Source of the DNA: Sinorhizobium psoraleae
GTDB lineage: Bacteria; Pseudomonadota; Alphaproteobacteria; Rhizobiales; Rhizobiaceae
Direction of reading: 5' to 3'
Assembly: GCF_013283645.1 (NCBI RefSeq)
Contig: NZ_JABEKV010000007.1
Location: 125,593 to 189,592 of the forward strand
Length of the DNA stretch: 64,000 nt
Shown in pieces: positions 1 to 64,000 of this stretch. The translations under genes and the position numbers were made by a program. The notes beneath the pieces were generated by a model, which was not told the origin of the DNA, did no database searches, and saw only the letters and a program-made list of their open reading frames with translations. Position 1 is the first letter of the stretch, and each line of letters starts with the position of its first letter.

Positions 1-521
1 AAGTTGTGGGCGACCGTTCCAGCGACCGGAATGCCGTAGCGCCGGCCTGCCTCCACATTCGATGTCGCCGACACTCCCGCAAGATAGGCGGCCTTGACGA
101 TCCGTGCCGCTTTCGACGCGATCACGGTTTGAAAACCGATCTGAATGAGGATGAGTGTTTCGAGCAACTGTCCCTCTGCGATCGGCGCGATGACCTCCAA
201 GATCGGCTCGTTGGCAAATACGGGGGTGCCCTCAGCTACCGCGAAAATCTCGCCGCTGAAGCGAAAGGACCTTAGCCAATCCAGGAACTCCGTCCTAAAT
301 CTGCCAAGCGAAGCGAGATGGGCGATATCATCCTCGCGGAAGTGCAACTCCTCGATGTCATCCAGGAGCTCGTCGACTCCGCAGGCGATAAGGAAATTTC
401 TCTCCGGCGGAAGCTTTCGCACGAACAGGCTGAAGACGGCGATGTCGTCCATGCTGAGCGAATGATAGGCATCCAGCATCGTCAGTTCATAGAGATCGGT
501 GAAGAGCGCGGTTGCGGTCAT
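1..521 (-). CDS. Nicotinate phosphoribosyltransferase, N-terminal part, cut by window edge
   Basis: Read on the minus strand from an ATG at 521, the protein begins with MTATALFTDLYELTM, the hallmark start of nicotinate phosphoribosyltransferase, which makes nicotinate mononucleotide for NAD salvage. The frame is open to base 1, so the C-terminus lies outside the window. Near the edge it reads TSNVEAGRRYGIPVAGTVAH, matching the family block with the active-site histidine. Between SKAARIV and KAAYLAG (plus-strand positions about 88-100) some 20-25 residues usual in the family are missing, including the phosphate-binding region around FG.RR. It lies downstream of the usp gene on the same strand, probably in one operon. 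Family assignment is firm; whether the shortened protein is active is doubtful. Confidence 0.8.
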   Translation of the reverse strand, partial: MTATALFTDLYELTMLDAYHSLSMDDIAVFSLFVRKLPPERNFLIACGVDELLDDIEELHFREDDIAHLASLGRFRTEFLDWLRSFRFSGEIFAVAEGTPVFANEPILEVIAPIAEGQLLETLILIQIGFQTVIASKAARIVKAAYLAGVSATSNVEAGRRYGIPVAGTVAHN

Positions 522-620
522 GATCTCAAGCTCGTCCTGGCGTCGCTGTCAGTTGTTCTCCGCAAAGCTGCTGTGGCCTCGTGCCGTTTCCAACTCGCCG
601 GGGGGGGCGTCGCGAGATGT

Positions 621-1141
621 TCAGCGTACCACCAGCACGGAGCAATGTGCATGCTGTATGATCTTTTGCGACGCGCTTCCGACCAGCATACCCCTCAACC
701 GCCCGAGCCCGCGGCTTCCAACGACGATCAAGTCCGCACCGATTTCCTCAGCGACCTTAAGAATCGTTTCAGCGTAGGCGCCGGGCTCGACGCGCGTCTC
801 CACGCTACCGACGCCGATGCTTCGGGCAACATCGGCAGCGTCCTCGGCAATCCGGTCACCCAAGACCGAAACCATTTCTCCGATGTCGCCTTGCGAGGCA
901 CGGAACAACTCGCCCATCGAGTTGGGAACACGTTCCAACTGTGGCAGGGTCACGGCCGATACACGGCGGACGAGGTGCTCCGGCTCAGCGAGGCGGCTCG
1001 CCTCCTCAGCCCTCAGCCCATGCAGGATGATTGAAGGATCGTAAGCCTTGCTCCGAGTGCTGTGGCTATGTTCGCCGCCATCGTCACGGCTTCTCGGGCT
1101 TTGTCGGATCCATCGGTTGCGACAAGAATGCGCTTGGTCAT
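621..1141 (-). pseudogene. Universal stress protein (UspA family), frameshifted
   Basis: The N-terminal piece from ATG 1141 reads MTKRILVATDGSDKAREAV, the classic UspA start with the nucleotide-binding Asp. The C-terminal piece ends near ADLIVVGSRGLGRLRGMLVG, the ATP-binding G-x2-G-x9-G-S/T type loop, and stops at 621. The two pieces are in different frames and join around 1015-1025, where LTILQ should continue into IILHGLRAEEASRL; one base appears to be lost there. The full length would be about 173 residues, more than a minimal single Usp domain. It is divergent from ftsH, with two FixK/FNR-type boxes between them. It is either a real pseudogene or a sequencing indel. Confidence 0.75.
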
Positions 1142-1189
1142 CGCACTTCCTCCATTCGGCAAAGTATCAGGCAACTCCGGCCGAAGGCA

Positions 1190-1203
1190 TTGACTCGCGT
1201 CAA
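1190..1203. promoter_or_regulatory. FixK/FNR-type box (anaerobox) 1
   Basis: The sequence TTGACTCGCGTCAA is a perfect TTGAC-N4-GTCAA palindrome. It fits the TTGAY-N4-RTCAA consensus bound by FixK, FnrN and related CRP/FNR regulators of rhizobia. It lies 49 bases before the usp start codon (1141) and 117 before that of ftsH (1320). Confidence 0.65.
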
Positions 1204-1246
1204 AGGCCACGGCGGCTTCCGTCACTTTGAGCCGAGCTCTCCGAGT

Positions 1247-1260
1247 TTGACACGGGTCAA
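1247..1260. promoter_or_regulatory. FixK/FNR-type box (anaerobox) 2
   Basis: The sequence TTGACACGGGTCAA is a second perfect TTGAC-N4-GTCAA palindrome in the usp-ftsH intergenic region, about 60 bases before the ftsH start codon. Two boxes, one nearer each divergent gene, make chance occurrence unlikely. Confidence 0.65.
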
Positions 1261-1319
1261 GGCGGCGGGCGGTGAGACATGAAAGGCTCGTTCGCAGCAA
1301 ACGAACCGGAAGCCGGCCT

Positions 1320-3197
1320 ATGAATACGAAATGGGTTTTCACTCTCGGCTATTTGCTCGCCGCACTCCTGTTGATCGGAATCTTTGAATTCTGGCTGGGC
1401 TATCGCGACGTCGCGCAGCTCAGTTATTCGGACGCTTTGCAGGCGGCGCAGGACGGCAGGCTCGCGTCCGTCGTCGTGACAGAGTCCTTGATCGAAGGAG
1501 AGTTCAAGCAGCCGCAGGACGGAAAGAAGTACTTCGTCGCGCATCGTGTCGATCCCTCGCTGGCCGAGGTCTTTGAGAAGGCAGGTGCAAAGGTGTCAGG
1601 CGGGACCGACAGGAATTGGGCGATGACGCTCCTTTCCTGGATCTTCCCGTTGCTGGTCTTCCTGGGACTTTGGTTCGTGCTCTTTCAGGGCGTCGCCGAG
1701 CGCGGCGGCCTCGTCAATATCGCAAAGTCAAAGGCGAAGGTCTATCTCGAGCGCCAAACGGGTGTGACCTTTGACGATGTGGCTGGCGTGGACGAGGCGA
1801 AGGCTGAGTTGCAGGAGGTGGTCGCCTTTCTGAAAGACCAGGCGAAATACAGTCGCCTCGGCGCGCATATTCCCAAAGGGATCCTCCTCGTCGGGCCGCC
1901 CGGTACGGGCAAGACGCTGATGGCGCGCGCGGTTGCAGGCGAGGCCGGCGTGCCTTTCTTCTCGATTTCCGGCTCGGAATTCGTCGAACTCTTCGTTGGC
2001 GTCGGCGCCGCCCGCGTCCGGGATCTTTTCGATCAGGCGCGACAGGCCGCTCCCTGCATCATCTTCATCGACGAACTCGACGCGCTCGGCCGCGCCCGCA
2101 GCCCCTTCGCCGGCTATGGCGGCGGCGACGAGAAGGAGCAGACGCTCAATCAATTGCTGGCCGAACTTGACGGCTTCGATCCGCGCGTCGGCATCGTCCT
2201 CCTGGCTGCCACCAATCGTCCGGAGATCCTTGATCCAGCCCTTCTGCGCGCAGGCCGCTTCGACCGCCAGGTCGTCATTGACCGCCCGGATCGAAACGGC
2301 AGGGCAGCAATCCTCAAGGTCCACATGGCAAATGTCGCGATCGCGGAGGGGGTGCATGCGGAGGAGATCGCAGACATGACGCCGGGATTCACCGGCGCCG
2401 ATCTTGCCAACCTGGTGAACGAAGCCGCGATCGTCGCAACGCGCCGTGGTGCCGAGCGGGTGGCGATCGAGGACTTCAACAACGCGGTCGAGCGCATCGT
2501 CGCCGGTTCGGAACGCAAGAGCCGCCTGCTGAAGCCCGACGAACGCGAACGGGTAGCCTATCACGAAATGGGTCACGCGTTGGTCGCCTCGAAACTCTCG
2601 AAGACCGATCCGGTGCAGAAGGTGTCGATCATTCCCCGCTCAATCGGGGCGCTTGGCTACACGTTGCAGCGCCCCACCGATGATCGCTTCCTCATCACGT
2701 CGAGTGAACTCAAGGAACGCATGACAGCACTGCTCGCCGGTCGGGCGGCTGAAGAGCTTATTTATGGTGAAGTCTCGACCGGTGCGGCGGACGATCTTGC
2801 CAAGGCCACCGATGTGGCGCGGCAAAGCGTCGTACGCTTCGGCATGAGCCCGCAGGTTGGCCAAGCTGTCCTCGAAGAGCAAAGGCTGCAATGGCTCGGC
2901 GATGGTCCAGCTGCGCCACGGCAGAAGGATTATTCGGAAACGACCGCGCGCGAAATCGATCTTGCGGTGCGCATGATGATCGACGACGCCTACCAAGGCG
3001 CCAAGGCGATACTGCAGGGGTGCATGCGCGAGCTCAAGGCAGGAGCAGAACTGCTGCTCGAGCGCGAGACGATCACTCCACAGGACTTTCCCCCGTTACT
3101 CCGGGTGAGCGACAGGACGGCCACGGGCGGCGAAACTGTGCCTCGCGCCCGGACGGCTGGATCGAAAGCCGGCGAGCGAATGCTCGATCCCCGTTGA
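1320..3197 (+). CDS. ftsH: ATP-dependent zinc metalloprotease FtsH
   Basis: A 625-residue membrane AAA+ protease that degrades misfolded or regulatory membrane and cytosolic proteins. Two transmembrane segments lie at about residues 5-25 and 101-123, around a small periplasmic domain. Then come Walker A GPPGTGKT (about 192-199), Walker B with [11 protein letters not shown] (about 247-257), the second region of homology ([18 protein letters not shown]) and the M41 zinc site HEMGH (about 415-419), with a third-ligand Asp near 491. All catalytic residues are present. I chose ATG 1320; a GTG at 1272 is in frame but adds non-family sequence. The protein is slightly short and divergent, so it is probably an accessory plasmid paralogue of the chromosomal enzyme. 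It likely responds to low oxygen through the two boxes upstream. Confidence 0.93.
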
Positions 3198-3207
3198 CGC
3201 ACATCAA
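3194..3207. promoter_or_regulatory. FixK/FNR-type box 3
   Basis: TTGACGCACATCAA matches TTGAY-N4-RTCAA exactly. It overlaps the ftsH stop codon and lies about 130 bases before the DUF2267 gene, so it could drive that gene. Confidence 0.55.
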
Positions 3208-3334
3208 TGCGGCGCGGCGGCATTCGTTGCATCCTGACCCTTGTCGCTCCGAAAATCGCAGGGGCATATGATCCGAGCCATTGTTTGGACCGGCCCGATG
3301 ACAGCACACCCATCCTGGGGCAAAGGAGGAACTC

Positions 3335-3775
3335 ATGCCAAGCGGACATCCGAGCTTCGACCATACGACTCAGGAAGGCAATATGTGGCTGAAGGCAGTG
3401 GCTGAACGCCTGCATTTCGAAGGACGGCGACACGCTTACAGCGCGCTCAGGGCTACGCTTCACGCGTTGCGCGACAGGCTGGCCCCAGGGGATGCAGTCC
3501 ATTTCGGCGCGCAGTTCCCGATGGTCATTCGTGGGCTCTATTTCGAAGGCTGGCGGCTGGCGGGAAAGCCGACAGACGAGCACTCCATTGACGAATTTTG
3601 AGAGCACGTAGCCCGGGAGCTTCCTCCTAAGTTCGGGATGGATGCCAAAACCGTCGCGACGGGCGTTTTCGACGTGATCTTCAAGGAACTTGACCCCGGC
3701 GCGGTTGCAAAGGTGATCGATCAATTGCCAGTACCCGTGAGGAGCCTGTGGCCGCAAGTCGCACGTCGCGATTAG
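3335..3775 (+). pseudogene. DUF2267 protein with in-frame stop
   Basis: The reading frame from ATG 3335 contains the DUF2267 signature of a helical stress-associated protein, including ALRATLHALRDRLAPGDAVH and LPMVIRGLYFEGW-like text. A TGA at 3599-3601 follows DEF. The same frame then continues without further stops through VARELPPKFGMD and VIDQLPVPVRSLWP to TAG at 3773-3775. The full product would be 146 residues, the normal DUF2267 size. Removing one stop restores the whole gene. The function of the family is unknown; it often sits among stress and low-oxygen genes, as here. Confidence 0.7.
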
Positions 3776-3874
3776 GGTGCGATTTTCAGGCAGCATGTCG
3801 CACTGGCTCAATCGGGTAATTGGCGCCGCATTTTTTCACCTGCTGCCAGCATTATCTACCGGCGGAGCGGAACA

Positions 3875-4266
3875 ATGTTGACAGTCTTAAACCTTTCCAA
3901 GGTGCAGTTCATCGCCCTGCTTGCCAAAGCCGCTCGCATGGAGCGTGACGCGTTGCTTGGCAACGTCCCCGAGGAGGATTTTGCTGAGCCAAAGCCGTCG
4001 CGCGGCGACCATAACGTATTGGCGAGCCTTGGCATGGAGGATATTCCCGTTGCTACGTCGCAACGCGATTTAAAACCGCGATCAATCGGCTTCCGGGGGC
4101 GGCGCTCTACGAGCTCTACGCGCTGATGCGCGTCGGGCAGGGGAGCCTCTCGGCGAAGACCTTCGAGCACGGCCTGTCGGAAGCTGAATCGCTCGACATC
4201 GCCGAATTGGTCGCAATGATCGTGGAAAATCCGGATCTACATGATCAGCTCGTCAAGGCCCTCTAG
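3875..4266 (+). pseudogene. DUF3775-like small protein, frameshifted
   Basis: The first frame from ATG 3875 gives MLTVLNLSKVQFIALLAKAA up to about 4050. The second half, LPGAALYELYALMRVGQGS through LVAMIVENPDLHDQLVKAL, is in another frame ending at TAG 4264-4266. Joined by a one-base shift near 4060, the product is about 130 residues and resembles DUF3775, a small alphaproteobacterial family of unknown function. The assignment rests on overall pattern, not on a catalytic motif. Confidence 0.55.
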
Positions 4267-4343
4267 GAATGCCTCGAAAGCTGAGGATTTGAGGTCCGAC
4301 GAGCCGGAGCCGTGGGACGCGGCCGCTGAAGCGGGAGGAAGCC

Positions 4344-4557
4344 ATGGAACACTCGGAGTTTGGTTCAGCAAAAGTGCCCCGGGGTTTGCGATTAGACCCT
4401 GCGGCAAACAAACGAATCCAAACCGCCGACAAGCGCTAACGCGCTTCGCTGCGCAAGGCGGCAAGGGCGCGCCGGACCAAGGTTCGTATTCGGTGTCGAT
4501 GACGTCATCAACGAGATCGAGGTCGGATCGACGCTCAGATTTGAGCCGCACCAATGA
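4344..4557 (+). pseudogene. Small hypothetical ORF, probably frameshifted
   Basis: A strong ribosome site (GGGAGGAA) precedes ATG 4344. The first frame gives 31 residues and ends in TAA at 4437. A plausible continuation in another frame reads RAGPRFVFGVDDVINEIEV and ends at TGA 4555. No family is recognised. The ribosome site and the acidic continuation suggest a broken real gene, but this is weak. Confidence 0.3.
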
Positions 4558-4669
4558 TGCCTTCGAGGCCTGCTACCGTTTTGAAGATCTCTCATAGGGG
4601 AGGTGGCAACTGCTGCGGAGTTGCGAGCTACGCAGCACCCCCCCCCGCTTAAATTGGAGGATGTCGGAG

Positions 4670-4966
4670 ATGGAACCCCATGTCGTCGACATTGACCCGA
4701 AGCAGATCGTGCCGGCTGCCGGCGGCTGGGTCTTGACTGTGACCGTCGAGGATGAAATCGGGCTTCGGCCGGCCAGGGGAGGCATGCTCGAGATCGATTT
4801 GGCGTCATTTTACGATCAGTTCGTTCGTACCGGGCGAGGGACCGCCAGCGTGGCCGCCGAGGTTGACGGGCCGGAAGGGGAGGTGCGGCTCTCGCGCCTG
4901 CTCGATGCCGTCAAACGTCGCCACCGCGGTTCTGGAAAAGAGTACACCCTGTCCATTGCCCCGTAA
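4670..4966 (+). CDS. Hypothetical protein, 98 residues
   Basis: I do not recognise a family. GGAGG at 4656-4660 is well placed for ATG 4670 and too close for ATG 4661, so 4670 is preferred. The protein is acidic, mixed alpha/beta in appearance, with no signal peptide or membrane segment. Codon use looks like its neighbours. It stands alone between the DUF genes and the methyltransferase. Confidence 0.55.
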   Translation: MEPHVVDIDPKQIVPAAGGWVLTVTVEDEIGLRPARGGMLEIDLASFYDQFVRTGRGTASVAAEVDGPEGEVRLSRLLDAVKRRHRGSGKEYTLSIAP

Positions 4967-5311
4967 ATTGCGCACGATCCCAGAGTCTGTCGGCATCACA
5001 TTGAAGCATGCCTCGCATTACTGATAATTCGCGGGCGTCACCAATGAACGGCGGCTTCGTCCCACCTAGCGGACGCGCAGGGGCCTTCTCCCGGACGTCT
5101 GTTCACCACCCGCTACCGCCGTCGAGAGCAGCGCAGCTAAAGGTCGTCTTTGGCGCCAATTTCAGCCCTTGGCATCGGGCGGCCATGTATCCGGTTTCGT
5201 GTTGCACCTCCTAGCAGCGGACGGTCGGCAGTCGTGAAGGGTTTCGGGCGCCGGCAGGCGTACGAAAGTCACCGAGGAAGGAACCCGCGGGCGGCAGGCG
5301 ATGCGATAGCT

Positions 5312-5827
5312 ATGGGAATTTCGGACTTCCGCCTGTTTCGTCGATGGCGCGACCGTCGTCAGGAAGCGCCGTCGCTGAGGATCTTCTCGTTCGTTCTGTT
5401 CATGCACTGGATCGTTGCCGGGGTTGACCGTGGCCGTTTCCATTGGAGCGACAACGTGCCCGATTGGCTTCGGGGCGTTTGCCTGTTCACGGTCGCGGCC
5501 GGCTACGCCCTTGCACTATGGGCTATGCGTGTGAACCGATTTTTCTCCTCAGTCATTCGCATCCAGGCCGACCGCGGCCAGCACGTCGTCAGCACGGGAC
5601 CTTATGCCTTCATCCGCCACCCTGGCTACACCGCTGGATTTCTGATCATAGCGGCAAGCGGACCCGCGCTCGGATCGTGGCTTGCGGCTGCGCTTGTTGT
5701 GCTCTTTAGCCTGCCGTTTCTGCTCTACCGCACCATCACGGAGGACCGAATTCTTCGCGCGGAGCTTGCGGGCTACTCGGATTACGCCACGCGGGTCCGA
5801 TGGCGGCTTCTGCCGGGTATTTGGTGA
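5312..5827 (+). CDS. Isoprenylcysteine carboxyl methyltransferase-like membrane protein
   Basis: The C-terminal two thirds match the ICMT/PEMT-type membrane methyltransferase fold: hydrophobic helices (RGVCLFTVAAGYALALWAM), the motif IRHPGYTAGFL, then a helix and EDRILRAELAGYSDYATRVR with a basic end. These integral membrane proteins methylate lipids or small thiols with S-adenosylmethionine. From ATG 5312 the product is 171 residues; family members often have 200-220 with extra N-terminal helices. The frame is open further upstream to 5150 but that part looks non-coding, so the N-terminus may be truncated. The substrate cannot be told. Confidence 0.65.
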   Translation: MGISDFRLFRRWRDRRQEAPSLRIFSFVLFMHWIVAGVDRGRFHWSDNVPDWLRGVCLFTVAAGYALALWAMRVNRFFSSVIRIQADRGQHVVSTGPYAFIRHPGYTAGFLIIAASGPALGSWLAAALVVLFSLPFLLYRTITEDRILRAELAGYSDYATRVRWRLLPGIW

Positions 5828-5829
5828 GA

Positions 5830-6138
5830 CCAAGCCTCCTTAGGAAGCGGAAGCGTGCTTCGAAGGTCGTCGCGGCCTGCCAATGCAGCTAATTTAGCCG
5901 TGGTCGCTTAGGCTCTCGTTTTGGTTCGGATTTCTGAATTGGGGCTTTTGAGACCTTGGTCTAAAGCTCAAAAATGGCGGGAAGTTGCCGTTCGTGGCCA
6001 ATTCCGAAAGCGATGGCTCTTGGCAGTTGATGACAGATTAATAGGTCCTGCCCCCTAGCCAAGGGAGAACTTATATCATTCGCCGAGAGCACCCGGAATC
6101 TCCGGTCTTGACCCTTGCACGACGCCGTCCACGGTGCC
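5830..6138. other. Intergenic, no gene seen
   Basis: About 310 bases between the methyltransferase and the IS110 relic. I see no convincing coding frame, hairpin or regulatory motif. Confidence 0.5.
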
Positions 6139-6360
6139 GGCCGAGAGGTCACAGGCAACCTGACCCTGATCGAGCTGGGCTGGCTGTGGCTGCGCCACCA
6201 ACCCTGCACTCGACACTGACGCGCTGGGTTTAAGGAGCGCATCGCCCGCAATGGCGGCCGGTTCAACAAGGCGATGATCGTCGCGCTCGCCCGAAAGCTG
6301 CTAGTCGCACTCTCGAAGTAAGTGACCGCCGGCGTCGTCATCGAGGGCGCGGACATGGAA
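6139..6360 (+). mobile_element. IS110-family transposase C-terminal relic
   Basis: Pieces in two frames give LIELGWLWLRHQP and then RIARNGGRFNKAMIVALARK, LLVAL and VTAGVVIEGADM, which is the typical C-terminal end of an IS110/IS1111 transposase. There are stops and at least one frameshift, and the N-terminal half is absent. It is a dead insertion-sequence tail that marks past rearrangement left of the MarC gene. Confidence 0.65.
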
Positions 6361-6543
6361 AATGTCTGGCCCCTATAATCGTCAGTCACGAGTTGCAAAC
6401 CTCCCCTTGGAAGATCGTGATCGTCCATTCTACCGCCACCGTCATCCTTGAGTAAAGCGACGGTCATGGACCAATTGGGACCTAACAGTACGTGCTCAAC
6501 TCCGGAAAGTTACCGGGCTCCTGCTGCGGCTCGACATTCCGGC

Positions 6544-7344
6544 TTATATGCCAACGCCCGGCTCGCCGGCATGTCTTCCGTCCGGACCATAATCTCTAAA
6601 TCGGCGCTCCGCGAAGACGCCGATCATTGCCAGGCCGTGTAGGATCACTTGCAGGCCGAGAGCGACCTGAGTGACGCCAAGAACAACGGCAAATACCTGA
6701 AGCGCCGTTCCAACAAATCTCAGGATGGTTTCGGCAAACAGCATCGCCGTCCAGTCCACTGCCAGGATGAGCAGCACAATGCCGCCCACCGTCAACTCGG
6801 CGTCGTATCGATTCCCGGCCAGCGTTGCGAACACGATCACCGCTGCAATCCCATAGGGCGTGACTATCGTCGGGAACGCCAGCGGCGTGAAGGCCAGTTT
6901 GAGATCGGGCAGTTGGCTGACCGGTTTCGGGGGATTTGCGGTGCCTGCAGATTGCTGCAGCACTGTTTGCAGAGCCACAAGAAACAGAATCACGCCGCCG
7001 GTCAGGGCGAGCACCGGCAATGAGATCTCGAAATTCTCGAGCATGCTGCGTCCGAGCAACCCGGCAAGAGCAAGCGCGGCTGCGGAAAACAGCATCGCTC
7101 GTCTCGCCAAAGTACGACGAAAGACTGGATCGGAATCCTGCGTCATGCCCACGAACGGAACCAGAATCTTGATCGGGCCAAGCATCAGGAACAGCATGAG
7201 AAAAATTTTGCGTGCACCAAATTCCGGTCCCTCGGGCACCGTTTTAGATGGCACTTGCGCGAATGCAGGCATCGCGAGGAGCACCGAGAGCGCCGCCATC
7301 AGGCAAAGTGACGTCAGGCGGTATCGGCCGAACCGTCGCGGCAC
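6544..7344 (-). CDS. MarC family integral membrane protein
   Basis: A 266-residue protein with a cleavable-looking N-terminus (LCLMAALSVLLAMPAFAQ) followed by about six hydrophobic segments. It has the MarC/UPF0056 layout, including ILVPFVGMT, LALTGGVILFLVALQ and the conserved TPLAFPTIVTPYGIAAVI. MarC proteins were once linked to multiple antibiotic resistance, but their real transport role is unresolved. The added signal-like N-terminus is longer than in many homologues. It stands alone on the minus strand between the IS110 relic and the glucan phosphorylase. Confidence 0.85.
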   Translation of the reverse strand: MPRRFGRYRLTSLCLMAALSVLLAMPAFAQVPSKTVPEGPEFGARKIFLMLFLMLGPIKILVPFVGMTQDSDPVFRRTLARRAMLFSAAALALAGLLGRSMLENFEISLPVLALTGGVILFLVALQTVLQQSAGTANPPKPVSQLPDLKLAFTPLAFPTIVTPYGIAAVIVFATLAGNRYDAELTVGGIVLLILAVDWTAMLFAETILRFVGTALQVFAVVLGVTQVALGLQVILHGLAMIGVFAERRFRDYGPDGRHAGEPGVGI

Positions 7345-7478
7345 GAAAACTTTGGATCACCGTTGCAGTCGCAGGTGGCAATCGCCATTGCTTTCACCAG
7401 AATCCATGCATCCACTGTCCGGGTAGACGGACGCCGTCACAAGCGGAACAGCCAGTAGAGAGCACTCGGTCGTGATCG

Positions 7479-10400
7479 CTAGCCAATCGCGATACGAACG
7501 TCGTGCGTCAGCCCGTCGTCACTGAGTGGTATGATCGCGTCAGTAAAGACGGTTCCGTCCAGCGTAACGGAGCGCACTCCCCGGCCGGCTTTCTCTGAGT
7601 TATCGAAACGGATGCGGTATGTCGCCGATCCATGCTTGTAGCTCAACTCGTAACCTGACCAACTTGCCGGAACACAGGGCTCAAACCGGAGGGTCTGGCC
7701 TTGTCGGCGCAGTCCAAGGATGGCTTCCAGCGCCACTCGATACAACCAGGCGGCTGATCCGGTGTACCAGGTCCAGCCACCACGTCCGGTGTGCGGTGGT
7801 GCGCCGTAAACGTCGGCGCTGACGACATAGGGCTCGACCATATAGTGCTCGGCTTCATGCTTTGTCGAAGCGTGATTGATCGGATTGATCAGGCTCCAAA
7901 GCTCCAGGGCGCGATCGCCGTCTCCTTGCAGTGCCGACGCGAGCACGAGCCACGCGGCCGCATGGGTGTACTGTCCGCCATTTTCTCGTATGCCGGGAAC
8001 ATAGCCCTTGATGTAGCCCGGCTGCAGGGACCCCCTGTCGAACGGCGGGTCGAACAACTGGATCAGCTTGTCTTGTCGGCGCACGAGCCTTTGATAGGCG
8101 GCGCTCATCGCCTTCGACGCACGCTCCTCGTCGGCCGAGCCAGAGATGACGGCCCAAGCCTGCGGAATGGCATCGATCTGGCACTCGTCGTTGGCGGATG
8201 AACCGAGAGGCGTGCCGTCGTCAAAATAGGCGCGGCGATACCAGGCGCCATCCCAAGCGTGTGCTTCCAGCGCGGCGCGCAGTTCCTCGGCCCGTTCGCG
8301 GCACCATCGGGCACGGCCTTCGTCGCCGTGCGAAGACGCGGTCGTCGCGAATGACTTCAGTACCGTTAGGAAGAACCAGCCGTTCCAGACGCTTTCGCCT
8401 ATGCCGCCGGCACCGACCTTGTTCATGCCATCGTTCCAGTCGCCTGTTCCCATGAGCGGCAAGCCGTGTAGGCCGAGCCGGAACCCGTGCTCCAATGCCC
8501 GGACACAGTGCTCGTAGACGGTACCGGCCTCTTCGCTGAGTACAGGAACGCCGAAATCCTCTTCCTGATCCTCCTTCAATACTGGTGATGCGATGAAGGG
8601 CACCCGCTCCTCCAGCAGGTGGGCATCGCCAGTAATCGAAACATAGTGGTGAACCACGAAAGGCAGAAAATACAGGTCATCGGTCATGCGCGTGCGCACC
8701 CCGACGCCGGACGGAGGATGCCACCAGTGTTGAACGTCACCCTCCGTGAATTGGCGGCCGGCTGCCCGCAGAATCTGCGAACGAGTCTCATTCGGCGCAC
8801 TGTGGACCAACGCCATCACATCCTGGAGCTGATCCCTGAAGCCGAACGCGCCTCCGGACTGATAGAACGCAGAGCGCGCCCAGACGCGACAAGCGAGCAC
8901 CTGGTACAACAGCCAACGATTCATCATCACGTTTAAGCCGACGTCCGGCGTTGAAACCTGAACTGCATTCAGAATGTCGTCCCAATCACGGGATATTGCG
9001 GCGAAGCTTTCACGAGCACGGCCGGCTTCGGCATGCTCGTGAACAAGCCTACGCACCTCCTCGAGCCCACCAGCCTGCCCAAGGACAAAGATAACCTCCT
9101 GGCTCTCGCCGGGTGCCAATGAAATACTTACCATCAGGGCACCGCAGGGATCTTGCAGAGGACCGAAAGTCTCCGCCAGGCTGGTCCGCTCCAAGGCCGC
9201 CGGCCGAAAAACAGAACCGTATTTGCCCAGAAACGCCGTGCGATCGGACGTGGCTGAACTCGCAGCGGGACTGGCGGCCACAAATGCCAGTCTTCCAGCG
9301 AAGTCGTTGGCCCACGGGTTCCACGCCACGATGGCTCCCGAAGGGGCATCGCGTTCGCAAACGAGCTGCATCGCAGCGTCTTCACGGTGTGTCCCCAGAA
9401 CCCACTCGACGAAATAGGTCGCCGACAGATGGCGGCTCTTGGAGTCATTGTTGGTCAATCCGAGACGAACGATCTTGATCTCATCGTTCGGCGGAACATG
9501 CACGGTTAACGTCTGATGGAGCTTTCGACTGTCGCTTTCATAACGGCTGTAGCCCTGGCCATGCCGAACGGTCACGAACGCTCGCTCTCCGAGTGGCAAG
9601 GGCGTCGGAGACCAGAACCCTCCGGTCTCTTCGTCCCGCAGGTAAACGACCTCGCCAGGCGTGTCTGAAACCGGGTCGTTCGACCAAGGCGTCAGCCGGT
9701 TCATCTGGCTGTTGCCGGCCCAGGAATAGCCAAGCCCGGCTTCGGTCGCCAGGCAGCCAAAACTCGGGCTTGCGATGACGTTGCTCCACGGAGCCGGGGG
9801 CAGTGCCGGCGGTTGCAAATTGACCCCGTCCACCGCAACGACGTATTCGCGCCCGTCAGGGGTGAAGCCTCCGAATCCGTTATAAAACAGCAGATCCTTC
9901 ACCGGGGCGGACGCAGGTTCCTTGAGTACATCGCTTGATCGAGGCGCCCTCGCCTGGGAAGAAAGCGATGCAACCGGGTCTTGCCGATCAAACTGCTTGG
10001 CAAGTGAGCCCGATCTGCTCAACAAGACGACGCGCGCGGCGGCGGTGATCGTTTCCACTTGATCGTCCGAGACGGTAGCTGCCGACAAGACAAAGATTCC
10101 TCCTGCCTTGCCCAGCATCTCGGCTTCCGAGCCGGCTTGCAGTTTCTTGATCAAGCGCTTGGCGCTTGTGGGGCCCCGCTCATCGAACAAGACAAGGTCG
10201 AATTGCAGACCTCGGCGGCGGCTGAAGTCGTGCGCCATCGTGATCTCACGAACAAGTGCCTTGGCGCCGTCGCTATCGATGCGAACCAACACGATCGGAA
10301 GATCGCCGGAAATTCCGTGAGCCCATAGAGCCGCTCGGTCCAATCGGTTTTTGTTGAATGGACCCGCCTGCCGCATGGTCGGATTGGCAAACACGATACA

Positions 10401-11384
10401 GCCGGCGAGCCGGTTGAATAGGGCCACCTCGTCGGCAGTCAGCTTCAAGTCCCGATGTTCGGTTTGATGTTTCCCCAGCGCGGCGGCGAATGCCTCATCG
10501 ACCGCGTCGATGCTCGCGTATTGCTTGGCGATTGCCCGGACTGCCAATTCGTCGTCGGCGGCTCCCGTCACGAAAGCCACGCGCGCCGTAGCGCCAGGCT
10601 CCAGATGGACCGTCCGTCGCAGACAGAAGACCGGATCGAGAACGGGGCCCGTCGTTCTGGAAAGTGTTGTGCCCGCGTCAAATGCTGCGGGATTTGACGG
10701 CGTGCGGCCGCGTCCAAGGAATCTCAATCGATCGGTCTCATACTCGAGTACGTCGCCGACCTGTTCGCTAGACGACGAAACATGAACTGCCCAGACTGGT
10801 CTTTCTTCTGCATGACGCGGCCTGCGACGCGCAAACAGCGCGCCCGTCACATGATCGTAGTCTGTCTCCACGAAGAGCTTGGCAAACGCCGGGTGCGCCC
10901 GGTCCGCGCGGCGATCGTTCAGGCAGACCTCGGAATAGCTGGTGAATTCGAGGCTTCGTTCCGTCTTGCCATGGTTCACGACCGTAAGCACCCGCACCTC
11001 CGCGTCGGCATTCGGCGGGACGCAGACTTTCCCGAAAATATCAATATCTTCGGCGCGACAGCGGAACTCGGCCCTGTCGCCATGGAAAGCGTGCTCGTAG
11101 ATGTTCGAAGGTCGGAAGACTGGTTGCTTCCCGATGGACCACAGCGTGTTGTCTGCCAGGTCTCGAACGTAGCAAAACTGCCCCCAGCAATCTCGCGTCA
11201 GGTCCTCACGCCACCGAGTAACGTCAAGGTCCCGCCACCTGCCGCAACCGGCGCCTGCTGCAGTGACCATAAGGCTGTAGCGACCGTTGGAGAGCAATGC
11301 GATCGCATGCCCGGAGTCCATCACCTCGGGAGCGCTACTGTGTCTCGCCTTAGACACGTCCTGGCCGTCGACCGATTTTGCCAT
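7479..11384 (-). CDS. GH94 glucan phosphorylase (NdvB C-terminal-like)
   Basis: A 1301-residue protein resembling the C-terminal phosphorylase half of cyclic beta-1,2-glucan synthase NdvB/ChvB, without the membrane glycosyltransferase half. It holds two beta-sandwich regions (GRYSLMVTAAGAGCGRW near the start; GFGGFTPDGREYVV near 510) and a C-terminal alpha/alpha barrel with the GH94 motif GTGDWNDGMN at about residue 980, whose Asp is the catalytic acid. Such enzymes cleave beta-linked glucan with phosphate to give glucose 1-phosphate. I chose ATG 11384, 10 bases after AGGA; a TTG precedes it directly. It lies upstream of the histidine phosphatase and aldolase on the same island, fitting a glucan-breakdown role. 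The linkage specificity is inferred, probably beta-1,2. Confidence 0.82.
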   Translation of the reverse strand: MAKSVDGQDVSKARHSSAPEVMDSGHAIALLSNGRYSLMVTAAGAGCGRWRDLDVTRWREDLTRDCWGQFCYVRDLADNTLWSIGKQPVFRPSNIYEHAFHGDRAEFRCRAEDIDIFGKVCVPPNADAEVRVLTVVNHGKTERSLEFTSYSEVCLNDRRADRAHPAFAKLFVETDYDHVTGALFARRRPRHAEERPVWAVHVSSSSEQVGDVLEYETDRLRFLGRGRTPSNPAAFDAGTTLSRTTGPVLDPVFCLRRTVHLEPGATARVAFVTGAADDELAVRAIAKQYASIDAVDEAFAAALGKHQTEHRDLKLTADEVALFNRLAGCIVFANPTMRQAGPFNKNRLDRAALWAHGISGDLPIVLVRIDSDGAKALVREITMAHDFSRRRGLQFDLVLFDERGPTSAKRLIKKLQAGSEAEMLGKAGGIFVLSAATVSDDQVETITAAARVVLLSRSGSLAKQFDRQDPVASLSSQARAPRSSDVLKEPASAPVKDLLFYNGFGGFTPDGREYVVAVDGVNLQPPALPPAPWSNVIASPSFGCLATEAGLGYSWAGNSQMNRLTPWSNDPVSDTPGEVVYLRDEETGGFWSPTPLPLGERAFVTVRHGQGYSRYESDSRKLHQTLTVHVPPNDEIKIVRLGLTNNDSKSRHLSATYFVEWVLGTHREDAAMQLVCERDAPSGAIVAWNPWANDFAGRLAFVAASPAASSATSDRTAFLGKYGSVFRPAALERTSLAETFGPLQDPCGALMVSISLAPGESQEVIFVLGQAGGLEEVRRLVHEHAEAGRARESFAAISRDWDDILNAVQVSTPDVGLNVMMNRWLLYQVLACRVWARSAFYQSGGAFGFRDQLQDVMALVHSAPNETRSQILRAAGRQFTEGDVQHWWHPPSGVGVRTRMTDDLYFLPFVVHHYVSITGDAHLLEERVPFIASPVLKEDQEEDFGVPVLSEEAGTVYEHCVRALEHGFRLGLHGLPLMGTGDWNDGMNKVGAGGIGESVWNGWFFLTVLKSFATTASSHGDEGRARWCRERAEELRAALEAHAWDGAWYRRAYFDDGTPLGSSANDECQIDAIPQAWAVISGSADEERASKAMSAAYQRLVRRQDKLIQLFDPPFDRGSLQPGYIKGYVPGIRENGGQYTHAAAWLVLASALQGDGDRALELWSLINPINHASTKHEAEHYMVEPYVVSADVYGAPPHTGRGGWTWYTGSAAWLYRVALEAILGLRRQGQTLRFEPCVPASWSGYELSYKHGSATYRIRFDNSEKAGRGVRSVTLDGTVFTDAIIPLSDDGLTHDVRIAIG

Positions 11385-11476
11385 CAACGTTTTCCTACCT
11401 TAACGACAAGTCGGATCGCCGAGTCAGCCTGCGCAGAGGCGATGTCACCGGTCTGCGCACGGCGCTCCGCGGGATG

Positions 11477-12046
11477 CTAGCCAGCGAGGTGTCCATTCCA
11501 GATCCTCACTGCGGGTATCTCGTGGTAGTAGGCGAGAACGCTCAACGTGCCCGTATTCAGGAGAAAATGCTGTCCTGCACGCGCTGGCAGTCCGATCCAC
11601 CTTGCCGCGAGCACGCGCAGCACGTGCCCATGTGCGAAGAGGGCAACATCGCCGTCAGCAGCTCGCGCCCGGGCCACGACCTGATCCACACGAGCACCAA
11701 CTTGCGACGGTGTCTCGCCGCCCGGGCATCCATCCCGGAAAATCAACCAGTCCGCTCTTTTTGCCTCGATTTGCTGAGGCGTCAGGCCCTCGTATTCGCC
11801 GTAATTCCATTCCATCAAGCCCGAATCGACGATGGCCCTCTCGCCGAGGCCCGCCAAGTCACAAGTCTCCCGGGCACGCTGCAGCGGGCTTACGAGAACG
11901 AGCGCAAACGTCTGCCTGGCCAGCACTGGCCGCATCCTTTCCGCCTGTCGTCGTCCTTTATCGGTCAAGGCGACGTCTGTTGTGCCGGTGTGCTGTCCGC
12001 TCAGGCTCCACTCAGTCTCCCCGTGCCTGATCACGAATACGTTCAC
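11477..12046 (-). CDS. Histidine phosphatase family protein (phosphoglycerate mutase-like)
   Basis: A 189-residue protein starting VNVFVIRHGETEW: the RHGE motif at residues 7-10 carries the phosphorylated histidine. The second histidine is in LFAHGHVLRVLAARW. The GTG start at 12046 is favoured because AGGAGG stands about seven bases upstream; an earlier ATG at 12100 adds unrelated residues. Members remove or transfer phosphate from sugar phosphates or small metabolites. In this island a sugar phosphatase or phosphoglycerate mutase-like role in central carbon flow is plausible, but the substrate is unknown. Confidence 0.85.
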   Translation of the reverse strand: MNVFVIRHGETEWSLSGQHTGTTDVALTDKGRRQAERMRPVLARQTFALVLVSPLQRARETCDLAGLGERAIVDSGLMEWNYGEYEGLTPQQIEAKRADWLIFRDGCPGGETPSQVGARVDQVVARARAADGDVALFAHGHVLRVLAARWIGLPARAGQHFLLNTGTLSVLAYYHEIPAVRIWNGHLAG

Positions 12047-12150
12047 GTCCAGCCCTCCTGGCTCAGACGTTGCAGGGTACCGACCAGTCGGCACCGGCAT
12101 GCGCGGCCAGCGGAATCACTCGTCGCACGACTGGCCGTGATACTGGTGCA

Positions 12151-13173
12151 CTACCCGCCGGCTGATACCGCCTCCATCTGATCGGTGTACGTCCCGAGAC
12201 TGGCCGCCCCGTTGCAGCGAGCCCGGTGGTAAAGAGCCTGCTGACCCAGCTTCAGGTTCTCGTCGCGCCCATGCCACGCCGTCAACGCCGGATCCTGGAG
12301 TGCGCGCCCATAGGAAAAACTAATCTTCCAGGGCTTGGGGCCGGGCAGTCGGTTGATCGCGTTGAGGTGAGTGGTGGCAGTCCGGTCGTCCTGGCCGCCC
12401 GACAGGAACACGATGCCGGGAACCGCCGCGGGGACGTGCCGACGCAAACAGCGGAGTGTGGCGACTGCAACCTCCTGCACCTTAGCCGGACGAGAGCACG
12501 CCTCGCCCGCGATCACCATGTTGGGCTTGAGCAGCATGTGCTCCAGCACGACACGCTGCTCGAAGAGAGCCTGGAACACGGCGTGAAGGACCACGCCAGT
12601 GACCTCCTCGCAGCGCTCGATTGTGTGCGATCCGTCCATCAACACTTCCGGTTCGACGATCGGCACGAGATGCTGCTCTTGACAGAGCGCAGCGTATCGG
12701 CCGAGCGCGTGTGCATTGGCACTGACGCATGCGGTGCTCGGCAGGCCGTCCGCAATGCGGATAACTGCACGCCACTTCGCGAAGCATGCCCCCATACCGC
12801 GGTACTCGGAAAGGCGGTCCCGGAGTCCGTCGAGCCCTTCGGTGATCTTCTCATCGGAGGAGCCGGCGAGAGGCTTCGCGCCGGTATCGACCTTGATGCC
12901 AGGAAGGATTTCCTGGTCGGAAAGGAGCTGAGCGAGCGGTACTCCACCCGAGCTCTTCTGGCGGATAGTCTCGTCGTACATGATGACTCCGCTGATGAAC
13001 TCTGCCGCGCCCACGAAGAGCATTTCACGGTAGGTGCGTCGGCTTTGCTCGGTGGATTGGATTCCAAGCGCGTCGAACCGCTTGGTCAAAGTGGGGACGG
13101 TTTCATCCGCCGCCAGAATGCCCTTCCCCTTTGCGACTAGCGCCGTCGCGATGCTCCCCAGATCGTGGTTCAT
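12151..13173 (-). CDS. Class I fructose-bisphosphate aldolase
   Basis: A 340-residue Schiff-base aldolase that splits fructose 1,6-bisphosphate into two triose phosphates. It shows the class I start KGKGILAADETVPTLTKRF, the lysine block EHMLLKPNMVIAG (Schiff-base Lys near residue 217), FLSGGQDD and the C-terminal PWKISFSYGRALQ. Length is normal for the bacterial/eukaryotic class I type. AGAGGA precedes ATG 13173. A near-consensus FNR-type box lies about 50 bases upstream. It reads in the same direction as the histidine phosphatase, 104 bases ahead of it, so they may be co-transcribed. Confidence 0.92.
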   Translation of the reverse strand: MNHDLGSIATALVAKGKGILAADETVPTLTKRFDALGIQSTEQSRRTYREMLFVGAAEFISGVIMYDETIRQKSSGGVPLAQLLSDQEILPGIKVDTGAKPLAGSSDEKITEGLDGLRDRLSEYRGMGACFAKWRAVIRIADGLPSTACVSANAHALGRYAALCQEQHLVPIVEPEVLMDGSHTIERCEEVTGVVLHAVFQALFEQRVVLEHMLLKPNMVIAGEACSRPAKVQEVAVATLRCLRRHVPAAVPGIVFLSGGQDDRTATTHLNAINRLPGPKPWKISFSYGRALQDPALTAWHGRDENLKLGQQALYHRARCNGAASLGTYTDQMEAVSAGG

Positions 13174-13211
13174 CGTACATCCTCTGGTCTTTCAAATAAT
13201 ATCAGTCGAGA

Positions 13212-13373
13212 TCAGAACTGGCTATGATTTCGATCAAGAGGACGCGACTTTCGCGTGGCCAGGTCAAACGCATGCCGCGCGAGCATCAGTTCTTCGTCAG
13301 TCGGGAAATGAGCAAGACGATGCGGCTTTTCGTTCGACATCGGCAGCTCTGCCGCTGAATTGGCGGGTGGATG
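13212..13373 (-). pseudogene. Acetate kinase C-terminal relic
   Basis: The minus strand encodes PPANSAAELPMSNEK then HFPTDEELMLARHAFDLA, which matches the last part of acetate kinase (the family ends with a ...PTDEE..IARHT... block). Upstream sequence is too scrambled to follow, and no start or ATP-binding motif remains. It points away from phosphoketolase, which lies just to the right. This suggests an xfp-ackA pair, as found together in many bacteria, has lost its ackA here. Confidence 0.55.
13224..13237. promoter_or_regulatory. Near-consensus FNR-type box 4
   Basis: ATGATTTCGATCAA matches TTGAT-N4-ATCAA at nine of ten positions. It lies 51 bases upstream of the aldolase start. It also falls within the final codons of the acetate kinase relic, so it may be fortuitous. 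Confidence 0.35.
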
Positions 13374-13592
13374 GATCTGGCTTCGGCATGCCAGCTTCTT
13401 TCTTCGAGCTCCGAACGCGTCTGGACGCCGCGCTTCGCGGTCCGGGTCTTGGGCATTTATGTCCGAACTGGGCAGCCGAATTGATTCAACGCAGTGCCCA
13501 GTCGATGAAATTGAAGTAAAATTCTCTTTTCGCTCCATGGCTGCCCAGCCGCAGCATGGAACGGCGCACGCTTGTCTCAGGAGGAGAGACCC
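13374..13592. other. Upstream region of xfp
   Basis: About 220 bases of mostly scrambled acetate kinase remnant and presumed xfp promoter region. It ends with AGGAGG at 13579-13584, well placed for ATG 13593. No exact FixK box was found here. Confidence 0.35.
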
Positions 13593-16058
13593 ATGTCTTC
13601 GACCAAGACTGCAACCGGCAAGGATCACGGCACTGTCGAGAATTCAGCGGCGACTCGTCCTCTCTCGACTGAGGAACTGCGGGCGATCGACGCTTACTGG
13701 CGGGCTTCCAACTATCTCTCGGTCGGCCAGATATACCTGCTCGACAATCCGCTGCTCAAAGAACCGCTGAAGCGCGAGCACATCAAGCCACGATTGCTCG
13801 GCCACTGGGGAACCTCCCCGGGCCTCAACATGCTCTATGTGCACCTGAACCGGGTCATCAAGCGCGACGACCTCAACATGATCTACGTCATCGGCCCCGG
13901 CCACGGCGGACCGTCACTCGTCGCTCACGCTTACCTCGAAGGCACCTACAGCGAGGTCTATCCCAATATCAGCCAGGATGCGGCGGGCCTGAAGCGGCTG
14001 TTCAAGCAGTTCAGCTTCCCCGGCGGCATACCGAGCCACGTTGCGCCCGAGACGCCTGGCAGCATCCATGAGGGCGGCGAACTCGGATACGCGCTCAGCC
14101 ACGCCTATGGCGCGGCATTCGACAACCCCGACCTGATCGTCGCCTGTGTCGTCGGCGACGGGGAAGCCGAAACCGGGCCGCTTGCCACCGGATGGCAGGG
14201 CAACAAGTTCCTCAATCCGGCTCGCGATGGCTGCGTGCTGCCGATCCTCCACCTGAACGGCTACAAGATCGCCAACCCCTGCTTCCTCGCCCGCATCCCC
14301 AGGGAGGAGTTGCAGAAATTCTTCGAGGGCATGGGCTACAAGCCCTATTTCGTCGAGGGGCGCGAGCCCGAGGACGTCCACCAGAAACTCGCCGGCGTGC
14401 TCGACACCGCCATCGGCGAAATCCGGGGAATCTGGGCCGACGCGCGAACCAACGGCAATCTCAAGCGACCGGCATGGCCGATGATCGTCTTCCGGACGCC
14501 AAAGGGCTGGACATGCCCGCCGGAGATCGACGGCAAGAAATGCGAGGACTACTGGCGCTCGCACCAGGTGCCGATGGGCGAGATGGACAAGGTGGAGCAT
14601 ATCCAGATCCTCGAACAATGGATGAAGAGCTATCGGCCGGAGGAGCTTTTCGACGACGACGGCCGGTTCAAGGCGGAGATCGCAGCGCTCGCTCCGGCGG
14701 GCAATCGCCGCATGAGCGACAATCCGCACGCCAATGGCGGACTGCTCCTGCGTGATCTGAAGATGCCGGATTTCCGCGACTATGCCGTCGAGTTTTCCGG
14801 CCACGGTGCGACGGTCGCGGAGTCGGCCCGCGTCATGGGCATGTTCCTGCGCGACGTGATGAAGGCGAACATGGAGAGCAAGAACTTCCGGCTGTTCAGC
14901 CCGGACGAGAACAACTCCAATCGCTGGCAGGATGTGCTGCAGGTCACCAACCGCTGCTACATGGCGGAGATCTATCCGGAGGACGACCATCTCTCACCGG
15001 ACGGCCGTATCATGGAAGTGCTGAGCGAGCACCAGTGCCAGGGATGGCTGGAGGGCTACCTGCTGACCGGCCGCCACGGCTTCTTCTCCTGCTACGAAGC
15101 CTTCATCCACATCATCGACTCGATGTTCAACCAGCATGCCAAATGGCTCAAGGTGTGCAACGAGATCCCATGGCGCAGACCCATCGGCTCACTGAACTAC
15201 TTCCTCAGTTCCCATGTCTGGCGGCAGGACCACAACGGCTTCAGCCACCAGGACCCCGGCTTCATCGACCACGTCGTCAACAAGAAGGCGGACGTGATCC
15301 GCGTCTACCTGCCGCCGGATGCCAACACGCTGCTCTGCGTGACGGACCACTGCCTGCGCAGCCGCGACTACGTCAACGTCGTCGTCGCCGGCAAGCAGCC
15401 GGCGCCGCAATGGCTGACGATGTCGGAGGCGGTGCGGCACTGCGCCATGGGCATCAGCATATGGGACTGGGCGAGCAGCGACCAGGGCAGCGAACCGGAT
15501 GTCGTCATGGCCTGCTGCGGCGACGTTCCGACGCTCGAAACGCTGGCGGCGGTGCAGCTGCTCCGCGAGCACCTGCCGGAGTTGAAGGTCCGGGTCATCA
15601 ATGTCGTGAACCTGATGAAGCTGCAGCCAGAGAGAGAGCATCCGCATGGGCTGTCGGACCGCGATTTCGACGGCCTGTTTACGCGGGACAAGCCGATCAT
15701 CTTCGCCTTCCACGGCTATCCGTGGCTGATCCACCGGCTCACCTATCGCAGGGCGAACCACAATAACCTCCACGTGCGCGGCTACAAGGAAGAAGGCACG
15801 ACGACGACCCCGTTCGACATGGTGGTGCTGAACGAGCTCGATCGCTTCCACCTCGTCGAGGACGTCATCGACCGGCTGCCGCAACTCGGCGCGCGTGCGG
15901 CCTATTTCAAGCAGGCGATTCACGCGAAGCTGATCGAGCACCGCGAGCATATCGAAAAATACGGCGACGACATGCCTCAGATCAGCGGATGGAAGTGGGG
16001 CCCGAAAAGTGAAGCCGGCAAATTTCGGGGAACGTCTACTGAAGGGGACAATGTTTAA
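13593..16058 (+). CDS. xfp: Phosphoketolase (xylulose-5-P/fructose-6-P)
   Basis: An 821-residue thiamine diphosphate enzyme that splits xylulose 5-phosphate (and often fructose 6-phosphate) with phosphate, giving acetyl phosphate plus glyceraldehyde 3-phosphate (or erythrose 4-phosphate). Clear family blocks are HWGTSPGLN (about 70-80), VIGPGHGGP, the cofactor motif [19 protein letters not shown] (about 190-207), [22 protein letters not shown] and the C-terminal [17 protein letters not shown]. Length is normal. AGGAGG eight bases before ATG 13593 decides the start. It is the metabolic centre of the island: its acetyl phosphate would have fed the now broken acetate kinase next door. Confidence 0.96.
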
Positions 16059-16163
16059 GGACAACTCGTGTCCGAGATTCACGCGTGATTATACCAGATA
16101 GTTTAGGCTTCCATGGACATCGACCGCATTGTCCTCAGGAGACCGCCTGACGGAGCAGAAGCC

Positions 16164-17483
16164 ATGCCCGAGATGCTCTCGACCGACGCCGATCTCCACG
16201 GGCAGCCGACCGAGGAGAACCTTGGGCGATTACAGTTCACGACATTGCTCTATTACCTGCAAGTCACAAATCCGGACAACGGCCTGGTTCGTGACAAAAC
16301 GGACCCGAGGGCCCCGGCAAGCATCGCGGCAATCGGCATGGCGCTGGCCACAATTCCCGTTGTCGTGGAACGCGGCGTCATCATCCGCGAATTCGCGGCC
16401 AAGATCACTCGCAAGCGATTGCGGTTCTTGATCGAGCTTCCACAGGGACCGGAGCCCGACTCGTCCGGCTACAAGGGCTTCTTCTATCATTTCCTCGACA
16501 TCGAGACCGGCCGCCGGGTCTGGCAATGCGAATTATCGACCATCGATTCGGCCTTCCTCTTCGCCGGCGCACTGACCGTTGCCACCTATTTCGACCAGGA
16601 CACGGCGGACGAAGCGGAGATTCGGGAACTTGCCACGGCGCTTTACGAGCGCGCCGACTGGAACTGGGCTCGCGATCACGGCCCCACCCTCACTCACGGC
16701 TGGCGGCCGGAAAGCGGGTTCATTCCTTACCGGTGGCGCGGATATGATGAGGGAATGCTTCTCTATATCCTCGGCTTGGGGTCGCCGACCTATCCCTTGC
16801 CCGCAGTATCCTACACCGCCTATACGGAAAGCTACGAATGGAGGAATATGTTCGGCCGCGAGCTGCTCTATTCGGGCCCACTCTTTACGCACCAGCTTTC
16901 CCATATGTGGATCGACTTCCGCGGCATCCGTGACGCCTTCATGCGCGAGCACGATAGCGACTACTTCCAAAACAGCCGACAGGCGACGTTCGTGCAGCAG
17001 GAATATGCGATTCGCAATCCGATGGATTTCGTCGGTTACGGCGAGCACTGCTGGGGGTTCACCGCAAGTGACGGGCCTGGTTGGGTCACGCGAGTGGTCA
17101 ATGGCGTCAAGCGCGAGTTCTTTGATTACATCGCGCGCGGTGCGCCATTCGGGCCTGATGACGGGACGGTTTCGCCATGGGTTGTCATCGCTTCGCTGCC
17201 ATTCGCTCCTGAAATCGTCATTCCGACAGCCCGCAACTTTGCCCGAATGAACCTCGGCATGACACGACTGTACGGTTTCAAGCCGTCTTTCAATCAGTCG
17301 TTTGTTGTGGAAGACAGTCCCACCGGATGGTGGGTCACTCCCTACCACTTTGGCATCGACCAGGGCCCGGTTGTGCTAATGGTTGAAAACTACCGGACGG
17401 GCTTGCTCTGGGACATCATGCGCCGATGCGGCCCCATTGTGACGGGGCTGCGCACGGCCGGATTCACCGGGGGCTGGCTGTAG
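16164..17483 (+). CDS. Glucoamylase-like glycoside hydrolase (PF10091/COG5368)
   Basis: A 439-residue protein with the COG5368 'glycoamylase' layout of an alpha/alpha barrel: ERADWNWARDHGPTLTHGW, GYDEGMLLYILGLGSPT, FTHQLSHMWIDFRGIRD, ENYRTGLLW. Related enzymes act on beta-1,2-glucan (GH144) or other glucans. CGGAG nine bases before ATG 16164 favours that start; an in-frame ATG at 16113 has no clear ribosome site. No signal peptide is obvious, so it may act in the cytoplasm together with the GH94 phosphorylase. It lies 105 bases after xfp on the same strand and probably supplies shorter glucans. The linkage is inferred. Confidence 0.75.
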   Translation: MPEMLSTDADLHGQPTEENLGRLQFTTLLYYLQVTNPDNGLVRDKTDPRAPASIAAIGMALATIPVVVERGVIIREFAAKITRKRLRFLIELPQGPEPDSSGYKGFFYHFLDIETGRRVWQCELSTIDSAFLFAGALTVATYFDQDTADEAEIRELATALYERADWNWARDHGPTLTHGWRPESGFIPYRWRGYDEGMLLYILGLGSPTYPLPAVSYTAYTESYEWRNMFGRELLYSGPLFTHQLSHMWIDFRGIRDAFMREHDSDYFQNSRQATFVQQEYAIRNPMDFVGYGEHCWGFTASDGPGWVTRVVNGVKREFFDYIARGAPFGPDDGTVSPWVVIASLPFAPEIVIPTARNFARMNLGMTRLYGFKPSFNQSFVVEDSPTGWWVTPYHFGIDQGPVVLMVENYRTGLLWDIMRRCGPIVTGLRTAGFTGGWL

Positions 17484-17560
17484 GAGGCACGCTCGTGGAA
17501 GGGCGGAAGGTCTGCCGGTCGCCTTTCGTTACCCGTCCAGGAGCTGCCCGGCCGTTGCCG

Positions 17561-18424
17561 CTCCCGGACTTGATCATAGCGCCGGCTTTCATAAGAGGAG
17601 ACATCGAGTTCGGTGTCGTCACCCAGTCCGGCGCAGCCTTCGCAATGCTGGCGGGAGCGTTCTCGCTGATCGTCAGACAGTTCAATTCGATCTCGAATTT
17701 CGCTGCCGTGGTGTCTCGGCTGAGTTCGCTGCACGAGGAGGTCGCAAGATCACACACGACGAATTCAGGCATCGAAATTGTCGAGCGGGACGGGCCTTTG
17801 ACCTGCGAGGGACTGACCCTGGCCTCGTCGACGGGCGCCGAAGAGCCGCTTCTCAAGGAACTGTCGGTATCGGTCCCACCCGCCACGCGAGTATTGGTCA
17901 CGGGACCCGGTGACGCGCCAGGGGCGGCGTTGTTCAGGTCGGTCGCGCATATTCCGACGCCGGGTAAGGGGCGCATCGTCCGCCCTGCCGGCACCCTGTT
18001 TCTTCCACAGCGCCCCTATCTTCCGTCAGGCGCCCTTCGCCAGGTATTGGTCGGCCCGGAACAAGAAAGCGAAGTTCCGGATCAACTCATGCTCAGCGTC
18101 TTGCATGAACTCGGCCTCGAACGGATCGTGAGCCAGGTCGGTGGACTCGATGCGGAGCATGACTGGGGAAAAGGAATTGTCCCTGAGAGAACAGCAACTC
18201 CTGGCGCTTGCGAATGTTTTCTCGCAGCACCGCGTTTCGTCATTCTGGACCGGGCCGAGATGACATTGGGTTCCGAACTGCTCAAGAAGATAATGATCCT
18301 GCTCTGCGAGCGTTCCATCGCCTGCGTCCATATCGGAAGAACCGAAGGCGAGCGCGATGTCTATCAAGCCGTCCTTGAATTCGGTGAAGATGGTCGGTGG
18401 ACCTGGTCAGCGAAGCAAACATGA
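17561..18424 (+). pseudogene. ABC transporter (COG4178-type fused permease-ATPase), truncated and scrambled
   Basis: Only the last transmembrane part (FIRGDIEFGVVTQSGAAFAM and FSLIVRQFNSISNFAAVVSRL) and the ATPase domain remain; the first 250 or so residues of a COG4178 protein are absent. The P-loop is atypical (TGPGDAPGAALFR). The ABC signature should read like LSLREQQLLALANVF, which is present in another frame at about 18176-18222. The reading frame here gives nonsense across that stretch and then returns to AAPRFVILDRAE. Two opposite single-base shifts explain this. It is a non-functional remnant, or one indel pair from a sequence error. Confidence 0.6.
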
Positions 18425-18549
18425 GCTCGACTTCGGCGATGACGGAAAGCACTCGCCATGCCGATTTGCCGAATACCGGCATGGCCTTGCCTTGAGGTTC
18501 GGCAGCAGAGACAACTGTATGGCGCTTTTGTCTGAGCAAACCCGCTTGC

Positions 18550-21105
18550 TCAGCGTCCCCGGCCACCACCACGCCCGCCTCCGCCGCCGCGGAAGGCTGG
18601 CCCGCCGCCCCGACCGCCACCACCGTGGAAACCGCCACGGCTGCCGCCCTGAAAACCGCCGCCGCGATAGCCACCCCGATCAAAGTTCTGGAAGTTGCCG
18701 CCAGACTCCTGATAGAGCCGGCCATAATTGCGGCTCAACTCGTTCTGATTGCCGAGCTGTCGTCCGGCCCGGTCGATGGTGAGATGATCAGGTGCCCGCT
18801 GACGGACCTGTTGATTGCGGCGTGGCGCTGGTCTCGTCTCGGCTCGATTCGGAATACGTTGCGTCGCTTGTGGCCTGTCGGATGCTGCACGCTGACCGGC
18901 ATTCCTGAGGGTTTCCCCGTCCGGACGCTGAACAGGCTGCCAGCCATCCGGCGTGTGCTTCTGCCACTGCCCATCCTGGCGACGATAGACGTTGCCATCG
19001 CGACCGGCATAGACGTCACCGCCCTTGCTGCCGACGATGAAGCCTTTGTCGCCTTCCGTGTTGCGCCAGCGCAGACCGGCCGCACTTCCGGTCGTTCCTC
19101 CGCTGATGCGCGCGAACTCTCCCCCGTGCTTAACGGAAACACTGCCCCAGGAGCCGTAAACGCTCTGCCCGCCACGTGCGAGAACTGCGTTGCCGGTGCG
19201 CGGGTTGTAAGCGGAGATGAAACCTCTTTCACCGCTCGGTCCTGCTGCCGCACCGCCCCGGAACCGGGTCCCGGTAGCGGGATTGTACGCTTCGCCGAAC
19301 ACCAAGCCTCTCTCAGGCCCGTAGGCGTACCCATAGCGGCCAAACGTTCCATAGGCCGGGTTATATGAGGCGCCAAATCCATAGCTTATCGGAGGCGGGT
19401 AGTAGGGCCAATCGTCGTCATAGTAGTCCCAATACGGCGGGTAATACCATCCCGAACCCCAAACCACTGAGTCCCATGCAAGATAGGTATAGAGATATCC
19501 GAGGGTGTACCCGTACCAGACAGCATCGGGCTCGGTGTCATAAACGCGGACATAGGTGGCGTTGTAGACCGAAGACGACGGTGGAATCTCATAGATCTCA
19601 TCCGCGACTGCCCGCGCAACAGCGAAAGGCCCGGTCGGCGTATCTCCGACGAACCAGATGCCTGCCTTGAGGACGAAGTATTTGTCGGCGACCTTTATGA
19701 CCTGTTCACTCGCGTTGACGGCATAAAACAGTGAAGTGCCGTCAATCGCTTCGAATTTCGGCTCGTCGTTGTAGCTCACGTCCACCTTCAATGAGCCGTC
19801 GGTCGATACGCGCGCCAGCTTTGGGATGCTGGCCCTCAGCCGCGCCATCGCGCTCTCGGATGTGCCAGGTATCGAAGCACGCACCGCGGAGTATGGCGCT
19901 CCGTCGGGTATGTTCAGGAAGTCGTCCGGCAAGTCGGGAGTAGCGAAATTCCAGGGGCCTTCGAGAGAGGTTGATGAAAACCACCTTCCTGAGACAAGGG
20001 TGTACCAGTTCTTATTCGCCCGGTGGAAAAAGACCGAACTCGTCGTATTGGATACCCAGTCAAGGCCTGTATCGGTCACTGGTTCGAGGACCGGCTTTCC
20101 TTCAAAAATCAGAAGCTCCGCTGGCTTTTCCGAATAGAAAACTGTTGGGATCGCGTTCTCGTCAAAGCGAGACGGTGGAAGCGAGGCCTTAATCCCTTTC
20201 CAGTTCTCAATCTCCGCCAGTTTGGAAAACAGGCCCGGAACCGCTTCTGCTTCAACCCAATTTGCCTCTATCGTCTTCGACGTAAGCCAGTTCTTCTCGC
20301 TTCTAAGATAGTAAGTGCTCGAATCCTCCACTTTGAAGAGATCCCAGTTCGTATTGACCACGAATGATAGACCCGATACGCCTTTGACCGGGGCCAACAC
20401 TGCTCTGCCGTCCGTCTGCAACAGGATCGCTGGCGTTTCACTTATGAAGATCGGCGGCGGATCAGCTTTGATGTCTGGAACGTCAGCGAGCCGTTCGAAA
20501 TCCCCGAGGCTTGCTGCCAAACGTTGCTGGGACACAACGATCGGATCGGTAGGAATGAGCTTTCCTATGGCGAGCGCCAGATCCGCGAGTTGCTTGCGAT
20601 CCAGGGAGGAGAAGTCAAGTCGTGTGGTCTTTATCTCCGTCAGCGTGACGTTTTCAGTTTCATCGTCAGCCACGGTTTTGCCAGAAAACCCGACGACCCC
20701 ATAGATCGGCTTCGCGTCGGCGGAAGGTTTGAGTTCGGTGGCAACGAGTGCCTCGAGTTCCCTGAAATCCTTCCACGCCGTTATCTGCGGCTGGAAGAGA
20801 GTTATAGTCGCGCCCGCGTCGGTGGTGAAGATCCTTGGCCAGGCTGGCGCGCTGGAATCGGACTGGTTGAGATACTTACCGGCAATGAAACCATTCTCCC
20901 CGGAGTAACTCACGGCGCACCAGGAGGCTTCCGCGTCGCACTCTTTGATGTCGACTTCCTCGCCCTGAGGGATAACGCGCATCGCCTCAAATCTGGTGCC
21001 CGGACCTACCCTGAAATTCACATTTGCCGTCAGGACGGCAGGATCTGCGAAGGCAGTGGTCGAGAAGAACGAAGTGATCGTAAGGCACGCAAGAATTCTA
21101 CGCAT
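18550..21105 (-). CDS. Large secreted SH3-domain protein with glycine-rich tail
   Basis: An 851-residue exported protein. A signal peptide (RRILACLTITSFFSTTAFA) is followed by a bacterial SH3 domain (about 20-80: ANVNFRVGPGTRFEAM, GEEVDI). The long middle repeats a pattern in which a pseudo-active residue pair appears in segments such as VVNTNWDLFKVEDS, YYLRSEKNWLTS, FFHRANKNWYTL and LFYAVNASEQV. Then comes a Tyr/Pro/Trp-rich stretch (about 560-600) and repeats of YNPATG type. The last 60 residues are very rich in Gly, Arg and Phe. Homologues occur in rhizobia without known function; a cell-wall or surface role is inferred. A GTG six bases earlier is an alternative start. Confidence 0.7.
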   Translation of the reverse strand: MRRILACLTITSFFSTTAFADPAVLTANVNFRVGPGTRFEAMRVIPQGEEVDIKECDAEASWCAVSYSGENGFIAGKYLNQSDSSAPAWPRIFTTDAGATITLFQPQITAWKDFRELEALVATELKPSADAKPIYGVVGFSGKTVADDETENVTLTEIKTTRLDFSSLDRKQLADLALAIGKLIPTDPIVVSQQRLAASLGDFERLADVPDIKADPPPIFISETPAILLQTDGRAVLAPVKGVSGLSFVVNTNWDLFKVEDSSTYYLRSEKNWLTSKTIEANWVEAEAVPGLFSKLAEIENWKGIKASLPPSRFDENAIPTVFYSEKPAELLIFEGKPVLEPVTDTGLDWVSNTTSSVFFHRANKNWYTLVSGRWFSSTSLEGPWNFATPDLPDDFLNIPDGAPYSAVRASIPGTSESAMARLRASIPKLARVSTDGSLKVDVSYNDEPKFEAIDGTSLFYAVNASEQVIKVADKYFVLKAGIWFVGDTPTGPFAVARAVADEIYEIPPSSSVYNATYVRVYDTEPDAVWYGYTLGYLYTYLAWDSVVWGSGWYYPPYWDYYDDDWPYYPPPISYGFGASYNPAYGTFGRYGYAYGPERGLVFGEAYNPATGTRFRGGAAAGPSGERGFISAYNPRTGNAVLARGGQSVYGSWGSVSVKHGGEFARISGGTTGSAAGLRWRNTEGDKGFIVGSKGGDVYAGRDGNVYRRQDGQWQKHTPDGWQPVQRPDGETLRNAGQRAASDRPQATQRIPNRAETRPAPRRNQQVRQRAPDHLTIDRAGRQLGNQNELSRNYGRLYQESGGNFQNFDRGGYRGGGFQGGSRGGFHGGGGRGGGPAFRGGGGGRGGGRGR

Positions 21106-21280
21106 GACCACATTCTTTCATTGGATGTCTAAGGCGTCTTCAAGTGCTGTTAGCTGGAAGTTCCACTGAATTGCCGCGACACAGGCGTTTTAAGTTCACA
21201 GTAATATGTGTCGTCAATTTCAGGATCATTGCATATTCAATGACGAGTGCAACTGGCCGGCTGCCATCTTCTACCTAAGC

Positions 21281-21410
21281 GACGCGTTGATCGATGCCTC
21301 GGCGATCGCCAGGCGGACTGGCATCGCCCTTAATGCCGTGCGCAAATATATCGCGCGTGGACTGGATGCCTCGTACTCGAGCGTCGGATTGAAATCCGAA
21401 GCGGCCGCCA
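21281..21410 (+). mobile_element. Possible IS21 IstA N-terminal relic
   Basis: The plus strand encodes ASAIARRTGIALNAVRKYIARGL, which resembles the helix-turn-helix at the start of IS21-family transposase IstA. Nothing else of the element is visible. The rest of the 21.1-21.5 kb gap between the SH3 protein and glgP has no other recognisable content. Confidence 0.35.
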
Positions 21411-21501
21411 TTCTTACGATTAACTGCCACGCGAAAGCAGCATTTCAAAATTCTGCAGCGAGCCGTGTGCGTTCTAATAGGACGCGCGGCGTGTAGTGAA
21501 G

Positions 21502-24012
21502 TCAAGGTATGGGGCAAGGTCTCGCGTCCCAGATTTCGGCCGCATATTCGGCGATCGTGCGGTCGCTTGAGAACCTTCCCGAATTCGCGACATTGAGCAG
21601 CGCTTTGCGGGTCCATGCTCGAGAATCGCCATAAAGCGACTGCAACCGCTGGTCCGCTTCCAGATACGAGGTGAGGTCCGCCAAGTGCCTGAAGACATCG
21701 CCGCTCGTCAGAAGGACATTGCGGAGCGCATCGACGACATCGGGATCATAGCGGCAAAAATGCCCGGACAGGATCAGGTCCAACACCGCGCGGGTTTCGG
21801 GTTCGTTGTCGTAGTGCCAACGCGGATTGTACCAGCCGCGGCTACCCGCGACCTCATCCGCCGTCAGCCCGAACAGGAAGAAATTCTCCTGGCCCGCCGC
21901 CTCGGCCATTTCGATCGTCGCTCCATCGCGGGTACCGATCGTCAGTGCGCCATTCATCATGAACTTCATGTTGCTGGTGCCACTCGCTTCATATCCAGCC
22001 GTCGAAATCTGGTTGGAGACATCGCTGGCGGGGATGAGACGCTCCGCCAGCGATACGCCGTAATCCGGCAGGAAGACAACCTTGAGACGCACGCGCACGA
22101 CGGGGTCGGCGTCTATCGTGGCGGCGAGATTGTTGAGGAATTTGATGATGATCTTCGCCACATGGTAGGCCGGCGCCGCCTTTCCCGAGAAGAAGAAGGT
22201 GCGCGGCGCTATATCGACGCCGGGATCTTCACGGATACGGTTGTAGAACGCCACGATCCTCAGCGCGTTCAGTAATTGCCGCTTGTATTCATGTATGCGT
22301 TTGACCTGGCTGTCGAAGATCGCCTCGGGATCGACAATGATCCCGGCGCTTGCTCTCAGCCATTCGGCAAAGCTGCGCTTCGCCATCCGCTTGGCCTCAC
22401 GCGCGGCATCGAGAAAACCGCTGTCGTCGACGAGCGGCTTCATCTTTTCGAGTTCCGCAAGATTTGTGATCCATCCATCGCCGATGGATTCGCTTATGCA
22501 ACGGGCAAGGTCAGGATTCGACATCAGCAGCCAACGTCGGGGCGTCACGCCATTCGTCTTGTTGTTGAACCGGCCGGGGAATATCTCCGCGAGGTCTTTG
22601 ACGGTCGTTTCGCGCAGCAGCCTCGAATGGATCTCGGCAACCCCGTTGGTGCTGTGCGAGCCGACAATGGCAAGATTGGCCATGCGAACCAGGCGCTCGC
22701 CACCCGGCTCGATCAGGCTCGCCCGGTCGACGCGGCCCTGGTCCCCGGGGAAACGGGCGAGGATCTCGTCCCGTAGCCGCCGGTCGATCTCGTGAATGAT
22801 CTCTAGGTGGCGCGGCAGCATCAATTCAAACCAGCGCAGCGGCCATTTCTCCAGCGCCTCGGGCAGAAGCGTGTGGTTGGTGTAGGCGAGACAACGCCGC
22901 GTGAGATCCCAGGCGTCATCCCAGCCCAGGTCCGCCTCATCGAGCAAGATACGCATCAGCTCCGCAACCGCGAGGCTCGGATGCGTGTCGTTGAGTTGGA
23001 TGGCGACCTTGTCGGGCAGCAGATGCCAATCGGAGTTATTCACGCGAAAGCGCCGGATGAGGTCGGCCAGCGAACATGCGACCAGGAAGTATTCCTGAAC
23101 GAAACGCAGCCCCTGTCCCATGCTGGTCGAATCGTCGGGGTAAAGGACCCGCGTGACGGTCTCGGCCGTCAGCCTCCGCGCCAGCGCGCTGACGAACTCC
23201 CCGGCGCTGAAGGCCTGGAAGTCCAAGCTTTCCGGCGTTGCCGCGGCCCAAAGCCGCAGCGTGTTGATAGTGCTGCCGCCAAATCCCACGATCGGCCGGT
23301 CGTACGGTATGCCGAGCAGGTGGGACGGCGTACCGACAGACGCCCGCAAATTCCCGCCGCGAACCTCGAAGGAGCAGCCAAGCCTGATCTCCACCGCATC
23401 CTGCGGCCGGGCGACCTCCCAGGGATCGGGCCGGCGCAACCAGTTGTCCGGCTGCTCGCGCTGCCAGCCATCGACAATCGTCTGCTTGAAAATCCCAAAT
23501 TCGTAGCGCAGCCCGTAGCCCATCGCCGGCAGTTGCATGGTCGCCATCGAGTCCAGGAAACAGGCCGCGAGCCGGCCAAGCCCGCCATTGCCCAGACCGG
23601 CGTCGGGCTCCTCGGCGAGGATGGCCAATTCGTCTATATGCTCCTGATCGAACAGCCGTCTGGCGAGGGGGCCGAGACCGAGATTGAGAATGTTGTTGCT
23701 GAGAGATCGCCCGATCAGGAACTCCATGGACAGATAATAGACCCGCTTGGGGTTCTCTCTGCCATAGGTGTGCTCCGTGTGGTGCCAGCGCTGCGAGAGC
23801 ACATCTCTGACCGATCGGGCAATCGCCTCGTAACGCTCGCGGCTGCCTGCGTCCTCCGGGGCGATAACGTTGTCGAAGAGCAAATGACGCTCATAGAGCC
23901 CGTCGTGGCTTCCCCTGAATTTGATCGGCCCGCAGCCATAGTGTGTAGGCAGCTCGTGCGAGGTGGGAGACTTGGAGCTTTGCGGCCGGGCCTCTGCTTT
24001 CTCGTTGCTCAT
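21502..24012 (-). CDS. glgP: Glycogen/alpha-glucan phosphorylase
   Basis: An 836-residue GT35 enzyme that releases glucose 1-phosphate from alpha-1,4-glucan with phosphate. The pyridoxal-phosphate lysine lies in the exact family block GYEASGTSNMKFMMNGALTIGT at about residues 675-695. Other matches are YLSMEFLIGRSLSNN, GNGGLGRLAACFLDSMATM, LNDTHPSLAVAELMR and RIHEYKRQLLN. Length is typical. GGGAGC stands before ATG 24012. It would mobilise stored glycogen into the phosphoketolase route of the same island. No other glycogen gene (glgA, B, C, X) is present here. Confidence 0.95.
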   Translation of the reverse strand: MSNEKAEARPQSSKSPTSHELPTHYGCGPIKFRGSHDGLYERHLLFDNVIAPEDAGSRERYEAIARSVRDVLSQRWHHTEHTYGRENPKRVYYLSMEFLIGRSLSNNILNLGLGPLARRLFDQEHIDELAILAEEPDAGLGNGGLGRLAACFLDSMATMQLPAMGYGLRYEFGIFKQTIVDGWQREQPDNWLRRPDPWEVARPQDAVEIRLGCSFEVRGGNLRASVGTPSHLLGIPYDRPIVGFGGSTINTLRLWAAATPESLDFQAFSAGEFVSALARRLTAETVTRVLYPDDSTSMGQGLRFVQEYFLVACSLADLIRRFRVNNSDWHLLPDKVAIQLNDTHPSLAVAELMRILLDEADLGWDDAWDLTRRCLAYTNHTLLPEALEKWPLRWFELMLPRHLEIIHEIDRRLRDEILARFPGDQGRVDRASLIEPGGERLVRMANLAIVGSHSTNGVAEIHSRLLRETTVKDLAEIFPGRFNNKTNGVTPRRWLLMSNPDLARCISESIGDGWITNLAELEKMKPLVDDSGFLDAAREAKRMAKRSFAEWLRASAGIIVDPEAIFDSQVKRIHEYKRQLLNALRIVAFYNRIREDPGVDIAPRTFFFSGKAAPAYHVAKIIIKFLNNLAATIDADPVVRVRLKVVFLPDYGVSLAERLIPASDVSNQISTAGYEASGTSNMKFMMNGALTIGTRDGATIEMAEAAGQENFFLFGLTADEVAGSRGWYNPRWHYDNEPETRAVLDLILSGHFCRYDPDVVDALRNVLLTSGDVFRHLADLTSYLEADQRLQSLYGDSRAWTRKALLNVANSGRFSSDRTIAEYAAEIWDARPCPIP

Positions 24013-24193
24013 GGGGATGCTCCCTTAACGTCTGTAGCGGGACCGATGGTCCCGGCGGCCTCAAGTGATTGGAATTGCTTTCGGTATCACGAAGATGGTG
24101 GCGCGCTCGTCAGGAAAGCAGTGCCCAGCCCACAGGCTTCTGAGGAAAGGTAAGTGGGCGGATCCGGTGAGATCCGTGACTGCCTTCGGTCCT

Positions 24194-24862
24194 CTACGAC
24201 TCGTGCTTTGGAAAATGATCCACAACGCCAACGACGCCGCGGACGCTTTCGGCTGCAACGCGCGCCGCCTTCCGGCACTCCTCCGTCGAGACATTGCCCC
24301 ACAAATGTACCACGCCGCTAGCTACCGTCACCGTTACATCCTGCCCATCGAGACCGGTGTTCTCGCTTAGGCGGATCATGATGCTGCGACGGATGGCTTC
24401 GTCACCGGGCGCCGTTCCATCTGGCTTGGCGGAGATGATCGCCTCGAGAAGATCCGCGCGGCTCACAATGCCGACCACGGCACCAGCTCTCGTCACCGGA
24501 AGGCGCTTGATGCCGTGCTCCTCCATCAGGTAAGCGACGCGCGCCAGGGACGTGTCCTCGTCGACAGAGACCGGATTACGGCTCATCACATCGGCGACTT
24601 TCCACGCGTTGCTCTTGATGTATAGGTTGGCCCTCTCCTCCGGAGATAAGGACTCGTCGACGAGTGTCGCGATGGCTCGATGCCCTAACTCGGTCCTTCG
24701 CAACAGGTCACCCTCGGTGATGAGGCCAACGAGTTGTCCTTCATCGTCGATGACCGGGATACCACTGATATGATTGGCGATCATCACTTCTGCGGCCTGC
24801 TTGACGCTGTTGTCCGGCGAGACCTTGATAACTCTTATCTTCATCACGTCTCTGACCAGCAT
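24194..24862 (-). CDS. CBS-domain pair plus BON domain protein
   Basis: A 222-residue cytoplasmic protein. Two CBS motifs occupy about residues 1-60 (MLVRDVMKIRVIKVSPDNSV, ISGIPVIDDEGQLVGLITEGDL) and 88-145 (VADVMSRNPVSVDEDTSLAR, IKRLPVTRAGAVVGIVSRAD). A BON domain covers about 155-222 (VTVTVASGVVHLWGNVSTEE). CBS pairs bind adenine nucleotides and often act as energy sensors; BON domains bind membranes or lipids. Such genes are frequent in low-oxygen and universal-stress clusters. ATG 24862 is chosen because the domain begins there; the frame is open much further upstream but without coding character. Confidence 0.85.
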   Translation of the reverse strand: MLVRDVMKIRVIKVSPDNSVKQAAEVMIANHISGIPVIDDEGQLVGLITEGDLLRRTELGHRAIATLVDESLSPEERANLYIKSNAWKVADVMSRNPVSVDEDTSLARVAYLMEEHGIKRLPVTRAGAVVGIVSRADLLEAIISAKPDGTAPGDEAIRRSIMIRLSENTGLDGQDVTVTVASGVVHLWGNVSTEECRKAARVAAESVRGVVGVVDHFPKHES

Positions 24863-25116
24863 CGCGCGCCAACTCCCAAGTAGAATAGGGCCACAGCCTT
24901 GCCTTCCACAAAATAGCTCTCCGGCAATGCTTAGACAACTCAGGCACTCGGCGGGTTGCGTAAGCTTCTTTTGGGCCAGCCCTCGCAGGTGGCTCCGTGG
25001 CAGCGAGGTTGAATTTCCGCTGGCCAAGAGCCGTCGCCGCGCCGTCGCGGAACGCAAGCCTGGAACAGGCCCTGACATCGCTGACTGGGGTCTGATCGAA
25101 GGGTCGGCTAAAATAG

Positions 25117-26083
<967 letters not shown>

Positions 26084-26215
26084 AAGCGAAGGATTCTGGT
26101 GGCGCGCGAAGCTGTTATGCGGCGAAAGAATGACGGGCAATTTGGCAAAATCGGAACGGTGTTGTCGAGCACCGGGATTATCCTGATCTAATCGATGAGG
26201 GGGAAGAAAGCAGCG

Positions 26216-26370
26216 CGCTTTTTGAGAAGCAGGACAGGCAACCTGCGCCCGTCCAGCTCTTGCTCGGCCAAGAGAAGCTGGAGAGCACCAAGCAATGCCT
26301 CGGGATCAAGATCGCCGACACCTGGGCCAAATGTGAGTTGAATTGTGGCGTTGAATCACGCCGATTTGAC
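26216..26370 (+). mobile_element. Tyrosine recombinase C-terminal relic
   Basis: The plus strand reads RTGNLRP, then after a one-base shift VQLLLGQEKLESTKQCLGIK and IADTWA. This is the C-terminal end of a XerC/D-type integrase (family pattern TGNLRAVQLLLGH.K.EST.RYLGI). The catalytic tyrosine of the YLGI position has become CLGI. It lies between ldh and the small hypothetical gene. Confidence 0.55.
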
Positions 26371-26383
26371 GAGGCGACATTTC

Positions 26384-26674
26384 TCAGGTCCTGCCTGCAA
26401 CCCTCTTTCTTTCTCTGATCAGGCGGTCGCGCTCGCGAATATGCGACGCGAGGCTCAGCTCAAAATTGACCAATAATATGCGAGCTGTTGTGACGTTTCG
26501 GCCGTCTCTCTCGAGTTTGGCAACGAGTTCGCGTTGAAGTGTTGCGCGCCTGGTAGCATCTTCAACATCGCGCTCCGCCGCCGCTAGATACTTCTCAATC
26601 AGAGGCAGTTCGTCCATGCCAGAGAATAGCACAGATCCTTGGTCTTCGCCTCTTTTAGGCGGCTTCTTCGACAA
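26384..26674 (-). CDS. Hypothetical small helical protein
   Basis: A 96-residue protein, strongly charged and predicted to be mostly helical or coiled-coil (KYLAAAERDVEDATRRATLQR, LSLASHIRERDRLIRERKR). No family is recognised with confidence. An internal ATG (MDELPL, residue 20) could be the true start. It is flanked by an integrase relic and an IS110 relic, so it may be a passenger of mobile DNA. Confidence 0.5.
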   Translation of the reverse strand: MSKKPPKRGEDQGSVLFSGMDELPLIEKYLAAAERDVEDATRRATLQRELVAKLERDGRNVTTARILLVNFELSLASHIRERDRLIRERKRVAGRT

Positions 26675-26796
26675 AGCACCACGCAGGCATCAACGCATAC
26701 ATCGCCAAAACGCCGTATCGCAGATTTAAGCAGAAGCTTATCGGTGTCGAAATTCTGCAAACCTAGGCGAACAAGACGTAAGCCGAGGGGCCGCTT

Positions 26797-27362
26797 AGCT
26801 TCCGCTATCCACCCCTGTTGAGAAGTTCAGGGAGCTTCTGGATGAGAATGGCGCCCTGGCACGGACCATATTGCCTCTGCTTGAGGCGTGGCGCGACATA
26901 CGCAGACGCGCGGCCGATCTTGGTCGCCAGTTGCTCGCAGCGGCGCGGGAGAGCCAGGCTACGCGGCTGTTGCCGACAATCCCGGGTGTCGGCGCAGTCA
27001 CGGCCGTTTCCTACGTCGCAGCAATAGAAGATCCAGGCAACTTCCGAACGTCGCGCTCGGTCGGCGCCTGGCTCGGGCTGACAACGCGGCGCTACCAGTC
27101 TGGCGAGATCGATTATGACGGTCACATCTCGCGAAAAGGCGACAACCGTCTGCGGGGACTGCTTTATGAAGCGGCGACGGTGATCCTCACGAGAACCAGT
27201 GCCAGGTACGAGAGCAGTCTCAGAAGCTGGGCGCTCAAACTGCGTGAGCGGGTGGGCTTCAAGCGCGCTGCGGTGGCGGTTGCCCGAAAGCTCGCGGTGA
27301 TCATGCATAGCATGCTCAAGACAGGAGAGGTGTTCAACACATCGGCCGGCGCCACCGTTTAG
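26797..27362 (+). mobile_element. IS110-family transposase, C-terminal half
   Basis: The frame reads EKFRELLDENGALARTILP and LLEAWRDIRRRAADLGRQLL. It continues through the transposase-20 domain: LLPTIPGVGAVTAVSYVAA, RTSRSVGAWLGLTTRRYQSG, HISRKGDNRLRGLLYEAA, and VAVARKLAVIMHSMLKTG to TAG at 27360-27362. The N-terminal RuvC-like catalytic half is absent, so the element is dead. It differs in sequence from the IS110 tail at 6.2 kb, so two separate elements visited this region. Confidence 0.75.
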
Positions 27363-27517
27363 GTGAAGCGTCAGCCTTTTCCCTCAGCGCGTCAATCTGA
27401 TTTGAGGCACTGAGCGTCCCTGCTGTGGACGTGGGTTGGATCATTCCGTGCCGCGGAGGCTGCGGCTCGTTCGAGACTGCGGGCTAAACAGAGGAAGGTC
27501 CTACCTGCGAAGAACCA

Positions 27518-27830
27518 TTATGCGGCGACTACTTGTCGACCGCGGAGACAACCCTGCTCCCCGGCACCGGACAGCTCTGAAGAAAACCTGGCCGCTGAGC
27601 CGATTGGAGCGCTGCGATGATAATGGGCCTCGCCCAGCACCATAAGCCGCGCACCACCCAAAACGTTATCGCTTTGCCCGTAAAAATCGCCACGCCAAAG
27701 GTCAGCCATATCTTCTCCGTAAACCATGGACGGCAAGAATCCTTTGAAAGCGCCAATCGATGCATACGGATACAAAAAAATCTGCACCCGGCGATGATTA
27801 TCGGTTCGTCTCCTTAAGTTGCGTGCGAAC
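27518..27830 (-). pseudogene. Possible N-terminal relic of a uracil-DNA-glycosylase-like protein
   Basis: The minus strand contains MADLWRGDFYGQSDNVLGGA followed directly by RLMVLGEAHYH. This recalls uncharacterised glycosylase-fold proteins whose N-terminus reads like ...LLVLGESHYH.... The frame then loses coding character and no C-terminal half is seen. This is a resemblance from memory, not a database match. Confidence 0.3.
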
Positions 27831-28091
27831 CGGCTCCGGCGCTTGTCAGCGTGTGATCGATGCGCTTGTCCGAACTGCGTCCTGGTCTGCACCTGGCTGT
27901 TATACTAGATCTGCGAGGATGTTATAATTGCGTTCGGGAAATGGCGATCTAAGAGATGGAGGCTGTCTCGTGATGGCCTTGGTTGAAAACCCGGCTTCCC
28001 CTGGAATTGCCGATGAGATTGAGAGCAGGCCGCCCTCGATCGTTTCCCAATTGCCAAGGACATCGATCTCGTTGATCTATCGTTCGGGGCT
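27831..28091. other. Leader region of the nucleotidyltransferase gene
   Basis: About 260 bases with no convincing gene. It contains GTTATACTAG at 27899, sharing GTTATACTA with the palindrome at 28092-28123, so it may hold a second operator half-site. Confidence 0.35.
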
Positions 28092-28123
28092 CGTTATACT
28101 ATAGTAGCAATTCCAGTATAACG
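28092..28123. promoter_or_regulatory. Inverted repeat upstream of nucleotidyltransferase gene
   Basis: Arms CGTTATACT (28092-28100) and AGTATAACG (28115-28123) are perfectly complementary around a 14-base spacer. The repeat ends 10 bases before ATG 28134, so a bound protein would block transcription or ribosome entry. It is probably an operator for autoregulation. Confidence 0.5.
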
Positions 28124-28133
28124 CAGAGCTTCC

Positions 28134-29216
28134 ATGCTGAAAACTGTCGACATGATATACCAGACAATGTTCGCTGAGATCGGCCAGCGCGCCATAGATG
28201 ACGCCTGGACACTCGACTTCCCGCCGACCGGCCGATTCGTGAAAGTCAAGGTCAGGGATCGCCAATACTGGTATTTCGATCAGTCTGACGGCGAAGGCGG
28301 CCAGAAGCGCAAATATGTTGGTCCTGCTGAGGATCCCGAGATTTCGAAACGTGTTGAAGACTTCTCCCGCACGAAAACCGACTACAGGATACGTCGACGC
28401 CTGGTCTCAAGTCTGACGCGGGATGGAGGCCTTCTGGCGGCCGACCGAACCTCAGGATCGATCGTCGAAACTCTGGCCGCCGCAGGGCTTTTTCGACTTC
28501 GGGCTGTCCTGGTCGGCACTCTCGCCTTCGGAACGTACTCTGGCCTCCTGGGTGTCCGCATTCCCTCTGCTGCCATCATGACGGGGGATGCCGATTTCGC
28601 GCAAGATTATGCGATCTCGGCAGAAGTGATGGATAGCCTGCCGCCAATCCTCGAACTGCTGCAATCAGCCGATCCGACTTTCCGTGCTGTCCCAACGCTC
28701 GACAGGGCAGAGACGACCGCATTCGCCAATGGGGAAGGCTATCGCGTCGAATTCCTGACCACGAATCGCGGCAAGGATGAGTATCTGGACAAGCCGGCCG
28801 ACATGCCCGCCCTTGGCGGGGCAAGCGCACAGCCGCTGCGGTTCATGGATTTCCTGATCCGTGAACCTGTTAGAACGGTACTCCTCTATGGAGCCGGTGT
28901 CTCAGTGCTTGTCCCCGATCCAGCTCGCTACGCTGTTCACAAGCTGATCATCGCGTCCCGACGCCACGCGCACAGCGCGCTCAAGCGCGACAAGGACATA
29001 ATGCAGGCCGGAATCCTTGTCGAAGCCCTGCTGCAAACGAAACGATCTCCCGATCTGGCGATCGCCTATATCGAAGCGTGGGAACGCGGGCCCGCATGGG
29101 AGGAAGCCATCAAGATTGGAGCCGCCATGTTACCGGGTGAGCGGAAGGACAGTCTTAGGGAATGTCTCGAGGCCGGGGGGCGGGCAACAGGAGAGAAGGC
29201 AGTCTTGCCGTTCTGA
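28134..29216 (+). CDS. Nucleotidyltransferase-fold protein (GSU2403/NTP_transf_8-like)
   Basis: A 360-residue protein. The N-terminal part contains YWYFDQSDGEGGQKRKYVGP (about 46-64), typical of the GSU2403 family. The nucleotidyltransferase core has the GT motif (VGTLAFGTYSGLLGV, about 127-141) and a DxD pair (TGDADFAQD, about 150-158). The C-terminal half is helical. The molecular function is unknown; related folds include AbiEii/MenT toxins that add nucleotides to tRNA, so a toxin or defence role is possible but unproven. It is preceded by an inverted repeat and overlaps the 3' end of the opposing trbJ by 62 bases, so it sits exactly at the truncation of the trb operon. Confidence 0.75.
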   Translation: MLKTVDMIYQTMFAEIGQRAIDDAWTLDFPPTGRFVKVKVRDRQYWYFDQSDGEGGQKRKYVGPAEDPEISKRVEDFSRTKTDYRIRRRLVSSLTRDGGLLAADRTSGSIVETLAAAGLFRLRAVLVGTLAFGTYSGLLGVRIPSAAIMTGDADFAQDYAISAEVMDSLPPILELLQSADPTFRAVPTLDRAETTAFANGEGYRVEFLTTNRGKDEYLDKPADMPALGGASAQPLRFMDFLIREPVRTVLLYGAGVSVLVPDPARYAVHKLIIASRRHAHSALKRDKDIMQAGILVEALLQTKRSPDLAIAYIEAWERGPAWEEAIKIGAAMLPGERKDSLRECLEAGGRATGEKAVLPF

Positions 29217-29993
29217 GGATCGGAATGGTCTTGACGTCGGCGTTGAAGAACTTCTCCCGCCGTGCCTGAGCGAGGTCCTTGTCGGTCTGCTCCGTTTGGA
29301 GCCAGGTTCCCATCATCGTCATCTGCTGCGACACGAGCCCGCGGAGCTTCTGCATTTGCGCGACCTGCTGCGCCGCGATCTGATGGCCGACCTGCAGGGC
29401 CTTCATCTGCCCGTCGGCCGTCTCTGACATCGACCGTAACGAGGACATTGTGGTTTCCTCGCTGTCGAACTGATCGGCCGTGAGGCTTGCCGCGTTCAGC
29501 GTGCTGCCAATCGTATCGCGGTTGGTGTCCGACCAGGTTTGATAGGTGAGGAGAATGTCTCATTGGTCGGCAGGTTGGTCTTGAAGGTGGCATAGCTCTG
29601 GAACCGCTGCTGCAGCACGTCGTCGGCGTTGCCCATGGAAAAAGCGATGCTCTGGCTCTGATCGACGATGTTGCGAAGCTGATTGAGATCGCTCTCGACT
29701 TGCCCCCACATGTGGGACGGGAGAGTGGCCGTGTTCTGCAGCAGGTTCTGATAGATGTTCAACTGAGTTTCGATCTGTTGCGCGAGCTGGCTAATCTGCG
29801 TGAGCTGGTTCTGGATCTGCTCTCCAGATTTTCCGACGAGCGATATCAGTTCGCCATTATTGAGAACCTGCGTCCACTCGGTCGCCGCACCTGTGGCGGT
29901 GCCGGCATCGGCCCGCGTGATAGTGCCGATCGTTACGGCGACGACCGCCAGACCGGCGAGCAAACTCTTCGACCTTGAGCAGCGATGCGGCAT
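29155..29993 (-). pseudogene. trbJ: Conjugal transfer protein TrbJ, frameshifted
   Basis: The N-terminal piece from ATG 29993 has a signal peptide (SLLAGLAVVAVTIGTITRADA) and helical text (QLTQISQLAQQIETQLNIYQ, LNQLRNIVDQSQSIAFSMG). The C-terminal piece in another frame reads TYQTWSDTNRDTIGSTLNAA and QMKALQVGHQIAAQQVAQMQ, ending at 29155. A one-base shift near 29545 separates them. TrbJ is a VirB5-like periplasmic component of the mating apparatus. The trbK, L, F, G, H and I genes that normally follow are absent. Confidence 0.8.
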
Positions 29994-32408
29994 CGTGAAT
30001 TCCTCTCATCTGAAGCCAGTGGATCGGCCAATCGCGGCCGTGTTCGGAATGAAGGTGCGCGAATGCGCTTCAAGTCTTCCTTGCCGGATGCGCCGACGAA
30101 GCTGAGCGCCACGGGACCAAGCGCCATGTCGAAGTGACGCCGGCCTTCAGGGGTGACGACGTAGTATTCGCGCTTGGGTATTGCGTTCGAAACGATCTCG
30201 ATCTGTCGCGCGTTGAAGCCGATCCGTTCGTAGAACTCGCGCGTCCCCGGCTCGCGCGCGGCGCCGTTCGGAAGGCAGATTTTGGTCGGGCAGGATTCCT
30301 TCAGCACATCAATGATGCCGGAGCGCTCGGCGTCCGAGATTGACTGTGTTGCGAGGACGACAGTGCAATTTGCCTTGTGCAGCACCTTCAGCCATTCGCG
30401 GATCTTGGCTAGGAACACCGGGTGGCCGAGCATCAACCATGCCTCGTCCAGCACGAGCAGACTCGGCGAACCGTCGAGGCGCTTCTCAATGCGACGGAAC
30501 AGATAGGTGAGCACGGGGACGAGGTTGCGCTCGCCCATGTTCATGAGTTGCTCGATCTCGAAGCACTGGAAGGCGCCGAGCGTCAAGCCGTCCTCTTCCG
30601 CGTCGAGAAGCTGCCCCATAGGCCCGTCGACAGTATAGTGATGCAGCGCGTCCTTGATCTCGCGCACCTGAACGCCGCTCACGAAATCCAACAGCGATCG
30701 ACCAGGTGCTCTCGCCATCAAAGCCGATCTGGCGCGAGACGGCGTTGCGATGATCGGGCGTGATGGTTATACTTTGCAGCGCGACCAGCATTTCGATCCA
30801 CTCGGTCGCCCAGGCGCGGTCGCCGTCAGTGGAAAGCTCCGAGAGCGGGCAGAAGGCGAGCGCCCTCCCCTCTTCCTCGCCGCTGATCGCGTAGAGATCC
30901 CCTCCGGTCGCGAGGGTCAGCGGTAACAGCGAGTTCCCTTTGTCGAAGGCGAAGATCTGAGCGCGTTCGTAGCGCCGAAACTGTGCCGCAATCAGCGCCA
31001 GCAGCGTGGATTTGCCCGACCCGGTCGGCCCGAAGATCAGCGTATGTCCCACATCATCGACGTGCAGGTTCACTCGGAACGGCGTCGAGCCGCTCGCAAC
31101 CTGCATGAGGGGCGGCGAATTCGGCGGATAGAAGGGGCACGGCGCCACAGGCGAGCCGGACCAGACCGAATTGAGAGGCATGAGATCGGCAAGGTTGCTG
31201 GTGTTGATCAGTGGATCGCGCACATTGCAATACCAGTTGCCCGGCAGGCTCCCAAGATACGCGTCCGTCGCGTTGAGAGTCTCGATCCTCGCCACAAATC
31301 CCTCGGCCTGGATCAGCCGGCGGATCGTCTCAGCTTTTTCCCGCAATGCCTCCCGATCATTATCGAAGAGAATGATCACCGGCGTGTAATAGCCGTAGGC
31401 GACAAGCTGCGACGATGCTTGCATCCTCAGTCTCGGCCACCATCGCCATGGCATTCTGATCGACCGACCGGCTTTGTGTCTGGAATAGCTGGTCGAAGAA
31501 CGGACGGACTTTCTGCTGCCACTTCTTGCGCGTCCGCTCCAGCCTTTGACGCGCCTCCTCAGTGTCGAGGAAAATGAAGCGCGACGACCAGCGATAGGTG
31601 AGCGGCATCAGATCAAGACTGTTGAGGATCCCGGCCCAGCTTTCCGCCGGCAGCCCGTCGATCGCCACGACACCGAGGAATCGGTTCTCGACCTTCGGCG
31701 TCAGACCATGCTCGAGTTCGGCGGTCGCGATCCAGTCGAGATACATGGGAGCAGCCGGCAATCGGATCGGGTGGTTCTCGCCGGTAATGCAGAATCGGAT
31801 GAACTGGAGCAGTTCGTCATATCGGGCGACACGCTCCCCTCCCCTTTCGGCCGCCTCGCGCGTTTCCATGCGCCGGATCGAAAGGGTGTTGGCGAAATAT
31901 TGCTCAATCTCGCGGATGGCGTTCTTGAAGATGAAGAGCACCGTGTCCGCATAGGTCTTCTTACGGCTCTCCTCGTCCGATAGATGTATTTGCTGAGAGC
32001 TGTCTTTTTAGCCTCCGACGGCCGATAGGTCAGGATAAGCGCATGCTTGCTCTCGAAATGTCGCCGCTCGCGCGCGAAATGAGCCCGGCGCTCCCCGTCG
32101 ATTGCCCGGGTGACAGCATCGGGGAAATGGCAGCGGTCTTCCGAGGGATAATCGTACGTCGGGATACGGACGGCCTCGACCCGGATCATCCAGCCGCTTC
32201 CGAGCCGCGACAGGATGGCGTTGATCTGGCGCGCGAGTTCGTTGCGCTCGACGTCGGTGGCGCTTTCGGAATCCGGCCCAGCAAAATACCAGCCGGCCAT
32301 CAGGCTTCCGTCCTTCAACAGGAGGACGCCATTGCCGACTAGGCCGGCATAGGGAACGAGATCCGCGAAGGATGGGCCAATGGTCCGAAAACGTTTGAGC
32401 GCGGCCAT
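29857..32408 (-). pseudogene. trbE: Conjugal transfer ATPase TrbE (VirB4-like), multiple frameshifts
   Basis: Read from ATG 32408, the family sequence is complete but split over at least four frame changes, near 31985, 31415, 30715 and 30060. Pieces include RFRTIGPSFADLVPYAGLVG, LPLTYRWSSRFIFLDTEEAR, the Walker A GPTGSGKST, LLVLDEAWLMLGHPVF (Walker B) and REYYVVTPEGRRHFDMALG. The real protein would be about 820-850 residues and energises type IV secretion. The exact 3' end is uncertain because the last frame runs into trbJ. As read, no functional TrbE can be made. Confidence 0.85.
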
Positions 32409-32418
32409 GCCAGTCCCC

Positions 32419-32718
32419 TCAATACCGGCGCCACGGAGAGGTGGTCGACTTGTAGTAGGGCTTGTAGGAAATGTGGCGGATGTAGACCTGCCGCATCAAC
32501 GGATCGGACTTCGCCATCATCCGGAGCAAGCCGACGATCACGATCCACATGGCGACGCCGAAGAGCGCCGAGTAGACCGTCAGCACTACGAAAATCAGGA
32601 TAACGGCGGCAAGCCCGGTGATCAGAACCAGTTCCCGATCCGCGCCCATCAGGAGGTTCGGCCGGGAGAGAGCACGGTGGATGCGATTGCGGTGAAGTTG
32701 GGACAGCGACTCAGCCAT
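32419..32718 (-). CDS. trbD: Conjugal transfer protein TrbD (VirB3-like)
   Basis: A 99-residue inner-membrane protein, the usual length for TrbD. It starts [20 protein letters not shown] and has one long hydrophobic stretch ([20 protein letters not shown] and [11 protein letters not shown]), ending with [13 protein letters not shown]. Its start overlaps the 3' end of trbC by eight bases and it precedes trbE by 10 bases, the standard trb operon order. It appears intact. Confidence 0.9.
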
Positions 32719-33094
32719 GAGCCTCCTCCCATCTTCCACTCGGGCGTGTCGACGTGACGTGATCATCGGTCAGACCGATTGAAGCGCCGGTCGCACCGAA
32801 CAGACCGACAATCGTCGTGGCGCCGAGCAGAATGCCGGCAACAAGCACGACGTACATCAGCCGCCGCGCAAAGTCGTTCAGCTCACCGCCGAAGATCAGC
32901 ATGCCGCCTGCGATCGCCACCGCTGCAAGTGCGATGTAGCCCGCGACTGGCCCCGTGATGGACTCCTGGATCTGCTCGAGCGGTCCTTCCCAGGGCAGAC
33001 TACCGCCTGAACTGGCCAGCGCCGGTGCGACCGACGCCAGAATGACTGGCGCAGCAAGAAGCGCGATGGAGGCAAACTCATTCTTACGCGACAT
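32711..33094 (-). CDS. trbC: Conjugal transfer pilin TrbC (VirB2-like)
   Basis: A 127-residue pilin precursor. A long signal region ([20 protein letters not shown]) is followed by two hydrophobic helices ([20 protein letters not shown] and [20 protein letters not shown]) as expected for a cyclised VirB2/TrbC pilin. ATG 33094 overlaps the trbB stop. The C-terminus ([14 protein letters not shown]) is slightly longer than some homologues. It appears intact. Confidence 0.88.
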
Positions 33095-34061
33095 GCCGCG
33101 CCTCCTGTTCTTCGGTGAGTTGGTCGGATTCGATCTCGTATTGGCCGTTGGCGAAGCGCTCGACCTGGATGATGTCGCGCACACGCCGGCCTCGCGGCGT
33201 ACGCTCGATGGAAACGATGAGATCGACAGCCTCCCCGATCACCTCGTGCATCGGCTGTTGGCTTGCCTCGGCCGTCAGCTGCTCCAGTCGGCGGAGCGCG
33301 GAGGTCGCCGTGTTCGAGTGGATTGTTGCCACGCCGCCAGGGTGACCTGTGTTCCAGGCCTTTAGAAGCGTCAGCGCCGCGCCGTCGCGGACCTCGCCGA
33401 CAACGATGCGGTCGGGGCGCAAGCGCATCGTGCTCTTTAGAAGGCGAGCCATATCGATTACTTCGGTCGTGTGCAGGAGAACCGCGTTCTCGGCCGTGCA
33501 TTGGATTTCGGCGGTGTCTTCGAGGATGACGAGCCGATCTTCTGGTGCGCTCTTCACGATTTCATCGATTAGAGCATTCGCGAGCGTCGTCTTGCCGGAG
33601 CCGGTTCCACCGGAAATGATGATGTTGAGGCGTGAGCCAATGGCACTGCGGATCGTCGCAGCCTGGGCCTCAGTCATCACACCGGAGCGGACATAGTCGT
33701 CGAGCGGGATCAGGCGAGATGCCCGACGACGAATTGTGAAGGCGGGCTTGGCGACCACTGGCGGCAATAGACCCTCGAAACGATGCCCGCCGATCGGAAG
33801 CTCACCGGAAATAATGGGTTGGTCGGTGTCCACCTGGGATTGGAGTGCGTGAGCAACCGTCCCAATCACCATTTCCGCCGCAGCCGACGACATCTCGCCA
33901 ACGGGCGCGACTCCGTGCCCGAGCCGCTCTATGAACAGCTTACCATCGGGATTCAGCATGATCTCGACGACGTTGCGATCGTCCAAAGCAACGCAGAGCT
34001 GGTCGCCAAGCGCCTCCTGAAGCTTGCGGATGAGGCGAGGATGAGAGCGAAGCTGTGTCAC
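33084..34061 (-). CDS. trbB: Conjugal transfer ATPase TrbB (VirB11-like)
   Basis: A 325-residue hexameric secretion ATPase with the N-terminal domain containing [13 protein letters not shown], then Walker [10 protein letters not shown], the Asp box [11 protein letters not shown], the His box and Walker B region [16 protein letters not shown], and [15 protein letters not shown]. It powers pilus assembly and DNA transfer in Ti-type conjugation. Its start is 10 bases after the traI stop, and its 3' end overlaps trbC. It appears intact although its partners trbE and trbJ are broken. Confidence 0.95.
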
Positions 34062-34071
34062 TGACTTCTCC

Positions 34072-34698
34072 TTACGCAGATTGCCCAGAAGGGCTGGTGA
34101 TTTGAGATCGGTAGTTGGCGGGGCGGAGCTTCATGAATGTGTCCGCGTTTGCCGGTAGAGTGCCCGCCACGGCCACGGTCGCTCCGATTGTCCTTGGCTC
34201 GCCGATGCGCTGAAGTGGCCAACCAACGCGGGCGAGGATCCTTTCGAACCGAAGATCCGTCACGGTGACGATGTCGGTGAAGCGGTTTGCCACCGACCAT
34301 TCGATAATCCCCGCAAACATGGTGAGCGTCGCCTCATGAATGGAGCCGTCCCCCCTGCCCTCAACAAGGGAGGTGTCCACGCAGAAGCGCGAGCTCTCGA
34401 CCATGGAGGAATGAGCGTTGAGGTGACCGGCACAAAGGAGCGAGGGGAAAACGTTGGCCACCATCGTGGGGCCGAATGCAGGAAGCAGACGCGCGCATCC
34501 AACCACTCGGCCGTTGCTCGACACGGCCAGGATGTAGGTCGGGTGAAGATCGTCGAAAGCATCCGACTCACAGCCTCCGGCGACATTGACTTCCCAGCCC
34601 AAACGATCGGAAAAGATGCGGGCGCGCAGTTAGTGATGGCTATGGAGAAGCTGGGCTTCTTCGATATTTCGCGGCTTTGAGATCGCGAGAATCTGCAT
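34072..34698 (-). pseudogene. traI: Acyl-homoserine lactone synthase TraI with early stop
   Basis: From ATG 34698 the frame reads MQILAISKPRNIEEAQLLHS then HH and a TAA at codon 23 (34630-34632). It resumes LRARIFSDRLGWEV in the same frame and goes on to 34072. The rest has all LuxI/TraI landmarks: VVGCARLLPAFGPTMVANVF, ESSRFCVDTSL, LTMFAGIIEWSVAN, TDLRFERILARVGWP. A single base change (CAA to TAA type) explains the loss. TraI makes the 3-oxo-C8 signal that activates trb/tra genes through TraR in Ti plasmids. No traR, tra box or traM was found in this window. Confidence 0.88.
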
Positions 34699-34914
34699 GA
34701 ATTTCTCCGTCGTTGTTGGGCGGCGGGGAAATCAGCACGAATCGGAATCGGGCGGCAGTTGTAGGATTCGACAAGGTCGACTGGAGCGAGCGGCGCAAAT
34801 TGGAGTGGAAAACTGGGGACAGGGCAGAGTGATTGTAGGATTCACAGGAGAACAATCAGAGATCAAGGGGTAGCGGCGAAATCGGCTAAGCCTCTGTGTA
34901 CAAACGGAAAAAGG
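34699..34914. other. traI-repA intergenic region, left part
   Basis: About 215 bases with no gene. The 11-mer TTGTAGGATTC occurs twice (about 34758 and 34833) as a direct repeat. No classical 18-bp tra box was recognised. Confidence 0.4.
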
Positions 34915-34940
34915 CCAAGAACTCTCCTCTGGTTTCTTGG
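34915..34940. promoter_or_regulatory. Inverted repeat in the repA upstream region
   Basis: CCAAGAA (34915-34921) and TTCTTGG (34934-34940) form perfect seven-base arms around 12 bases, about 112 bases before the repA start. RepA proteins repress their own operon, so this may be the operator; no experimental basis here. Confidence 0.4.
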
Positions 34941-35051
34941 TCGCCGTTAAACCTTTGTTAACCCTAAACTTCTGGACGGGTCTGGAGAATCGTGTTCTAT
35001 CTCTGGCGGGTAATGGTCGGTAAACCGGCAGTAGACCGCCAAGAGGAACAG

Positions 35052-36275
35052 ATGGCGATAGCGAACCGAGTGGAATCAGTTGTTGGCACTAAGGAAGATG
35101 CGGGCAGCAAAATCACGCGCCACGCAGGGCTCCTGTCAGCGCAGTTGCAGCAGCTCAGAACTCGCATGTATCCTCCGAAGTCGGAGAAAACACTTCGTCC
35201 GTTTTTGACGAACGAAGTGTCGAAGCTGACGTCTATACCCGATTCCACGCTGAAGCTCATGTCCATCGAAGGGCGTGGACCGGTCCCGAGCAGGCTCGAG
35301 AATAATCATCGCGTCTACACGCTGGCTCAGATTAATGAGTTGCGCGAGCTCTTCGCTAAGCAGAAGCCGGCGGAAGCCTTGCGGTTTTTCCCCCGCCGAC
35401 GTGCCGGCGAGCATCTCCAGGTGCTTGCCATTGCCAATTTCAAGGGTGGCAGCGCAAAGACAACGACCTGCGTCCACCTCTCTCACTATCTGGCCCTTCA
35501 GGGCTATCGCGTTCTCGCACTCGACTTGGACCCACAGGCATCCCTGTCAGCCATGTTCGGCGCCCAGCCAGAGGTAGACGTTGGTTCGAATGAAACCATC
35601 TACGCTGCCTTGCGCTACGACGAAGCCGAGCGGCGCCCGATCCGCGACATCATTCGCAAGACCTACTTCGAGGGGATCGACCTAATCCCCGGCAACCTCG
35701 AAGTGATGGAGTATGAGCATGAAACTCCCCGCGTCTTGGCGAACAAGTCGAGCTCCGGCGCGATCTTCTTCGAGCGGTTGAAGCTCGCCCTTTCGGAAGT
35801 CGAGGCTGACTATGACGTCGTAATCCTGGACACGCCGCCGTCGCTCGGTTTTCTGACGCTGAGCGCAATATATGCGGCGACCAGCATGATCATAACAGTG
35901 CATCCGGCCATGCTTGACGTGGCTTCGATGAGCCAGTTCCTTCTCATGATGGGCGATCTGATTAGCGTTCTGAATGAGAGCGGAGCTCAACTGGATCAGG
36001 ACTTCATCCGATATCTCGTGACGCGGCATGATCCCAATGATGCGCCACAGTCGCAGGTCGTTGCTATGCTCCGGCACATGTTCGGGACCGATGTCCTATT
36101 GCCCACTGCCATCGAAAGCACAGCCGTCGAAGCAGCTGGCCTAGCGAAACGTTCGATATACGAGATGGAAATGGGTCAGATCGGCCGCGATACCCACAAG
36201 CGTGCCCGTGAAGCCGTTGACGCGGTCAATGAAGCGATCATCCGCCTTATCAACGACAGCTGGGGGCGGACATGA
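35052..36275 (+). CDS. repA: Plasmid partitioning protein RepA (ParA ATPase)
   Basis: A 407-residue protein. An N-terminal helix-turn-helix region (residues about 20-110: HAGLLSAQLQQLRTRMYPP, KLTSIPDSTLKLMSIEGRG) is followed by the ParA ATPase with deviant Walker A ANFKGGSAKTT (about 127-137), LDLDPQASLSAMFG and VVILDTPPSLGFLTL. RepA with RepB segregates the plasmid and represses the operon. ATG 35052 is preceded by AAGAGGAACAG, better than the alternative at 34992. The stop overlaps repB by four bases. Confidence 0.96.
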   Translation: MAIANRVESVVGTKEDAGSKITRHAGLLSAQLQQLRTRMYPPKSEKTLRPFLTNEVSKLTSIPDSTLKLMSIEGRGPVPSRLENNHRVYTLAQINELRELFAKQKPAEALRFFPRRRAGEHLQVLAIANFKGGSAKTTTCVHLSHYLALQGYRVLALDLDPQASLSAMFGAQPEVDVGSNETIYAALRYDEAERRPIRDIIRKTYFEGIDLIPGNLEVMEYEHETPRVLANKSSSGAIFFERLKLALSEVEADYDVVILDTPPSLGFLTLSAIYAATSMIITVHPAMLDVASMSQFLLMMGDLISVLNESGAQLDQDFIRYLVTRHDPNDAPQSQVVAMLRHMFGTDVLLPTAIESTAVEAAGLAKRSIYEMEMGQIGRDTHKRAREAVDAVNEAIIRLINDSWGRT

Positions 36276-37291
36276 GCAAGTCTTCTCGCAAATCGATTGT
36301 GGCCAGTTTTGGTCTGCTGTCTGCAGAACTGGAGAGCAAGCTTGCAGACGACCAGCAACCTGCCGCCTCCCCTGCCCCGTCGCCGCGCGTCGGTGCCGGC
36401 GTTATAGGTGCAACACACCGGGCAATCGAGGAGATCCGAACGGAGCGAGATCTGTTGAAGGCGCTGGTCGAGTCAGGCGGCGGCTCGATTCGAGAGCTGG
36501 ATCCCTCTCTGATGGACCCCTCCCCTTACCCGGACAGACTGCCGGACGATGACGCGGCAGGCTTTGAGCTATTCAAGCGTTCGATTGAGACCGAGGGACA
36601 AAAGGTTCCGGTCCAGGTTCGAAAACACCCCTCCTCCCCTGGTCGCTATCAGATCGTCTACGGCCACCGACGCTGGCTTGCTGCCAAGCAGCTCGGCAGG
36701 CCCGTTCGTGCGCTTGAGGTGGAAATTTCCGACGCTGATCTCATTCTGGCGCAGGGCATAGAAAACGCGAGCCGCCAGGACCTGACTTGGATCGAGCGTG
36801 CGCTGTTCGCGTCGCGGCTGGATGATGCGGGGATCAAGCCACGCTATATCTACGCGGCGCTTTCGATCGAGGACGCCGAACTTGCACGTATGCGGAATGT
36901 CTACCGGGTCGTTCCGGCCGATATCATCGAGGCGATAGGCCGGGCACCAAAGATCGGGCGGCCACGCTGGCTCGATCTTGCCAAGGCAGTTGCCGGCAAC
37001 CCAGGTACGCTCGATTCCATTCGGGCGGCGTTGAGCATAAAACGCCACGGCACCGAGACCTCCGACCAGAGGTTCCAGCGTGTCCTCAATGCCATCAAAC
37101 CGGCCGTCAAAAAGAACGTTAAACCGACGCCGATTTCGGATGGCAACGGCACAAAACTTGGCGCTTTGGTGGCGTCCCCGAAAGAGGTTCGGATTTCGGC
37201 CGAGGGATCACTCGGGATCGAGTTCTTGAAGTTTGTTGAGGCGGAGCTGCCAAGCCTTGCTGAGCGTTTTGCCCGTCATCGAGAACAATAA
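36272..37291 (+). CDS. repB: Plasmid partitioning protein RepB (ParB)
   Basis: A 339-residue ParB-family protein that binds parS. The ParB N-terminal nuclease-like domain lies at about 65-160 (GQKVPVQVRKHPSSPGRYQI, YGHRRWLAAKQLG, QGIENASRQDLTWIERALFA), followed by a helix-turn-helix region and a C-terminal dimer domain (GSLGIEFLKFVEAELPSLAE). ATGA overlaps the repA stop. The first parS palindrome begins at the base after its stop codon. Confidence 0.96.
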   Translation: MSKSSRKSIVASFGLLSAELESKLADDQQPAASPAPSPRVGAGVIGATHRAIEEIRTERDLLKALVESGGGSIRELDPSLMDPSPYPDRLPDDDAAGFELFKRSIETEGQKVPVQVRKHPSSPGRYQIVYGHRRWLAAKQLGRPVRALEVEISDADLILAQGIENASRQDLTWIERALFASRLDDAGIKPRYIYAALSIEDAELARMRNVYRVVPADIIEAIGRAPKIGRPRWLDLAKAVAGNPGTLDSIRAALSIKRHGTETSDQRFQRVLNAIKPAVKKNVKPTPISDGNGTKLGALVASPKEVRISAEGSLGIEFLKFVEAELPSLAERFARHREQ

Positions 37292-37315
37292 GAACCCTGA
37301 CAGCTGTCAGGGTTC
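37292..37315. repeat. parS centromere site 1
   Basis: A perfect 24-base palindrome with core CCCTGACAGCTGTCAGGG, lying directly between repB and repC. Its position and form match the parS sites bound by RepB in repABC plasmids. The same core recurs at 38728-38751. Confidence 0.8.
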
Positions 37316-37344
37316 AGAGCAATTGAGGAAAGGAAGCGTAGCAA

Positions 37345-37397
37345 AAGAAAAAGGCCCCCAAACGTTGCCGTCGTGGAAGCCTCTCTCTGTGTGTGAC
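37345..37397 (-). ncRNA. repABC counter-transcribed RNA (incA/ctRNA)
   Basis: On the minus strand a promoter reads TTGACT (plus 37427-37432), a 17-base spacer, then GATTCT (37404-37409). Downstream is a hairpin GGCTTCCACGACGGCAACG through GGGGGCC, followed by TTTTT at about 37348-37352. This is the standard layout of the small antisense RNA in the repB-repC intergenic region. It inhibits repC expression and sets copy number and incompatibility. Transcript ends are estimates. Confidence 0.75.
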
Positions 37398-37494
37398 AAC
37401 TAGAGAATCGCATTTCCCCGAATCCCAGTCAAGAGTCTATGGCGCCGTTTTTTTGGTGAGCGGATTTCTTTTGCCTCTTAGAAGGTGAAGAAAA

Positions 37495-38709
37495 ATGCAG
37501 CGTGGGAATGTGACGACGCCCTTCGGGCGGCGGCCGATGACGCTTGCCTTGGTGCGGCGACAGATTGCGACGACCGAGATCAAGCCCGGCAAATCGGCCG
37601 ACAAGTGGAAAGTTTTTCGGGATGTATCAGAAGCACGGGAAGCGCTTCGATTACAAGACCGCAGCCTTGCAGTGCTTGATGCGTTGCTAACCTTCTATCC
37701 TGACAATGAACTACGCCAGGACAAGCAGCTCATTGTCTTTCCATCCAATGCTCAGCTGACACTCCGTGCGCATGGCATAGCCGGTGCTACTCTTCGGAGA
37801 CACCTGGCCCTTCTCGTCGAAGCAGGCCTAATCGTGCGGAAGGATAGTGCCAATGGCAAGCGCTACGCCAGGAAGGACAAAGCAGGTGAGATCGAAAGTG
37901 CATTTGGCTTCGATATTTCACCACTCCTTTTGCGTGCCGAAGAGCTCGCGCACATGGCGCAGCAGATCGCGGCCGATCGAGCAACCTTCCGCCGCGCCAA
38001 GGAGAATCTGACGATTTGCCGTCGCGACGTCCGAAAACTCATTTCCGCTGCGATTGAGGAGGGCGCGTCGGGGGACTGGCAAGCCATCGAAGAGATTTAC
38101 ACAGGCCTCGTAAGCAGGATTCCGCGCTCACCCACGCTCGGTGACATCACGTCGATCCTGGACAAGATGGAGCTCCTGCAGGGGGAGGTCGTCAACATCC
38201 TGGAAATGCAGAACAAAGACGAGAATATTAGCACCAATGATGCTCATGATGAGCGCCACATACAGAATTCAAAATCCGACTCTATCTATGAATTTGAACC
38301 TCGCTCTGGAAAAGAGCTGGGTGCGAAGCCGGTGGGTGATGATCGGCCGAAGCGGGAGCCGATCCGGAATTACCCACTTGGCATGATACTGCGAGCCTGC
38401 CCCGAGATTACGATGTACGGGCCAGGCGGCACGATCAGCAACTCGCGCGACATGATGGCCGCCGCGGTCGTCGTGCGGTCGATGCTGGGGGTCAGCCCGT
38501 CGGCCTACCAGGAGGCCTGCGAGGTCATGGGGCCAGATAATGCTGCCGCAGCGATCGCCTGTATCCTCGAGCGGGAAGCGCACATCAAGTCGCCCGGCGG
38601 ATATCTCAGAGATCTGACACGCAGGGCCGGACGGGGGGAGTTTTCGCTCGGGCCGGTGCTCATGGCGCTTCTGAGAGCTCATGGGCAAAATGACAAAAAG
38701 GCCGGGTGA
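37495..38709 (+). CDS. repC: Plasmid replication initiator RepC
   Basis: A 404-residue initiator. It starts with VTTPFGRRPMTLALVRRQ and contains the winged-helix region LRAHGIAGATLRRHLALLVE and AGLIVRKDSANGKRYARK (about 84-122). The variable middle holds an Asn/Asp-rich linker (about 240-280). The C-terminal domain reads MILRACPEITMYGPGG and EACEVMGPDNAAAAIACIL. RepC is the only protein needed for replication in this family and is thought to act on an AT-rich origin inside its own gene, probably around 38220-38300 here (low GC compared with flanks). Confidence 0.95.
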   Translation: MQRGNVTTPFGRRPMTLALVRRQIATTEIKPGKSADKWKVFRDVSEAREALRLQDRSLAVLDALLTFYPDNELRQDKQLIVFPSNAQLTLRAHGIAGATLRRHLALLVEAGLIVRKDSANGKRYARKDKAGEIESAFGFDISPLLLRAEELAHMAQQIAADRATFRRAKENLTICRRDVRKLISAAIEEGASGDWQAIEEIYTGLVSRIPRSPTLGDITSILDKMELLQGEVVNILEMQNKDENISTNDAHDERHIQNSKSDSIYEFEPRSGKELGAKPVGDDRPKREPIRNYPLGMILRACPEITMYGPGGTISNSRDMMAAAVVVRSMLGVSPSAYQEACEVMGPDNAAAAIACILEREAHIKSPGGYLRDLTRRAGRGEFSLGPVLMALLRAHGQNDKKAG

Positions 38710-38727
38710 TGGGGAACCGCAATGGCG

Positions 38728-38751
38728 AAACCCTGACAGCTGTCAGGGTTT
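38728..38751. repeat. parS centromere site 2
   Basis: A perfect 24-base palindrome sharing the 22-base centre of site 1 (outermost pair A/T instead of G/C). It begins 18 bases after the repC stop, and repABC plasmids often carry parS in this position. Confidence 0.75.
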
Positions 38752-38774
38752 TAGCTCCGGCAAGCGACGCCGGC

Positions 38775-38952
38775 AGGGAAACGCGGCAGGCGCGATCGCC
38801 TGCATCCCTGATGCAAGGAGAGAAAATCAACCTCGGCTCGCGGCTATCTCCGCGACCTCATCCAGCAGGCTTAGAATGGGCGGGTTTTCGCTCTGTGCGA
38901 TGCTTATGGCGGTGTTCGGGTCGAACGGTGCGGCAATCCAGAGGACGTCATG
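38775..38952 (+). pseudogene. Relic of a second repC 3' end
   Basis: Across several frames the DNA encodes AIACIPD, ARGYLRDLIQQA-like and FSLCAMLMAVFG, matching the repC C-terminal block AIACILERE, GGYLRDLTRRAG, FSLGPVLMALL. Stops and shifts break it. It appears to be the tail of a duplicated or foreign repC lying just behind parS site 2. Confidence 0.5.
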
Positions 38953-39153
38953 ATCGTCGTCATCGACGGAACCAGCGCGGCGGCTAAACCGACGGCTGCT
39001 GCGGACATGCTTCCGAATTCTTGGTCAGTCAGGCCCACCAACTGCGACAAGACTTAAACACGTACGCCATGCCGGGCGCATACCAATGGACGGATTGGAA
39101 GGGCGTTTTGGGGCAGGGCTGACGAAGTTGTTTGGCTGGTCTGAATGGTGTCC

Positions 39154-39168
39154 AGCTGTCAGATTTCA
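39154..39168. repeat. Degenerate parS right half-site
   Basis: CAGCTGTCAGATTTC matches the right half of the parS palindrome (CAGCTGTCAGGGTTC) at 13 of 15 bases. The left half has decayed. The 16-bp palindrome CAGCCCATTTGGGCTG overlaps its end (39168-39183). Confidence 0.4.
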
Positions 39169-39194
39169 GCCCATTTGGGCTGCGAGGAAACTAA

Positions 39195-39925
39195 ATGCCG
39201 TCTGAAATTCGGTCACCGCGCCTAGCGGTCCTGATTGATGCCGATAACACGTCGGCAAAGATTGTCGACGGTTTGTTCGAAGAGGTCGCCAAGATCGGTG
39301 AAGCGAGCGTGCGGCGTATCTATGGCGATTTCTCGGGCGGCCGTTCGAAAGGGTGGGCGGATGTACTGGCTAAACACGATACCGCAAGAACAGTTTGCCT
39401 TTACGACGGGCAAGAATGCCTCCGATATCACCCTGGTGATTGACGCAATGGACTTGCTGCACAGCGGCCGCTTCGATGGCCTCTGCCTTGTCTCCTACGA
39501 CAGCGACTTCACGCGGCTGGCCGCCGGGATACGCGAGCAGCGAGTCGATGTGTTCCGCTTCGGCGAGCAGAAGACGCCGGAGAGTTTTCGCCAAGCCTGC
39601 CGGCGGTTCGTCTACACCGAGAACCTGCTTCCCGGGGCGATCAAGGACTAGCAGAACACAGCATCCGTCGGCAAGCAGCTCCTGAACCTGGCGCCGGATT
39701 TCGACCCTCGGCTTCCGAAAACTCAGCGATCTTATCCGCAAGACGAACCAATTCGAAGTTCGCCAGGCCGAGGGCGGTCCCATCAGCATCCGGGTGAAAC
39801 AACGAAACAAAAAACAGCGCCACCGTCGCGGCGATTTGGGAGGGCCGGGAGTGTCGGGACGCGGCGACCGATCGTTCGGCTTTCCCCTGAAGACAGAAGC
39901 GTCTATCAGTGGTGGCGCAAAGTGA
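39195..39925 (+). pseudogene. NYN-domain (LabA/DUF88) plus OST-HTH protein, broken
   Basis: The start RLAVLIDADNTSAKIVDGLF and IYGDFSGGRSKGWADVLAKH show the NYN/PIN-like nuclease domain with its leading Asp. A one-base shift near 39375 leads to GKNASDITLVIDAMDLLHSG and SYDSDFTRLAAGIREQ. After AIKD a TAG (39649-39651) interrupts. The same frame then gives QNTASVGKQLLNLAPDFDPR, and after another shift GFRKLSDLIRKTNQFEVRQA and EGGPISIRVKQ, an OST-HTH/LOTUS RNA-binding domain, ending at 39925. The intact family is common in rhizobia and is thought to cut or bind RNA. Three lesions in 730 bases suggest a dead gene. Confidence 0.75.
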
Positions 39926-39976
39926 AGCGTCAGCCGAGCTCCGACCTCGGCAAGACAATGATCAAAGGAAGACGTC

Positions 39977-40183
39977 ATGGCGACCGGTACGGTAAAGTGG
40001 TTCAACGCAACGAAGGGATTCGGTTTCATCCAGCCGGACGACGGCAGCGCCGATGTCTTCGTTCACATCTCCGCGGTGGAGCGGGCAGGGATGCGTGGTC
40101 TGAACGACGGCCAGAAGATCAGCTATGAGCTGGTGAAGGATCGCAAGTCCGGCAAGATGTCGGCGGACAACCTCCAGGCCTGA
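39977..40183 (+). CDS. cspA: Cold-shock protein CspA family
   Basis: A 68-residue single-strand nucleic-acid-binding protein with both RNP motifs: KGFGFIQ (residues 13-19) and VFVHIS (27-32). Starts [30 protein letters not shown] precedes ATG 39977. It acts as an RNA chaperone in cold or stationary phase. A strong intrinsic terminator follows at 40209, so it is a single-gene unit. Confidence 0.95.
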
Positions 40184-40208
40184 GCCTGATTGCATGCGAT
40201 CGCGGGAG

Positions 40209-40226
40209 GGCCGGGTTCGCCCGGCC
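40209..40226 (+). terminator. Intrinsic terminator of cspA
   Basis: GGCCGGG-TTCG-CCCGGCC forms a perfect seven-base-pair stem with a stable tetraloop, followed by GTTT. It lies 26 bases after the cspA stop codon. Confidence 0.7.
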
Positions 40227-40272
40227 GTTTGCAGCGCAAGATGTACGCGAGCGGTGCAGCCGCGCTGCTTGA

Positions 40273-40704
40273 TTGGCTGCATCGCAACATTATCTTTTTG
40301 AGTACCGATGCGATTCACCTCCTCTCGAGCCGCTTCGGTCCGACGGACAGCTCTCCTCCGCCAGGCTGTCGTGGGCCAGTGACCGCGAGCTTATCGCGGT
40401 GATGAGACAGTATTTTGCGGCTAAAGCCGAGCTGGAGAGCTTGAAAGAACAATTGGAGGCGGCACGACAGGCAGCCGGGGAGGCGATCGGCGTGTTCTAC
40501 GATCCCCGCCAGAACGCCGAGCACGCCGCCGCCCTACAACGCTCGCATCGCTTGAGGGGCGAGATGGCGTCGCTGATGCAGCGTGCCGAAGCCTGGGGCA
40601 GGGCAGCATTGGCCGCTGACCGGCACGATAGATCGGCGGCGGAAGCGGGACCGGAAGAATGGCAGTCGTTTGAGAAGCGAGCCGATTCACTCTTCGGCGT
40701 GTAG
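40273..40704 (+). CDS. Hypothetical protein, helical
   Basis: I recognise no family. The frame opens at a TTG (40273); an ATG at 40402 (MRQYFAAKAELESLKEQLEA) may be the real start, giving 100 residues. The protein is rich in Ala, Glu, Gln and Arg with heptad-like patterns and looks like a coiled coil. It converges on the recombinase gene, six bases from its stop. Confidence 0.45.
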   Translation: MAASQHYLFEYRCDSPPLEPLRSDGQLSSARLSWASDRELIAVMRQYFAAKAELESLKEQLEAARQAAGEAIGVFYDPRQNAEHAAALQRSHRLRGEMASLMQRAEAWGRAALAADRHDRSAAEAGPEEWQSFEKRADSLFGV

Positions 40705-40710
40705 TCACGC

Positions 40711-41886
40711 TTAGATGATCAGCCGGGCCGCTCGTCCTTTCTTTCGTTCCGCGTTGTTGTAATAGCTCGCCGCCTGCGCCACCGACTTGTGCAGTGATTG
40801 CTGCATCGCCTCCGGCAGCGGAATGTCGCGGTTGGCCGCCTCGGTCAAATAGCCAGATCTCAAGCCATGCGCCGAAAACAGCGCCGCATCGAGACCGGCC
40901 TGTTTGCAACGGCGCTTCAGGATCAGGTTGACCGATTGCGGCGTGAGCGCCCGACGGTCGACATTGCCCCACTGATCGATGCGGCGGAAAACGGGCCCAT
41001 CCTTGATTTGCGCTTCTGCCAGCCACCTTTTCAAGGCGGTCACGGGGCGGCCGATCAACAGCACATGTTCGTCATCGTCGGCGGTGGTCGTCTTGGTGCG
41101 GCCGAGACGCATCGACAGGCAGGGCAGGGGAGGGGAGGCCTTGTCGGAGGGATCAGCGCGCACCGGTTCCTCGTCAACGAGATCCCCGACGCGCAACCCC
41201 GCCACTTCCGAGCGGCGACGGCCGCCGGAGGCAAAGGCGGCCAAGAACAGTGCCCGGTCGCGCACATCGACCAGCCGATCGCCTGCACAAGCTTGAAGCA
41301 CCTTCACCAGGATATCGACGGTCACTGCCTTTTTGCTTTTGCGCTGGCGCGGCCGGTTACTTGCCTTGACCGCCAGCCTCAGCGCGCTCCTCAGCGATGG
41401 CGCACCGAAGGCACCGGTGAGACCGCGCCAGCGGGTGAGGATCGACCACGAAGTCAACCGCCGCCGGACCGTGCCGGGCGCATGTGGTCCGTCGGTCCTG
41501 AGCAGGCGCTCAGCGCGCAATCCCGCCTCGACCTCCGCCGGCATGCCGTGCGCCGGGTCCTCGACGCGCTTGGCCGGATCCCAGAGGTGATGCGCGACGA
41601 ATTTCAACAGCAGCGATTCCGGCGCCGGCCAGGGGAGGGGGGAACCGGCGGCAAGCTGGCACCAGGCCTCGAGGTAGCCGAGATCAGAGGCGAGTGCCCG
41701 AAGCGTATTCTCGCCCATGCCTTCGCTGGCCAGGTGTTTCAGGGTCGCGACGTCGTCATCGGTCAGCAGCGCGGCGAGCTGGTCGCGCCGGTCGAATGGC
41801 AGGATGGCGTCAAGTGCGTCGAGCTGTTCGGCGCGGTGGTGGATCGCTTGGCTGTCTGAACCCGCCACGTTATGTTTGTCGATCAT
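40711..41886 (-). CDS. Tyrosine recombinase / site-specific integrase
   Basis: A 391-residue recombinase. The N-terminal SAM-like core-binding region (about 40-150: LKHLASEGMGENTLRALASD) precedes the catalytic domain. Catalytic residues are the first Arg in SGGRRRSEVAGLRVGDLV, the HxxR box in FSAHGLRSGYLTEAA and the Tyr near SYYNNAERKKGRAARL. GGAGG eight bases before ATG 41886 sets the start; the frame is open to 41973. All catalytic residues are present, so it should be active. It may resolve plasmid multimers or belong to a mobile element. It is divergent from the Phd antitoxin gene. Confidence 0.88.
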   Translation of the reverse strand: MIDKHNVAGSDSQAIHHRAEQLDALDAILPFDRRDQLAALLTDDDVATLKHLASEGMGENTLRALASDLGYLEAWCQLAAGSPLPWPAPESLLLKFVAHHLWDPAKRVEDPAHGMPAEVEAGLRAERLLRTDGPHAPGTVRRRLTSWSILTRWRGLTGAFGAPSLRSALRLAVKASNRPRQRKSKKAVTVDILVKVLQACAGDRLVDVRDRALFLAAFASGGRRRSEVAGLRVGDLVDEEPVRADPSDKASPPLPCLSMRLGRTKTTTADDDEHVLLIGRPVTALKRWLAEAQIKDGPVFRRIDQWGNVDRRALTPQSVNLILKRRCKQAGLDAALFSAHGLRSGYLTEAANRDIPLPEAMQQSLHKSVAQAASYYNNAERKKGRAARLII

Positions 41887-41956
41887 GGGTTCAGCCTCCG
41901 ACGCTCTTGTGGGGCATTCCGGAAAATCCGTGTGTTTCGGAAAAGAGAGCATTGAA

Positions 41957-42235
41957 ATGGCGTCGACCGTCACCGTTGCGGCGGTTTCCAGAAATTTCGC
42001 GGCCTATCAGGATGCCGCCGTGCGCGAGCCTGTGATCATCACCGAGAATGGCCGGCCGCGCATGGTGCTCATCGCGTATGAGGATTATCTGCGGCTGTCG
42101 CGCCGTGACCGTCGCGTCGAAGCGACGGCGAGCTTGAGCGACGATGACCTCGCCGCGGTCGAAAAGGCGGAAATGGAGTCGGGTCGCGATCATCTCAATG
42201 CCGAACTGCTGACGGACAAGCATGCTGCCGACTGA
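41957..42235 (+). CDS. Phd/YefM-family antitoxin, apparently without toxin
   Basis: A 92-residue antitoxin. The N-terminal Phd fold reads VTVAAVSRNFAAYQDAAVRE, PVIITENGRPRMVLIAYEDY, followed by an acidic disordered tail (LSDDDLAAVEKAEMESGRDH) that would neutralise a toxin. ATG 41957 opens the antitoxin homology. No toxin gene follows on the same strand: only about 55 non-coding bases separate it from the end of the opposing vapC. Confidence 0.8.
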   Translation: MASTVTVAAVSRNFAAYQDAAVREPVIITENGRPRMVLIAYEDYLRLSRRDRRVEATASLSDDDLAAVEKAEMESGRDHLNAELLTDKHAAD

Positions 42236-42289
42236 AATCGCAGGTCATCACGCTGCTTGCGCCGGCTGCCGGGTGCAAAGGATGCGATC

Positions 42290-42676
42290 TCATGCCGCCT
42301 CGATGTCCGTGCGCGCGAAATCATTGCCCTTGTAGAGCAGCGGTTCGTTGCGTGTCCTGGCCAGCGCATAGGAGAAACAGTCGCCATAGTTCAGACCTGC
42401 CGGATGTCGGCCCTTGCCATAGCTGCGCCAGGCTCGCCTTGCCACCGCGATCTGCTCCGCGTCGACGGCGACGACTTCGACGCCCGCCTTAAAGAGCCAC
42501 AGATCAAGCTCTGTGGCACCTGCCTCGCCGAGGCGCGCCTCGATTACGATGGCGAGTTCGAGGACTGTCGCGGCGGAGATGAAGCGCCGTGGAGCGTCGA
42601 CGACCTTTTGTTCGTAGGCTTCGGCTTCCGGCTCATTGAATGCGATCGCGACGATGGCGGAGGTGTCGATGACCAT
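42290..42676 (-). CDS. vapC: VapC toxin (PIN-domain ribonuclease)
   Basis: A 128-residue PIN endonuclease. The acidic active site is present: first Asp in MVIDTSAIVAI, Glu in SAATVLELAIV, and Asp in LNYGDCFSYALA with a further Asp in YKGNDFARTDI. VapC toxins cut tRNA or rRNA. The ATG overlaps the vapB stop by one base (TGATG), the typical coupled arrangement. Confidence 0.92.
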   Translation of the reverse strand: MVIDTSAIVAIAFNEPEAEAYEQKVVDAPRRFISAATVLELAIVIEARLGEAGATELDLWLFKAGVEVVAVDAEQIAVARRAWRSYGKGRHPAGLNYGDCFSYALARTRNEPLLYKGNDFARTDIEAA

Positions 42677-42930
42677 CAGCTGGGGAGCCCGTTTTCGTCA
42701 TACCCCAAAATCTCGTCGGCGGAACGGTTATCGAGCACCGGCAGCTTCGCCCAGCGTCTGCGGCTAGCGGCAAGCTCCTCAAGGAGAACATCGCGATTTC
42801 CCGCGTTTGCGAGGCGCCGCAGCCGCTCCTCCAGTGCCCGGCGGGTCGCCATGGTAATGGTTTCACCGGTTTTCTCGGCCAGTGCCTTTGCGAGGCGTTC
42901 CGTCTCTAGATCTTTAATGCTGAGCGCCAT
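42676..42930 (-). CDS. vapB: VapB antitoxin
   Basis: An 84-residue antitoxin of the Rv0623/PSK type. The DNA-binding N-terminus is MALSIKDLETERLAKALAEK with TGETITMATRRALEERLRRL. The C-terminal toxin-binding tail ends RSADEILGYDENGLPS. It lies directly before vapC and probably represses the pair. GGAACCAGAAATGG-type sequence precedes the start. Confidence 0.92.
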   Translation of the reverse strand: MALSIKDLETERLAKALAEKTGETITMATRRALEERLRRLANAGNRDVLLEELAASRRRWAKLPVLDNRSADEILGYDENGLPS

Positions 42931-43072
42931 TTCTGGTTCCTTGGTTCCTAATTATCTATATTCTACCTCGTTCCGGCGTCGGCGCAAGCGCCTGGATGGC
43001 GTAGGACCGGCTCACGTTTGCGCGCGGAATTGCCCCGATCGGCAGCGAGCTTAGGCGATTTGCGACTCGAAT

Positions 43073-43111
43073 CCATCACTATCGATACTTGATCCCTATC
43101 GATAGTGATGG
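43073..43111. repeat. Perfect 15-bp inverted repeat with 9-base spacer
   Basis: Arms CCATCACTATCGATA (43073-43087) and TATCGATAGTGATGG (43097-43111) are exact complements around CTTGATCCC. No T-run follows, so it is unlikely to be a simple terminator. It lies 143 bases upstream of vapB in a 600-base gap without genes. A recombinase, operator or replication role is possible. Confidence 0.75.
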
Positions 43112-43524
43112 AGGCCGGAAATCGACGTCCGAGTGACGGAAAAATTTTTGTATTTAGCTTCCGTTTATTGAAATAAGCACTTTAATTCACATGGTTAATT
43201 GTTCGTAAAGGCTGCTGCGGCTACCTCACCGAGAGGCGCACGTGGGACAGATCGGGTGTGGCTTTGATTTCCTATAGGTGCAAACCTGCAGCTCGGCCGC
43301 ATGTATGCATGTCCGCTTCTGGGATACCACCGTGCTCTGCTCAGTGTCCGACTTCGGGGGCGCAACAGCGGTCGTCCGCGAAGCGTGGCGGGACGACTGG
43401 ACCGGGCTCGACCAAGGCGTTCATCGCGCCCTTCACCGATGATCGCAGAGGATCGTTCTTCCCGTGAACAGGTGTGGACGCAGCTCACCACCGCCTTGTT
43501 ATTGGGCAAGCAGCAAGCGAAAAC
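43112..43524. other. Intergenic between palindrome and histidine kinase
   Basis: AT-rich at 43140-43200, otherwise featureless. No credible gene or relic was recognised. Confidence 0.4.
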
Positions 43525-44970
43525 CTAATCCCGCAGTTTGAATTCCGCAACGAACTCGGCACCGTCGGGATGGAGCGTCAATTCGGACGTGCCCTCCAGA
43601 GAATGGCTAAACACGCCCTCCAAGACTTGCGAGCCGTAGCCCTTGCGAGCGGGGGCGGTATTGATCTCGCGGCGGTTCTCTCGCCAGCGAAAACTGATGT
43701 GTGTTCCATTGCCCTTTCTTCGGTGTGCTGTCCAAGTTACCTTCAGCCGGCCTTCGGGCGAGGCCCAGGCGCCGTGCTTTACGGCATTGGTGGCCAGTTC
43801 ATGGATCGCCATGGCGAACGCTTGCGTGGTTTCACGCGACAGGGTGACGTCTGGACCGTTAAGTTGATAGTTTTCTCCCTCATGGCCGCCCTGGGCCTCC
43901 AACTCCAAGCGCAGAACCTCAGCCATGAGGACATCGTGCGCGGGTGCCCGCATCAGCAGGTCCTGGGTTCTGGCGAGGGCAGTCAGGCGAGTTGTAAAAC
44001 TGTCGCGAAACGCATCGAGCGATTGGCTTTCCTGCAAGCTGCGCTTTGCCAGCGCGTTCACGCTTGCCAGGACGTTCTTCACCCGGTGATGCAGCTCGCC
44101 CATCATTGTCCGCTGCTGCGCTTCCATTCGACGTTGTTCGGTGATGTCGCGTATCGCCAGCAGGATCAGGTCGAGATGATCGAGACGGCGGCCATTGAGG
44201 AGCATAATGCGCCGTCCGATCGTTTCGAAGTCGTGCTCTACCTCGACATCATCAAAGGCATTGTTGTCGGGAAGAACGTCCTCCAGGAGCTCCCTCAGTT
44301 TCGGAATGTCCCATTGCCGATTTCCAAGTTCGTACACCAGCCGCCCTTCGGTGTCGGCCGGGGAGACCTGAAACAGATCATAGAAGGTCTGGTTCGCCCT
44401 GATGACTCTCAGATCCCAGCCGAGCACCAGCAGTCCTTCGCGAACGCTGTCAATCAGCTTTTCCAAGAACTCCCGATGGCCTTCGAGTTCGAACCGGGCT
44501 TGCTCGGCTGCCGTTCGATCAGAGACTGTGAGCAGGATCAGTGCCGGCCGCCCATCATTCGCCTCTATTCTTCGGGCGTTCAGGATCATGACTCGCCGCC
44601 CGATATCGGGAAACTTGTGCTCGATCCGGTAGCCTTTCACTAGCGTGCGCTCGGGCAGGACCTGTTCCAGAAGCCGGCGTAGCTCGGGAATGTCCCATTG
44701 CCCATTGCCCAGCCGGTATATCGGCTGACCGCGCGCTTCCTCGGCTGTGACCCCGAACGTTTCGCAGTATGCGGAGTTGACGTCGGCGGAGGTGAGATTG
44801 GAAGTGAGGATCAGCAGCGGCTGGTCAAGCGTCTCGACGATCGCTTCGGCAAGCCCCGCCAAACCGAAGCGCTGCCCTGCGTCACCCGCATTCCCCGCGC
44901 TGTCGTTCCCGCCGCTCATGCTTACAATGTGGCACCTATTTTGCGAGAGTCTAGATAATTGTGGGAGCAT
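43525..44970 (-). CDS. PAS-domain HWE-family sensor histidine kinase
   Basis: A 481-residue soluble kinase with two PAS-type sensor domains (about 30-150 and 165-275), each containing the near-identical text GNGQWDIPELRRLLEQVLP and GNRQWDIPKLRELLEDVLP. This suggests internal duplication. The phospho-acceptor block ELHHRVKNVLASVNALAKRS (about 292-311), the N-box IHELATNAVKHGAW and the later WRE motif mark the HWE family. No membrane segment and no receiver domain are present, and no response regulator is adjacent. GGAGGGATC before ATG 44970 favours that start over the internal ATG at 44919. The signal is unknown. Confidence 0.88.
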   Translation of the reverse strand: MLPQLSRLSQNRCHIVSMSGGNDSAGNAGDAGQRFGLAGLAEAIVETLDQPLLILTSNLTSADVNSAYCETFGVTAEEARGQPIYRLGNGQWDIPELRRLLEQVLPERTLVKGYRIEHKFPDIGRRVMILNARRIEANDGRPALILLTVSDRTAAEQARFELEGHREFLEKLIDSVREGLLVLGWDLRVIRANQTFYDLFQVSPADTEGRLVYELGNRQWDIPKLRELLEDVLPDNNAFDDVEVEHDFETIGRRIMLLNGRRLDHLDLILLAIRDITEQRRMEAQQRTMMGELHHRVKNVLASVNALAKRSLQESQSLDAFRDSFTTRLTALARTQDLLMRAPAHDVLMAEVLRLELEAQGGHEGENYQLNGPDVTLSRETTQAFAMAIHELATNAVKHGAWASPEGRLKVTWTAHRRKGNGTHISFRWRENRREINTAPARKGYGSQVLEGVFSHSLEGTSELTLHPDGAEFVAEFKLRD

Positions 44971-45107
44971 TACGATCCCTCCGAACCTGCCTGAGCTCGT
45001 GCGCTGCTTTGGCAGTCAGGACCGGAAATTCCGACCTCTACCTGTGAATGGCAGCACTGGGTCGAAGGGAGCCCTTCTTCACAAGCCTTGCGCCTGGCTG
45101 TTCTGCG

Positions 45108-45157
45108 GATGTTCACGTTCTGGGCCAAGAATATCGCATAATGTATCAACAGGAACC
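45108..45157. repeat. 50-bp imperfect direct repeat, left copy
   Basis: Contains the core ATCGCATAATGTATCA at 45133-45148. The 50 bases align without gaps to 61739-61788 with about 40 identities. It may be an end of a mobile element or a recombinase site. Confidence 0.6.
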
Positions 45158-45261
45158 GCTATGAATCACAGGGGGGTCGCAACCGCCGCCGACGCGACGG
45201 AGCTTCGATTGCCTTTAGGCCGTGCCGGTCCACCACTGCCGGAAAGATGGCTTTATCGCTG

Positions 45262-45650
45262 ATGCACATAAGTGCCGGGCGCATCATCGATCGGGGGATA
45301 GACTCTTTTGGGAGCGCCGATGACAGGGGATTCCACCCGTTTCGCCGCTGAGTGGCCGGCGAGCCACTCGACCTTGTCCGGCCACCAGGAGCCGCCCTTC
45401 GATGTGGCTGCCGCGGCCCCTTCGTCTGCGCTGACGCTGGGATCGCCCTCGCGGGTCAATGCGATGCGAAGACCTCTGCCAGGATGGTTTGGTTCGGAAA
45501 CGATGCCGTCATTGTGGCCCCGCTTGTCAGCACAAAGTGACGTCGGTGTCGGTGAATTTCTGGCAGCGCATACGAGAGCGGCGGGGCAGTTGCTCTTAGC
45601 GCGACCTAAGCGCAACATAATCCACGCCGTTGGGTTGAAGGAGCACTGGC
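45262..45650. other. Gene-poor stretch
   Basis: About 390 bases between the repeat and the next gene. Open frames exist on both strands, but none has a ribosome site, family resemblance or consistent coding character. Confidence 0.35.
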
Positions 45651-45962
45651 GTGGACGACGAAAACAGAAATGAAGTTGTAGTAAGGAGCGGGCGGACGCT
45701 CCAGATGGGTACAGAGAGCTGGGAAATCCGGGACAACGGCACACCAGTCCAGTACGTGGACCTGATCACCGAGGCTCGGGAAGTAAACAAAGTATTCTAC
45801 GTGTCTTTTGCGTCGGCCATCATCGACGGGCAGAACCCAGGTATAGCCTCCATAGCGACACGCTTGCGGATCGACATAGGCACGGCCCAGTATCTGCACG
45901 ATCTGCTTGAGAAGCTGATTCAGAATGCGCTGATGCCCACTGACATCACCAAAGCGAACTGA
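45651..45962 (+). CDS. Hypothetical protein, possibly DUF3467-like
   Basis: A 103-residue protein with GTG start at 45651 preceded by GAAGGAG. The text TPVQYVDLITEAREVNKVFY and IASIATRLRIDIGTAQYLHD, followed by LLEKLIQNAL, resembles the DUF3467 layout (a short beta-sheet protein with a C-terminal helix), but this is tentative. Soluble, no signal peptide. It heads the phage-like segment to its right. Confidence 0.6.
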   Translation: MDDENRNEVVVRSGRTLQMGTESWEIRDNGTPVQYVDLITEAREVNKVFYVSFASAIIDGQNPGIASIATRLRIDIGTAQYLHDLLEKLIQNALMPTDITKAN

Positions 45963-46049
45963 CGGATGCGGGACCGCAATGCAGAAGCGCTTTTCGGATG
46001 GTGCTCTGGCAATTCACGAAGCCAAGACCCACAGGTGCGAATGGCATTA

Positions 46050-46402
46050 ACGGAGGCGGCGGCAACGACAGTCATCGCAGCGGGCGGACTGGCTCTTGGT
46101 GATGGAGGAGCCGACCCGCTGCGTTCAACGGCACGGCCGGACGCGGCGGCCGCACGAGGTCGAGGAGGAGCCGCAGGCTGCGCCTGCGAAAACCAAAACC
46201 AAAGCCCGTGCGCAAATCCGGCCGCTTCTGGATCTGGCTGCTGACCGCCGGCGGCACGAACATCACAGCCCTGAAGGAACTAAACCTAGTAGCGCTCGAT
46301 TGGAAGGTACAGATGGCGATCCTCGCCATCATCGTCGGCTTTGCGGTTTACGCAATCAGCACCATGCCGGCGGTTCGCAAAGCTCTGGGCCTTAGATCAT
46401 GA
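46050..46402 (+). pseudogene. Phage endolysin/holin-like C-terminal relic with membrane helix
   Basis: The last part reads KSGRFWIWLLTAGGTNITAL, KELNLVALDWKVQM and then a transmembrane helix AILAIIVGFAVYAISTMPAV before TAG/stop at 46402. In rhizobial prophages such a membrane-anchored tail ends a lysis protein. Upstream sequence (46050-46207) is Lys/Pro/Ala-rich and broken by frame changes, so the catalytic part is lost. A GTG at 46208 could still express the helical tail as a 64-residue protein. Confidence 0.45.
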
Positions 46403-46644
46403 TGGTATGGGCCAGGATTATCCTCGTTGGCGGGCTCGTGCTCACCGCCGTCATCTGGGCCGTCGTGGAAATCCGCGAGGACGACGCCAAATCCGTCAAA
46501 ACCGCTATCGAGAAGCAGAACAATGAAGCGGCAGGTCGCGCTCATTCGGAGCGCACTGATTACGATTCCTGCCTTGCTCGTGGTGGGCTGTGGAACTTCG
46601 GGGCCGCGAAGTGCGACGAGCCCCAGAGCGGCCGTGGGGACTGA
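46399..46644 (+). CDS. Inner-membrane spanin-like (Rz-type) protein
   Basis: An 81-residue protein overlapping the previous stop by four bases. One N-terminal transmembrane helix (RIILVGGLVLTAVIWAVVEI) precedes a charged periplasmic stretch (DDAKSVKTAIEKQNNEAAGR) and a Cys-containing end. The arrangement, a short type II membrane protein with a lipoprotein gene nested in another frame, is characteristic of i-spanins, which fuse inner and outer membranes in phage lysis. Confidence 0.55.
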   Translation: MMVWARIILVGGLVLTAVIWAVVEIREDDAKSVKTAIEKQNNEAAGRAHSERTDYDSCLARGGLWNFGAAKCDEPQSGRGD

Positions 46645-46770
46645 TCTGATCGGCGCGCGCGGCACGACACCGGCAGATCAGCGGAAGATCGACCGGACCG
46701 TAGTCGGCATCTGCGCCGCGCGATCTGGACGAAGGCGGTATGCTCCCGCTACGGCGAAGCGCAGCAGTAA
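46523..46770 (+). pseudogene. Nested outer-membrane spanin-like lipoprotein (Rz1-type), frameshifted
   Basis: ATG 46523 lies inside the spanin gene in another frame. It encodes MKRQVALIRSALITIPALLV followed by VGCG, a signal peptide with a lipobox cysteine, then a Pro/Ser/Ala-rich stretch and RTVVGICAA. A one-base shift near 46720 would restore the natural end AIWTKAVCSRYGEAQQ at 46770. As read, the frame runs on to 46840 with unrelated residues. Confidence 0.5.
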
Positions 46771-46803
46771 GCCCATCCAAAATCGCATACGAGGGGCAGG
46801 GAA

Positions 46804-47143
46804 TTGGCCAACGAAACGAATGAAGAGAAAACCGTCGTGAAAACTCCAACCTGGAAGTTCGAGTGGAACCTGAACACTCTTCGTGATCCTGTTCGGATTC
46901 GCCGGCGGGATCATGGCTTGGCGCGACATGGGGGCGCTTCCGCGCGAACCGGCTCGACAACCGGATGACGGCCGTGAGGCGACGATCCGGCAACTCAACG
47001 ACCACGAGCTCCGGATTTCAGCGGTCGAGAAACAGGCCGCGGGCTGTCGAGAATACGCTGAACAATTCAGCTCGGACAGGCGGCTTGTGCGGGAGATCTT
47101 GCAGCGAGGAAGGCGGTCGACAGGGAGTCCGTTGCGACGGTGA
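46804..47143 (+). pseudogene. Phage-type small membrane protein, frameshifted
   Basis: The first frame from TTG 46804 reads ANETNEEKTVVKTPTWKFEW and NLNTL. After a one-base shift near 46880 comes VILFGFAGGIMAW (membrane helix), then ATIRQLNDHELRISAVEKQA and VREILQR, a coiled-coil tail. This matches a small helix-plus-coiled-coil protein often found beside lysis genes in rhizobial phages. A part of the coiled coil is out of register. Confidence 0.45.
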
Positions 47144-47454
47144 AAAAGTGCGATGCGGCAGATGCCCCGGCATCCATTGGAATCACTATTTTCGAGGGGA
47201 ACAGACGTTCTTGTCAATGGGCCATAGATCAAAGCGACGCCCGCGGCTCGAGCAAGGTGAACGCGCGGGTATCGCTCTTTTTTTGCCGGCTTCCATCTCA
47301 TTCCGCCTCAAAGGTGGGCTGCGAACCGGCGGTGACGCGAAACCGCGACGCTTCCCTAACCTGCCGTCGGCCGGATCGTTCCACGCCTTTTAGAGCTTCC
47401 GAAAACGGCCGCTGCGACATTTCGGCATCCTTCCGCCGTCCGCCAAAGTTCGAT

Positions 47455-47640
47455 TTTCGGCCGGGTCTGTGAGGATCACCGGCATCGCCTCCCGGGTGGA
47501 TCGGCTTCGCAACCACATTCGCGTCGCACGTCAGAGAGATGAAGAGCCCGTGGTCACCGACGCGTGGGTTCTTCATCGAGCCGCGCTTCCATCGCGTCCA
47601 GATGCCAGAGCCTGCCCAACCTGCGACCTTTGTTGGATGG
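47455..47640 (-). pseudogene. SRAP (YedK/HMCES-like) relic, copy 2
   Basis: The minus strand reads FISLTCDANVVAKPIHP and then sequence equal in arrangement to PKAMPVILTDPE of SRAP proteins, out of frame. The plus strand here aligns well with 49795-49940 (for example GTGGATCGGCTTC, CATCGAGCCGCG), which is the better preserved copy. Confidence 0.45.
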
Positions 47641-47659
47641 ACGGCCCTTGCGTGCCCGC

Positions 47660-48052
47660 TCAGGCACGCCTCTGGTAACCCTTGAAGCTCAAGAAAGCGC
47701 CGACAGCACCGGTTATCAGCGCCACGATGGTGGTGGAGGCGCTGCCGCCATAGATCGTTGAACCTATCGCAAGTGCGAACCGCGGCAATACAATGCGCAT
47801 GATGCCACCAATTGTCATCAGCCAGCCGAGCACTGTGATGATCACACGCCAGTCCAATCGCCATGTATTGTGCAGGTTGACGATCGCGAGGCCAGCGAGC
47901 AGCGACAGGAAGCCGGAGAGATAAAACAGGATGCCAGGGTGCAGCCCCTCCGCGATCATGGTCTCGTACATGTCGAGGTTGATTAGCATGCCGAGCGCGA
48001 CAGCAACGAAGGTTGGCCCGACGATTCTGGCGAGAAATAGCGATCGCTCCAA
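47660..48052 (-). CDS. Hypothetical four-helix membrane protein
   Basis: A 130-residue protein with about four hydrophobic segments: ARIVGPTFVAVALGMLINL, ILFYLSGFLSLLAGLAIVNL, VIITVLGWLMTIGGIMRIVL and TTIVALITGAVGAFLSF. No catalytic motif. The helices are clean and the frame is intact, so it is probably expressed. AGGAGGTGCC precedes ATG 48052. Function unknown. Confidence 0.7.
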   Translation of the reverse strand: MERSLFLARIVGPTFVAVALGMLINLDMYETMIAEGLHPGILFYLSGFLSLLAGLAIVNLHNTWRLDWRVIITVLGWLMTIGGIMRIVLPRFALAIGSTIYGGSASTTIVALITGAVGAFLSFKGYQRRA

Positions 48053-49048
48053 AAGGCACCTCCTCTATTATGTGGGGTAAGGGAGCAAGCGAATCAAGCA
48101 AGCGCCGAAACCCACAGGCCCTCCTCGAGCTTCTCCCGTGGGAACCGGCCAGCGATGAAATTCAAAATTCAATTTTGAGGGAAGCTCGTGAGGTTGATTC
48201 AGGGAACGATCCCGCTACTTTCACGCATTATAAACCGCCAACATATTTGGCTTTACCTCGAAGCCGCTCCGCCGGCCCCTTCTGCCCAAGCGGGCTCTTT
48301 CTTTTGTACGCCGTGCCGGAGGTATTTTCGCAAATCGAGCGATGCCCACGCGGATAGGCAATCGCGGGCATCGCTCTTGCCGGCTGCGGTCACAAACCGG
48401 CGTCCCTTCTGCATCGGTGATCGAGAGCGAAGCGACACGCTCTCAACTCACCGTCACCCCAATGGTTCCGCAATTTCGAAGTGCGGCTCGAAGCGTTGTT
48501 GATTGCTGGGCAAACCGATAATCGGGGGGCTTTTTTCACAGGTGCCGACAAAAACCGCGCTCCTCGGGTGAGGCTGAGGGGCGCTACCTGAGACGGGTGC
48601 GGTACTCCAAGGTTTGCTGCTTAAACCGACCCTTCTACCGCCAAGCCGCTTTAATGAAGCGACACTCGACTAGCGTTCCGCTTCCGCGATGGTTCCAAGA
48701 TCGGCGCACGGGAACAAGAGACCGTTTCCGGCTTGGCTCAACGTCTCCGGCGCGAGGTTCTTTTTACCGCTGACTTGCAACTGGCAGGAGGGGCTTATCA
48801 TCTCATGCAGGAGGGCCGGTTTCCTGATCGGGGCGAAAGCGCGAGTATCTTTCAGCCGGCGGCGCCCTTGTCACTAGCCGCCGATGTTTAACTGTACTCT
48901 AGAAACGTGAGTGCGGCGAATCGCTACCCAGCCCTTCCGCCGTTCGAAGCAGAACCTTTCGTCTGGCCAGCAGGGCTATCGCCGCGCCAACTTCCGGCTC
49001 CTCCCAAAAGTTAATGCGACGTTTTCAGGATCTGTGCGTTTATGCGGC
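48053..49048. other. One kilobase without recognisable genes
   Basis: Frames on both strands are short and low in coding character. I see no family, IS end or tRNA. It is probably degraded phage or plasmid DNA. Confidence 0.4.
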
Positions 49049-49417
49049 ATGAGATTCGAACTCGGTGCTGGTGTGATCAAGGCGCACCTGATGGAGATCG
49101 ACGCCGATCTGCGCGGCATGCTGCTCACAAATCGACCGCGCGCAACATCGGCGATCGCCCTTCACCTGTCCTTGCGCATCGAGCGTGATTACCTGTTCCG
49201 GCGCCCCTCCGGAAAAAAGGCAACTCTGGACGACGTTATCCGAGAGATTGTCGACGGCATCTGGGAAGTTCCGGCGAGAATAGTTGCCGAATTTGCGCGG
49301 GTCGAAGTCGCCCTGCGTGCTCCCGAAGCGGATATTATCGCAGGAGAGGTCTATAAGGCGCTGCGGGCCGCCTTCAACGCTGAGGGCGTACGGGACCCTT
49401 ATGATGGTGGCTGTTGA
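49049..49417 (+). CDS. Hypothetical protein, 122 residues
   Basis: From ATG 49049 the product reads MRFELGAGVIKAHLMEIDAD, contains IALHLSLRIERDYLFRRPSG and ends DPYDGGC. It looks soluble and alpha/beta. I do not recognise the family. The frame is open to 48911 upstream, but that part looks non-coding. It stands alone in a decayed region, yet the frame is long and intact. Confidence 0.45.
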   Translation: MRFELGAGVIKAHLMEIDADLRGMLLTNRPRATSAIALHLSLRIERDYLFRRPSGKKATLDDVIREIVDGIWEVPARIVAEFARVEVALRAPEADIIAGEVYKALRAAFNAEGVRDPYDGGC

Positions 49418-49679
49418 GCGTGGCGAACCATCTTCGAAACGGCCGCATCGAACCTAATCCCCGCTTTCTAATCCGTTGTGATTACGGCAATATCCAAAGC
49501 GGTTACACGAGGGAACATGCCTCGCGAGGGACCAGGCCACCAGTTGACATCTCCCTTTTAGGACGAAGTCCCAGCGGCCGCTGTCCCGAGCAAAGCGATG
49601 GCTGTAACCCGGGCTCGGTCGGCTTCGCTCGCCGGCCCTTTTGTTTGTGACGCAGTCGGTAGCTAGAGCAGAATACCTG

Positions 49680-50369
49680 CTGCTCCCCTTCAACGGGCAA
49701 AGGCGTCATTGCCTCGACCGGCAAAGGACGCTGGAGGGTGCGTGCCCGCTGCCAGTCCGCGGTTAGCCAAAGTTCAATCTCTTCTGGCATCGTCAGGATG
49801 ACAGGCATTGCCTTTGGGGTGGATCGGCTTCACAACCGCATTTGCGTCGCACGTCAAAAAGGCGGACAACTCGTGCTCGTCGCTGCGAGGGTTCTTCATC
49901 GAGCCGCGTGCGCCCCCCATGGCGCCCAGATGCCTGCGAAGAAGGCCAGGGGCTGCTTGTCATCGATCGCGAACCAGCGCGGCGTCTTCTTCGGCTTGGT
50001 ATCCTCATATTCACAGAAGGCTGTCCACGGCACGATGCAGCGGTTCTTGATACCGGTCGAGCCGCGCCAGTGGGGAGAATCGAGATTGCGAATGTTGGTG
50101 GCGCCGTAATCCGGCTAGCCGTTGGTGACTATCGGTGGCGAGGGCATGCCCCAGGTGAGATTGACGAGCTCGCGCTCACCGTCCACGTTGTTGCGGATGA
50201 CAGGACCGGGCTTGTCCGGGAAGACCTCTGTCGTCGGGTTGGCGCGGTTGGTCAGGTCGCTGTGCGGTTTCGCTACCCGCCACAGCTCGTCAAATCCCAC
50301 CTCGATGCGATACCAATTGCAGCGGTCGGCGGCTTGACGATCAATCGTACAGCCCAAAACCGTCTGGAA
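49680..50369 (-). pseudogene. SOS response-associated peptidase (SRAP/YedK), degraded
   Basis: The minus strand carries RELVNLTWGMPSPPIVTNG, then an in-frame TAG, then DYGATNIRNLDSPHWRGSTG, KNRCIVPWTAFCEYE, RWFAIDDKQPLAFFAGIWAP, and after frame changes PKAMPVILTMPEEIELWLTA and ARTLQRPLPVEAM. These are the SRAP blocks in order. The start (family MCNLY or MCGRY with catalytic Cys2) is destroyed: GLYD is followed by a stop. SRAP proteins crosslink to abasic sites in single-stranded DNA. This copy cannot be functional. Confidence 0.75.
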
Positions 50370-50378
50370 AACGGGCTA

Positions 50379-50576
50379 CTACAGTTTCCGCTGTGGGCTT
50401 TTTTCGTCGTCTATGGCTCGATCGATCGCCTCAATGCTCATCTGAAATTCAATGACGCTTTTTGCAGTTGCGACAATCCCGCCTGGCTCCATATTGCTGG
50501 CGACTGCTCGGCGACGTTCCACCAATTCCTCGCGCAATTTCAATAGATTAACAATGTGTTCGTTGCTTCCTGCCAC
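50379..50576 (-). CDS. Hypothetical small helical protein
   Basis: A 65-residue protein with GTG start at 50576, preceded by GGAGAG. It is helical and charged (NEHIVNLLKLREELVERRRA, VIEFQMSIEAIDRAIDDEKS). No family known. The frame remains open further upstream but the ribosome site favours this start. Confidence 0.45.
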   Translation of the reverse strand: MAGSNEHIVNLLKLREELVERRRAVASNMEPGGIVATAKSVIEFQMSIEAIDRAIDDEKSPQRKL

Positions 50577-50839
50577 GTCATCTCTCCATCCGCCGCGTTG
50601 CATAGACGTCGTTAGTTCCCCAACGCGCGGTCTACGAGTGTCCAGAAAAACAAGAGCGGCATCCTCAGAGGACACCACTCTGTTTCTGCGTCGCCTGACG
50701 AGAGCGACTATAATAAACGCGGACCCTCTCAATCGGTTCCTAAGGGGCAAGCTTATCTCGCCGACATCATTAATCGCATCGCCGATCACCCCGCAAATAG
50801 GATCGACGAACTCCTTCCTTGGAACTGGTCTCCTCAATC

Positions 50840-50872
50840 ATAGTGTCCACTTAATTCCACAGTGGACACTAT
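50840..50872. repeat. Perfect 12-bp inverted repeat with 9-base spacer
   Basis: ATAGTGTCCACT (50840-50851) and AGTGGACACTAT (50861-50872) are exact complements around TAATTCCAC. No clear T-tract follows. It lies in a gene-poor stretch and might be an IS end pair, an operator or a transcription stop. Confidence 0.6.
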
Positions 50873-51129
50873 CCAACTTCAGACCGAACACTACCACGCG
50901 GCCAACACGCCACGCTTACACTGATTAAGGTTTTTCCCCGAAAGCTCAGCAGCAAGAGCTGCTCCGCGATGCACTTCGGGAGCGACACGGAACACCCTCT
51001 TCCCTGAATAAGATCTCTGAGCTTCTTTGCCCATTTTCCCGCAGGTCTCGACTTAATCATCGACTGCCTCACGGAAGGCTTCTTAAGTTCAACGACGCTG
51101 TCGCCGTAAACGCGGAGGAGCTCTTTCAA
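50869..51129 (-). CDS. Doubtful hypothetical ORF
   Basis: An 86-codon frame (MKELLRVYGDSVVELKKPSV, RPAGKWAKKLRDLIQGRG) with some coding character at its N-terminal half. No ribosome site or family is evident, and the C-terminal half looks random. It may be the remnant of a longer gene. Confidence 0.22.
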   Translation of the reverse strand: MKELLRVYGDSVVELKKPSVRQSMIKSRPAGKWAKKLRDLIQGRGCSVSLPKCIAEQLLLLSFRGKTLISVSVACWPRGSVRSEVG

Positions 51130-51277
51130 AACCCTGAACCGCTCTTCTAGGACCGTCGTCGCCTCGATCGGGCGAGAACCGAGGCAATCCAGGCAGGGAC
51201 TGCCAGCGTCGCCGGCTGGTTGGCAGGCGTGTTGCCGATCGTCACTTTTGCACGAATGGCGCCCGAGATCGCGGACT

Positions 51278-52336
51278 TTAGCCTCTGTGCCAGAGTAGGC
51301 CTAGCACCATGAAAACTGCAAGAAATCCAGTTGCCAGTAGCGCAAGGACGATCACCGACGGCCTGACGCCGGCGAACTGCCTCACTGACGTCTTCAGGCC
51401 GACGGCTGCTAGCGCGGTTAGCAGTGCCCAGCGCGAAAGGTCGGCAGCAACGTCGCCGATTGCCGCCGGCAGAAGTCCGAATGATTTGAGAGCGGCGAGC
51501 AATGCAAAGCCCAAAACGAACCCCGGTATCAATCGGCCCGCTGTTCGCGGCTTGTGACTGTCACCCGCTCCCAATCTTGTTACCAGAATTGACGTAGCGA
51601 TTATCGTCGGTGCGAGCAAACTCACGCGAATGATCTTGACGAGGGTCGCAATCTCGCCGGTCTCATCCGAGATTGCAAAGCCGGCGCCGACGACTTGGGC
51701 GACATCATGGATTGTTCCGCCGATGAACACGCCGGCCTCTCTTGTGTCAAACTGCAACTGGGCCGCCAGCAGTGGATAGAGAACCATTGCGGAGGTCGAC
51801 AGCACGGTTATGGCCACGATCGTCAGGGCGAGATCTCTATCGCTGTTCTCTCGCGGGGGAAGGACAGCGTTTAAAGCCGCAGCCGCCGAGGCTCCGCAGA
51901 TCGCAACGGCGCCTCCCGTTAGAAGCGACAGCCGCCAATCCATATCGGCGGCTTTGCCCGCCACCATGGCGAACAATATGGTGGAAACAAGCGCGGCTAT
52001 CACCAGACAGAGCAGACTAACCCCAAGATCACTCAACACTTCCAGCGATACCCTTGCACCCAGCATTGCCACGCCGAAACGAAGCACGATGCGACTGGTT
52101 AAATGGATGCCCGCCATGGTCCTGGTGCCGCTTTCCGACAGAAAGCTGAGAGACATACCCAAGAGCAGCGCCATCAACGTCGCGGGTGCCCCGTAGTGTT
52201 CGGAAAGAAATTGCGCCGAGATCGCGATCAATGCCGCCACGGCCAAACCGGGAAAATATTCAGCCGCGGACGCTCTCAAGGATCGGCCTTCCTGGCGAGC
52301 GGAGTTCGTCGGGAAACGGTCGGTTTGATCGGCCAT
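51278..52336 (-). CDS. YeiH/PSE-family putative sulfate exporter
   Basis: A 352-residue inner-membrane protein with about ten hydrophobic segments. Family landmarks are GAPATLMALLLGMSLSFLS, RIVLRFGVAMLGARVSLEVL, GGAVAICGASAAAALNAVLP, GVFIGGTIHDVAQVVGAGF and FVLGFALLAALKSFG. Members are proposed to export sulfate or sulfite, for example during sulfonate breakdown. I chose ATG 52336 (MADQTDRFP); the upstream open frame lacks coding character. It is divergent from a LysR gene, the same layout as yeiH-yeiE in enteric bacteria. Confidence 0.88.
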   Translation of the reverse strand: MADQTDRFPTNSARQEGRSLRASAAEYFPGLAVAALIAISAQFLSEHYGAPATLMALLLGMSLSFLSESGTRTMAGIHLTSRIVLRFGVAMLGARVSLEVLSDLGVSLLCLVIAALVSTILFAMVAGKAADMDWRLSLLTGGAVAICGASAAAALNAVLPPRENSDRDLALTIVAITVLSTSAMVLYPLLAAQLQFDTREAGVFIGGTIHDVAQVVGAGFAISDETGEIATLVKIIRVSLLAPTIIATSILVTRLGAGDSHKPRTAGRLIPGFVLGFALLAALKSFGLLPAAIGDVAADLSRWALLTALAAVGLKTSVRQFAGVRPSVIVLALLATGFLAVFMVLGLLWHRG

Positions 52337-52527
52337 GGTGTCAATCCATGACTCTGACGAACAAAACGAGGTCACCCTCGGTTGAACTGGAATGCGTGCA
52401 ATTTCGGCGGTCGCAAGGGAACATCGTCCTCTCCCGGATGCATCGGAGCGACCCGGAGATGACAACATTTTTTTGATATGATAAACGCGCTTGGAAACAC
52501 GATATTAATCGTCATTTGCGATCGAAG

Positions 52528-53409
52528 ATGAATCTGGATCTCATCGATACCTTCCTCGATTTGCTCGAGACCGGCAATTTTAACCGAACTGCAGAGCGGC
52601 TCGAAACGACGCAGTCCACCATCAGCGGTCGCGTCAAGGCGCTCGAGCAGGCTGTCGGTGCGAAACTGTTCCAGCGCGGGCGGGCGGGTGCGATACCGAC
52701 ACCGTCCGGTCTTCGGTTTGAACAGCATGCGCGGGCGCTGAAGGCTGGCTGGGCGCACGCACGCCGCGACATCGGAGGGCTGGAGCGCTACGAAGGCTCG
52801 TTAAGGGTCTCCGGTCAGTTCAGCTTGATGCGCACCCTCTTTCTGGACTGGATCGGCGAACTGCACGCGATCAACAAGCACGTCGCGCTGCACCTGGAGG
52901 CGGATTATTCGATGCAGATCATCGCTGATCTGGCCAATGGCGCGACCGATATTGGAGTCGTCTTCGCTCCGAAATTCCTTCCCGACCTCAGCATCGAGGA
53001 GATTGGTGCCCAGCGGCTGGTGATGGTATCCACCGAATTCGCGAACGTCGCCGATGTCACCGCCGACCGATATATCCGCGCATCCTACACAGCCTATATC
53101 GAACGTGCACATGCCGAGCTCCTGCCCCACCTCGCCCATCCGGCTTTAACGGTGGGCTTCGAAGAATTGGCCATCGGCATCATGAAGCGCTTCGGCGGTA
53201 CGACCTACCTCCCGGAGCATGCCCTCGATTATCTCGCAAGTTCCGGTGTTTCGGCGAAGGTCGTTGAGGATGCTCCCGATATCCATCAGCCGGTCTATGT
53301 GGCGATGCAGAGGCGTCGCAAACACGATCCGTTGGTGCACCGCGCGATCCTTGCGCTGAAAAGCGTTGCAGATCGCCATTTCAAGATTTCGAACCTGAAG
53401 GATGCCTGA
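52528..53409 (+). CDS. LysR-family transcriptional regulator
   Basis: A 293-residue regulator. The N-terminal winged helix (MNLDLIDTFLDLLETGNFNR and TAERLETTQSTISGRVKALE, residues 1-60) is followed by a periplasmic-binding-like effector domain with LEADYSMQIIADLANGATDI and GVVFAPKF. The first in-frame TTG at 52516 is an alternative start. It is divergent from the YeiH gene (191 bases between starts), so it probably controls it. It could also control the amine operon to the right. The effector is unknown. Confidence 0.9.
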   Translation: MNLDLIDTFLDLLETGNFNRTAERLETTQSTISGRVKALEQAVGAKLFQRGRAGAIPTPSGLRFEQHARALKAGWAHARRDIGGLERYEGSLRVSGQFSLMRTLFLDWIGELHAINKHVALHLEADYSMQIIADLANGATDIGVVFAPKFLPDLSIEEIGAQRLVMVSTEFANVADVTADRYIRASYTAYIERAHAELLPHLAHPALTVGFEELAIGIMKRFGGTTYLPEHALDYLASSGVSAKVVEDAPDIHQPVYVAMQRRRKHDPLVHRAILALKSVADRHFKISNLKDA

Positions 53410-53445
53410 GACCTCCGATCTTCAAACATCCCGCAGCGTCCGTTC

Positions 53446-54510
53446 TTATGCGTCTATGGATACGGAGCCCACCGGGCGGCTGCAGCAGGCAAGGACGTAT
53501 CCTTCCGACCTGTCGCAAGCCGGCAATCCGCCAAGGTCCTGCATGTCCACTTCTCCCTGCGTCAATTTCACCTTGCAGCTTCCACAAACGCCTTGGTGAC
53601 AGGAACTCTCGATCCAGATGCCGGCGTTTAGCGCTGCTTCCAAAATTGTTGCCCCGGGCGCGCAGGTTCCGTGTTTGCCAGAGAGTGAGAAGTATACCTC
53701 CCCACCTAGCCTACCCGGATTTTCGATCGGGATCCTCTCGCCAAAGCTTTCCTCGTGTAGAGCCCCGATTTGCACCTCTGCAGCTATGGCCCGGGCCGCG
53801 TTCATAAAGCCCTCCGGTCCGCACATGAAAATCTCGCGTTCCGAAAGATCGGGGACAAGCGACTGCATCAAAGAGGCACTCATTTTTCCCACCCGTCCAT
53901 GGAAGCAAGCTTCCTCGCCGGCGTCGCCCACGACCAGGTGCACCTTGATGGTACGAAAACGTTTTCCGATGAATTCGAGCTGATCTCGAAAAATAATGTC
54001 TTTCGGGGTGCGCGCGAAATGGACGAACTCCACGTCGGTCTGATCGACGACGTCGGTGATGTATTGCAGCATCGACATAACCGGGGTCACGCCCGAGCCG
54101 CCGGAGAGGAAGAGCGGCTTCCGGGAAGGAATATCGAAATAGTTGAAGCGACCCCCTATATCGGCAATGTCGACGGACATCCCGGCGCACATATGGTCAT
54201 TCAGCCAGTTCGACACGAGCCCGCCAGACACACGCTTGACAGTAATCTGGATATTGTGAGGACGGGTGGGCGTCGAAGAGATGGAATAGGCGCGGGGGCA
54301 GAGTTTTCCATCAATCTTGAACCTGAAGCTGACATACTGCCCCGGCTTGAAATCGAAGCTCCTGCTCTGGCTGTCTTCAAACACGAACGTCTTGCTATCA
54401 TGCGTCTCGTCGACCACGGCTTTGCACACCAACGTTGCCGGACCACCGCGGTAGCATGGTTGCTGGTTGGCTGCGGAAAGGGAGAAGGGAAAACGTGTTT
54501 CCATAAGCAT
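53446..54510 (-). CDS. Ferredoxin-NAD(P)H oxidoreductase, hybrid type (GbcB-like)
   Basis: A 354-residue electron-transfer protein. The FAD-binding barrel (about 25-125) contains LCPRAYSISSTP, which binds the flavin. The NAD-binding domain has FLSGGSGVTPVMSML and IFMCGPEGFMNAAR. A C-terminal plant-type [2Fe-2S] ferredoxin has SSCHQGVCGSCKVKL and a final Cys in VLACCSRP. This layout is that of reductases feeding Rieske oxygenases such as glycine betaine demethylase (GbcB) or stachydrine demethylase. No Rieske oxygenase large subunit is present in this window. ATG 54510 follows AGAGGTGCC. Confidence 0.87.
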   Translation of the reverse strand: MLMETRFPFSLSAANQQPCYRGGPATLVCKAVVDETHDSKTFVFEDSQSRSFDFKPGQYVSFRFKIDGKLCPRAYSISSTPTRPHNIQITVKRVSGGLVSNWLNDHMCAGMSVDIADIGGRFNYFDIPSRKPLFLSGGSGVTPVMSMLQYITDVVDQTDVEFVHFARTPKDIIFRDQLEFIGKRFRTIKVHLVVGDAGEEACFHGRVGKMSASLMQSLVPDLSEREIFMCGPEGFMNAARAIAAEVQIGALHEESFGERIPIENPGRLGGEVYFSLSGKHGTCAPGATILEAALNAGIWIESSCHQGVCGSCKVKLTQGEVDMQDLGGLPACDRSEGYVLACCSRPVGSVSIDA

Positions 54511-54847
54511 CAAGGCACCTCTGACTCTGTGCCACAGCTATATCAAGTTCGGCGAAGCGGATTGAGCGAGCAAAACCCCCTTTTCAATCGTTAAATGCGA
54601 TCACCACGGCTGTGATTGCAGCGTAGATGTAGCAACCCGCCTCACAAGCACTGCAGGCGAGCGGCGCTCCTTTCCAAATGACCAAATGACCTGCGCCGCC
54701 AACGGAGGACTCGGGTTCGCCATTCAATCGCAAACTGCGATTAATAACCAGGTTTTGCGCCATTTATCGAATGGGCGAATTGCTGTCCTATGGTGCTGCG
54801 TCAATCACGCGCATCGAGTTTCGACCCACTTGGGGAGGGAAAATATC
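54511..54847. other. Divergent promoter region of the amine operon
   Basis: About 340 bases between the reductase and amidohydrolase starts. GGGGAGGG at about 54834-54841 is the ribosome site of the amidohydrolase. No clear operator could be named. Confidence 0.4.
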
Positions 54848-55930
54848 TTGTTCATCGTCGATTGCGATTGCCATAACTACTGGTGCAGCGCGACCGTCCT
54901 GGAGCCGTACATGGATGGCTTCTTCAAGGACATGTTTGTTCGTGGCGAAAAGACGGGCCCACGCGGCGCATTTCCGCACGGCCACCGTCCCTGGTTTCAC
55001 CCAGAGGGCTTTTCACGCCATGACGTCAACCCGGTCGAGGACGACGACAACTACGCCATCATGAAGGAAAAGCACCTCGATAAATACAATATCGATGTGG
55101 CGATCCTGACCGGTGACGAGCCGATCGAGGCGTCTACCTTGGCAAACCCCTATTACGCCAATGCGCTCTGTAGGGCTTACAACGATTACATGATCGACTA
55201 TTGGCTACCCAAGGACAGCCGCTTCTGGGGATCGATCATTGTTGCCCCGCAGGACCCGAAACTGGCAGCTGAGGAAATCCGGCGTATCGGCTCGCATCCA
55301 CGAATTGTCCAGGTTCTGGTAAGCCATGGTGCCCAGCGACCCTACGGCGACCCATTCTATCATCCCATTTACGAGGCTTGCGCTGAAATGGGACTGCCGT
55401 TCGCCATGCATCTCGGCGGTCAGGGTGGGGTGAATTCGACTCCCATCGGAGCGGGGCCCTCGACCTTCTTCTGGGAAACCCATGCAATCCTCCCGCAGTC
55501 GGCCATGACACATCTGGCCTCCCTGATCGCCCAAGGGGTCTTCGAAAAGTGGCCGAGCCTGAAAGTCGTGATCATCGAGTGCGGCGTCGCTTGGGTGCCG
55601 TCGGTGCTGTGGAGGCTGGACGCAAACTACAAGGCGTTGCGCAAGGAAACCCCCTGGTTGAGGCGCTTGCCTTCGGAATATTTCAAATCGAACATCCGCA
55701 TGTCCACCCAACCTCTCGAGCAGCCGGAGAACATTCAGCACCTGTGGGCAACCTTGGAGGCGATGGACGGCGAGAACACACTGCTGTTCGCCTCCGACTA
55801 TCCGCATTGGGACTATGACGACGTCACAAAGCTGCACATCCCCCCTGCCTGGCGCGAGAAGGTACTTGGCCTGAACGCGCTTGACGTTTACCGGCGCATT
55901 CCCCGTCCGGCCGCGATCGCAGCAGAGTAG
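54848..55930 (+). CDS. Amidohydrolase (amidohydrolase-2 / ACMSD-like) family protein
   Basis: A 360-residue metal-dependent hydrolase or decarboxylase with a TIM-barrel fold. The start TTG 54848 is set by GGGGAGGG eight bases upstream and gives FIVDCDCHNYWCSATVLEPY, the N-terminal metal-binding strand in D-x-D-x-H form rather than H-x-H. Later ligands are the His in FAMHLGGQGGVNS and the Asp in FASDYPHWDYDD. Family members include 2-amino-3-carboxymuconate semialdehyde decarboxylase and related enzymes. It is first in an operon with the Rieske protein (11 bases apart) and a betaine-aldehyde-type dehydrogenase. The substrate is unknown, presumably a product of quaternary amine or aromatic breakdown. 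Confidence 0.82.
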   Translation: MFIVDCDCHNYWCSATVLEPYMDGFFKDMFVRGEKTGPRGAFPHGHRPWFHPEGFSRHDVNPVEDDDNYAIMKEKHLDKYNIDVAILTGDEPIEASTLANPYYANALCRAYNDYMIDYWLPKDSRFWGSIIVAPQDPKLAAEEIRRIGSHPRIVQVLVSHGAQRPYGDPFYHPIYEACAEMGLPFAMHLGGQGGVNSTPIGAGPSTFFWETHAILPQSAMTHLASLIAQGVFEKWPSLKVVIIECGVAWVPSVLWRLDANYKALRKETPWLRRLPSEYFKSNIRMSTQPLEQPENIQHLWATLEAMDGENTLLFASDYPHWDYDDVTKLHIPPAWREKVLGLNALDVYRRIPRPAAIAAE

Positions 55931-55941
55931 GGGGACCGGAA

Positions 55942-56295
55942 ATGGCTTCAAAGCAGTTTGCATGCAAGGCTTCGGAGGTTCCTGCCGATGCTGCCAAGAT
56001 CGTCAAGTTCGGCAATTTGTCGCTTGGTATCTTCAGGGTTGAGGGCGGATACCACGCGCTTCTGAACGTGTGCCCCCATAAGGGAGCAGCCCTTTGTCAA
56101 GGGCCCGTTTGCGGGACCACGAAGCAGACGGACAAGGCGGAGTTCGTTTATGAGCGGGCAGGCGAATTGGTTCGTTGCGCTTGGCACGGATGGGAATTCG
56201 ATATCCGGACGGGCGAGTTCCTGGTCGATCCCCGTGTGAAAGCCCGCACCTTTCCGGTTTCCGTCGAAAACGAAGACATCTTCGTTCACGTTTAG
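55942..56295 (+). CDS. Rieske [2Fe-2S] ferredoxin-like protein
   Basis: A 117-residue protein with both cluster motifs: CPHKGAALCQG (Cys-x-His near residues 47-49) and CAWHGWEFDIRTG (Cys-x2-His near 80-83). The spacing between them is longer than in minimal Rieske ferredoxins, as in oxygenase-type domains. No membrane anchor. It lies 11 bases after the amidohydrolase and 18 before the aldehyde dehydrogenase. It could shuttle electrons between the GbcB-like reductase next door and an oxygenase encoded elsewhere, or serve the amidohydrolase in an unknown reaction. Confidence 0.88.
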   Translation: MASKQFACKASEVPADAAKIVKFGNLSLGIFRVEGGYHALLNVCPHKGAALCQGPVCGTTKQTDKAEFVYERAGELVRCAWHGWEFDIRTGEFLVDPRVKARTFPVSVENEDIFVHV

Positions 56296-56313
56296 CTAAT
56301 AGAGGCGTCGCCT

Positions 56314-57849
56314 ATGCAAAGTTATCAAACTCGCGAAATGGCGACGCCGCTCTGTCAGCCGGCCGCTTCGCATTTCATCGACGGCACTTTTATGGAGGAT
56401 AACACCGGCCCTGAGATCCTCTCCGTAAATCCGGTGAATGGTGAGATCATAGCCAAGTTGCACGGCGCGACTTCCGCCATGATCGAGAAGGCAATTGGCT
56501 CGGCGAACCGGGCGCAGAAGGAATGGGCCCGGAAAGAGCCGGCGGAGCGGGGCCGCGTCCTCCGTCGCGCCGCCGAGATCATGCGGGCGCGAAACAGGGA
56601 ACTGTCGGTTCTCGAAACGCACGATACAGGCAAGCCAATTTCTGAAACCCTGGTGGCGGACGCTGCCAGTGGCGCCGATTGCCTCGAGTACTTTGGCGCA
56701 ATCGCGGCGACACTCGCGGGACACAGCATCGACTTCGGCGAGGATTGGGTCTACACCCGGCGAGAACCGCTTGGAGTGTGTCTCGGAATAGGGGCTTGGA
56801 ACTACCCGATCCAGATTGCGGCCTGGAAAGCCGCCCCCGCGCTTGCCTGCGGGAATGCCATGATCTTCAAGCCATCGGAAGTGACGCCATTGTCAGCGCT
56901 CAAGCTCGCGGAAATTCTGACTGAAGCGGGGCTGCCTCCTGGCGTTTTCAATGTTGTGCAAGGTGCCGGTGATGTTGGAGCTGAGCTCGCCACCCATCCG
57001 GCGATCGCCAAAGTCTCTCTCACAGGCTCGGTCAAGACTGGCGCAACGGTCGCCTCGGCGGCCATGGCCGGCATCCGGCCAGTGACGATGGAGCTCGGTG
57101 GAAAGTCTGCGCTGATCGTCTTCGACGATGCAGATGTTGAAGCAGCCGTCAGCGGCGCAATTCTCGGGAACTTTTACTCGGCTGGCCAGATCTGTTCCAA
57201 CGGAACGCGAGTCTTCCTCCAGCGCGGAATTAGGGAAGCCTTCCTTGCGCGCTTGCTGGAGCGCGTCGAGGCTTTGAAGATTGGTGATCCGATGGACGAG
57301 GAGACCGGCCTCGGGCCGCTTGTCAGCGCGGCCCACCGCAACCGGGTTGCCGCATACGTCGCCCGTGCCGAGGTCGAGGGAGCGTACAAGGCGACGCCTC
57401 GGCGGAAGCTGCCGCCAGGGGATGCCTGGCACGAGCCCGTGGTGTTCACGAACGTTGCGGATTGGATGACGCTTGCTCAGGAAGAAGTCTTCGGCCCCGT
57501 CATGGCTGTCCTGGACTTCGATGACGAGAAAGATGTCGTCTCAAGGGCGAATGCCACGGAATTCGGGTTGGCGGCAGGCATATTCACGAGAGATCTCGTT
57601 CGCGCCCATAGGTTGGCGGCCGAGCTCGAAGCCGGAACCGTGTGGATCAATGCTTACAACTTGACGCCAGCTGGCATGGCGTTCGGAGGAATTAAGCGAT
57701 CAGGCATCGGTCGCGAAAACGGGCGTGCCGCTATCGACCACTACACCCAGCTAAAATCTGTCTTCGTCAGCATGCAGACCTACCACGGGAAGGACGGTCG
57801 GAGTTCGAAACCTCAGACCGATCCGACGATTTTTCATGAATGCGTATAG
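56314..57849 (+). CDS. Aldehyde dehydrogenase, betaine aldehyde dehydrogenase-like
   Basis: A 511-residue NAD-dependent dehydrogenase. Motifs include [40 protein letters not shown], the catalytic Glu in [18 protein letters not shown] (Glu260) and catalytic Cys294 in [15 protein letters not shown]. The last block with SNGTRVF is typical of BetB and gamma-trimethylaminobutyraldehyde dehydrogenases. The length is slightly above the usual 485-490. Its place in an operon ending with a betaine-type binding protein supports oxidation of a trimethylammonium or similar aldehyde. AGAGG precedes ATG 56314. Confidence 0.93.
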
Positions 57850-57978
57850 GCGACTGGCATTTGAGCAGTCTCCCGCAGAGAAGGTGAGGGCTCGCCGGAG
57901 CCCCCTCTAACGCCACAGCGACGGCGGTCACGCTGTGAGGTCAAACCGAGGAGAGGCCGCAAGTCAAAGGGGATTAGT

Positions 57979-58980
57979 ATGCTTGGAAAAGTACTCGCAG
58001 CTAGCAGTTTTGCCGTCGGCGTTGCCAGCCTGGCGCAGGCTGCATTTGCACAGGAATGTGGCGATGTCGTTATCGCCAACATGAATTGGCAGTCGATCGA
58101 TGTCCTGGCGAATATAGACAAGATCATCCTCGAAAACGGATATGGGTGTTCGGTAGAGATAACTATTGGCGACACGGTTTCGATCATGACGTCGATGGTC
58201 GAAAAGGGCGAACCCGATATAGCGCCGGAGGCGTGGCTCAATGCATTGCCTGAGATCGTCTCGAGAGGTGTCGCCGAAGGAAAGTTGATATCGGCTGGAA
58301 ACGCGTTGAGCGACGGCGGTATTCAGGGGTGGTACATCCCGAAGTACATTGCCGACGCCCATCCGGAGATCAAGACCGTTTCCGACGCACTGAAGCATCC
58401 CGAACTTTTCCCGGCCCCGGAGGACAGTTCGAAAGGCGCAGTCGTCAATGGTCCGTCGGGCTGGGGCGCATCGACTACAACCAGCCAGCTATACAAAGCT
58501 TACGAGGGCGACGCGAAAGGCTTCGTGCTGGTCGATCCTGGTTCGGCTGCGGGTTTGGACGGTTCTATCGCCAAGAACTACGAACGCAAGATCGGCTGGT
58601 TGGGCTATTACTGGTCACCGACTTCGCTGCTCGGAAAATACTCAATGGTCAAGCTCGATTTTGACGCAGCACACGATGCTGCGGAATGGAAACGTTGCAA
58701 CACGGTGACTGATTGCGACGATCCCAAGATAAATGATTGGCCCATTGACAAGGTGGAGACGCTCGTCACCCGCAATTTTGCCGAACGAGCCGGTTCGGCG
58801 ATGGATTACCTCAAGGCGCGCCGCTGGGACAATGCTACGTTGAACAGCCTGCTTGCCTGGATGACCGATAACCAGGCGATGGGTGAGGATGCGGCAAGAT
58901 ACTTCCTGGAGAAGAATCCCGAGATCTGGACAAAGTGGCTTTCTCCCGAAGTCGCGGAGAAGGTGAAATCGTCGCTCTAA
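57979..58980 (+). CDS. Glycine betaine/quaternary amine ABC transporter substrate-binding protein
   Basis: A 333-residue periplasmic protein. A signal peptide (VLAASSFAVGVASLAQAAFA) is followed by an OpuAC-type binding domain: VVIANMNWQSIDVLANIDKI, GEPDIAPEAWLNALPE, GWYIPKYI, NGPSGWGAS and GWLGYYWSPTSLLG. Aromatic residues needed for the cage around a trimethylammonium head are abundant. No permease or ATPase gene follows within the window, so it must pair with a transporter encoded elsewhere or have lost its partners. It lies 130 bases after the dehydrogenase, probably in the same operon. Confidence 0.9.
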   Translation: MLGKVLAASSFAVGVASLAQAAFAQECGDVVIANMNWQSIDVLANIDKIILENGYGCSVEITIGDTVSIMTSMVEKGEPDIAPEAWLNALPEIVSRGVAEGKLISAGNALSDGGIQGWYIPKYIADAHPEIKTVSDALKHPELFPAPEDSSKGAVVNGPSGWGASTTTSQLYKAYEGDAKGFVLVDPGSAAGLDGSIAKNYERKIGWLGYYWSPTSLLGKYSMVKLDFDAAHDAAEWKRCNTVTDCDDPKINDWPIDKVETLVTRNFAERAGSAMDYLKARRWDNATLNSLLAWMTDNQAMGEDAARYFLEKNPEIWTKWLSPEVAEKVKSSL

Positions 58981-59112
58981 CTCGCAACTCTACGATCGCC
59001 GCGGGGCGTCGGCGGATTTGCGACAGCGGCTAGCCTTTATCCCGGTTTTGTTGGAGTAGGAAGCTTTTCGCGGCGCCATGAGAAAACGCAACTTAGATCA
59101 TCGGAGTAACAT

Positions 59113-61575
59113 TTGTCTTTCGGCGCCGATCTCGAGGCCATCCTCAACGCAATCCCCCTACCCATCATCGTCAAGGACTCGCACTTCCGCTTCCGGTTCC
59201 TCAACGAGGCGGCTTGCTCGCTGGTTGGCCGAAGGCCCAGTGAACTGATCGGCTGCACCGATTACGACATTCATCCGGCAGCAGAGGCGGATCGCATTCG
59301 CGAAATCGACAAACGCGTGATTGGTACCGGGCAGGAGGTTTCGGTCGAGGAAGAGATCGCCGTACCGGGCGGAGAGCTGAGGTTTTTTGTGACTGGCAAG
59401 TGTCGTGCAGCGCTGACGAGAGGAGATACGAGCGCACACATAATCGTGGCGACGATCCTCGATGTGACCGAACGGCGAAGGGCGGAGGCAGAGCTTCGCG
59501 CCAGCGAAGAACATTATCGAGCGCTCGTGGAACTGCATCCGCAAGTGCCTTGGACGGCGGATCCATCGGGGCAGGTTCTGGAGATAGGTCCGCGCTGGGA
59601 AAATACCGGCTTTGCCCCAAAGGAAGCTCTTGGAGGGGGATGGGCGAGGGCGATGCACCCCGATGACCTGGACGACGTTCAGCGAGGGTGGTCGAAATCG
59701 CTTGCCACCGGAGAGCCGTTCGATATCGAGTTCCGCCTGGCGGCTGCCGAGGGTGGATACAGTTGGTTCCGCGGTCGTGCCGGCGCACGCAAAGCCGAAG
59801 ACGGAACAATCCTCCGATGGTACGGCACCGTCGAGAACATTGACGATCGCCGCAAGGCACTGGAAGCTCTTAAGGAGAGTGAGGCCCGCTTCCGGGCGAT
59901 CGCCGACGACGCGCCGGTGATGATCTGGGTAACCGACGAAAATGGCTCAGACGACTATCACAGCCGACTTTGGCTCGAGACAACCGGGCAGACCGCCGAG
60001 GAGGCGGCGGGGAAAGGCTGGTTAAATGCCATCCACCCCGACGACCGGGCCACGGTCGAAAGAGCATTTCTTGAGGCCTTCAACCGCCGCAAGCCCATCC
60101 GGATGGAATATCGTCTTAAGCGCGCCGACGGTGGATCAGCGTGGATCAGCGACATCGGACAACCGCGCTTTGCAGCGGACGGGAAGTTTCTCGGCTTCGT
60201 TGGCATTGCGCTCGACAGCACCGAGCGTCGCAACGCTGAACGGGAGCGGTTGCTGGCGCAGAAGCAAATTCACCACATGGCGCGGCATGATGCGCTGACA
60301 GGATTACCGAACCGGCAGTTTCTGCGCGAGGAGTTCGAGCGCGTGTCGGGCCAAATTGCGCCGGGCACGAGAACCGCAGTTCTCTGCCTGGATCTCGATG
60401 GCTTCAAGGCGGTCAACGACGCCTATGGTCGAGCCACCGGCGACCTGCTGCTGCGCCGTGTGGCTGAGCGGCTACAAAACTGCATCAAGCAATCCGATAT
60501 CCTCTGTCGCTTGGGTGGTGACGAATTTGCCGTCCTGCGCACCGGCATCAACAGCAATGATGAAGCCCGCTTGCTGGCGCAGCAGCTTATAGATGTCGTT
60601 GAAGCACCGTATGAACTCGCAGGCAAGCATGTCGACCTCGGGGCAGTTGTCGGGCTTGCGGCTGCTCCGAGCGGTGACCAGGCGATAGACGAGCTTATCA
60701 AGGCTGCTGACGTGGCGCTTGATCGGGCCAAGTCCGCTGGCCGTGGCACATATGTCCAGTATGAGCCTGGAATGGATGCGCATCTGCAGGCAGTGCAGCA
60801 GATGAGGATCTCACTGCGGCAGGCCCTGGGAAACAATGAGCTTGAAGTACACTACCAGCCGATCGTCAACCTTCATACGGGCGAGATTACGACATTTGAG
60901 GCACTGGCCCGGTGGCCACATCCGGAAAGAGGCCAAGTGTCGCCTGCCGAATTCATTCCTGTTGCCGAGGAATCCGGCCTGATTGGCCCGCTCGCCGAGT
61001 GGATTCTTCGTCAGGCTTGCACCGAGGCGGTGAAGTGGCCCTCCCATGTCGGTGTGGCCGTCAATCTTTCACCGCTGCAATTCAGGAACCGGCGCCTCGT
61101 CGCGACTGTGTGCATCATTTTGGAAGAGACGGGTCTGGATGCCTCGCGTCTACAGCTCGAGATCACCGAGTCGGTGTTGCTCGACGACTGCGACGGCAAT
61201 CTTCAGATCCTAAAGGATTTCCGACGGCTCGGCGTGAAGCTGGCAATTGACGATTTCGGAATCGGCTTCTCGTCGCTAAGTTACCTCAGAACCTTTCCCT
61301 TCGACAAAATCAAGGTCGACCGCAGCTTCATCACCGATCTTCCGGATGGCTCGGAATCCTTGGCGATCGTCAGGGCGGTTGCTGCGATCGGCCGCTCGCT
61401 TGGCATCATTACAACGGTAGAAGGTGTGGAGCACCAGAACCAGTTCGACCTGATCAAGGCAGAGGGGTTCGATGAAGCGCAGGGTTATCTAATTGCACGC
61501 CCCCTGCCCGCTCAGCAGGCACTGGACCTCGCTCATTCCGCCCACCGCGGGATTTCCAACACGGAGCATGGATGA
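59113..61575 (+). CDS. PAS-PAS-PAS-GGDEF-EAL cyclic-di-GMP protein
   Basis: An 820-residue soluble regulator. Three PAS domains (about 5-125, 130-255, 257-380) end in a GGDEF domain with RLGGDEFAVL (about 470-480) and an EAL domain with FEALARW and the IDDFGIGFSSLSYL and KVDRSFI blocks. The GGDEF site is canonical, and the EAL motif together with downstream acidic residues looks catalytic. So it could make or break cyclic di-GMP depending on signals. TTG 59113 is supported by CGGAG seven bases before. No membrane segment is present, so the ligand is likely cytoplasmic, perhaps redox or oxygen. Confidence 0.93.
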   Translation: MSFGADLEAILNAIPLPIIVKDSHFRFRFLNEAACSLVGRRPSELIGCTDYDIHPAAEADRIREIDKRVIGTGQEVSVEEEIAVPGGELRFFVTGKCRAALTRGDTSAHIIVATILDVTERRRAEAELRASEEHYRALVELHPQVPWTADPSGQVLEIGPRWENTGFAPKEALGGGWARAMHPDDLDDVQRGWSKSLATGEPFDIEFRLAAAEGGYSWFRGRAGARKAEDGTILRWYGTVENIDDRRKALEALKESEARFRAIADDAPVMIWVTDENGSDDYHSRLWLETTGQTAEEAAGKGWLNAIHPDDRATVERAFLEAFNRRKPIRMEYRLKRADGGSAWISDIGQPRFAADGKFLGFVGIALDSTERRNAERERLLAQKQIHHMARHDALTGLPNRQFLREEFERVSGQIAPGTRTAVLCLDLDGFKAVNDAYGRATGDLLLRRVAERLQNCIKQSDILCRLGGDEFAVLRTGINSNDEARLLAQQLIDVVEAPYELAGKHVDLGAVVGLAAAPSGDQAIDELIKAADVALDRAKSAGRGTYVQYEPGMDAHLQAVQQMRISLRQALGNNELEVHYQPIVNLHTGEITTFEALARWPHPERGQVSPAEFIPVAEESGLIGPLAEWILRQACTEAVKWPSHVGVAVNLSPLQFRNRRLVATVCIILEETGLDASRLQLEITESVLLDDCDGNLQILKDFRRLGVKLAIDDFGIGFSSLSYLRTFPFDKIKVDRSFITDLPDGSESLAIVRAVAAIGRSLGIITTVEGVEHQNQFDLIKAEGFDEAQGYLIARPLPAQQALDLAHSAHRGISNTEHG

Positions 61576-61738
61576 CACAAGGAATACTCTGGTGTTGCGC
61601 ACGGTCGTGAGCGTAACCGGTGCCCATTGGCGATGAACGATCTGCCGCGCGCCGGGTGGTCATTTCTCCAGTCCAGTCGAGCCAGTGTCTGATGAGTCTC
61701 GCTTGGTAGCTAAGCGCGGGACTGCGGCCGATTCAGTT

Positions 61739-61788
61739 GATGTTCCCGTTCTGTGCTCAAAGGATCGCATAATGTATCACCCGGAACT
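61739..61788. repeat. 50-bp imperfect direct repeat, right copy
   Basis: Core ATCGCATAATGTATCA at 61764-61779 is identical to 45133-45148 and in the same orientation. It lies in the 375-base gap between the GGDEF/EAL gene and the cyclase gene, in which no other feature was seen. Confidence 0.6.
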
Positions 61789-61951
61789 GGAGCTCAGCGC
61801 TCAGCGGGGCCGCATTGGGGTCATGAGTGTCTTGATGATCTTGAATTGCCGTGGGTCGAGGGGGCGCATAAGTCCGGCATAATCGCCGACATCGTCCAGG
61901 GGGTGCGTGTAAGGTCGCCACGCATAGATCGGCATGGATGGACGGCCCAAG

Positions 61952-63334
61952 TCACTCCAGGCCGATCCAGACGAATCCGTCCTGTTGTCGGCAAGGATAA
62001 ATGGCTAGCCTGGCGCGGTTTTTCGAAATGTCGCCCGCGTATTCATAGCCTGGCGCAGTACCGTCCTGCTGCAACTGCGCCCACTGCCTGATTTCGCCAG
62101 TGAGCAGATCAAAACAGCTCTGATGCCATCGGCAGACCAGGCCAAGATCGCTGGTGATGGTGCTTTCGGTGTGTGGGAGTTGCAGCCCCTCAGTCTGGGC
62201 CGGACTGCGGCGTTCGTAGAGCGGCAGATGGAGATGCGGGCAGGCGTTGTTAAAGGCGCAATAACCCTCCGCTCCGCGAACGACGACGATGTCGTAGTCT
62301 TCGAAATCGAGAATCCGTCGTTCGTGCAGTTGAAGCTCGTCTTCCGCAAGAGCGCGAACCCACCTTCTGCCGCCCTGCCGGACCGTTTCGCGGCGAGGTT
62401 TGGCGTTGAGTTCCGCGTCGATTTCAGGTTTCAGTCCGACGACCTCGAACAGACTCGTACGCTCCAAGGTGCCGCGAAGGCGCACTCTAAGGAAATCGGC
62501 GATTTCCACCTTGTCGGCGATCTCGTCGCGGAGCGACTCGGAGATCAGCAGACGCGTACCGGCCTCCTTGTTGGCGGCCTCGATCCGACTTGCCACATTG
62601 ACCACGTCACCGACGGCAGTCAGACGTCCGTGTCCTGCAAAACCCAAAGTGCCGATGACGGCCTCGCCGTAGTTGAGGCCGATGCGAATATCGAAATCGA
62701 TGCCATACATAGAGGCGAAGAAGGGCTTTAGACGATCGACCGTGCCAAGGGTCTGGAGTGCCGCGTTGATGGCGCGCAGCGGGGCGTCGGGCTGGTCGTT
62801 CATTCCGAATACGGCCATTAGCCCGTCACCGATGAAATTGTCGATGAAACCGCCGTTCTGCTCGATGATGTCGCCGACCTGCGCGAAGTAGCGATTGAGC
62901 AGATACATCACGTCATACGGAGAAAGCGTCTCCGACAGCGCCGTGAAATTGGCGATGTCGCTGAAGAACACCGCAACGTGCTTGGCTTCCCCGGACCTTG
63001 TCGCGGCAGAGGCGCCAAGTTGGCTGGTGATCATCAAGTCGGTTTCATCCAACACCAGACGCCGGACGCGAAGGTCGCCTCGCGGTTTAAGCTGGCAAGC
63101 CAGCCGAACCTCCTTTGCCAATCTCAACCGGTCCGCCATGGCAGCCTCAGCAGAATTCCGATCTGGGCAGGCCTCCAGGCCAGCGAGGATCCACACGCGG
63201 CAGGTCGAGCATTTCGCCCTACCGCCGCACGCATGTGCAAACGGCACGCCCGATCTCACAGCGGCCTCCAGTACGGTTTCGTCGGCGGCCACGTCGAAAT
63301 CCATCTGATCGGGTAGGGCGGTTACTCTGGTCAT
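61952..63334 (-). CDS. Ferredoxin - class III nucleotide cyclase - Rieske fusion protein
   Basis: A 460-residue three-domain protein. Residues 1-95 form a plant-type [2Fe-2S] ferredoxin with Cys36, Cys42, Cys45 and Cys80 (ACGGRAKCSTC). Residues about 113-285 form a class III cyclase with metal Asp126 (VFFSDIANF) and Asp170 (FIGDGLMAVF), and the transition-state residues in GDVVNVASRIE. The position usually held by the purine-selecting Lys before FIGDG is Asn166 here. Residues about 345-460 form a Rieske domain (NACPHLHLPL, VCRWHQSCFDL). It is likely a redox- or oxygen-sensing cyclase. ATG 63334 starts the ferredoxin; the frame is open to 63439. Confidence 0.9.
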   Translation of the reverse strand: MTRVTALPDQMDFDVAADETVLEAAVRSGVPFAHACGGRAKCSTCRVWILAGLEACPDRNSAEAAMADRLRLAKEVRLACQLKPRGDLRVRRLVLDETDLMITSQLGASAATRSGEAKHVAVFFSDIANFTALSETLSPYDVMYLLNRYFAQVGDIIEQNGGFIDNFIGDGLMAVFGMNDQPDAPLRAINAALQTLGTVDRLKPFFASMYGIDFDIRIGLNYGEAVIGTLGFAGHGRLTAVGDVVNVASRIEAANKEAGTRLLISESLRDEIADKVEIADFLRVRLRGTLERTSLFEVVGLKPEIDAELNAKPRRETVRQGGRRWVRALAEDELQLHERRILDFEDYDIVVVRGAEGYCAFNNACPHLHLPLYERRSPAQTEGLQLPHTESTITSDLGLVCRWHQSCFDLLTGEIRQWAQLQQDGTAPGYEYAGDISKNRARLAIYPCRQQDGFVWIGLE

Positions 63335-63439
63335 GTCCGGACACGGCTCCGGCGGGTCGAAACAGAATCTAACACCAATAGCGCTGGCAATCGAATCCTG
63401 CGCGAGCCGGGCTGCGACCCCGCGACCGGTGCTGTTCAC

Positions 63440-63812
63440 CGAGGCACCGCCGCATCTGCCGCCAGGAGATCACCCCGGCCGAATGAGGTTGAGAAAAACA
63501 GTGTACGTTGAACTTTCAATCGCTCCTTTGTCAGACCGGAAAAGCCAAGCGCATTGGCGTAGCGCCAGAGCCGAAGTCCTCTGGTCCTCTCATGTTTTCC
63601 TGGCGACCGAGCTCTGATCGATAAGAACGCGGTCAAACAACGCGACCAACCCCGCATATTCGTCGGCCAGTACCTCTGGCGCCATACTTCTTTCGAATTA
63701 AGCGAATGGGCTCAGCGTCAATTGACGTTGCCAAAGGTTCGCATTCAGTTCAGTTTGTGCCAAGCAGAAGTAACGAAGAGAAATACACACAAGTTGCTTT
63801 AAAGAGCACAGA
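63440..63812. other. Intergenic, no clear gene
   Basis: About 370 bases. Short frames on both strands lack ribosome sites and family resemblance. The right part (63680-63800) is lower in GC and may hold the promoter of the next gene. Confidence 0.35.
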
Positions 63813-64000
63813 ATGGATCTGATGCTCAATCGCGTCAATCAAGGAGAGAGAACTCGGCGGGGGCGGTACATGATGGGGGTGCAACCGGCGCGGAAAGCTT
63901 TGCGGTGGCGGTTGACGTCGCCGCGAAAGTCAAAGTCGAGACGCATGGTCGTCACCGGGGCGATCACGATACTCCTCATCGGTCTTTCCCAAACAGCCCG
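63813..64000 (+). CDS. Start of a gene cut by the window edge, signal-anchor-like
   Basis: From ATG 63813 the frame is open to the edge, with in-frame ATGs at 63870 and 63873 following a purine-rich stretch. It encodes a basic region (KALRWRLTSPRKSKSRRM) followed by a hydrophobic segment VVTGAITILLIGLSQTA, which looks like a signal peptide or membrane anchor. The identity is unknown. Confidence 0.4.
   Translation, partial: MDLMLNRVNQGERTRRGRYMMGVQPARKALRWRLTSPRKSKSRRMVVTGAITILLIGLSQTA

Follow-up and report, generated by a model that had tools for sequence, protein, structure and literature searches.

Boxes, genes and promoters in the window

Which regulator reads the FixK/FNR-type boxes (TTGAY-N4-RTCAA) that stand before stress genes in this stretch of Sinorhizobium psoraleae DNA, and do these boxes belong to a low-oxygen regulon? 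The stretch, hereafter the window, comprises 64 kb of the 205,829-bp contig C65, which we regard as a plasmid because it carries repABC-like genes (window base = C65 base minus 125,592). Here, we recovered the three exact boxes that an earlier, sequence-only reading had reported at 1190-1203, 1247-1260 and 3194-3207. Dinucleotide shuffles predict 0.20 exact boxes per 64 kb, and none of 100 shuffles reached three. The class of sites with at most one mismatch was not enriched over dinucleotide shuffles in the window (8 sites with the 3 exact ones counted, against an expectation of 4.8; a count of 8 was reached in 11 of 100 shuffles). A box matrix trained on sites outside the window and then run on it gave, at scores of at least 10, the four reported sites and a match at 25241, the start of an ldh frame fragment (5 vs 2.1 expected in 8 simulations). 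The neighbouring genes, encoding Usp, FtsH, DUF2267 and class I aldolase, have the identities originally assigned to them.

621-1141, minus strand: universal stress protein gene (usp), frameshifted in this genome
1161-1166, minus strand: -10-like hexamer TACTTT, which begins 24 nt beyond the usp box, at class II spacing
1190-1203, no strand assigned: FixK-type box TTGACTCGCGTCAA, assigned to usp, exact in 7/7 loci
1247-1260, no strand assigned: FixK-type box TTGACACGGGTCAA, assigned to ftsH, exact in 7/7 loci
1320-3197, plus strand: FtsH-type AAA+ metalloprotease gene, intact, 93% to S. fredii CCBAU 45436
3194-3207, no strand assigned: FixK-type box TTGACGCACATCAA, assigned to DUF2267, exact in 6/7 loci
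3335-3775, plus strand: DUF2267 gene, interrupted here by an in-frame TGA (3599-3601)

This strain's own locus is counted among the seven compared; identical box sequences are common to four of them, so the comparison amounts to about four lineages. The weakest of the three exact boxes is the one assigned to DUF2267, which overlaps the ftsH stop codon, is degenerate in G027 and is kept exact in G028, where no DUF2267 frame was found behind it. At class II distance from the ftsH and DUF2267 boxes there is no TANNNT hexamer.

Two of the three exact boxes precede usp and DUF2267, both of which are disrupted in this strain. The usp frame is open in all six relatives (173 aa in five, 190 aa in G028), and the DUF2267 frame is open in the four of six where it was found and, with 146 aa, in S. 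fredii CCBAU 45436. Further disrupted genes on C65 are those for DUF3775, NAPRTase, PRPP synthetase and acetate-CoA ligase; open frames comprise three regulator genes, ftsH, groEL, hsp20, four other usp, ppsA, pfkB and CBS-BON.

The fourth site lies farther to the right.

12151-13173, minus strand: class I fructose-bisphosphate aldolase gene
13196-13201, minus strand: -10-like hexamer TATTAT, which begins 23 nt beyond the aldolase box
13224-13237, no strand assigned: imperfect FixK-type box ATGATTTCGATCAA, before the aldolase gene

It is indeed a 9/10 match, as first described, and among the four relatives aligned the box is exact in three (G025, G011, G027) and again 9/10 in G010. All five genomes, this strain included, have TANNNT 23 nt past the box towards the aldolase gene. 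We consider the imperfect site credible because of the exact box in three of the four relatives and the -10 hexamer at activating distance. The aldolase gene would be an outlying target beyond the island edge (see below), under putative control of the box. Phosphoketolase, lactate dehydrogenase and glycogen phosphorylase (xfp, ldh, glgP), which had been counted with the regulon, are not supported as its members: none has an exact box, and the outside-trained matrix finds nothing convincing before them.

A 57-kb island of clustered boxes

The enrichment over chance that a regulon on this replicon calls for was found: C65 carries 21 exact boxes with 0.55-0.98 expected, and 19 of the 21 fall within 57 kb (C65:71.6-128.8 kb). 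The whole genome (7.43 Mb) has 68, vs 3 in a backwards-read control and ~23 in scaled-up window shuffles. Island boxes are intergenic in the main, 17/19 having at most 4 coding bases vs 12% of random places (p = 4e-14), and 18/19 lie -15 to 250 nt from a start codon vs 24%. The two counted as coding, 71605 and 103973, both seem to precede the true starts, as S. fredii proteins suggest. Gene calls for these placement tests on C65 and on pSF45436d of S. fredii came from a simple caller, with the broken C65 usp added by hand.

A TANNNT hexamer follows 22-24 nt past the box at 8/114 arm positions in the C65 island vs 0.3% elsewhere on that island (p = 2.5e-9), an offset that was noticed in the C65 placement data before its significance was tested. 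The same spacing was found at 13/198 positions on pSF45436d (p = 8e-12) and at 38/600 in regions sampled from 12 further genomes (p = 6e-33); on the part of S. meliloti 1021 pSymA read it was not significant (1/42, p = 0.09). Only 8 of the 19 island boxes have the hexamer at this distance. Many island boxes are spaced to a -10 element as in class II FNR/FixK promoters.

The boxes at the start of the window thus mark the right border of a large stress/survival island on the plasmid, which appears to carry its own oxygen sensor, relay and activator. The Pfam content of the island is a large contiguous cluster of USP, Hsp20, BON, MBL and PfkB genes, and no fixNOQP turned up in a Pfam scan that covered 41 of its 56 called genes. 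A second copy of the island, devoid of the regulators, lies on contig C6.

A sensor-relay-activator module on the same contig

The regulator had been expected to be external. A regulator does lie beyond the window, yet C65 itself carries it, in an hFixL-FxkR-FixK-type module 45 kb to the left; an off-replicon regulator as sole candidate was dropped, module and K-box both being on C65.

C65:78,162-80,039: hybrid FixL-type haem-PAS kinase, 62.7% over 622 aa to hFixL9
C65:80,056-80,805: FixK-type activator, 52.8% over 199 aa to FixK9b
C65:80,893-80,908: K-box, exact GTTACA-N4-GTTACA, between the fixK-type and fxkR-type genes
C65:about 80,947-81,687: FxkR-type response regulator, 68.7% over 233 aa to FxkR9

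This K-box is the only exact one in the genome. The kinase has the haem PAS and C-terminal receiver of an hFixL and is predicted to bind haem. Its PAS aligns to the FixL haem domains 1d06/1dp6 and keeps the His of HD-x-Y, which we take to be the haem ligand, and the Arg of IIGIGR, whose role we likewise presume; an Asn occupies the residue matching Arg206 of FixL (in the numbering we assume). A kinase lacking the haem His was considered and dropped, that His being present. The regulator adjoining fixK is not FixJ, which is a NarL-type regulator, but an OmpR-type protein with Response_reg and Trans_reg_C domains. The island FixK-type protein has a single Cys overall, no Fe-S cysteine set and FixK2 as its best PDB relative; the N-terminal cysteine cluster of FnrN, absent from it, is seen in the protein encoded on C34. 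In a tree, its neighbours are the island proteins of pSymA and pSF45436d, and the two FixK proteins of this genome fall elsewhere. This tree is weakly resolved (4/12 inner branches firm, FixK9a/9b unplaced), and we therefore base no class name on it.

Taken together, we hold it probable that the boxes are part of a 57-kb island on the plasmid that acts as a self-contained low-oxygen stress regulon. Falling oxygen would free the hybrid FixL-type kinase from inhibition by oxygen, and the freed kinase would phosphorylate the FxkR-type response regulator, which would bind the K-box and switch on the adjoining FixK-type activator. This activator, in turn, would bind the TTGAY-N4-RTCAA boxes centred near -41.5 and recruit sigma-70 polymerase to about 15-20 promoters, those of universal stress proteins, Hsp20, GroEL, FtsH, a DegP-like protease, PEP synthase, CBS-BON (with PfkB behind) and others. 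Of the low-oxygen regulon originally proposed for this replicon, the regulon itself is probable from the enriched boxes, their activating spacing and the stress and energy genes; its control by oxygen is putative. The sequence itself shows the boxes with their clustering, intergenic position, -10 spacing and conservation, as well as the regulator genes and the K-box, and from these we predict haem binding, phosphotransfer, DNA binding and activation.

Recurrence in the genus

Is this arrangement peculiar to one strain? Other genomes of the genus also have both the module and the clustering of boxes. The K-box was found in 14 of 33 genus genomes, all 14 of which have the regulator (Fisher p = 2e-8, kinship ignored), and 15 of 18 K-boxes sit 86-137 bp before the regulator match; G015 has the regulator and no exact K-box. 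The islands of pSF45436d (S. fredii CCBAU 45436) and pSymA (S. meliloti) share the module, the boxes and many genes in largely the same order; they differ in box number, 33 on pSF45436d and 6 in the 40 kb read of the pSymA island, and a further FixK paralogue is encoded on pSF45436d. At the centre of the latter lies a Crp/Fnr gene, presumably SMa1141. In S. fredii, boxes were found at 8/10 tabulated induced pSF45436d stress genes vs 34/188 called genes (p = 2e-5), the tabulated genes being a selected set and the inducer humic material, not low oxygen. According to the available part of that study, 103/203 pSF45436d genes rise together under humic material, and no regulator is named there (PMC8552645).

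Which regulator, and which signal?

Besides the limits given above, two kinds of observation count against our reading, namely the presence of FnrN and of two other FixK proteins, for which these boxes should be sites as well, and the damage to usp, DUF2267 and other island genes in this strain. The genome indeed encodes FnrN (C34) and two further FixK proteins (C1, C45), the recognition helix TIETVSR is common to all four regulators, and FixK and FnrN motifs are near-identical in the portion of PMC4999443 available to us. The boxes might then be read mainly by these proteins, with the island regulator in a minor or subset-only role, which we consider unlikely in view of the box distribution. 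Around the island regulator, 397 kb from 12 other genomes contain 100 boxes where genome-average density predicts 3.4, a clustering of ~30-fold (not significant in two of the 12, G024 and G025, both one-sided stretches), and possession of the regulator goes with some 20 additional boxes per genome (57.8 in 15 genomes vs 36.2 in 18 without; p = 2e-5, kinship ignored). Over all sites, the inner base (position 6) also differs, being G in 22/38 half-sites of the C65 island and C in 40/74 non-island ones (p = 9e-4). Among boxes with a -10, this preference is not significantly different (p = 0.09 pooled, 0.26 for C65 alone), which speaks for the three other proteins, and an inner-base dialect as a firm claim was dropped. 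The comparison accounts for 66 of the 68 boxes, 19 island and 37 non-island, leaving out 6 C6 boxes and 4 identical C23 copies; 2 were unlisted.

Far less probable is a cue other than oxygen, with an FNR-family protein that answers NO, redox or starvation using the boxes, since the PAS of the adjoining kinase is of FixL type and keeps the presumed haem-ligand His and the IIGIGR Arg. In the parts of the literature at hand, FNR, FixK and DNR sites overlap (PMC2908626) and pSF45436d genes answer humic material (PMC8552645), whereas the hFixL-FxkR pair of R. leguminosarum responds to 1% oxygen (PMC7888657). That the boxes are chance matches or functionless relics in this strain, as its disrupted genes might suggest, is scarcely credible against the open frames of the three regulators and the other genes named above and against the tests of enrichment, placement and conservation, and chance origin was dropped after these, the -10 spacing and the clustering in other genomes.

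Relation to known systems

The self-contained plasmid regulon that we favour resembles several known systems. One is the hFixL-FxkR-FixK cascade of Rhizobium leguminosarum 3841 and R. etli, which matches the module in its kinase, response regulator and activator (62.7, 68.7 and 52.8% identity) and has a divergent fixK/fxkR pair with one common K-box, and FixK boxes on its targets. The studied targets in the available text are fixNOQP, fixGHIS and fnrN (PMC7888657, PMC4999443). For the anaeroboxes of R. leguminosarum 3841, transcription starts are tabulated at 32-34 nt past the box (PMC7888657 Table 1). As far as those sources go, the fixK9b/fxkR9 gap of R. leguminosarum has an anaerobox as well, which is absent from the C65 gap, and the cascade sits here, unlike there, within a stress/energy island of 19 boxes. 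The alphaproteobacterial FixK core regulon, whose best definition comes from Bradyrhizobiaceae, shares predicted Hsp20, CBS protein, phosphoketolase and HlyD secretion protein (Table 1), but is FixLJ-driven, with FxkR and the K-box no part of it in the portion available (PMC2908626).

In gene content the island is of the type of the lxa locus of Burkholderia cenocepacia, families rather than orthologues being compared; a locus of that type is by definition induced by low oxygen and required for anoxic persistence. From partial texts, this low-oxygen-activated locus has 50 genes, including six USPs, a heat shock protein and BON, metallo-beta-lactamase and phosphofructokinase proteins, and its proposed FNR/FixK-type regulator, BCAM0049, lies outside the locus, whereas that of C65 lies inside (PMC6127331, PMC9104464). 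The DosR dormancy regulon of Mycobacterium tuberculosis, as excerpted in PMC6127331, has USPs, alpha-crystallin and phosphofructokinase for hypoxic survival. Haem sensor kinases are a further common trait. The likeness to the island is one of analogy only. DosR is a DNA-binding regulator unrelated to the FixK type. In the literature searched, most subscription journals being outside its scope, we found no earlier description of a K-box/FixK-controlled stress island in Sinorhizobium.

We speculate, with some doubt, that accessory plasmids carry the full sensor-relay-activator circuit with its own dialect TTGAYGCGCRTCAA, and that recipients gain a DosR/lxa-like regulon largely independent of the host FixLJ/FnrN. 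The dialect, an inner G in place of the C of FixK/FnrN sites, is an equally tentative part of this proposal. Were it true, conjugation would hand a recipient the survival regulon because the plasmid carries the complete circuit, and a single circuit would also serve the C6 island copy, which has no regulators of its own.

The proposed regulon links the hFixL-FxkR cascade, studied for nodule respiration genes, to a mobile stress/survival island, and offers a regulatory reason for the joint rise of half of the pSF45436d genes described in the available part of PMC8552645. In rhizobia it would be the equivalent of the hypoxia programmes lxa and DosR.

A box-rich island on a plasmid

The repABC-like genes at window 34,992-38,709, named from their translations, point to contig C65 (205,829 bp; genome total 7.43 Mb) being a plasmid, and we read it as such for that reason. 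The window covers positions 125,593-189,592 of this contig. A genome-wide scan for exact FixK/FNR-type boxes (TTGAY-N4-RTCAA) returned 68 sites vs 3 for the pattern read backwards, a control without dinucleotide matching; window shuffles scaled to the genome give an expectation of about 23. C65 itself holds 21 boxes where Markov simulations predict 0.55-0.98, an excess in line with the low-oxygen regulon proposed in the sequence-only reading. Since 19 of these span C65:71,605-128,786, the three exact boxes of the window, all confirmed at the positions first claimed (0.20 expected by chance), form the right edge of an island.

Sites of the window
1190-1203: exact box before usp
1247-1260: exact box before ftsH
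3194-3207: exact box before the DUF2267 gene
13224-13237: 9/10 site before the aldolase gene

At most four coding bases fall in 17 of the 19 island boxes (random places, 12%), and 18 lie at -15 to 250 nt from a start codon (random places, 24%). Several divergent gene pairs carry paired boxes, one per gene (C65 82327/82362, 117804/117858 and 126782/126839).

Boxed genes of the island (Pfam scan of 41 of the 56 genes called)
Universal stress: three intact Usp genes and the broken usp; a fourth intact Usp follows Hsp20
Chaperones and protease: Hsp20; GroEL; FtsH
Metabolism: PEP synthase-type; glucokinase; ornithine carbamoyltransferase
Hydrolase, protease, transport: beta-CASP metallo-hydrolase; trypsin/PDZ protease; heavy-metal P-type ATPase
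Other: LTXXQ protein; pentapeptide protein; CBS-BON with PfkB behind
Without Pfam match: hemerythrin-like gene

The 9/10 site before the aldolase is not significant by count, but is supported by four aligned relatives (exact box in G025, G011 and G027; 9/10 in G010) and by a TANNNT that begins 23 nt past it, toward the gene, in all five genomes. As it is the single plausible site beyond 3.3 kb of the window, the proposed membership of carbon-storage and fermentation genes in the box group was not sustained. No exact box precedes a second CBS-BON protein (window 24,233-24,862), which shares 53% identity with its boxed counterpart at C65:121,411. The L-lactate dehydrogenase at 25,050-26,083, named from translation, is seemingly frameshifted, with its N-terminal part and remainder in separate frames.

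Promoter architecture

When the island boxes were aligned toward their genes, a TA...T hexamer appeared about 23 nt past the box, the distance expected for an FNR-type site centred at -41.5 (class II). This offset was noticed first and tested after, but equals the prior expectation nonetheless. An annotation-free count over the two arms of each box put the start of TANNNT 22-24 nt past the box at 8 of 114 arm positions in the island (0.3% elsewhere), 13 of 198 on S. fredii pSF45436d (0.4% elsewhere), 3 of 36 on contig C6 and, for stretches taken from 12 further genomes, 38 of 600 (vs 0.4%); the pSymA stretch of S. meliloti 1021 gave 1 of 42, which is not significant. Because boxes outside the island show this spacing too (7 of 72 positions at 12 of these boxes), further FixK/FnrN promoters probably exist in the genome. 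Excluded from the non-island counts were four identical TTGACAGCTGTCAA palindromes inside 6 kb (C23:486010-491907), perhaps another DNA-binding system; TTGACAGCTGTCAA repeats occur at close spacing in G001 and G002 too.

In the window, usp has a hexamer at class II spacing, and the ftsH and DUF2267 boxes are without TANNNT at 22-24 nt. Island boxes favour G at position 6, significantly over all sites and not significantly among sites with a -10.

The regulator module

The one HTH_Crp_2 match on C65 lies at 80,056-80,805, at a distance of 45 kb to the left of the window. Among solved structures the protein is closest to FixK2 (E 1e-26), and the cysteine cluster typical of FnrN is absent from it; an FnrN and two further FixK proteins encoded elsewhere in the genome speak against it as the sole candidate reader of the boxes. 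Its neighbours are a hybrid kinase of 625 aa with a PAS domain that can be aligned to the haem domains of FixL (E 3e-46) and a response regulator of the OmpR type. Compared with pRL9 of R. johnstonii 3841 (gene names after PMC7888657), the kinase matches hFixL9 (62.7% over 622 aa), the response regulator FxkR9 (68.7% over 233 aa) and the regulator FixK9b (52.8% over 199 aa). The K-box GTTACA-N4-GTTACA, described as the FxkR site in PMC4999443 and PMC7888657, has one exact match in the genome, at C65:80,893-80,908 between the module genes. According to the latter, fixK9b and fxkR9 diverge around one common K-box, as do their C65 counterparts; the anaerobox described for the gap in strain 3841 is not matched in the C65 gap, where the best candidate has four mismatches. 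By parts and layout, the C65 controller has the sequence features of an hFixL-FxkR-FixK cascade.

Distribution and decay

Among 33 genomes, presumably all Sinorhizobium, the regulator is present in 15 (E of 1e-40 or below), and all 14 with an exact K-box are among them; 15 of 18 K-boxes lie 86-137 bp before a regulator match. Mean box counts are 57.8 with the regulator vs 36.2 without, kinship ignored. Stretches surrounding it in 12 of the 14 other carriers (not G006 or G022; four one-sided) hold 100 boxes in 397 kb vs 3.4 at genome-average density, kinship again ignored. Enrichment is individually found in 10 of the 12, and not in G024 and G025. Some genomes have a second FixK-type paralogue: it occurs on pSF45436d (record L066, 14541-15281) and, within a few kb of ftsH, in G027 (C28, record L086) and G028 (C49, record L088).

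A second island copy in S. psoraleae itself (C6:24199-53095; about 90% identity to pSmeSM11a; 6 boxes on the contig) lacks the bulk of the kinase along with the response regulator and the Crp/Fnr gene, C6 38541 to 38713 spanning 16952 to 22270 of record L064. The C65 circuit may serve both copies.

The usp/ftsH box pair is exact in seven of seven loci (our own, G006, G008, G011, G027, G028 and S. fredii CCBAU 45436), which amount to about four lineages since the boxes are identical in G006, G008, G011 and CCBAU 45436. The box starts lie 55-58 bp apart, and the sequence between is far more changed than the boxes. The DUF2267 box is exact in six of seven loci; it is the weakest of the three, as it runs into the stop codon of ftsH and is kept in G028 without a detected DUF2267 frame behind.

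Toward its right margin (C65:119,825-130,000; window 1-4,300 and leftward) the island shows gene decay, a point against a working regulon: usp (frameshift), DUF2267 (stop), DUF3775, NAPRTase (three stops) and PRPP synthetase (apparent internal inversion) are broken. The acetate-CoA ligase gene of C65 is disrupted too. The regulator trio and most other compared genes have open frames, as does ftsH amid its decayed neighbours.

Expression in relatives and known systems

The S. meliloti genes SMa1147 and SMa1158 lie, we take it, within a pSymA island syntenic to that of C65. FixJ is reported to activate both of these stress genes (PMC13327599, introduction). Exposure of S. fredii CCBAU 45436 to humic material increased the expression of 103 of the 203 genes on pSF45436d; the authors call the special role of the plasmid unclear and suggest environmental stress adaptation (PMC8552645). 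Of ten pSF45436d genes in its stress table, eight are preceded by an exact box at no more than 250 nt, vs 34 of 188 called genes on the plasmid (p 2e-5). Among the eight is AB395_RS32375, the orthologue of the window usp; the two without, RS32670 and RS32755, are also usp genes. What these data show is that boxed genes are co-regulated, as distinct from oxygen control; FixK does not occur in that paper.

The gene content of the island is similar to that of the lxa locus in B. cenocepacia (PMC6127331 and PMC9104464), of the predicted FixK core regulon (PMC2908626) and, by analogy, of DosR. We judge it a variant of known systems. As far as our searches show, its novelty lies in the combination: stress genes grouped in one island on a plasmid, together with a complete cascade of the oxygen type and 19 of the boxes.
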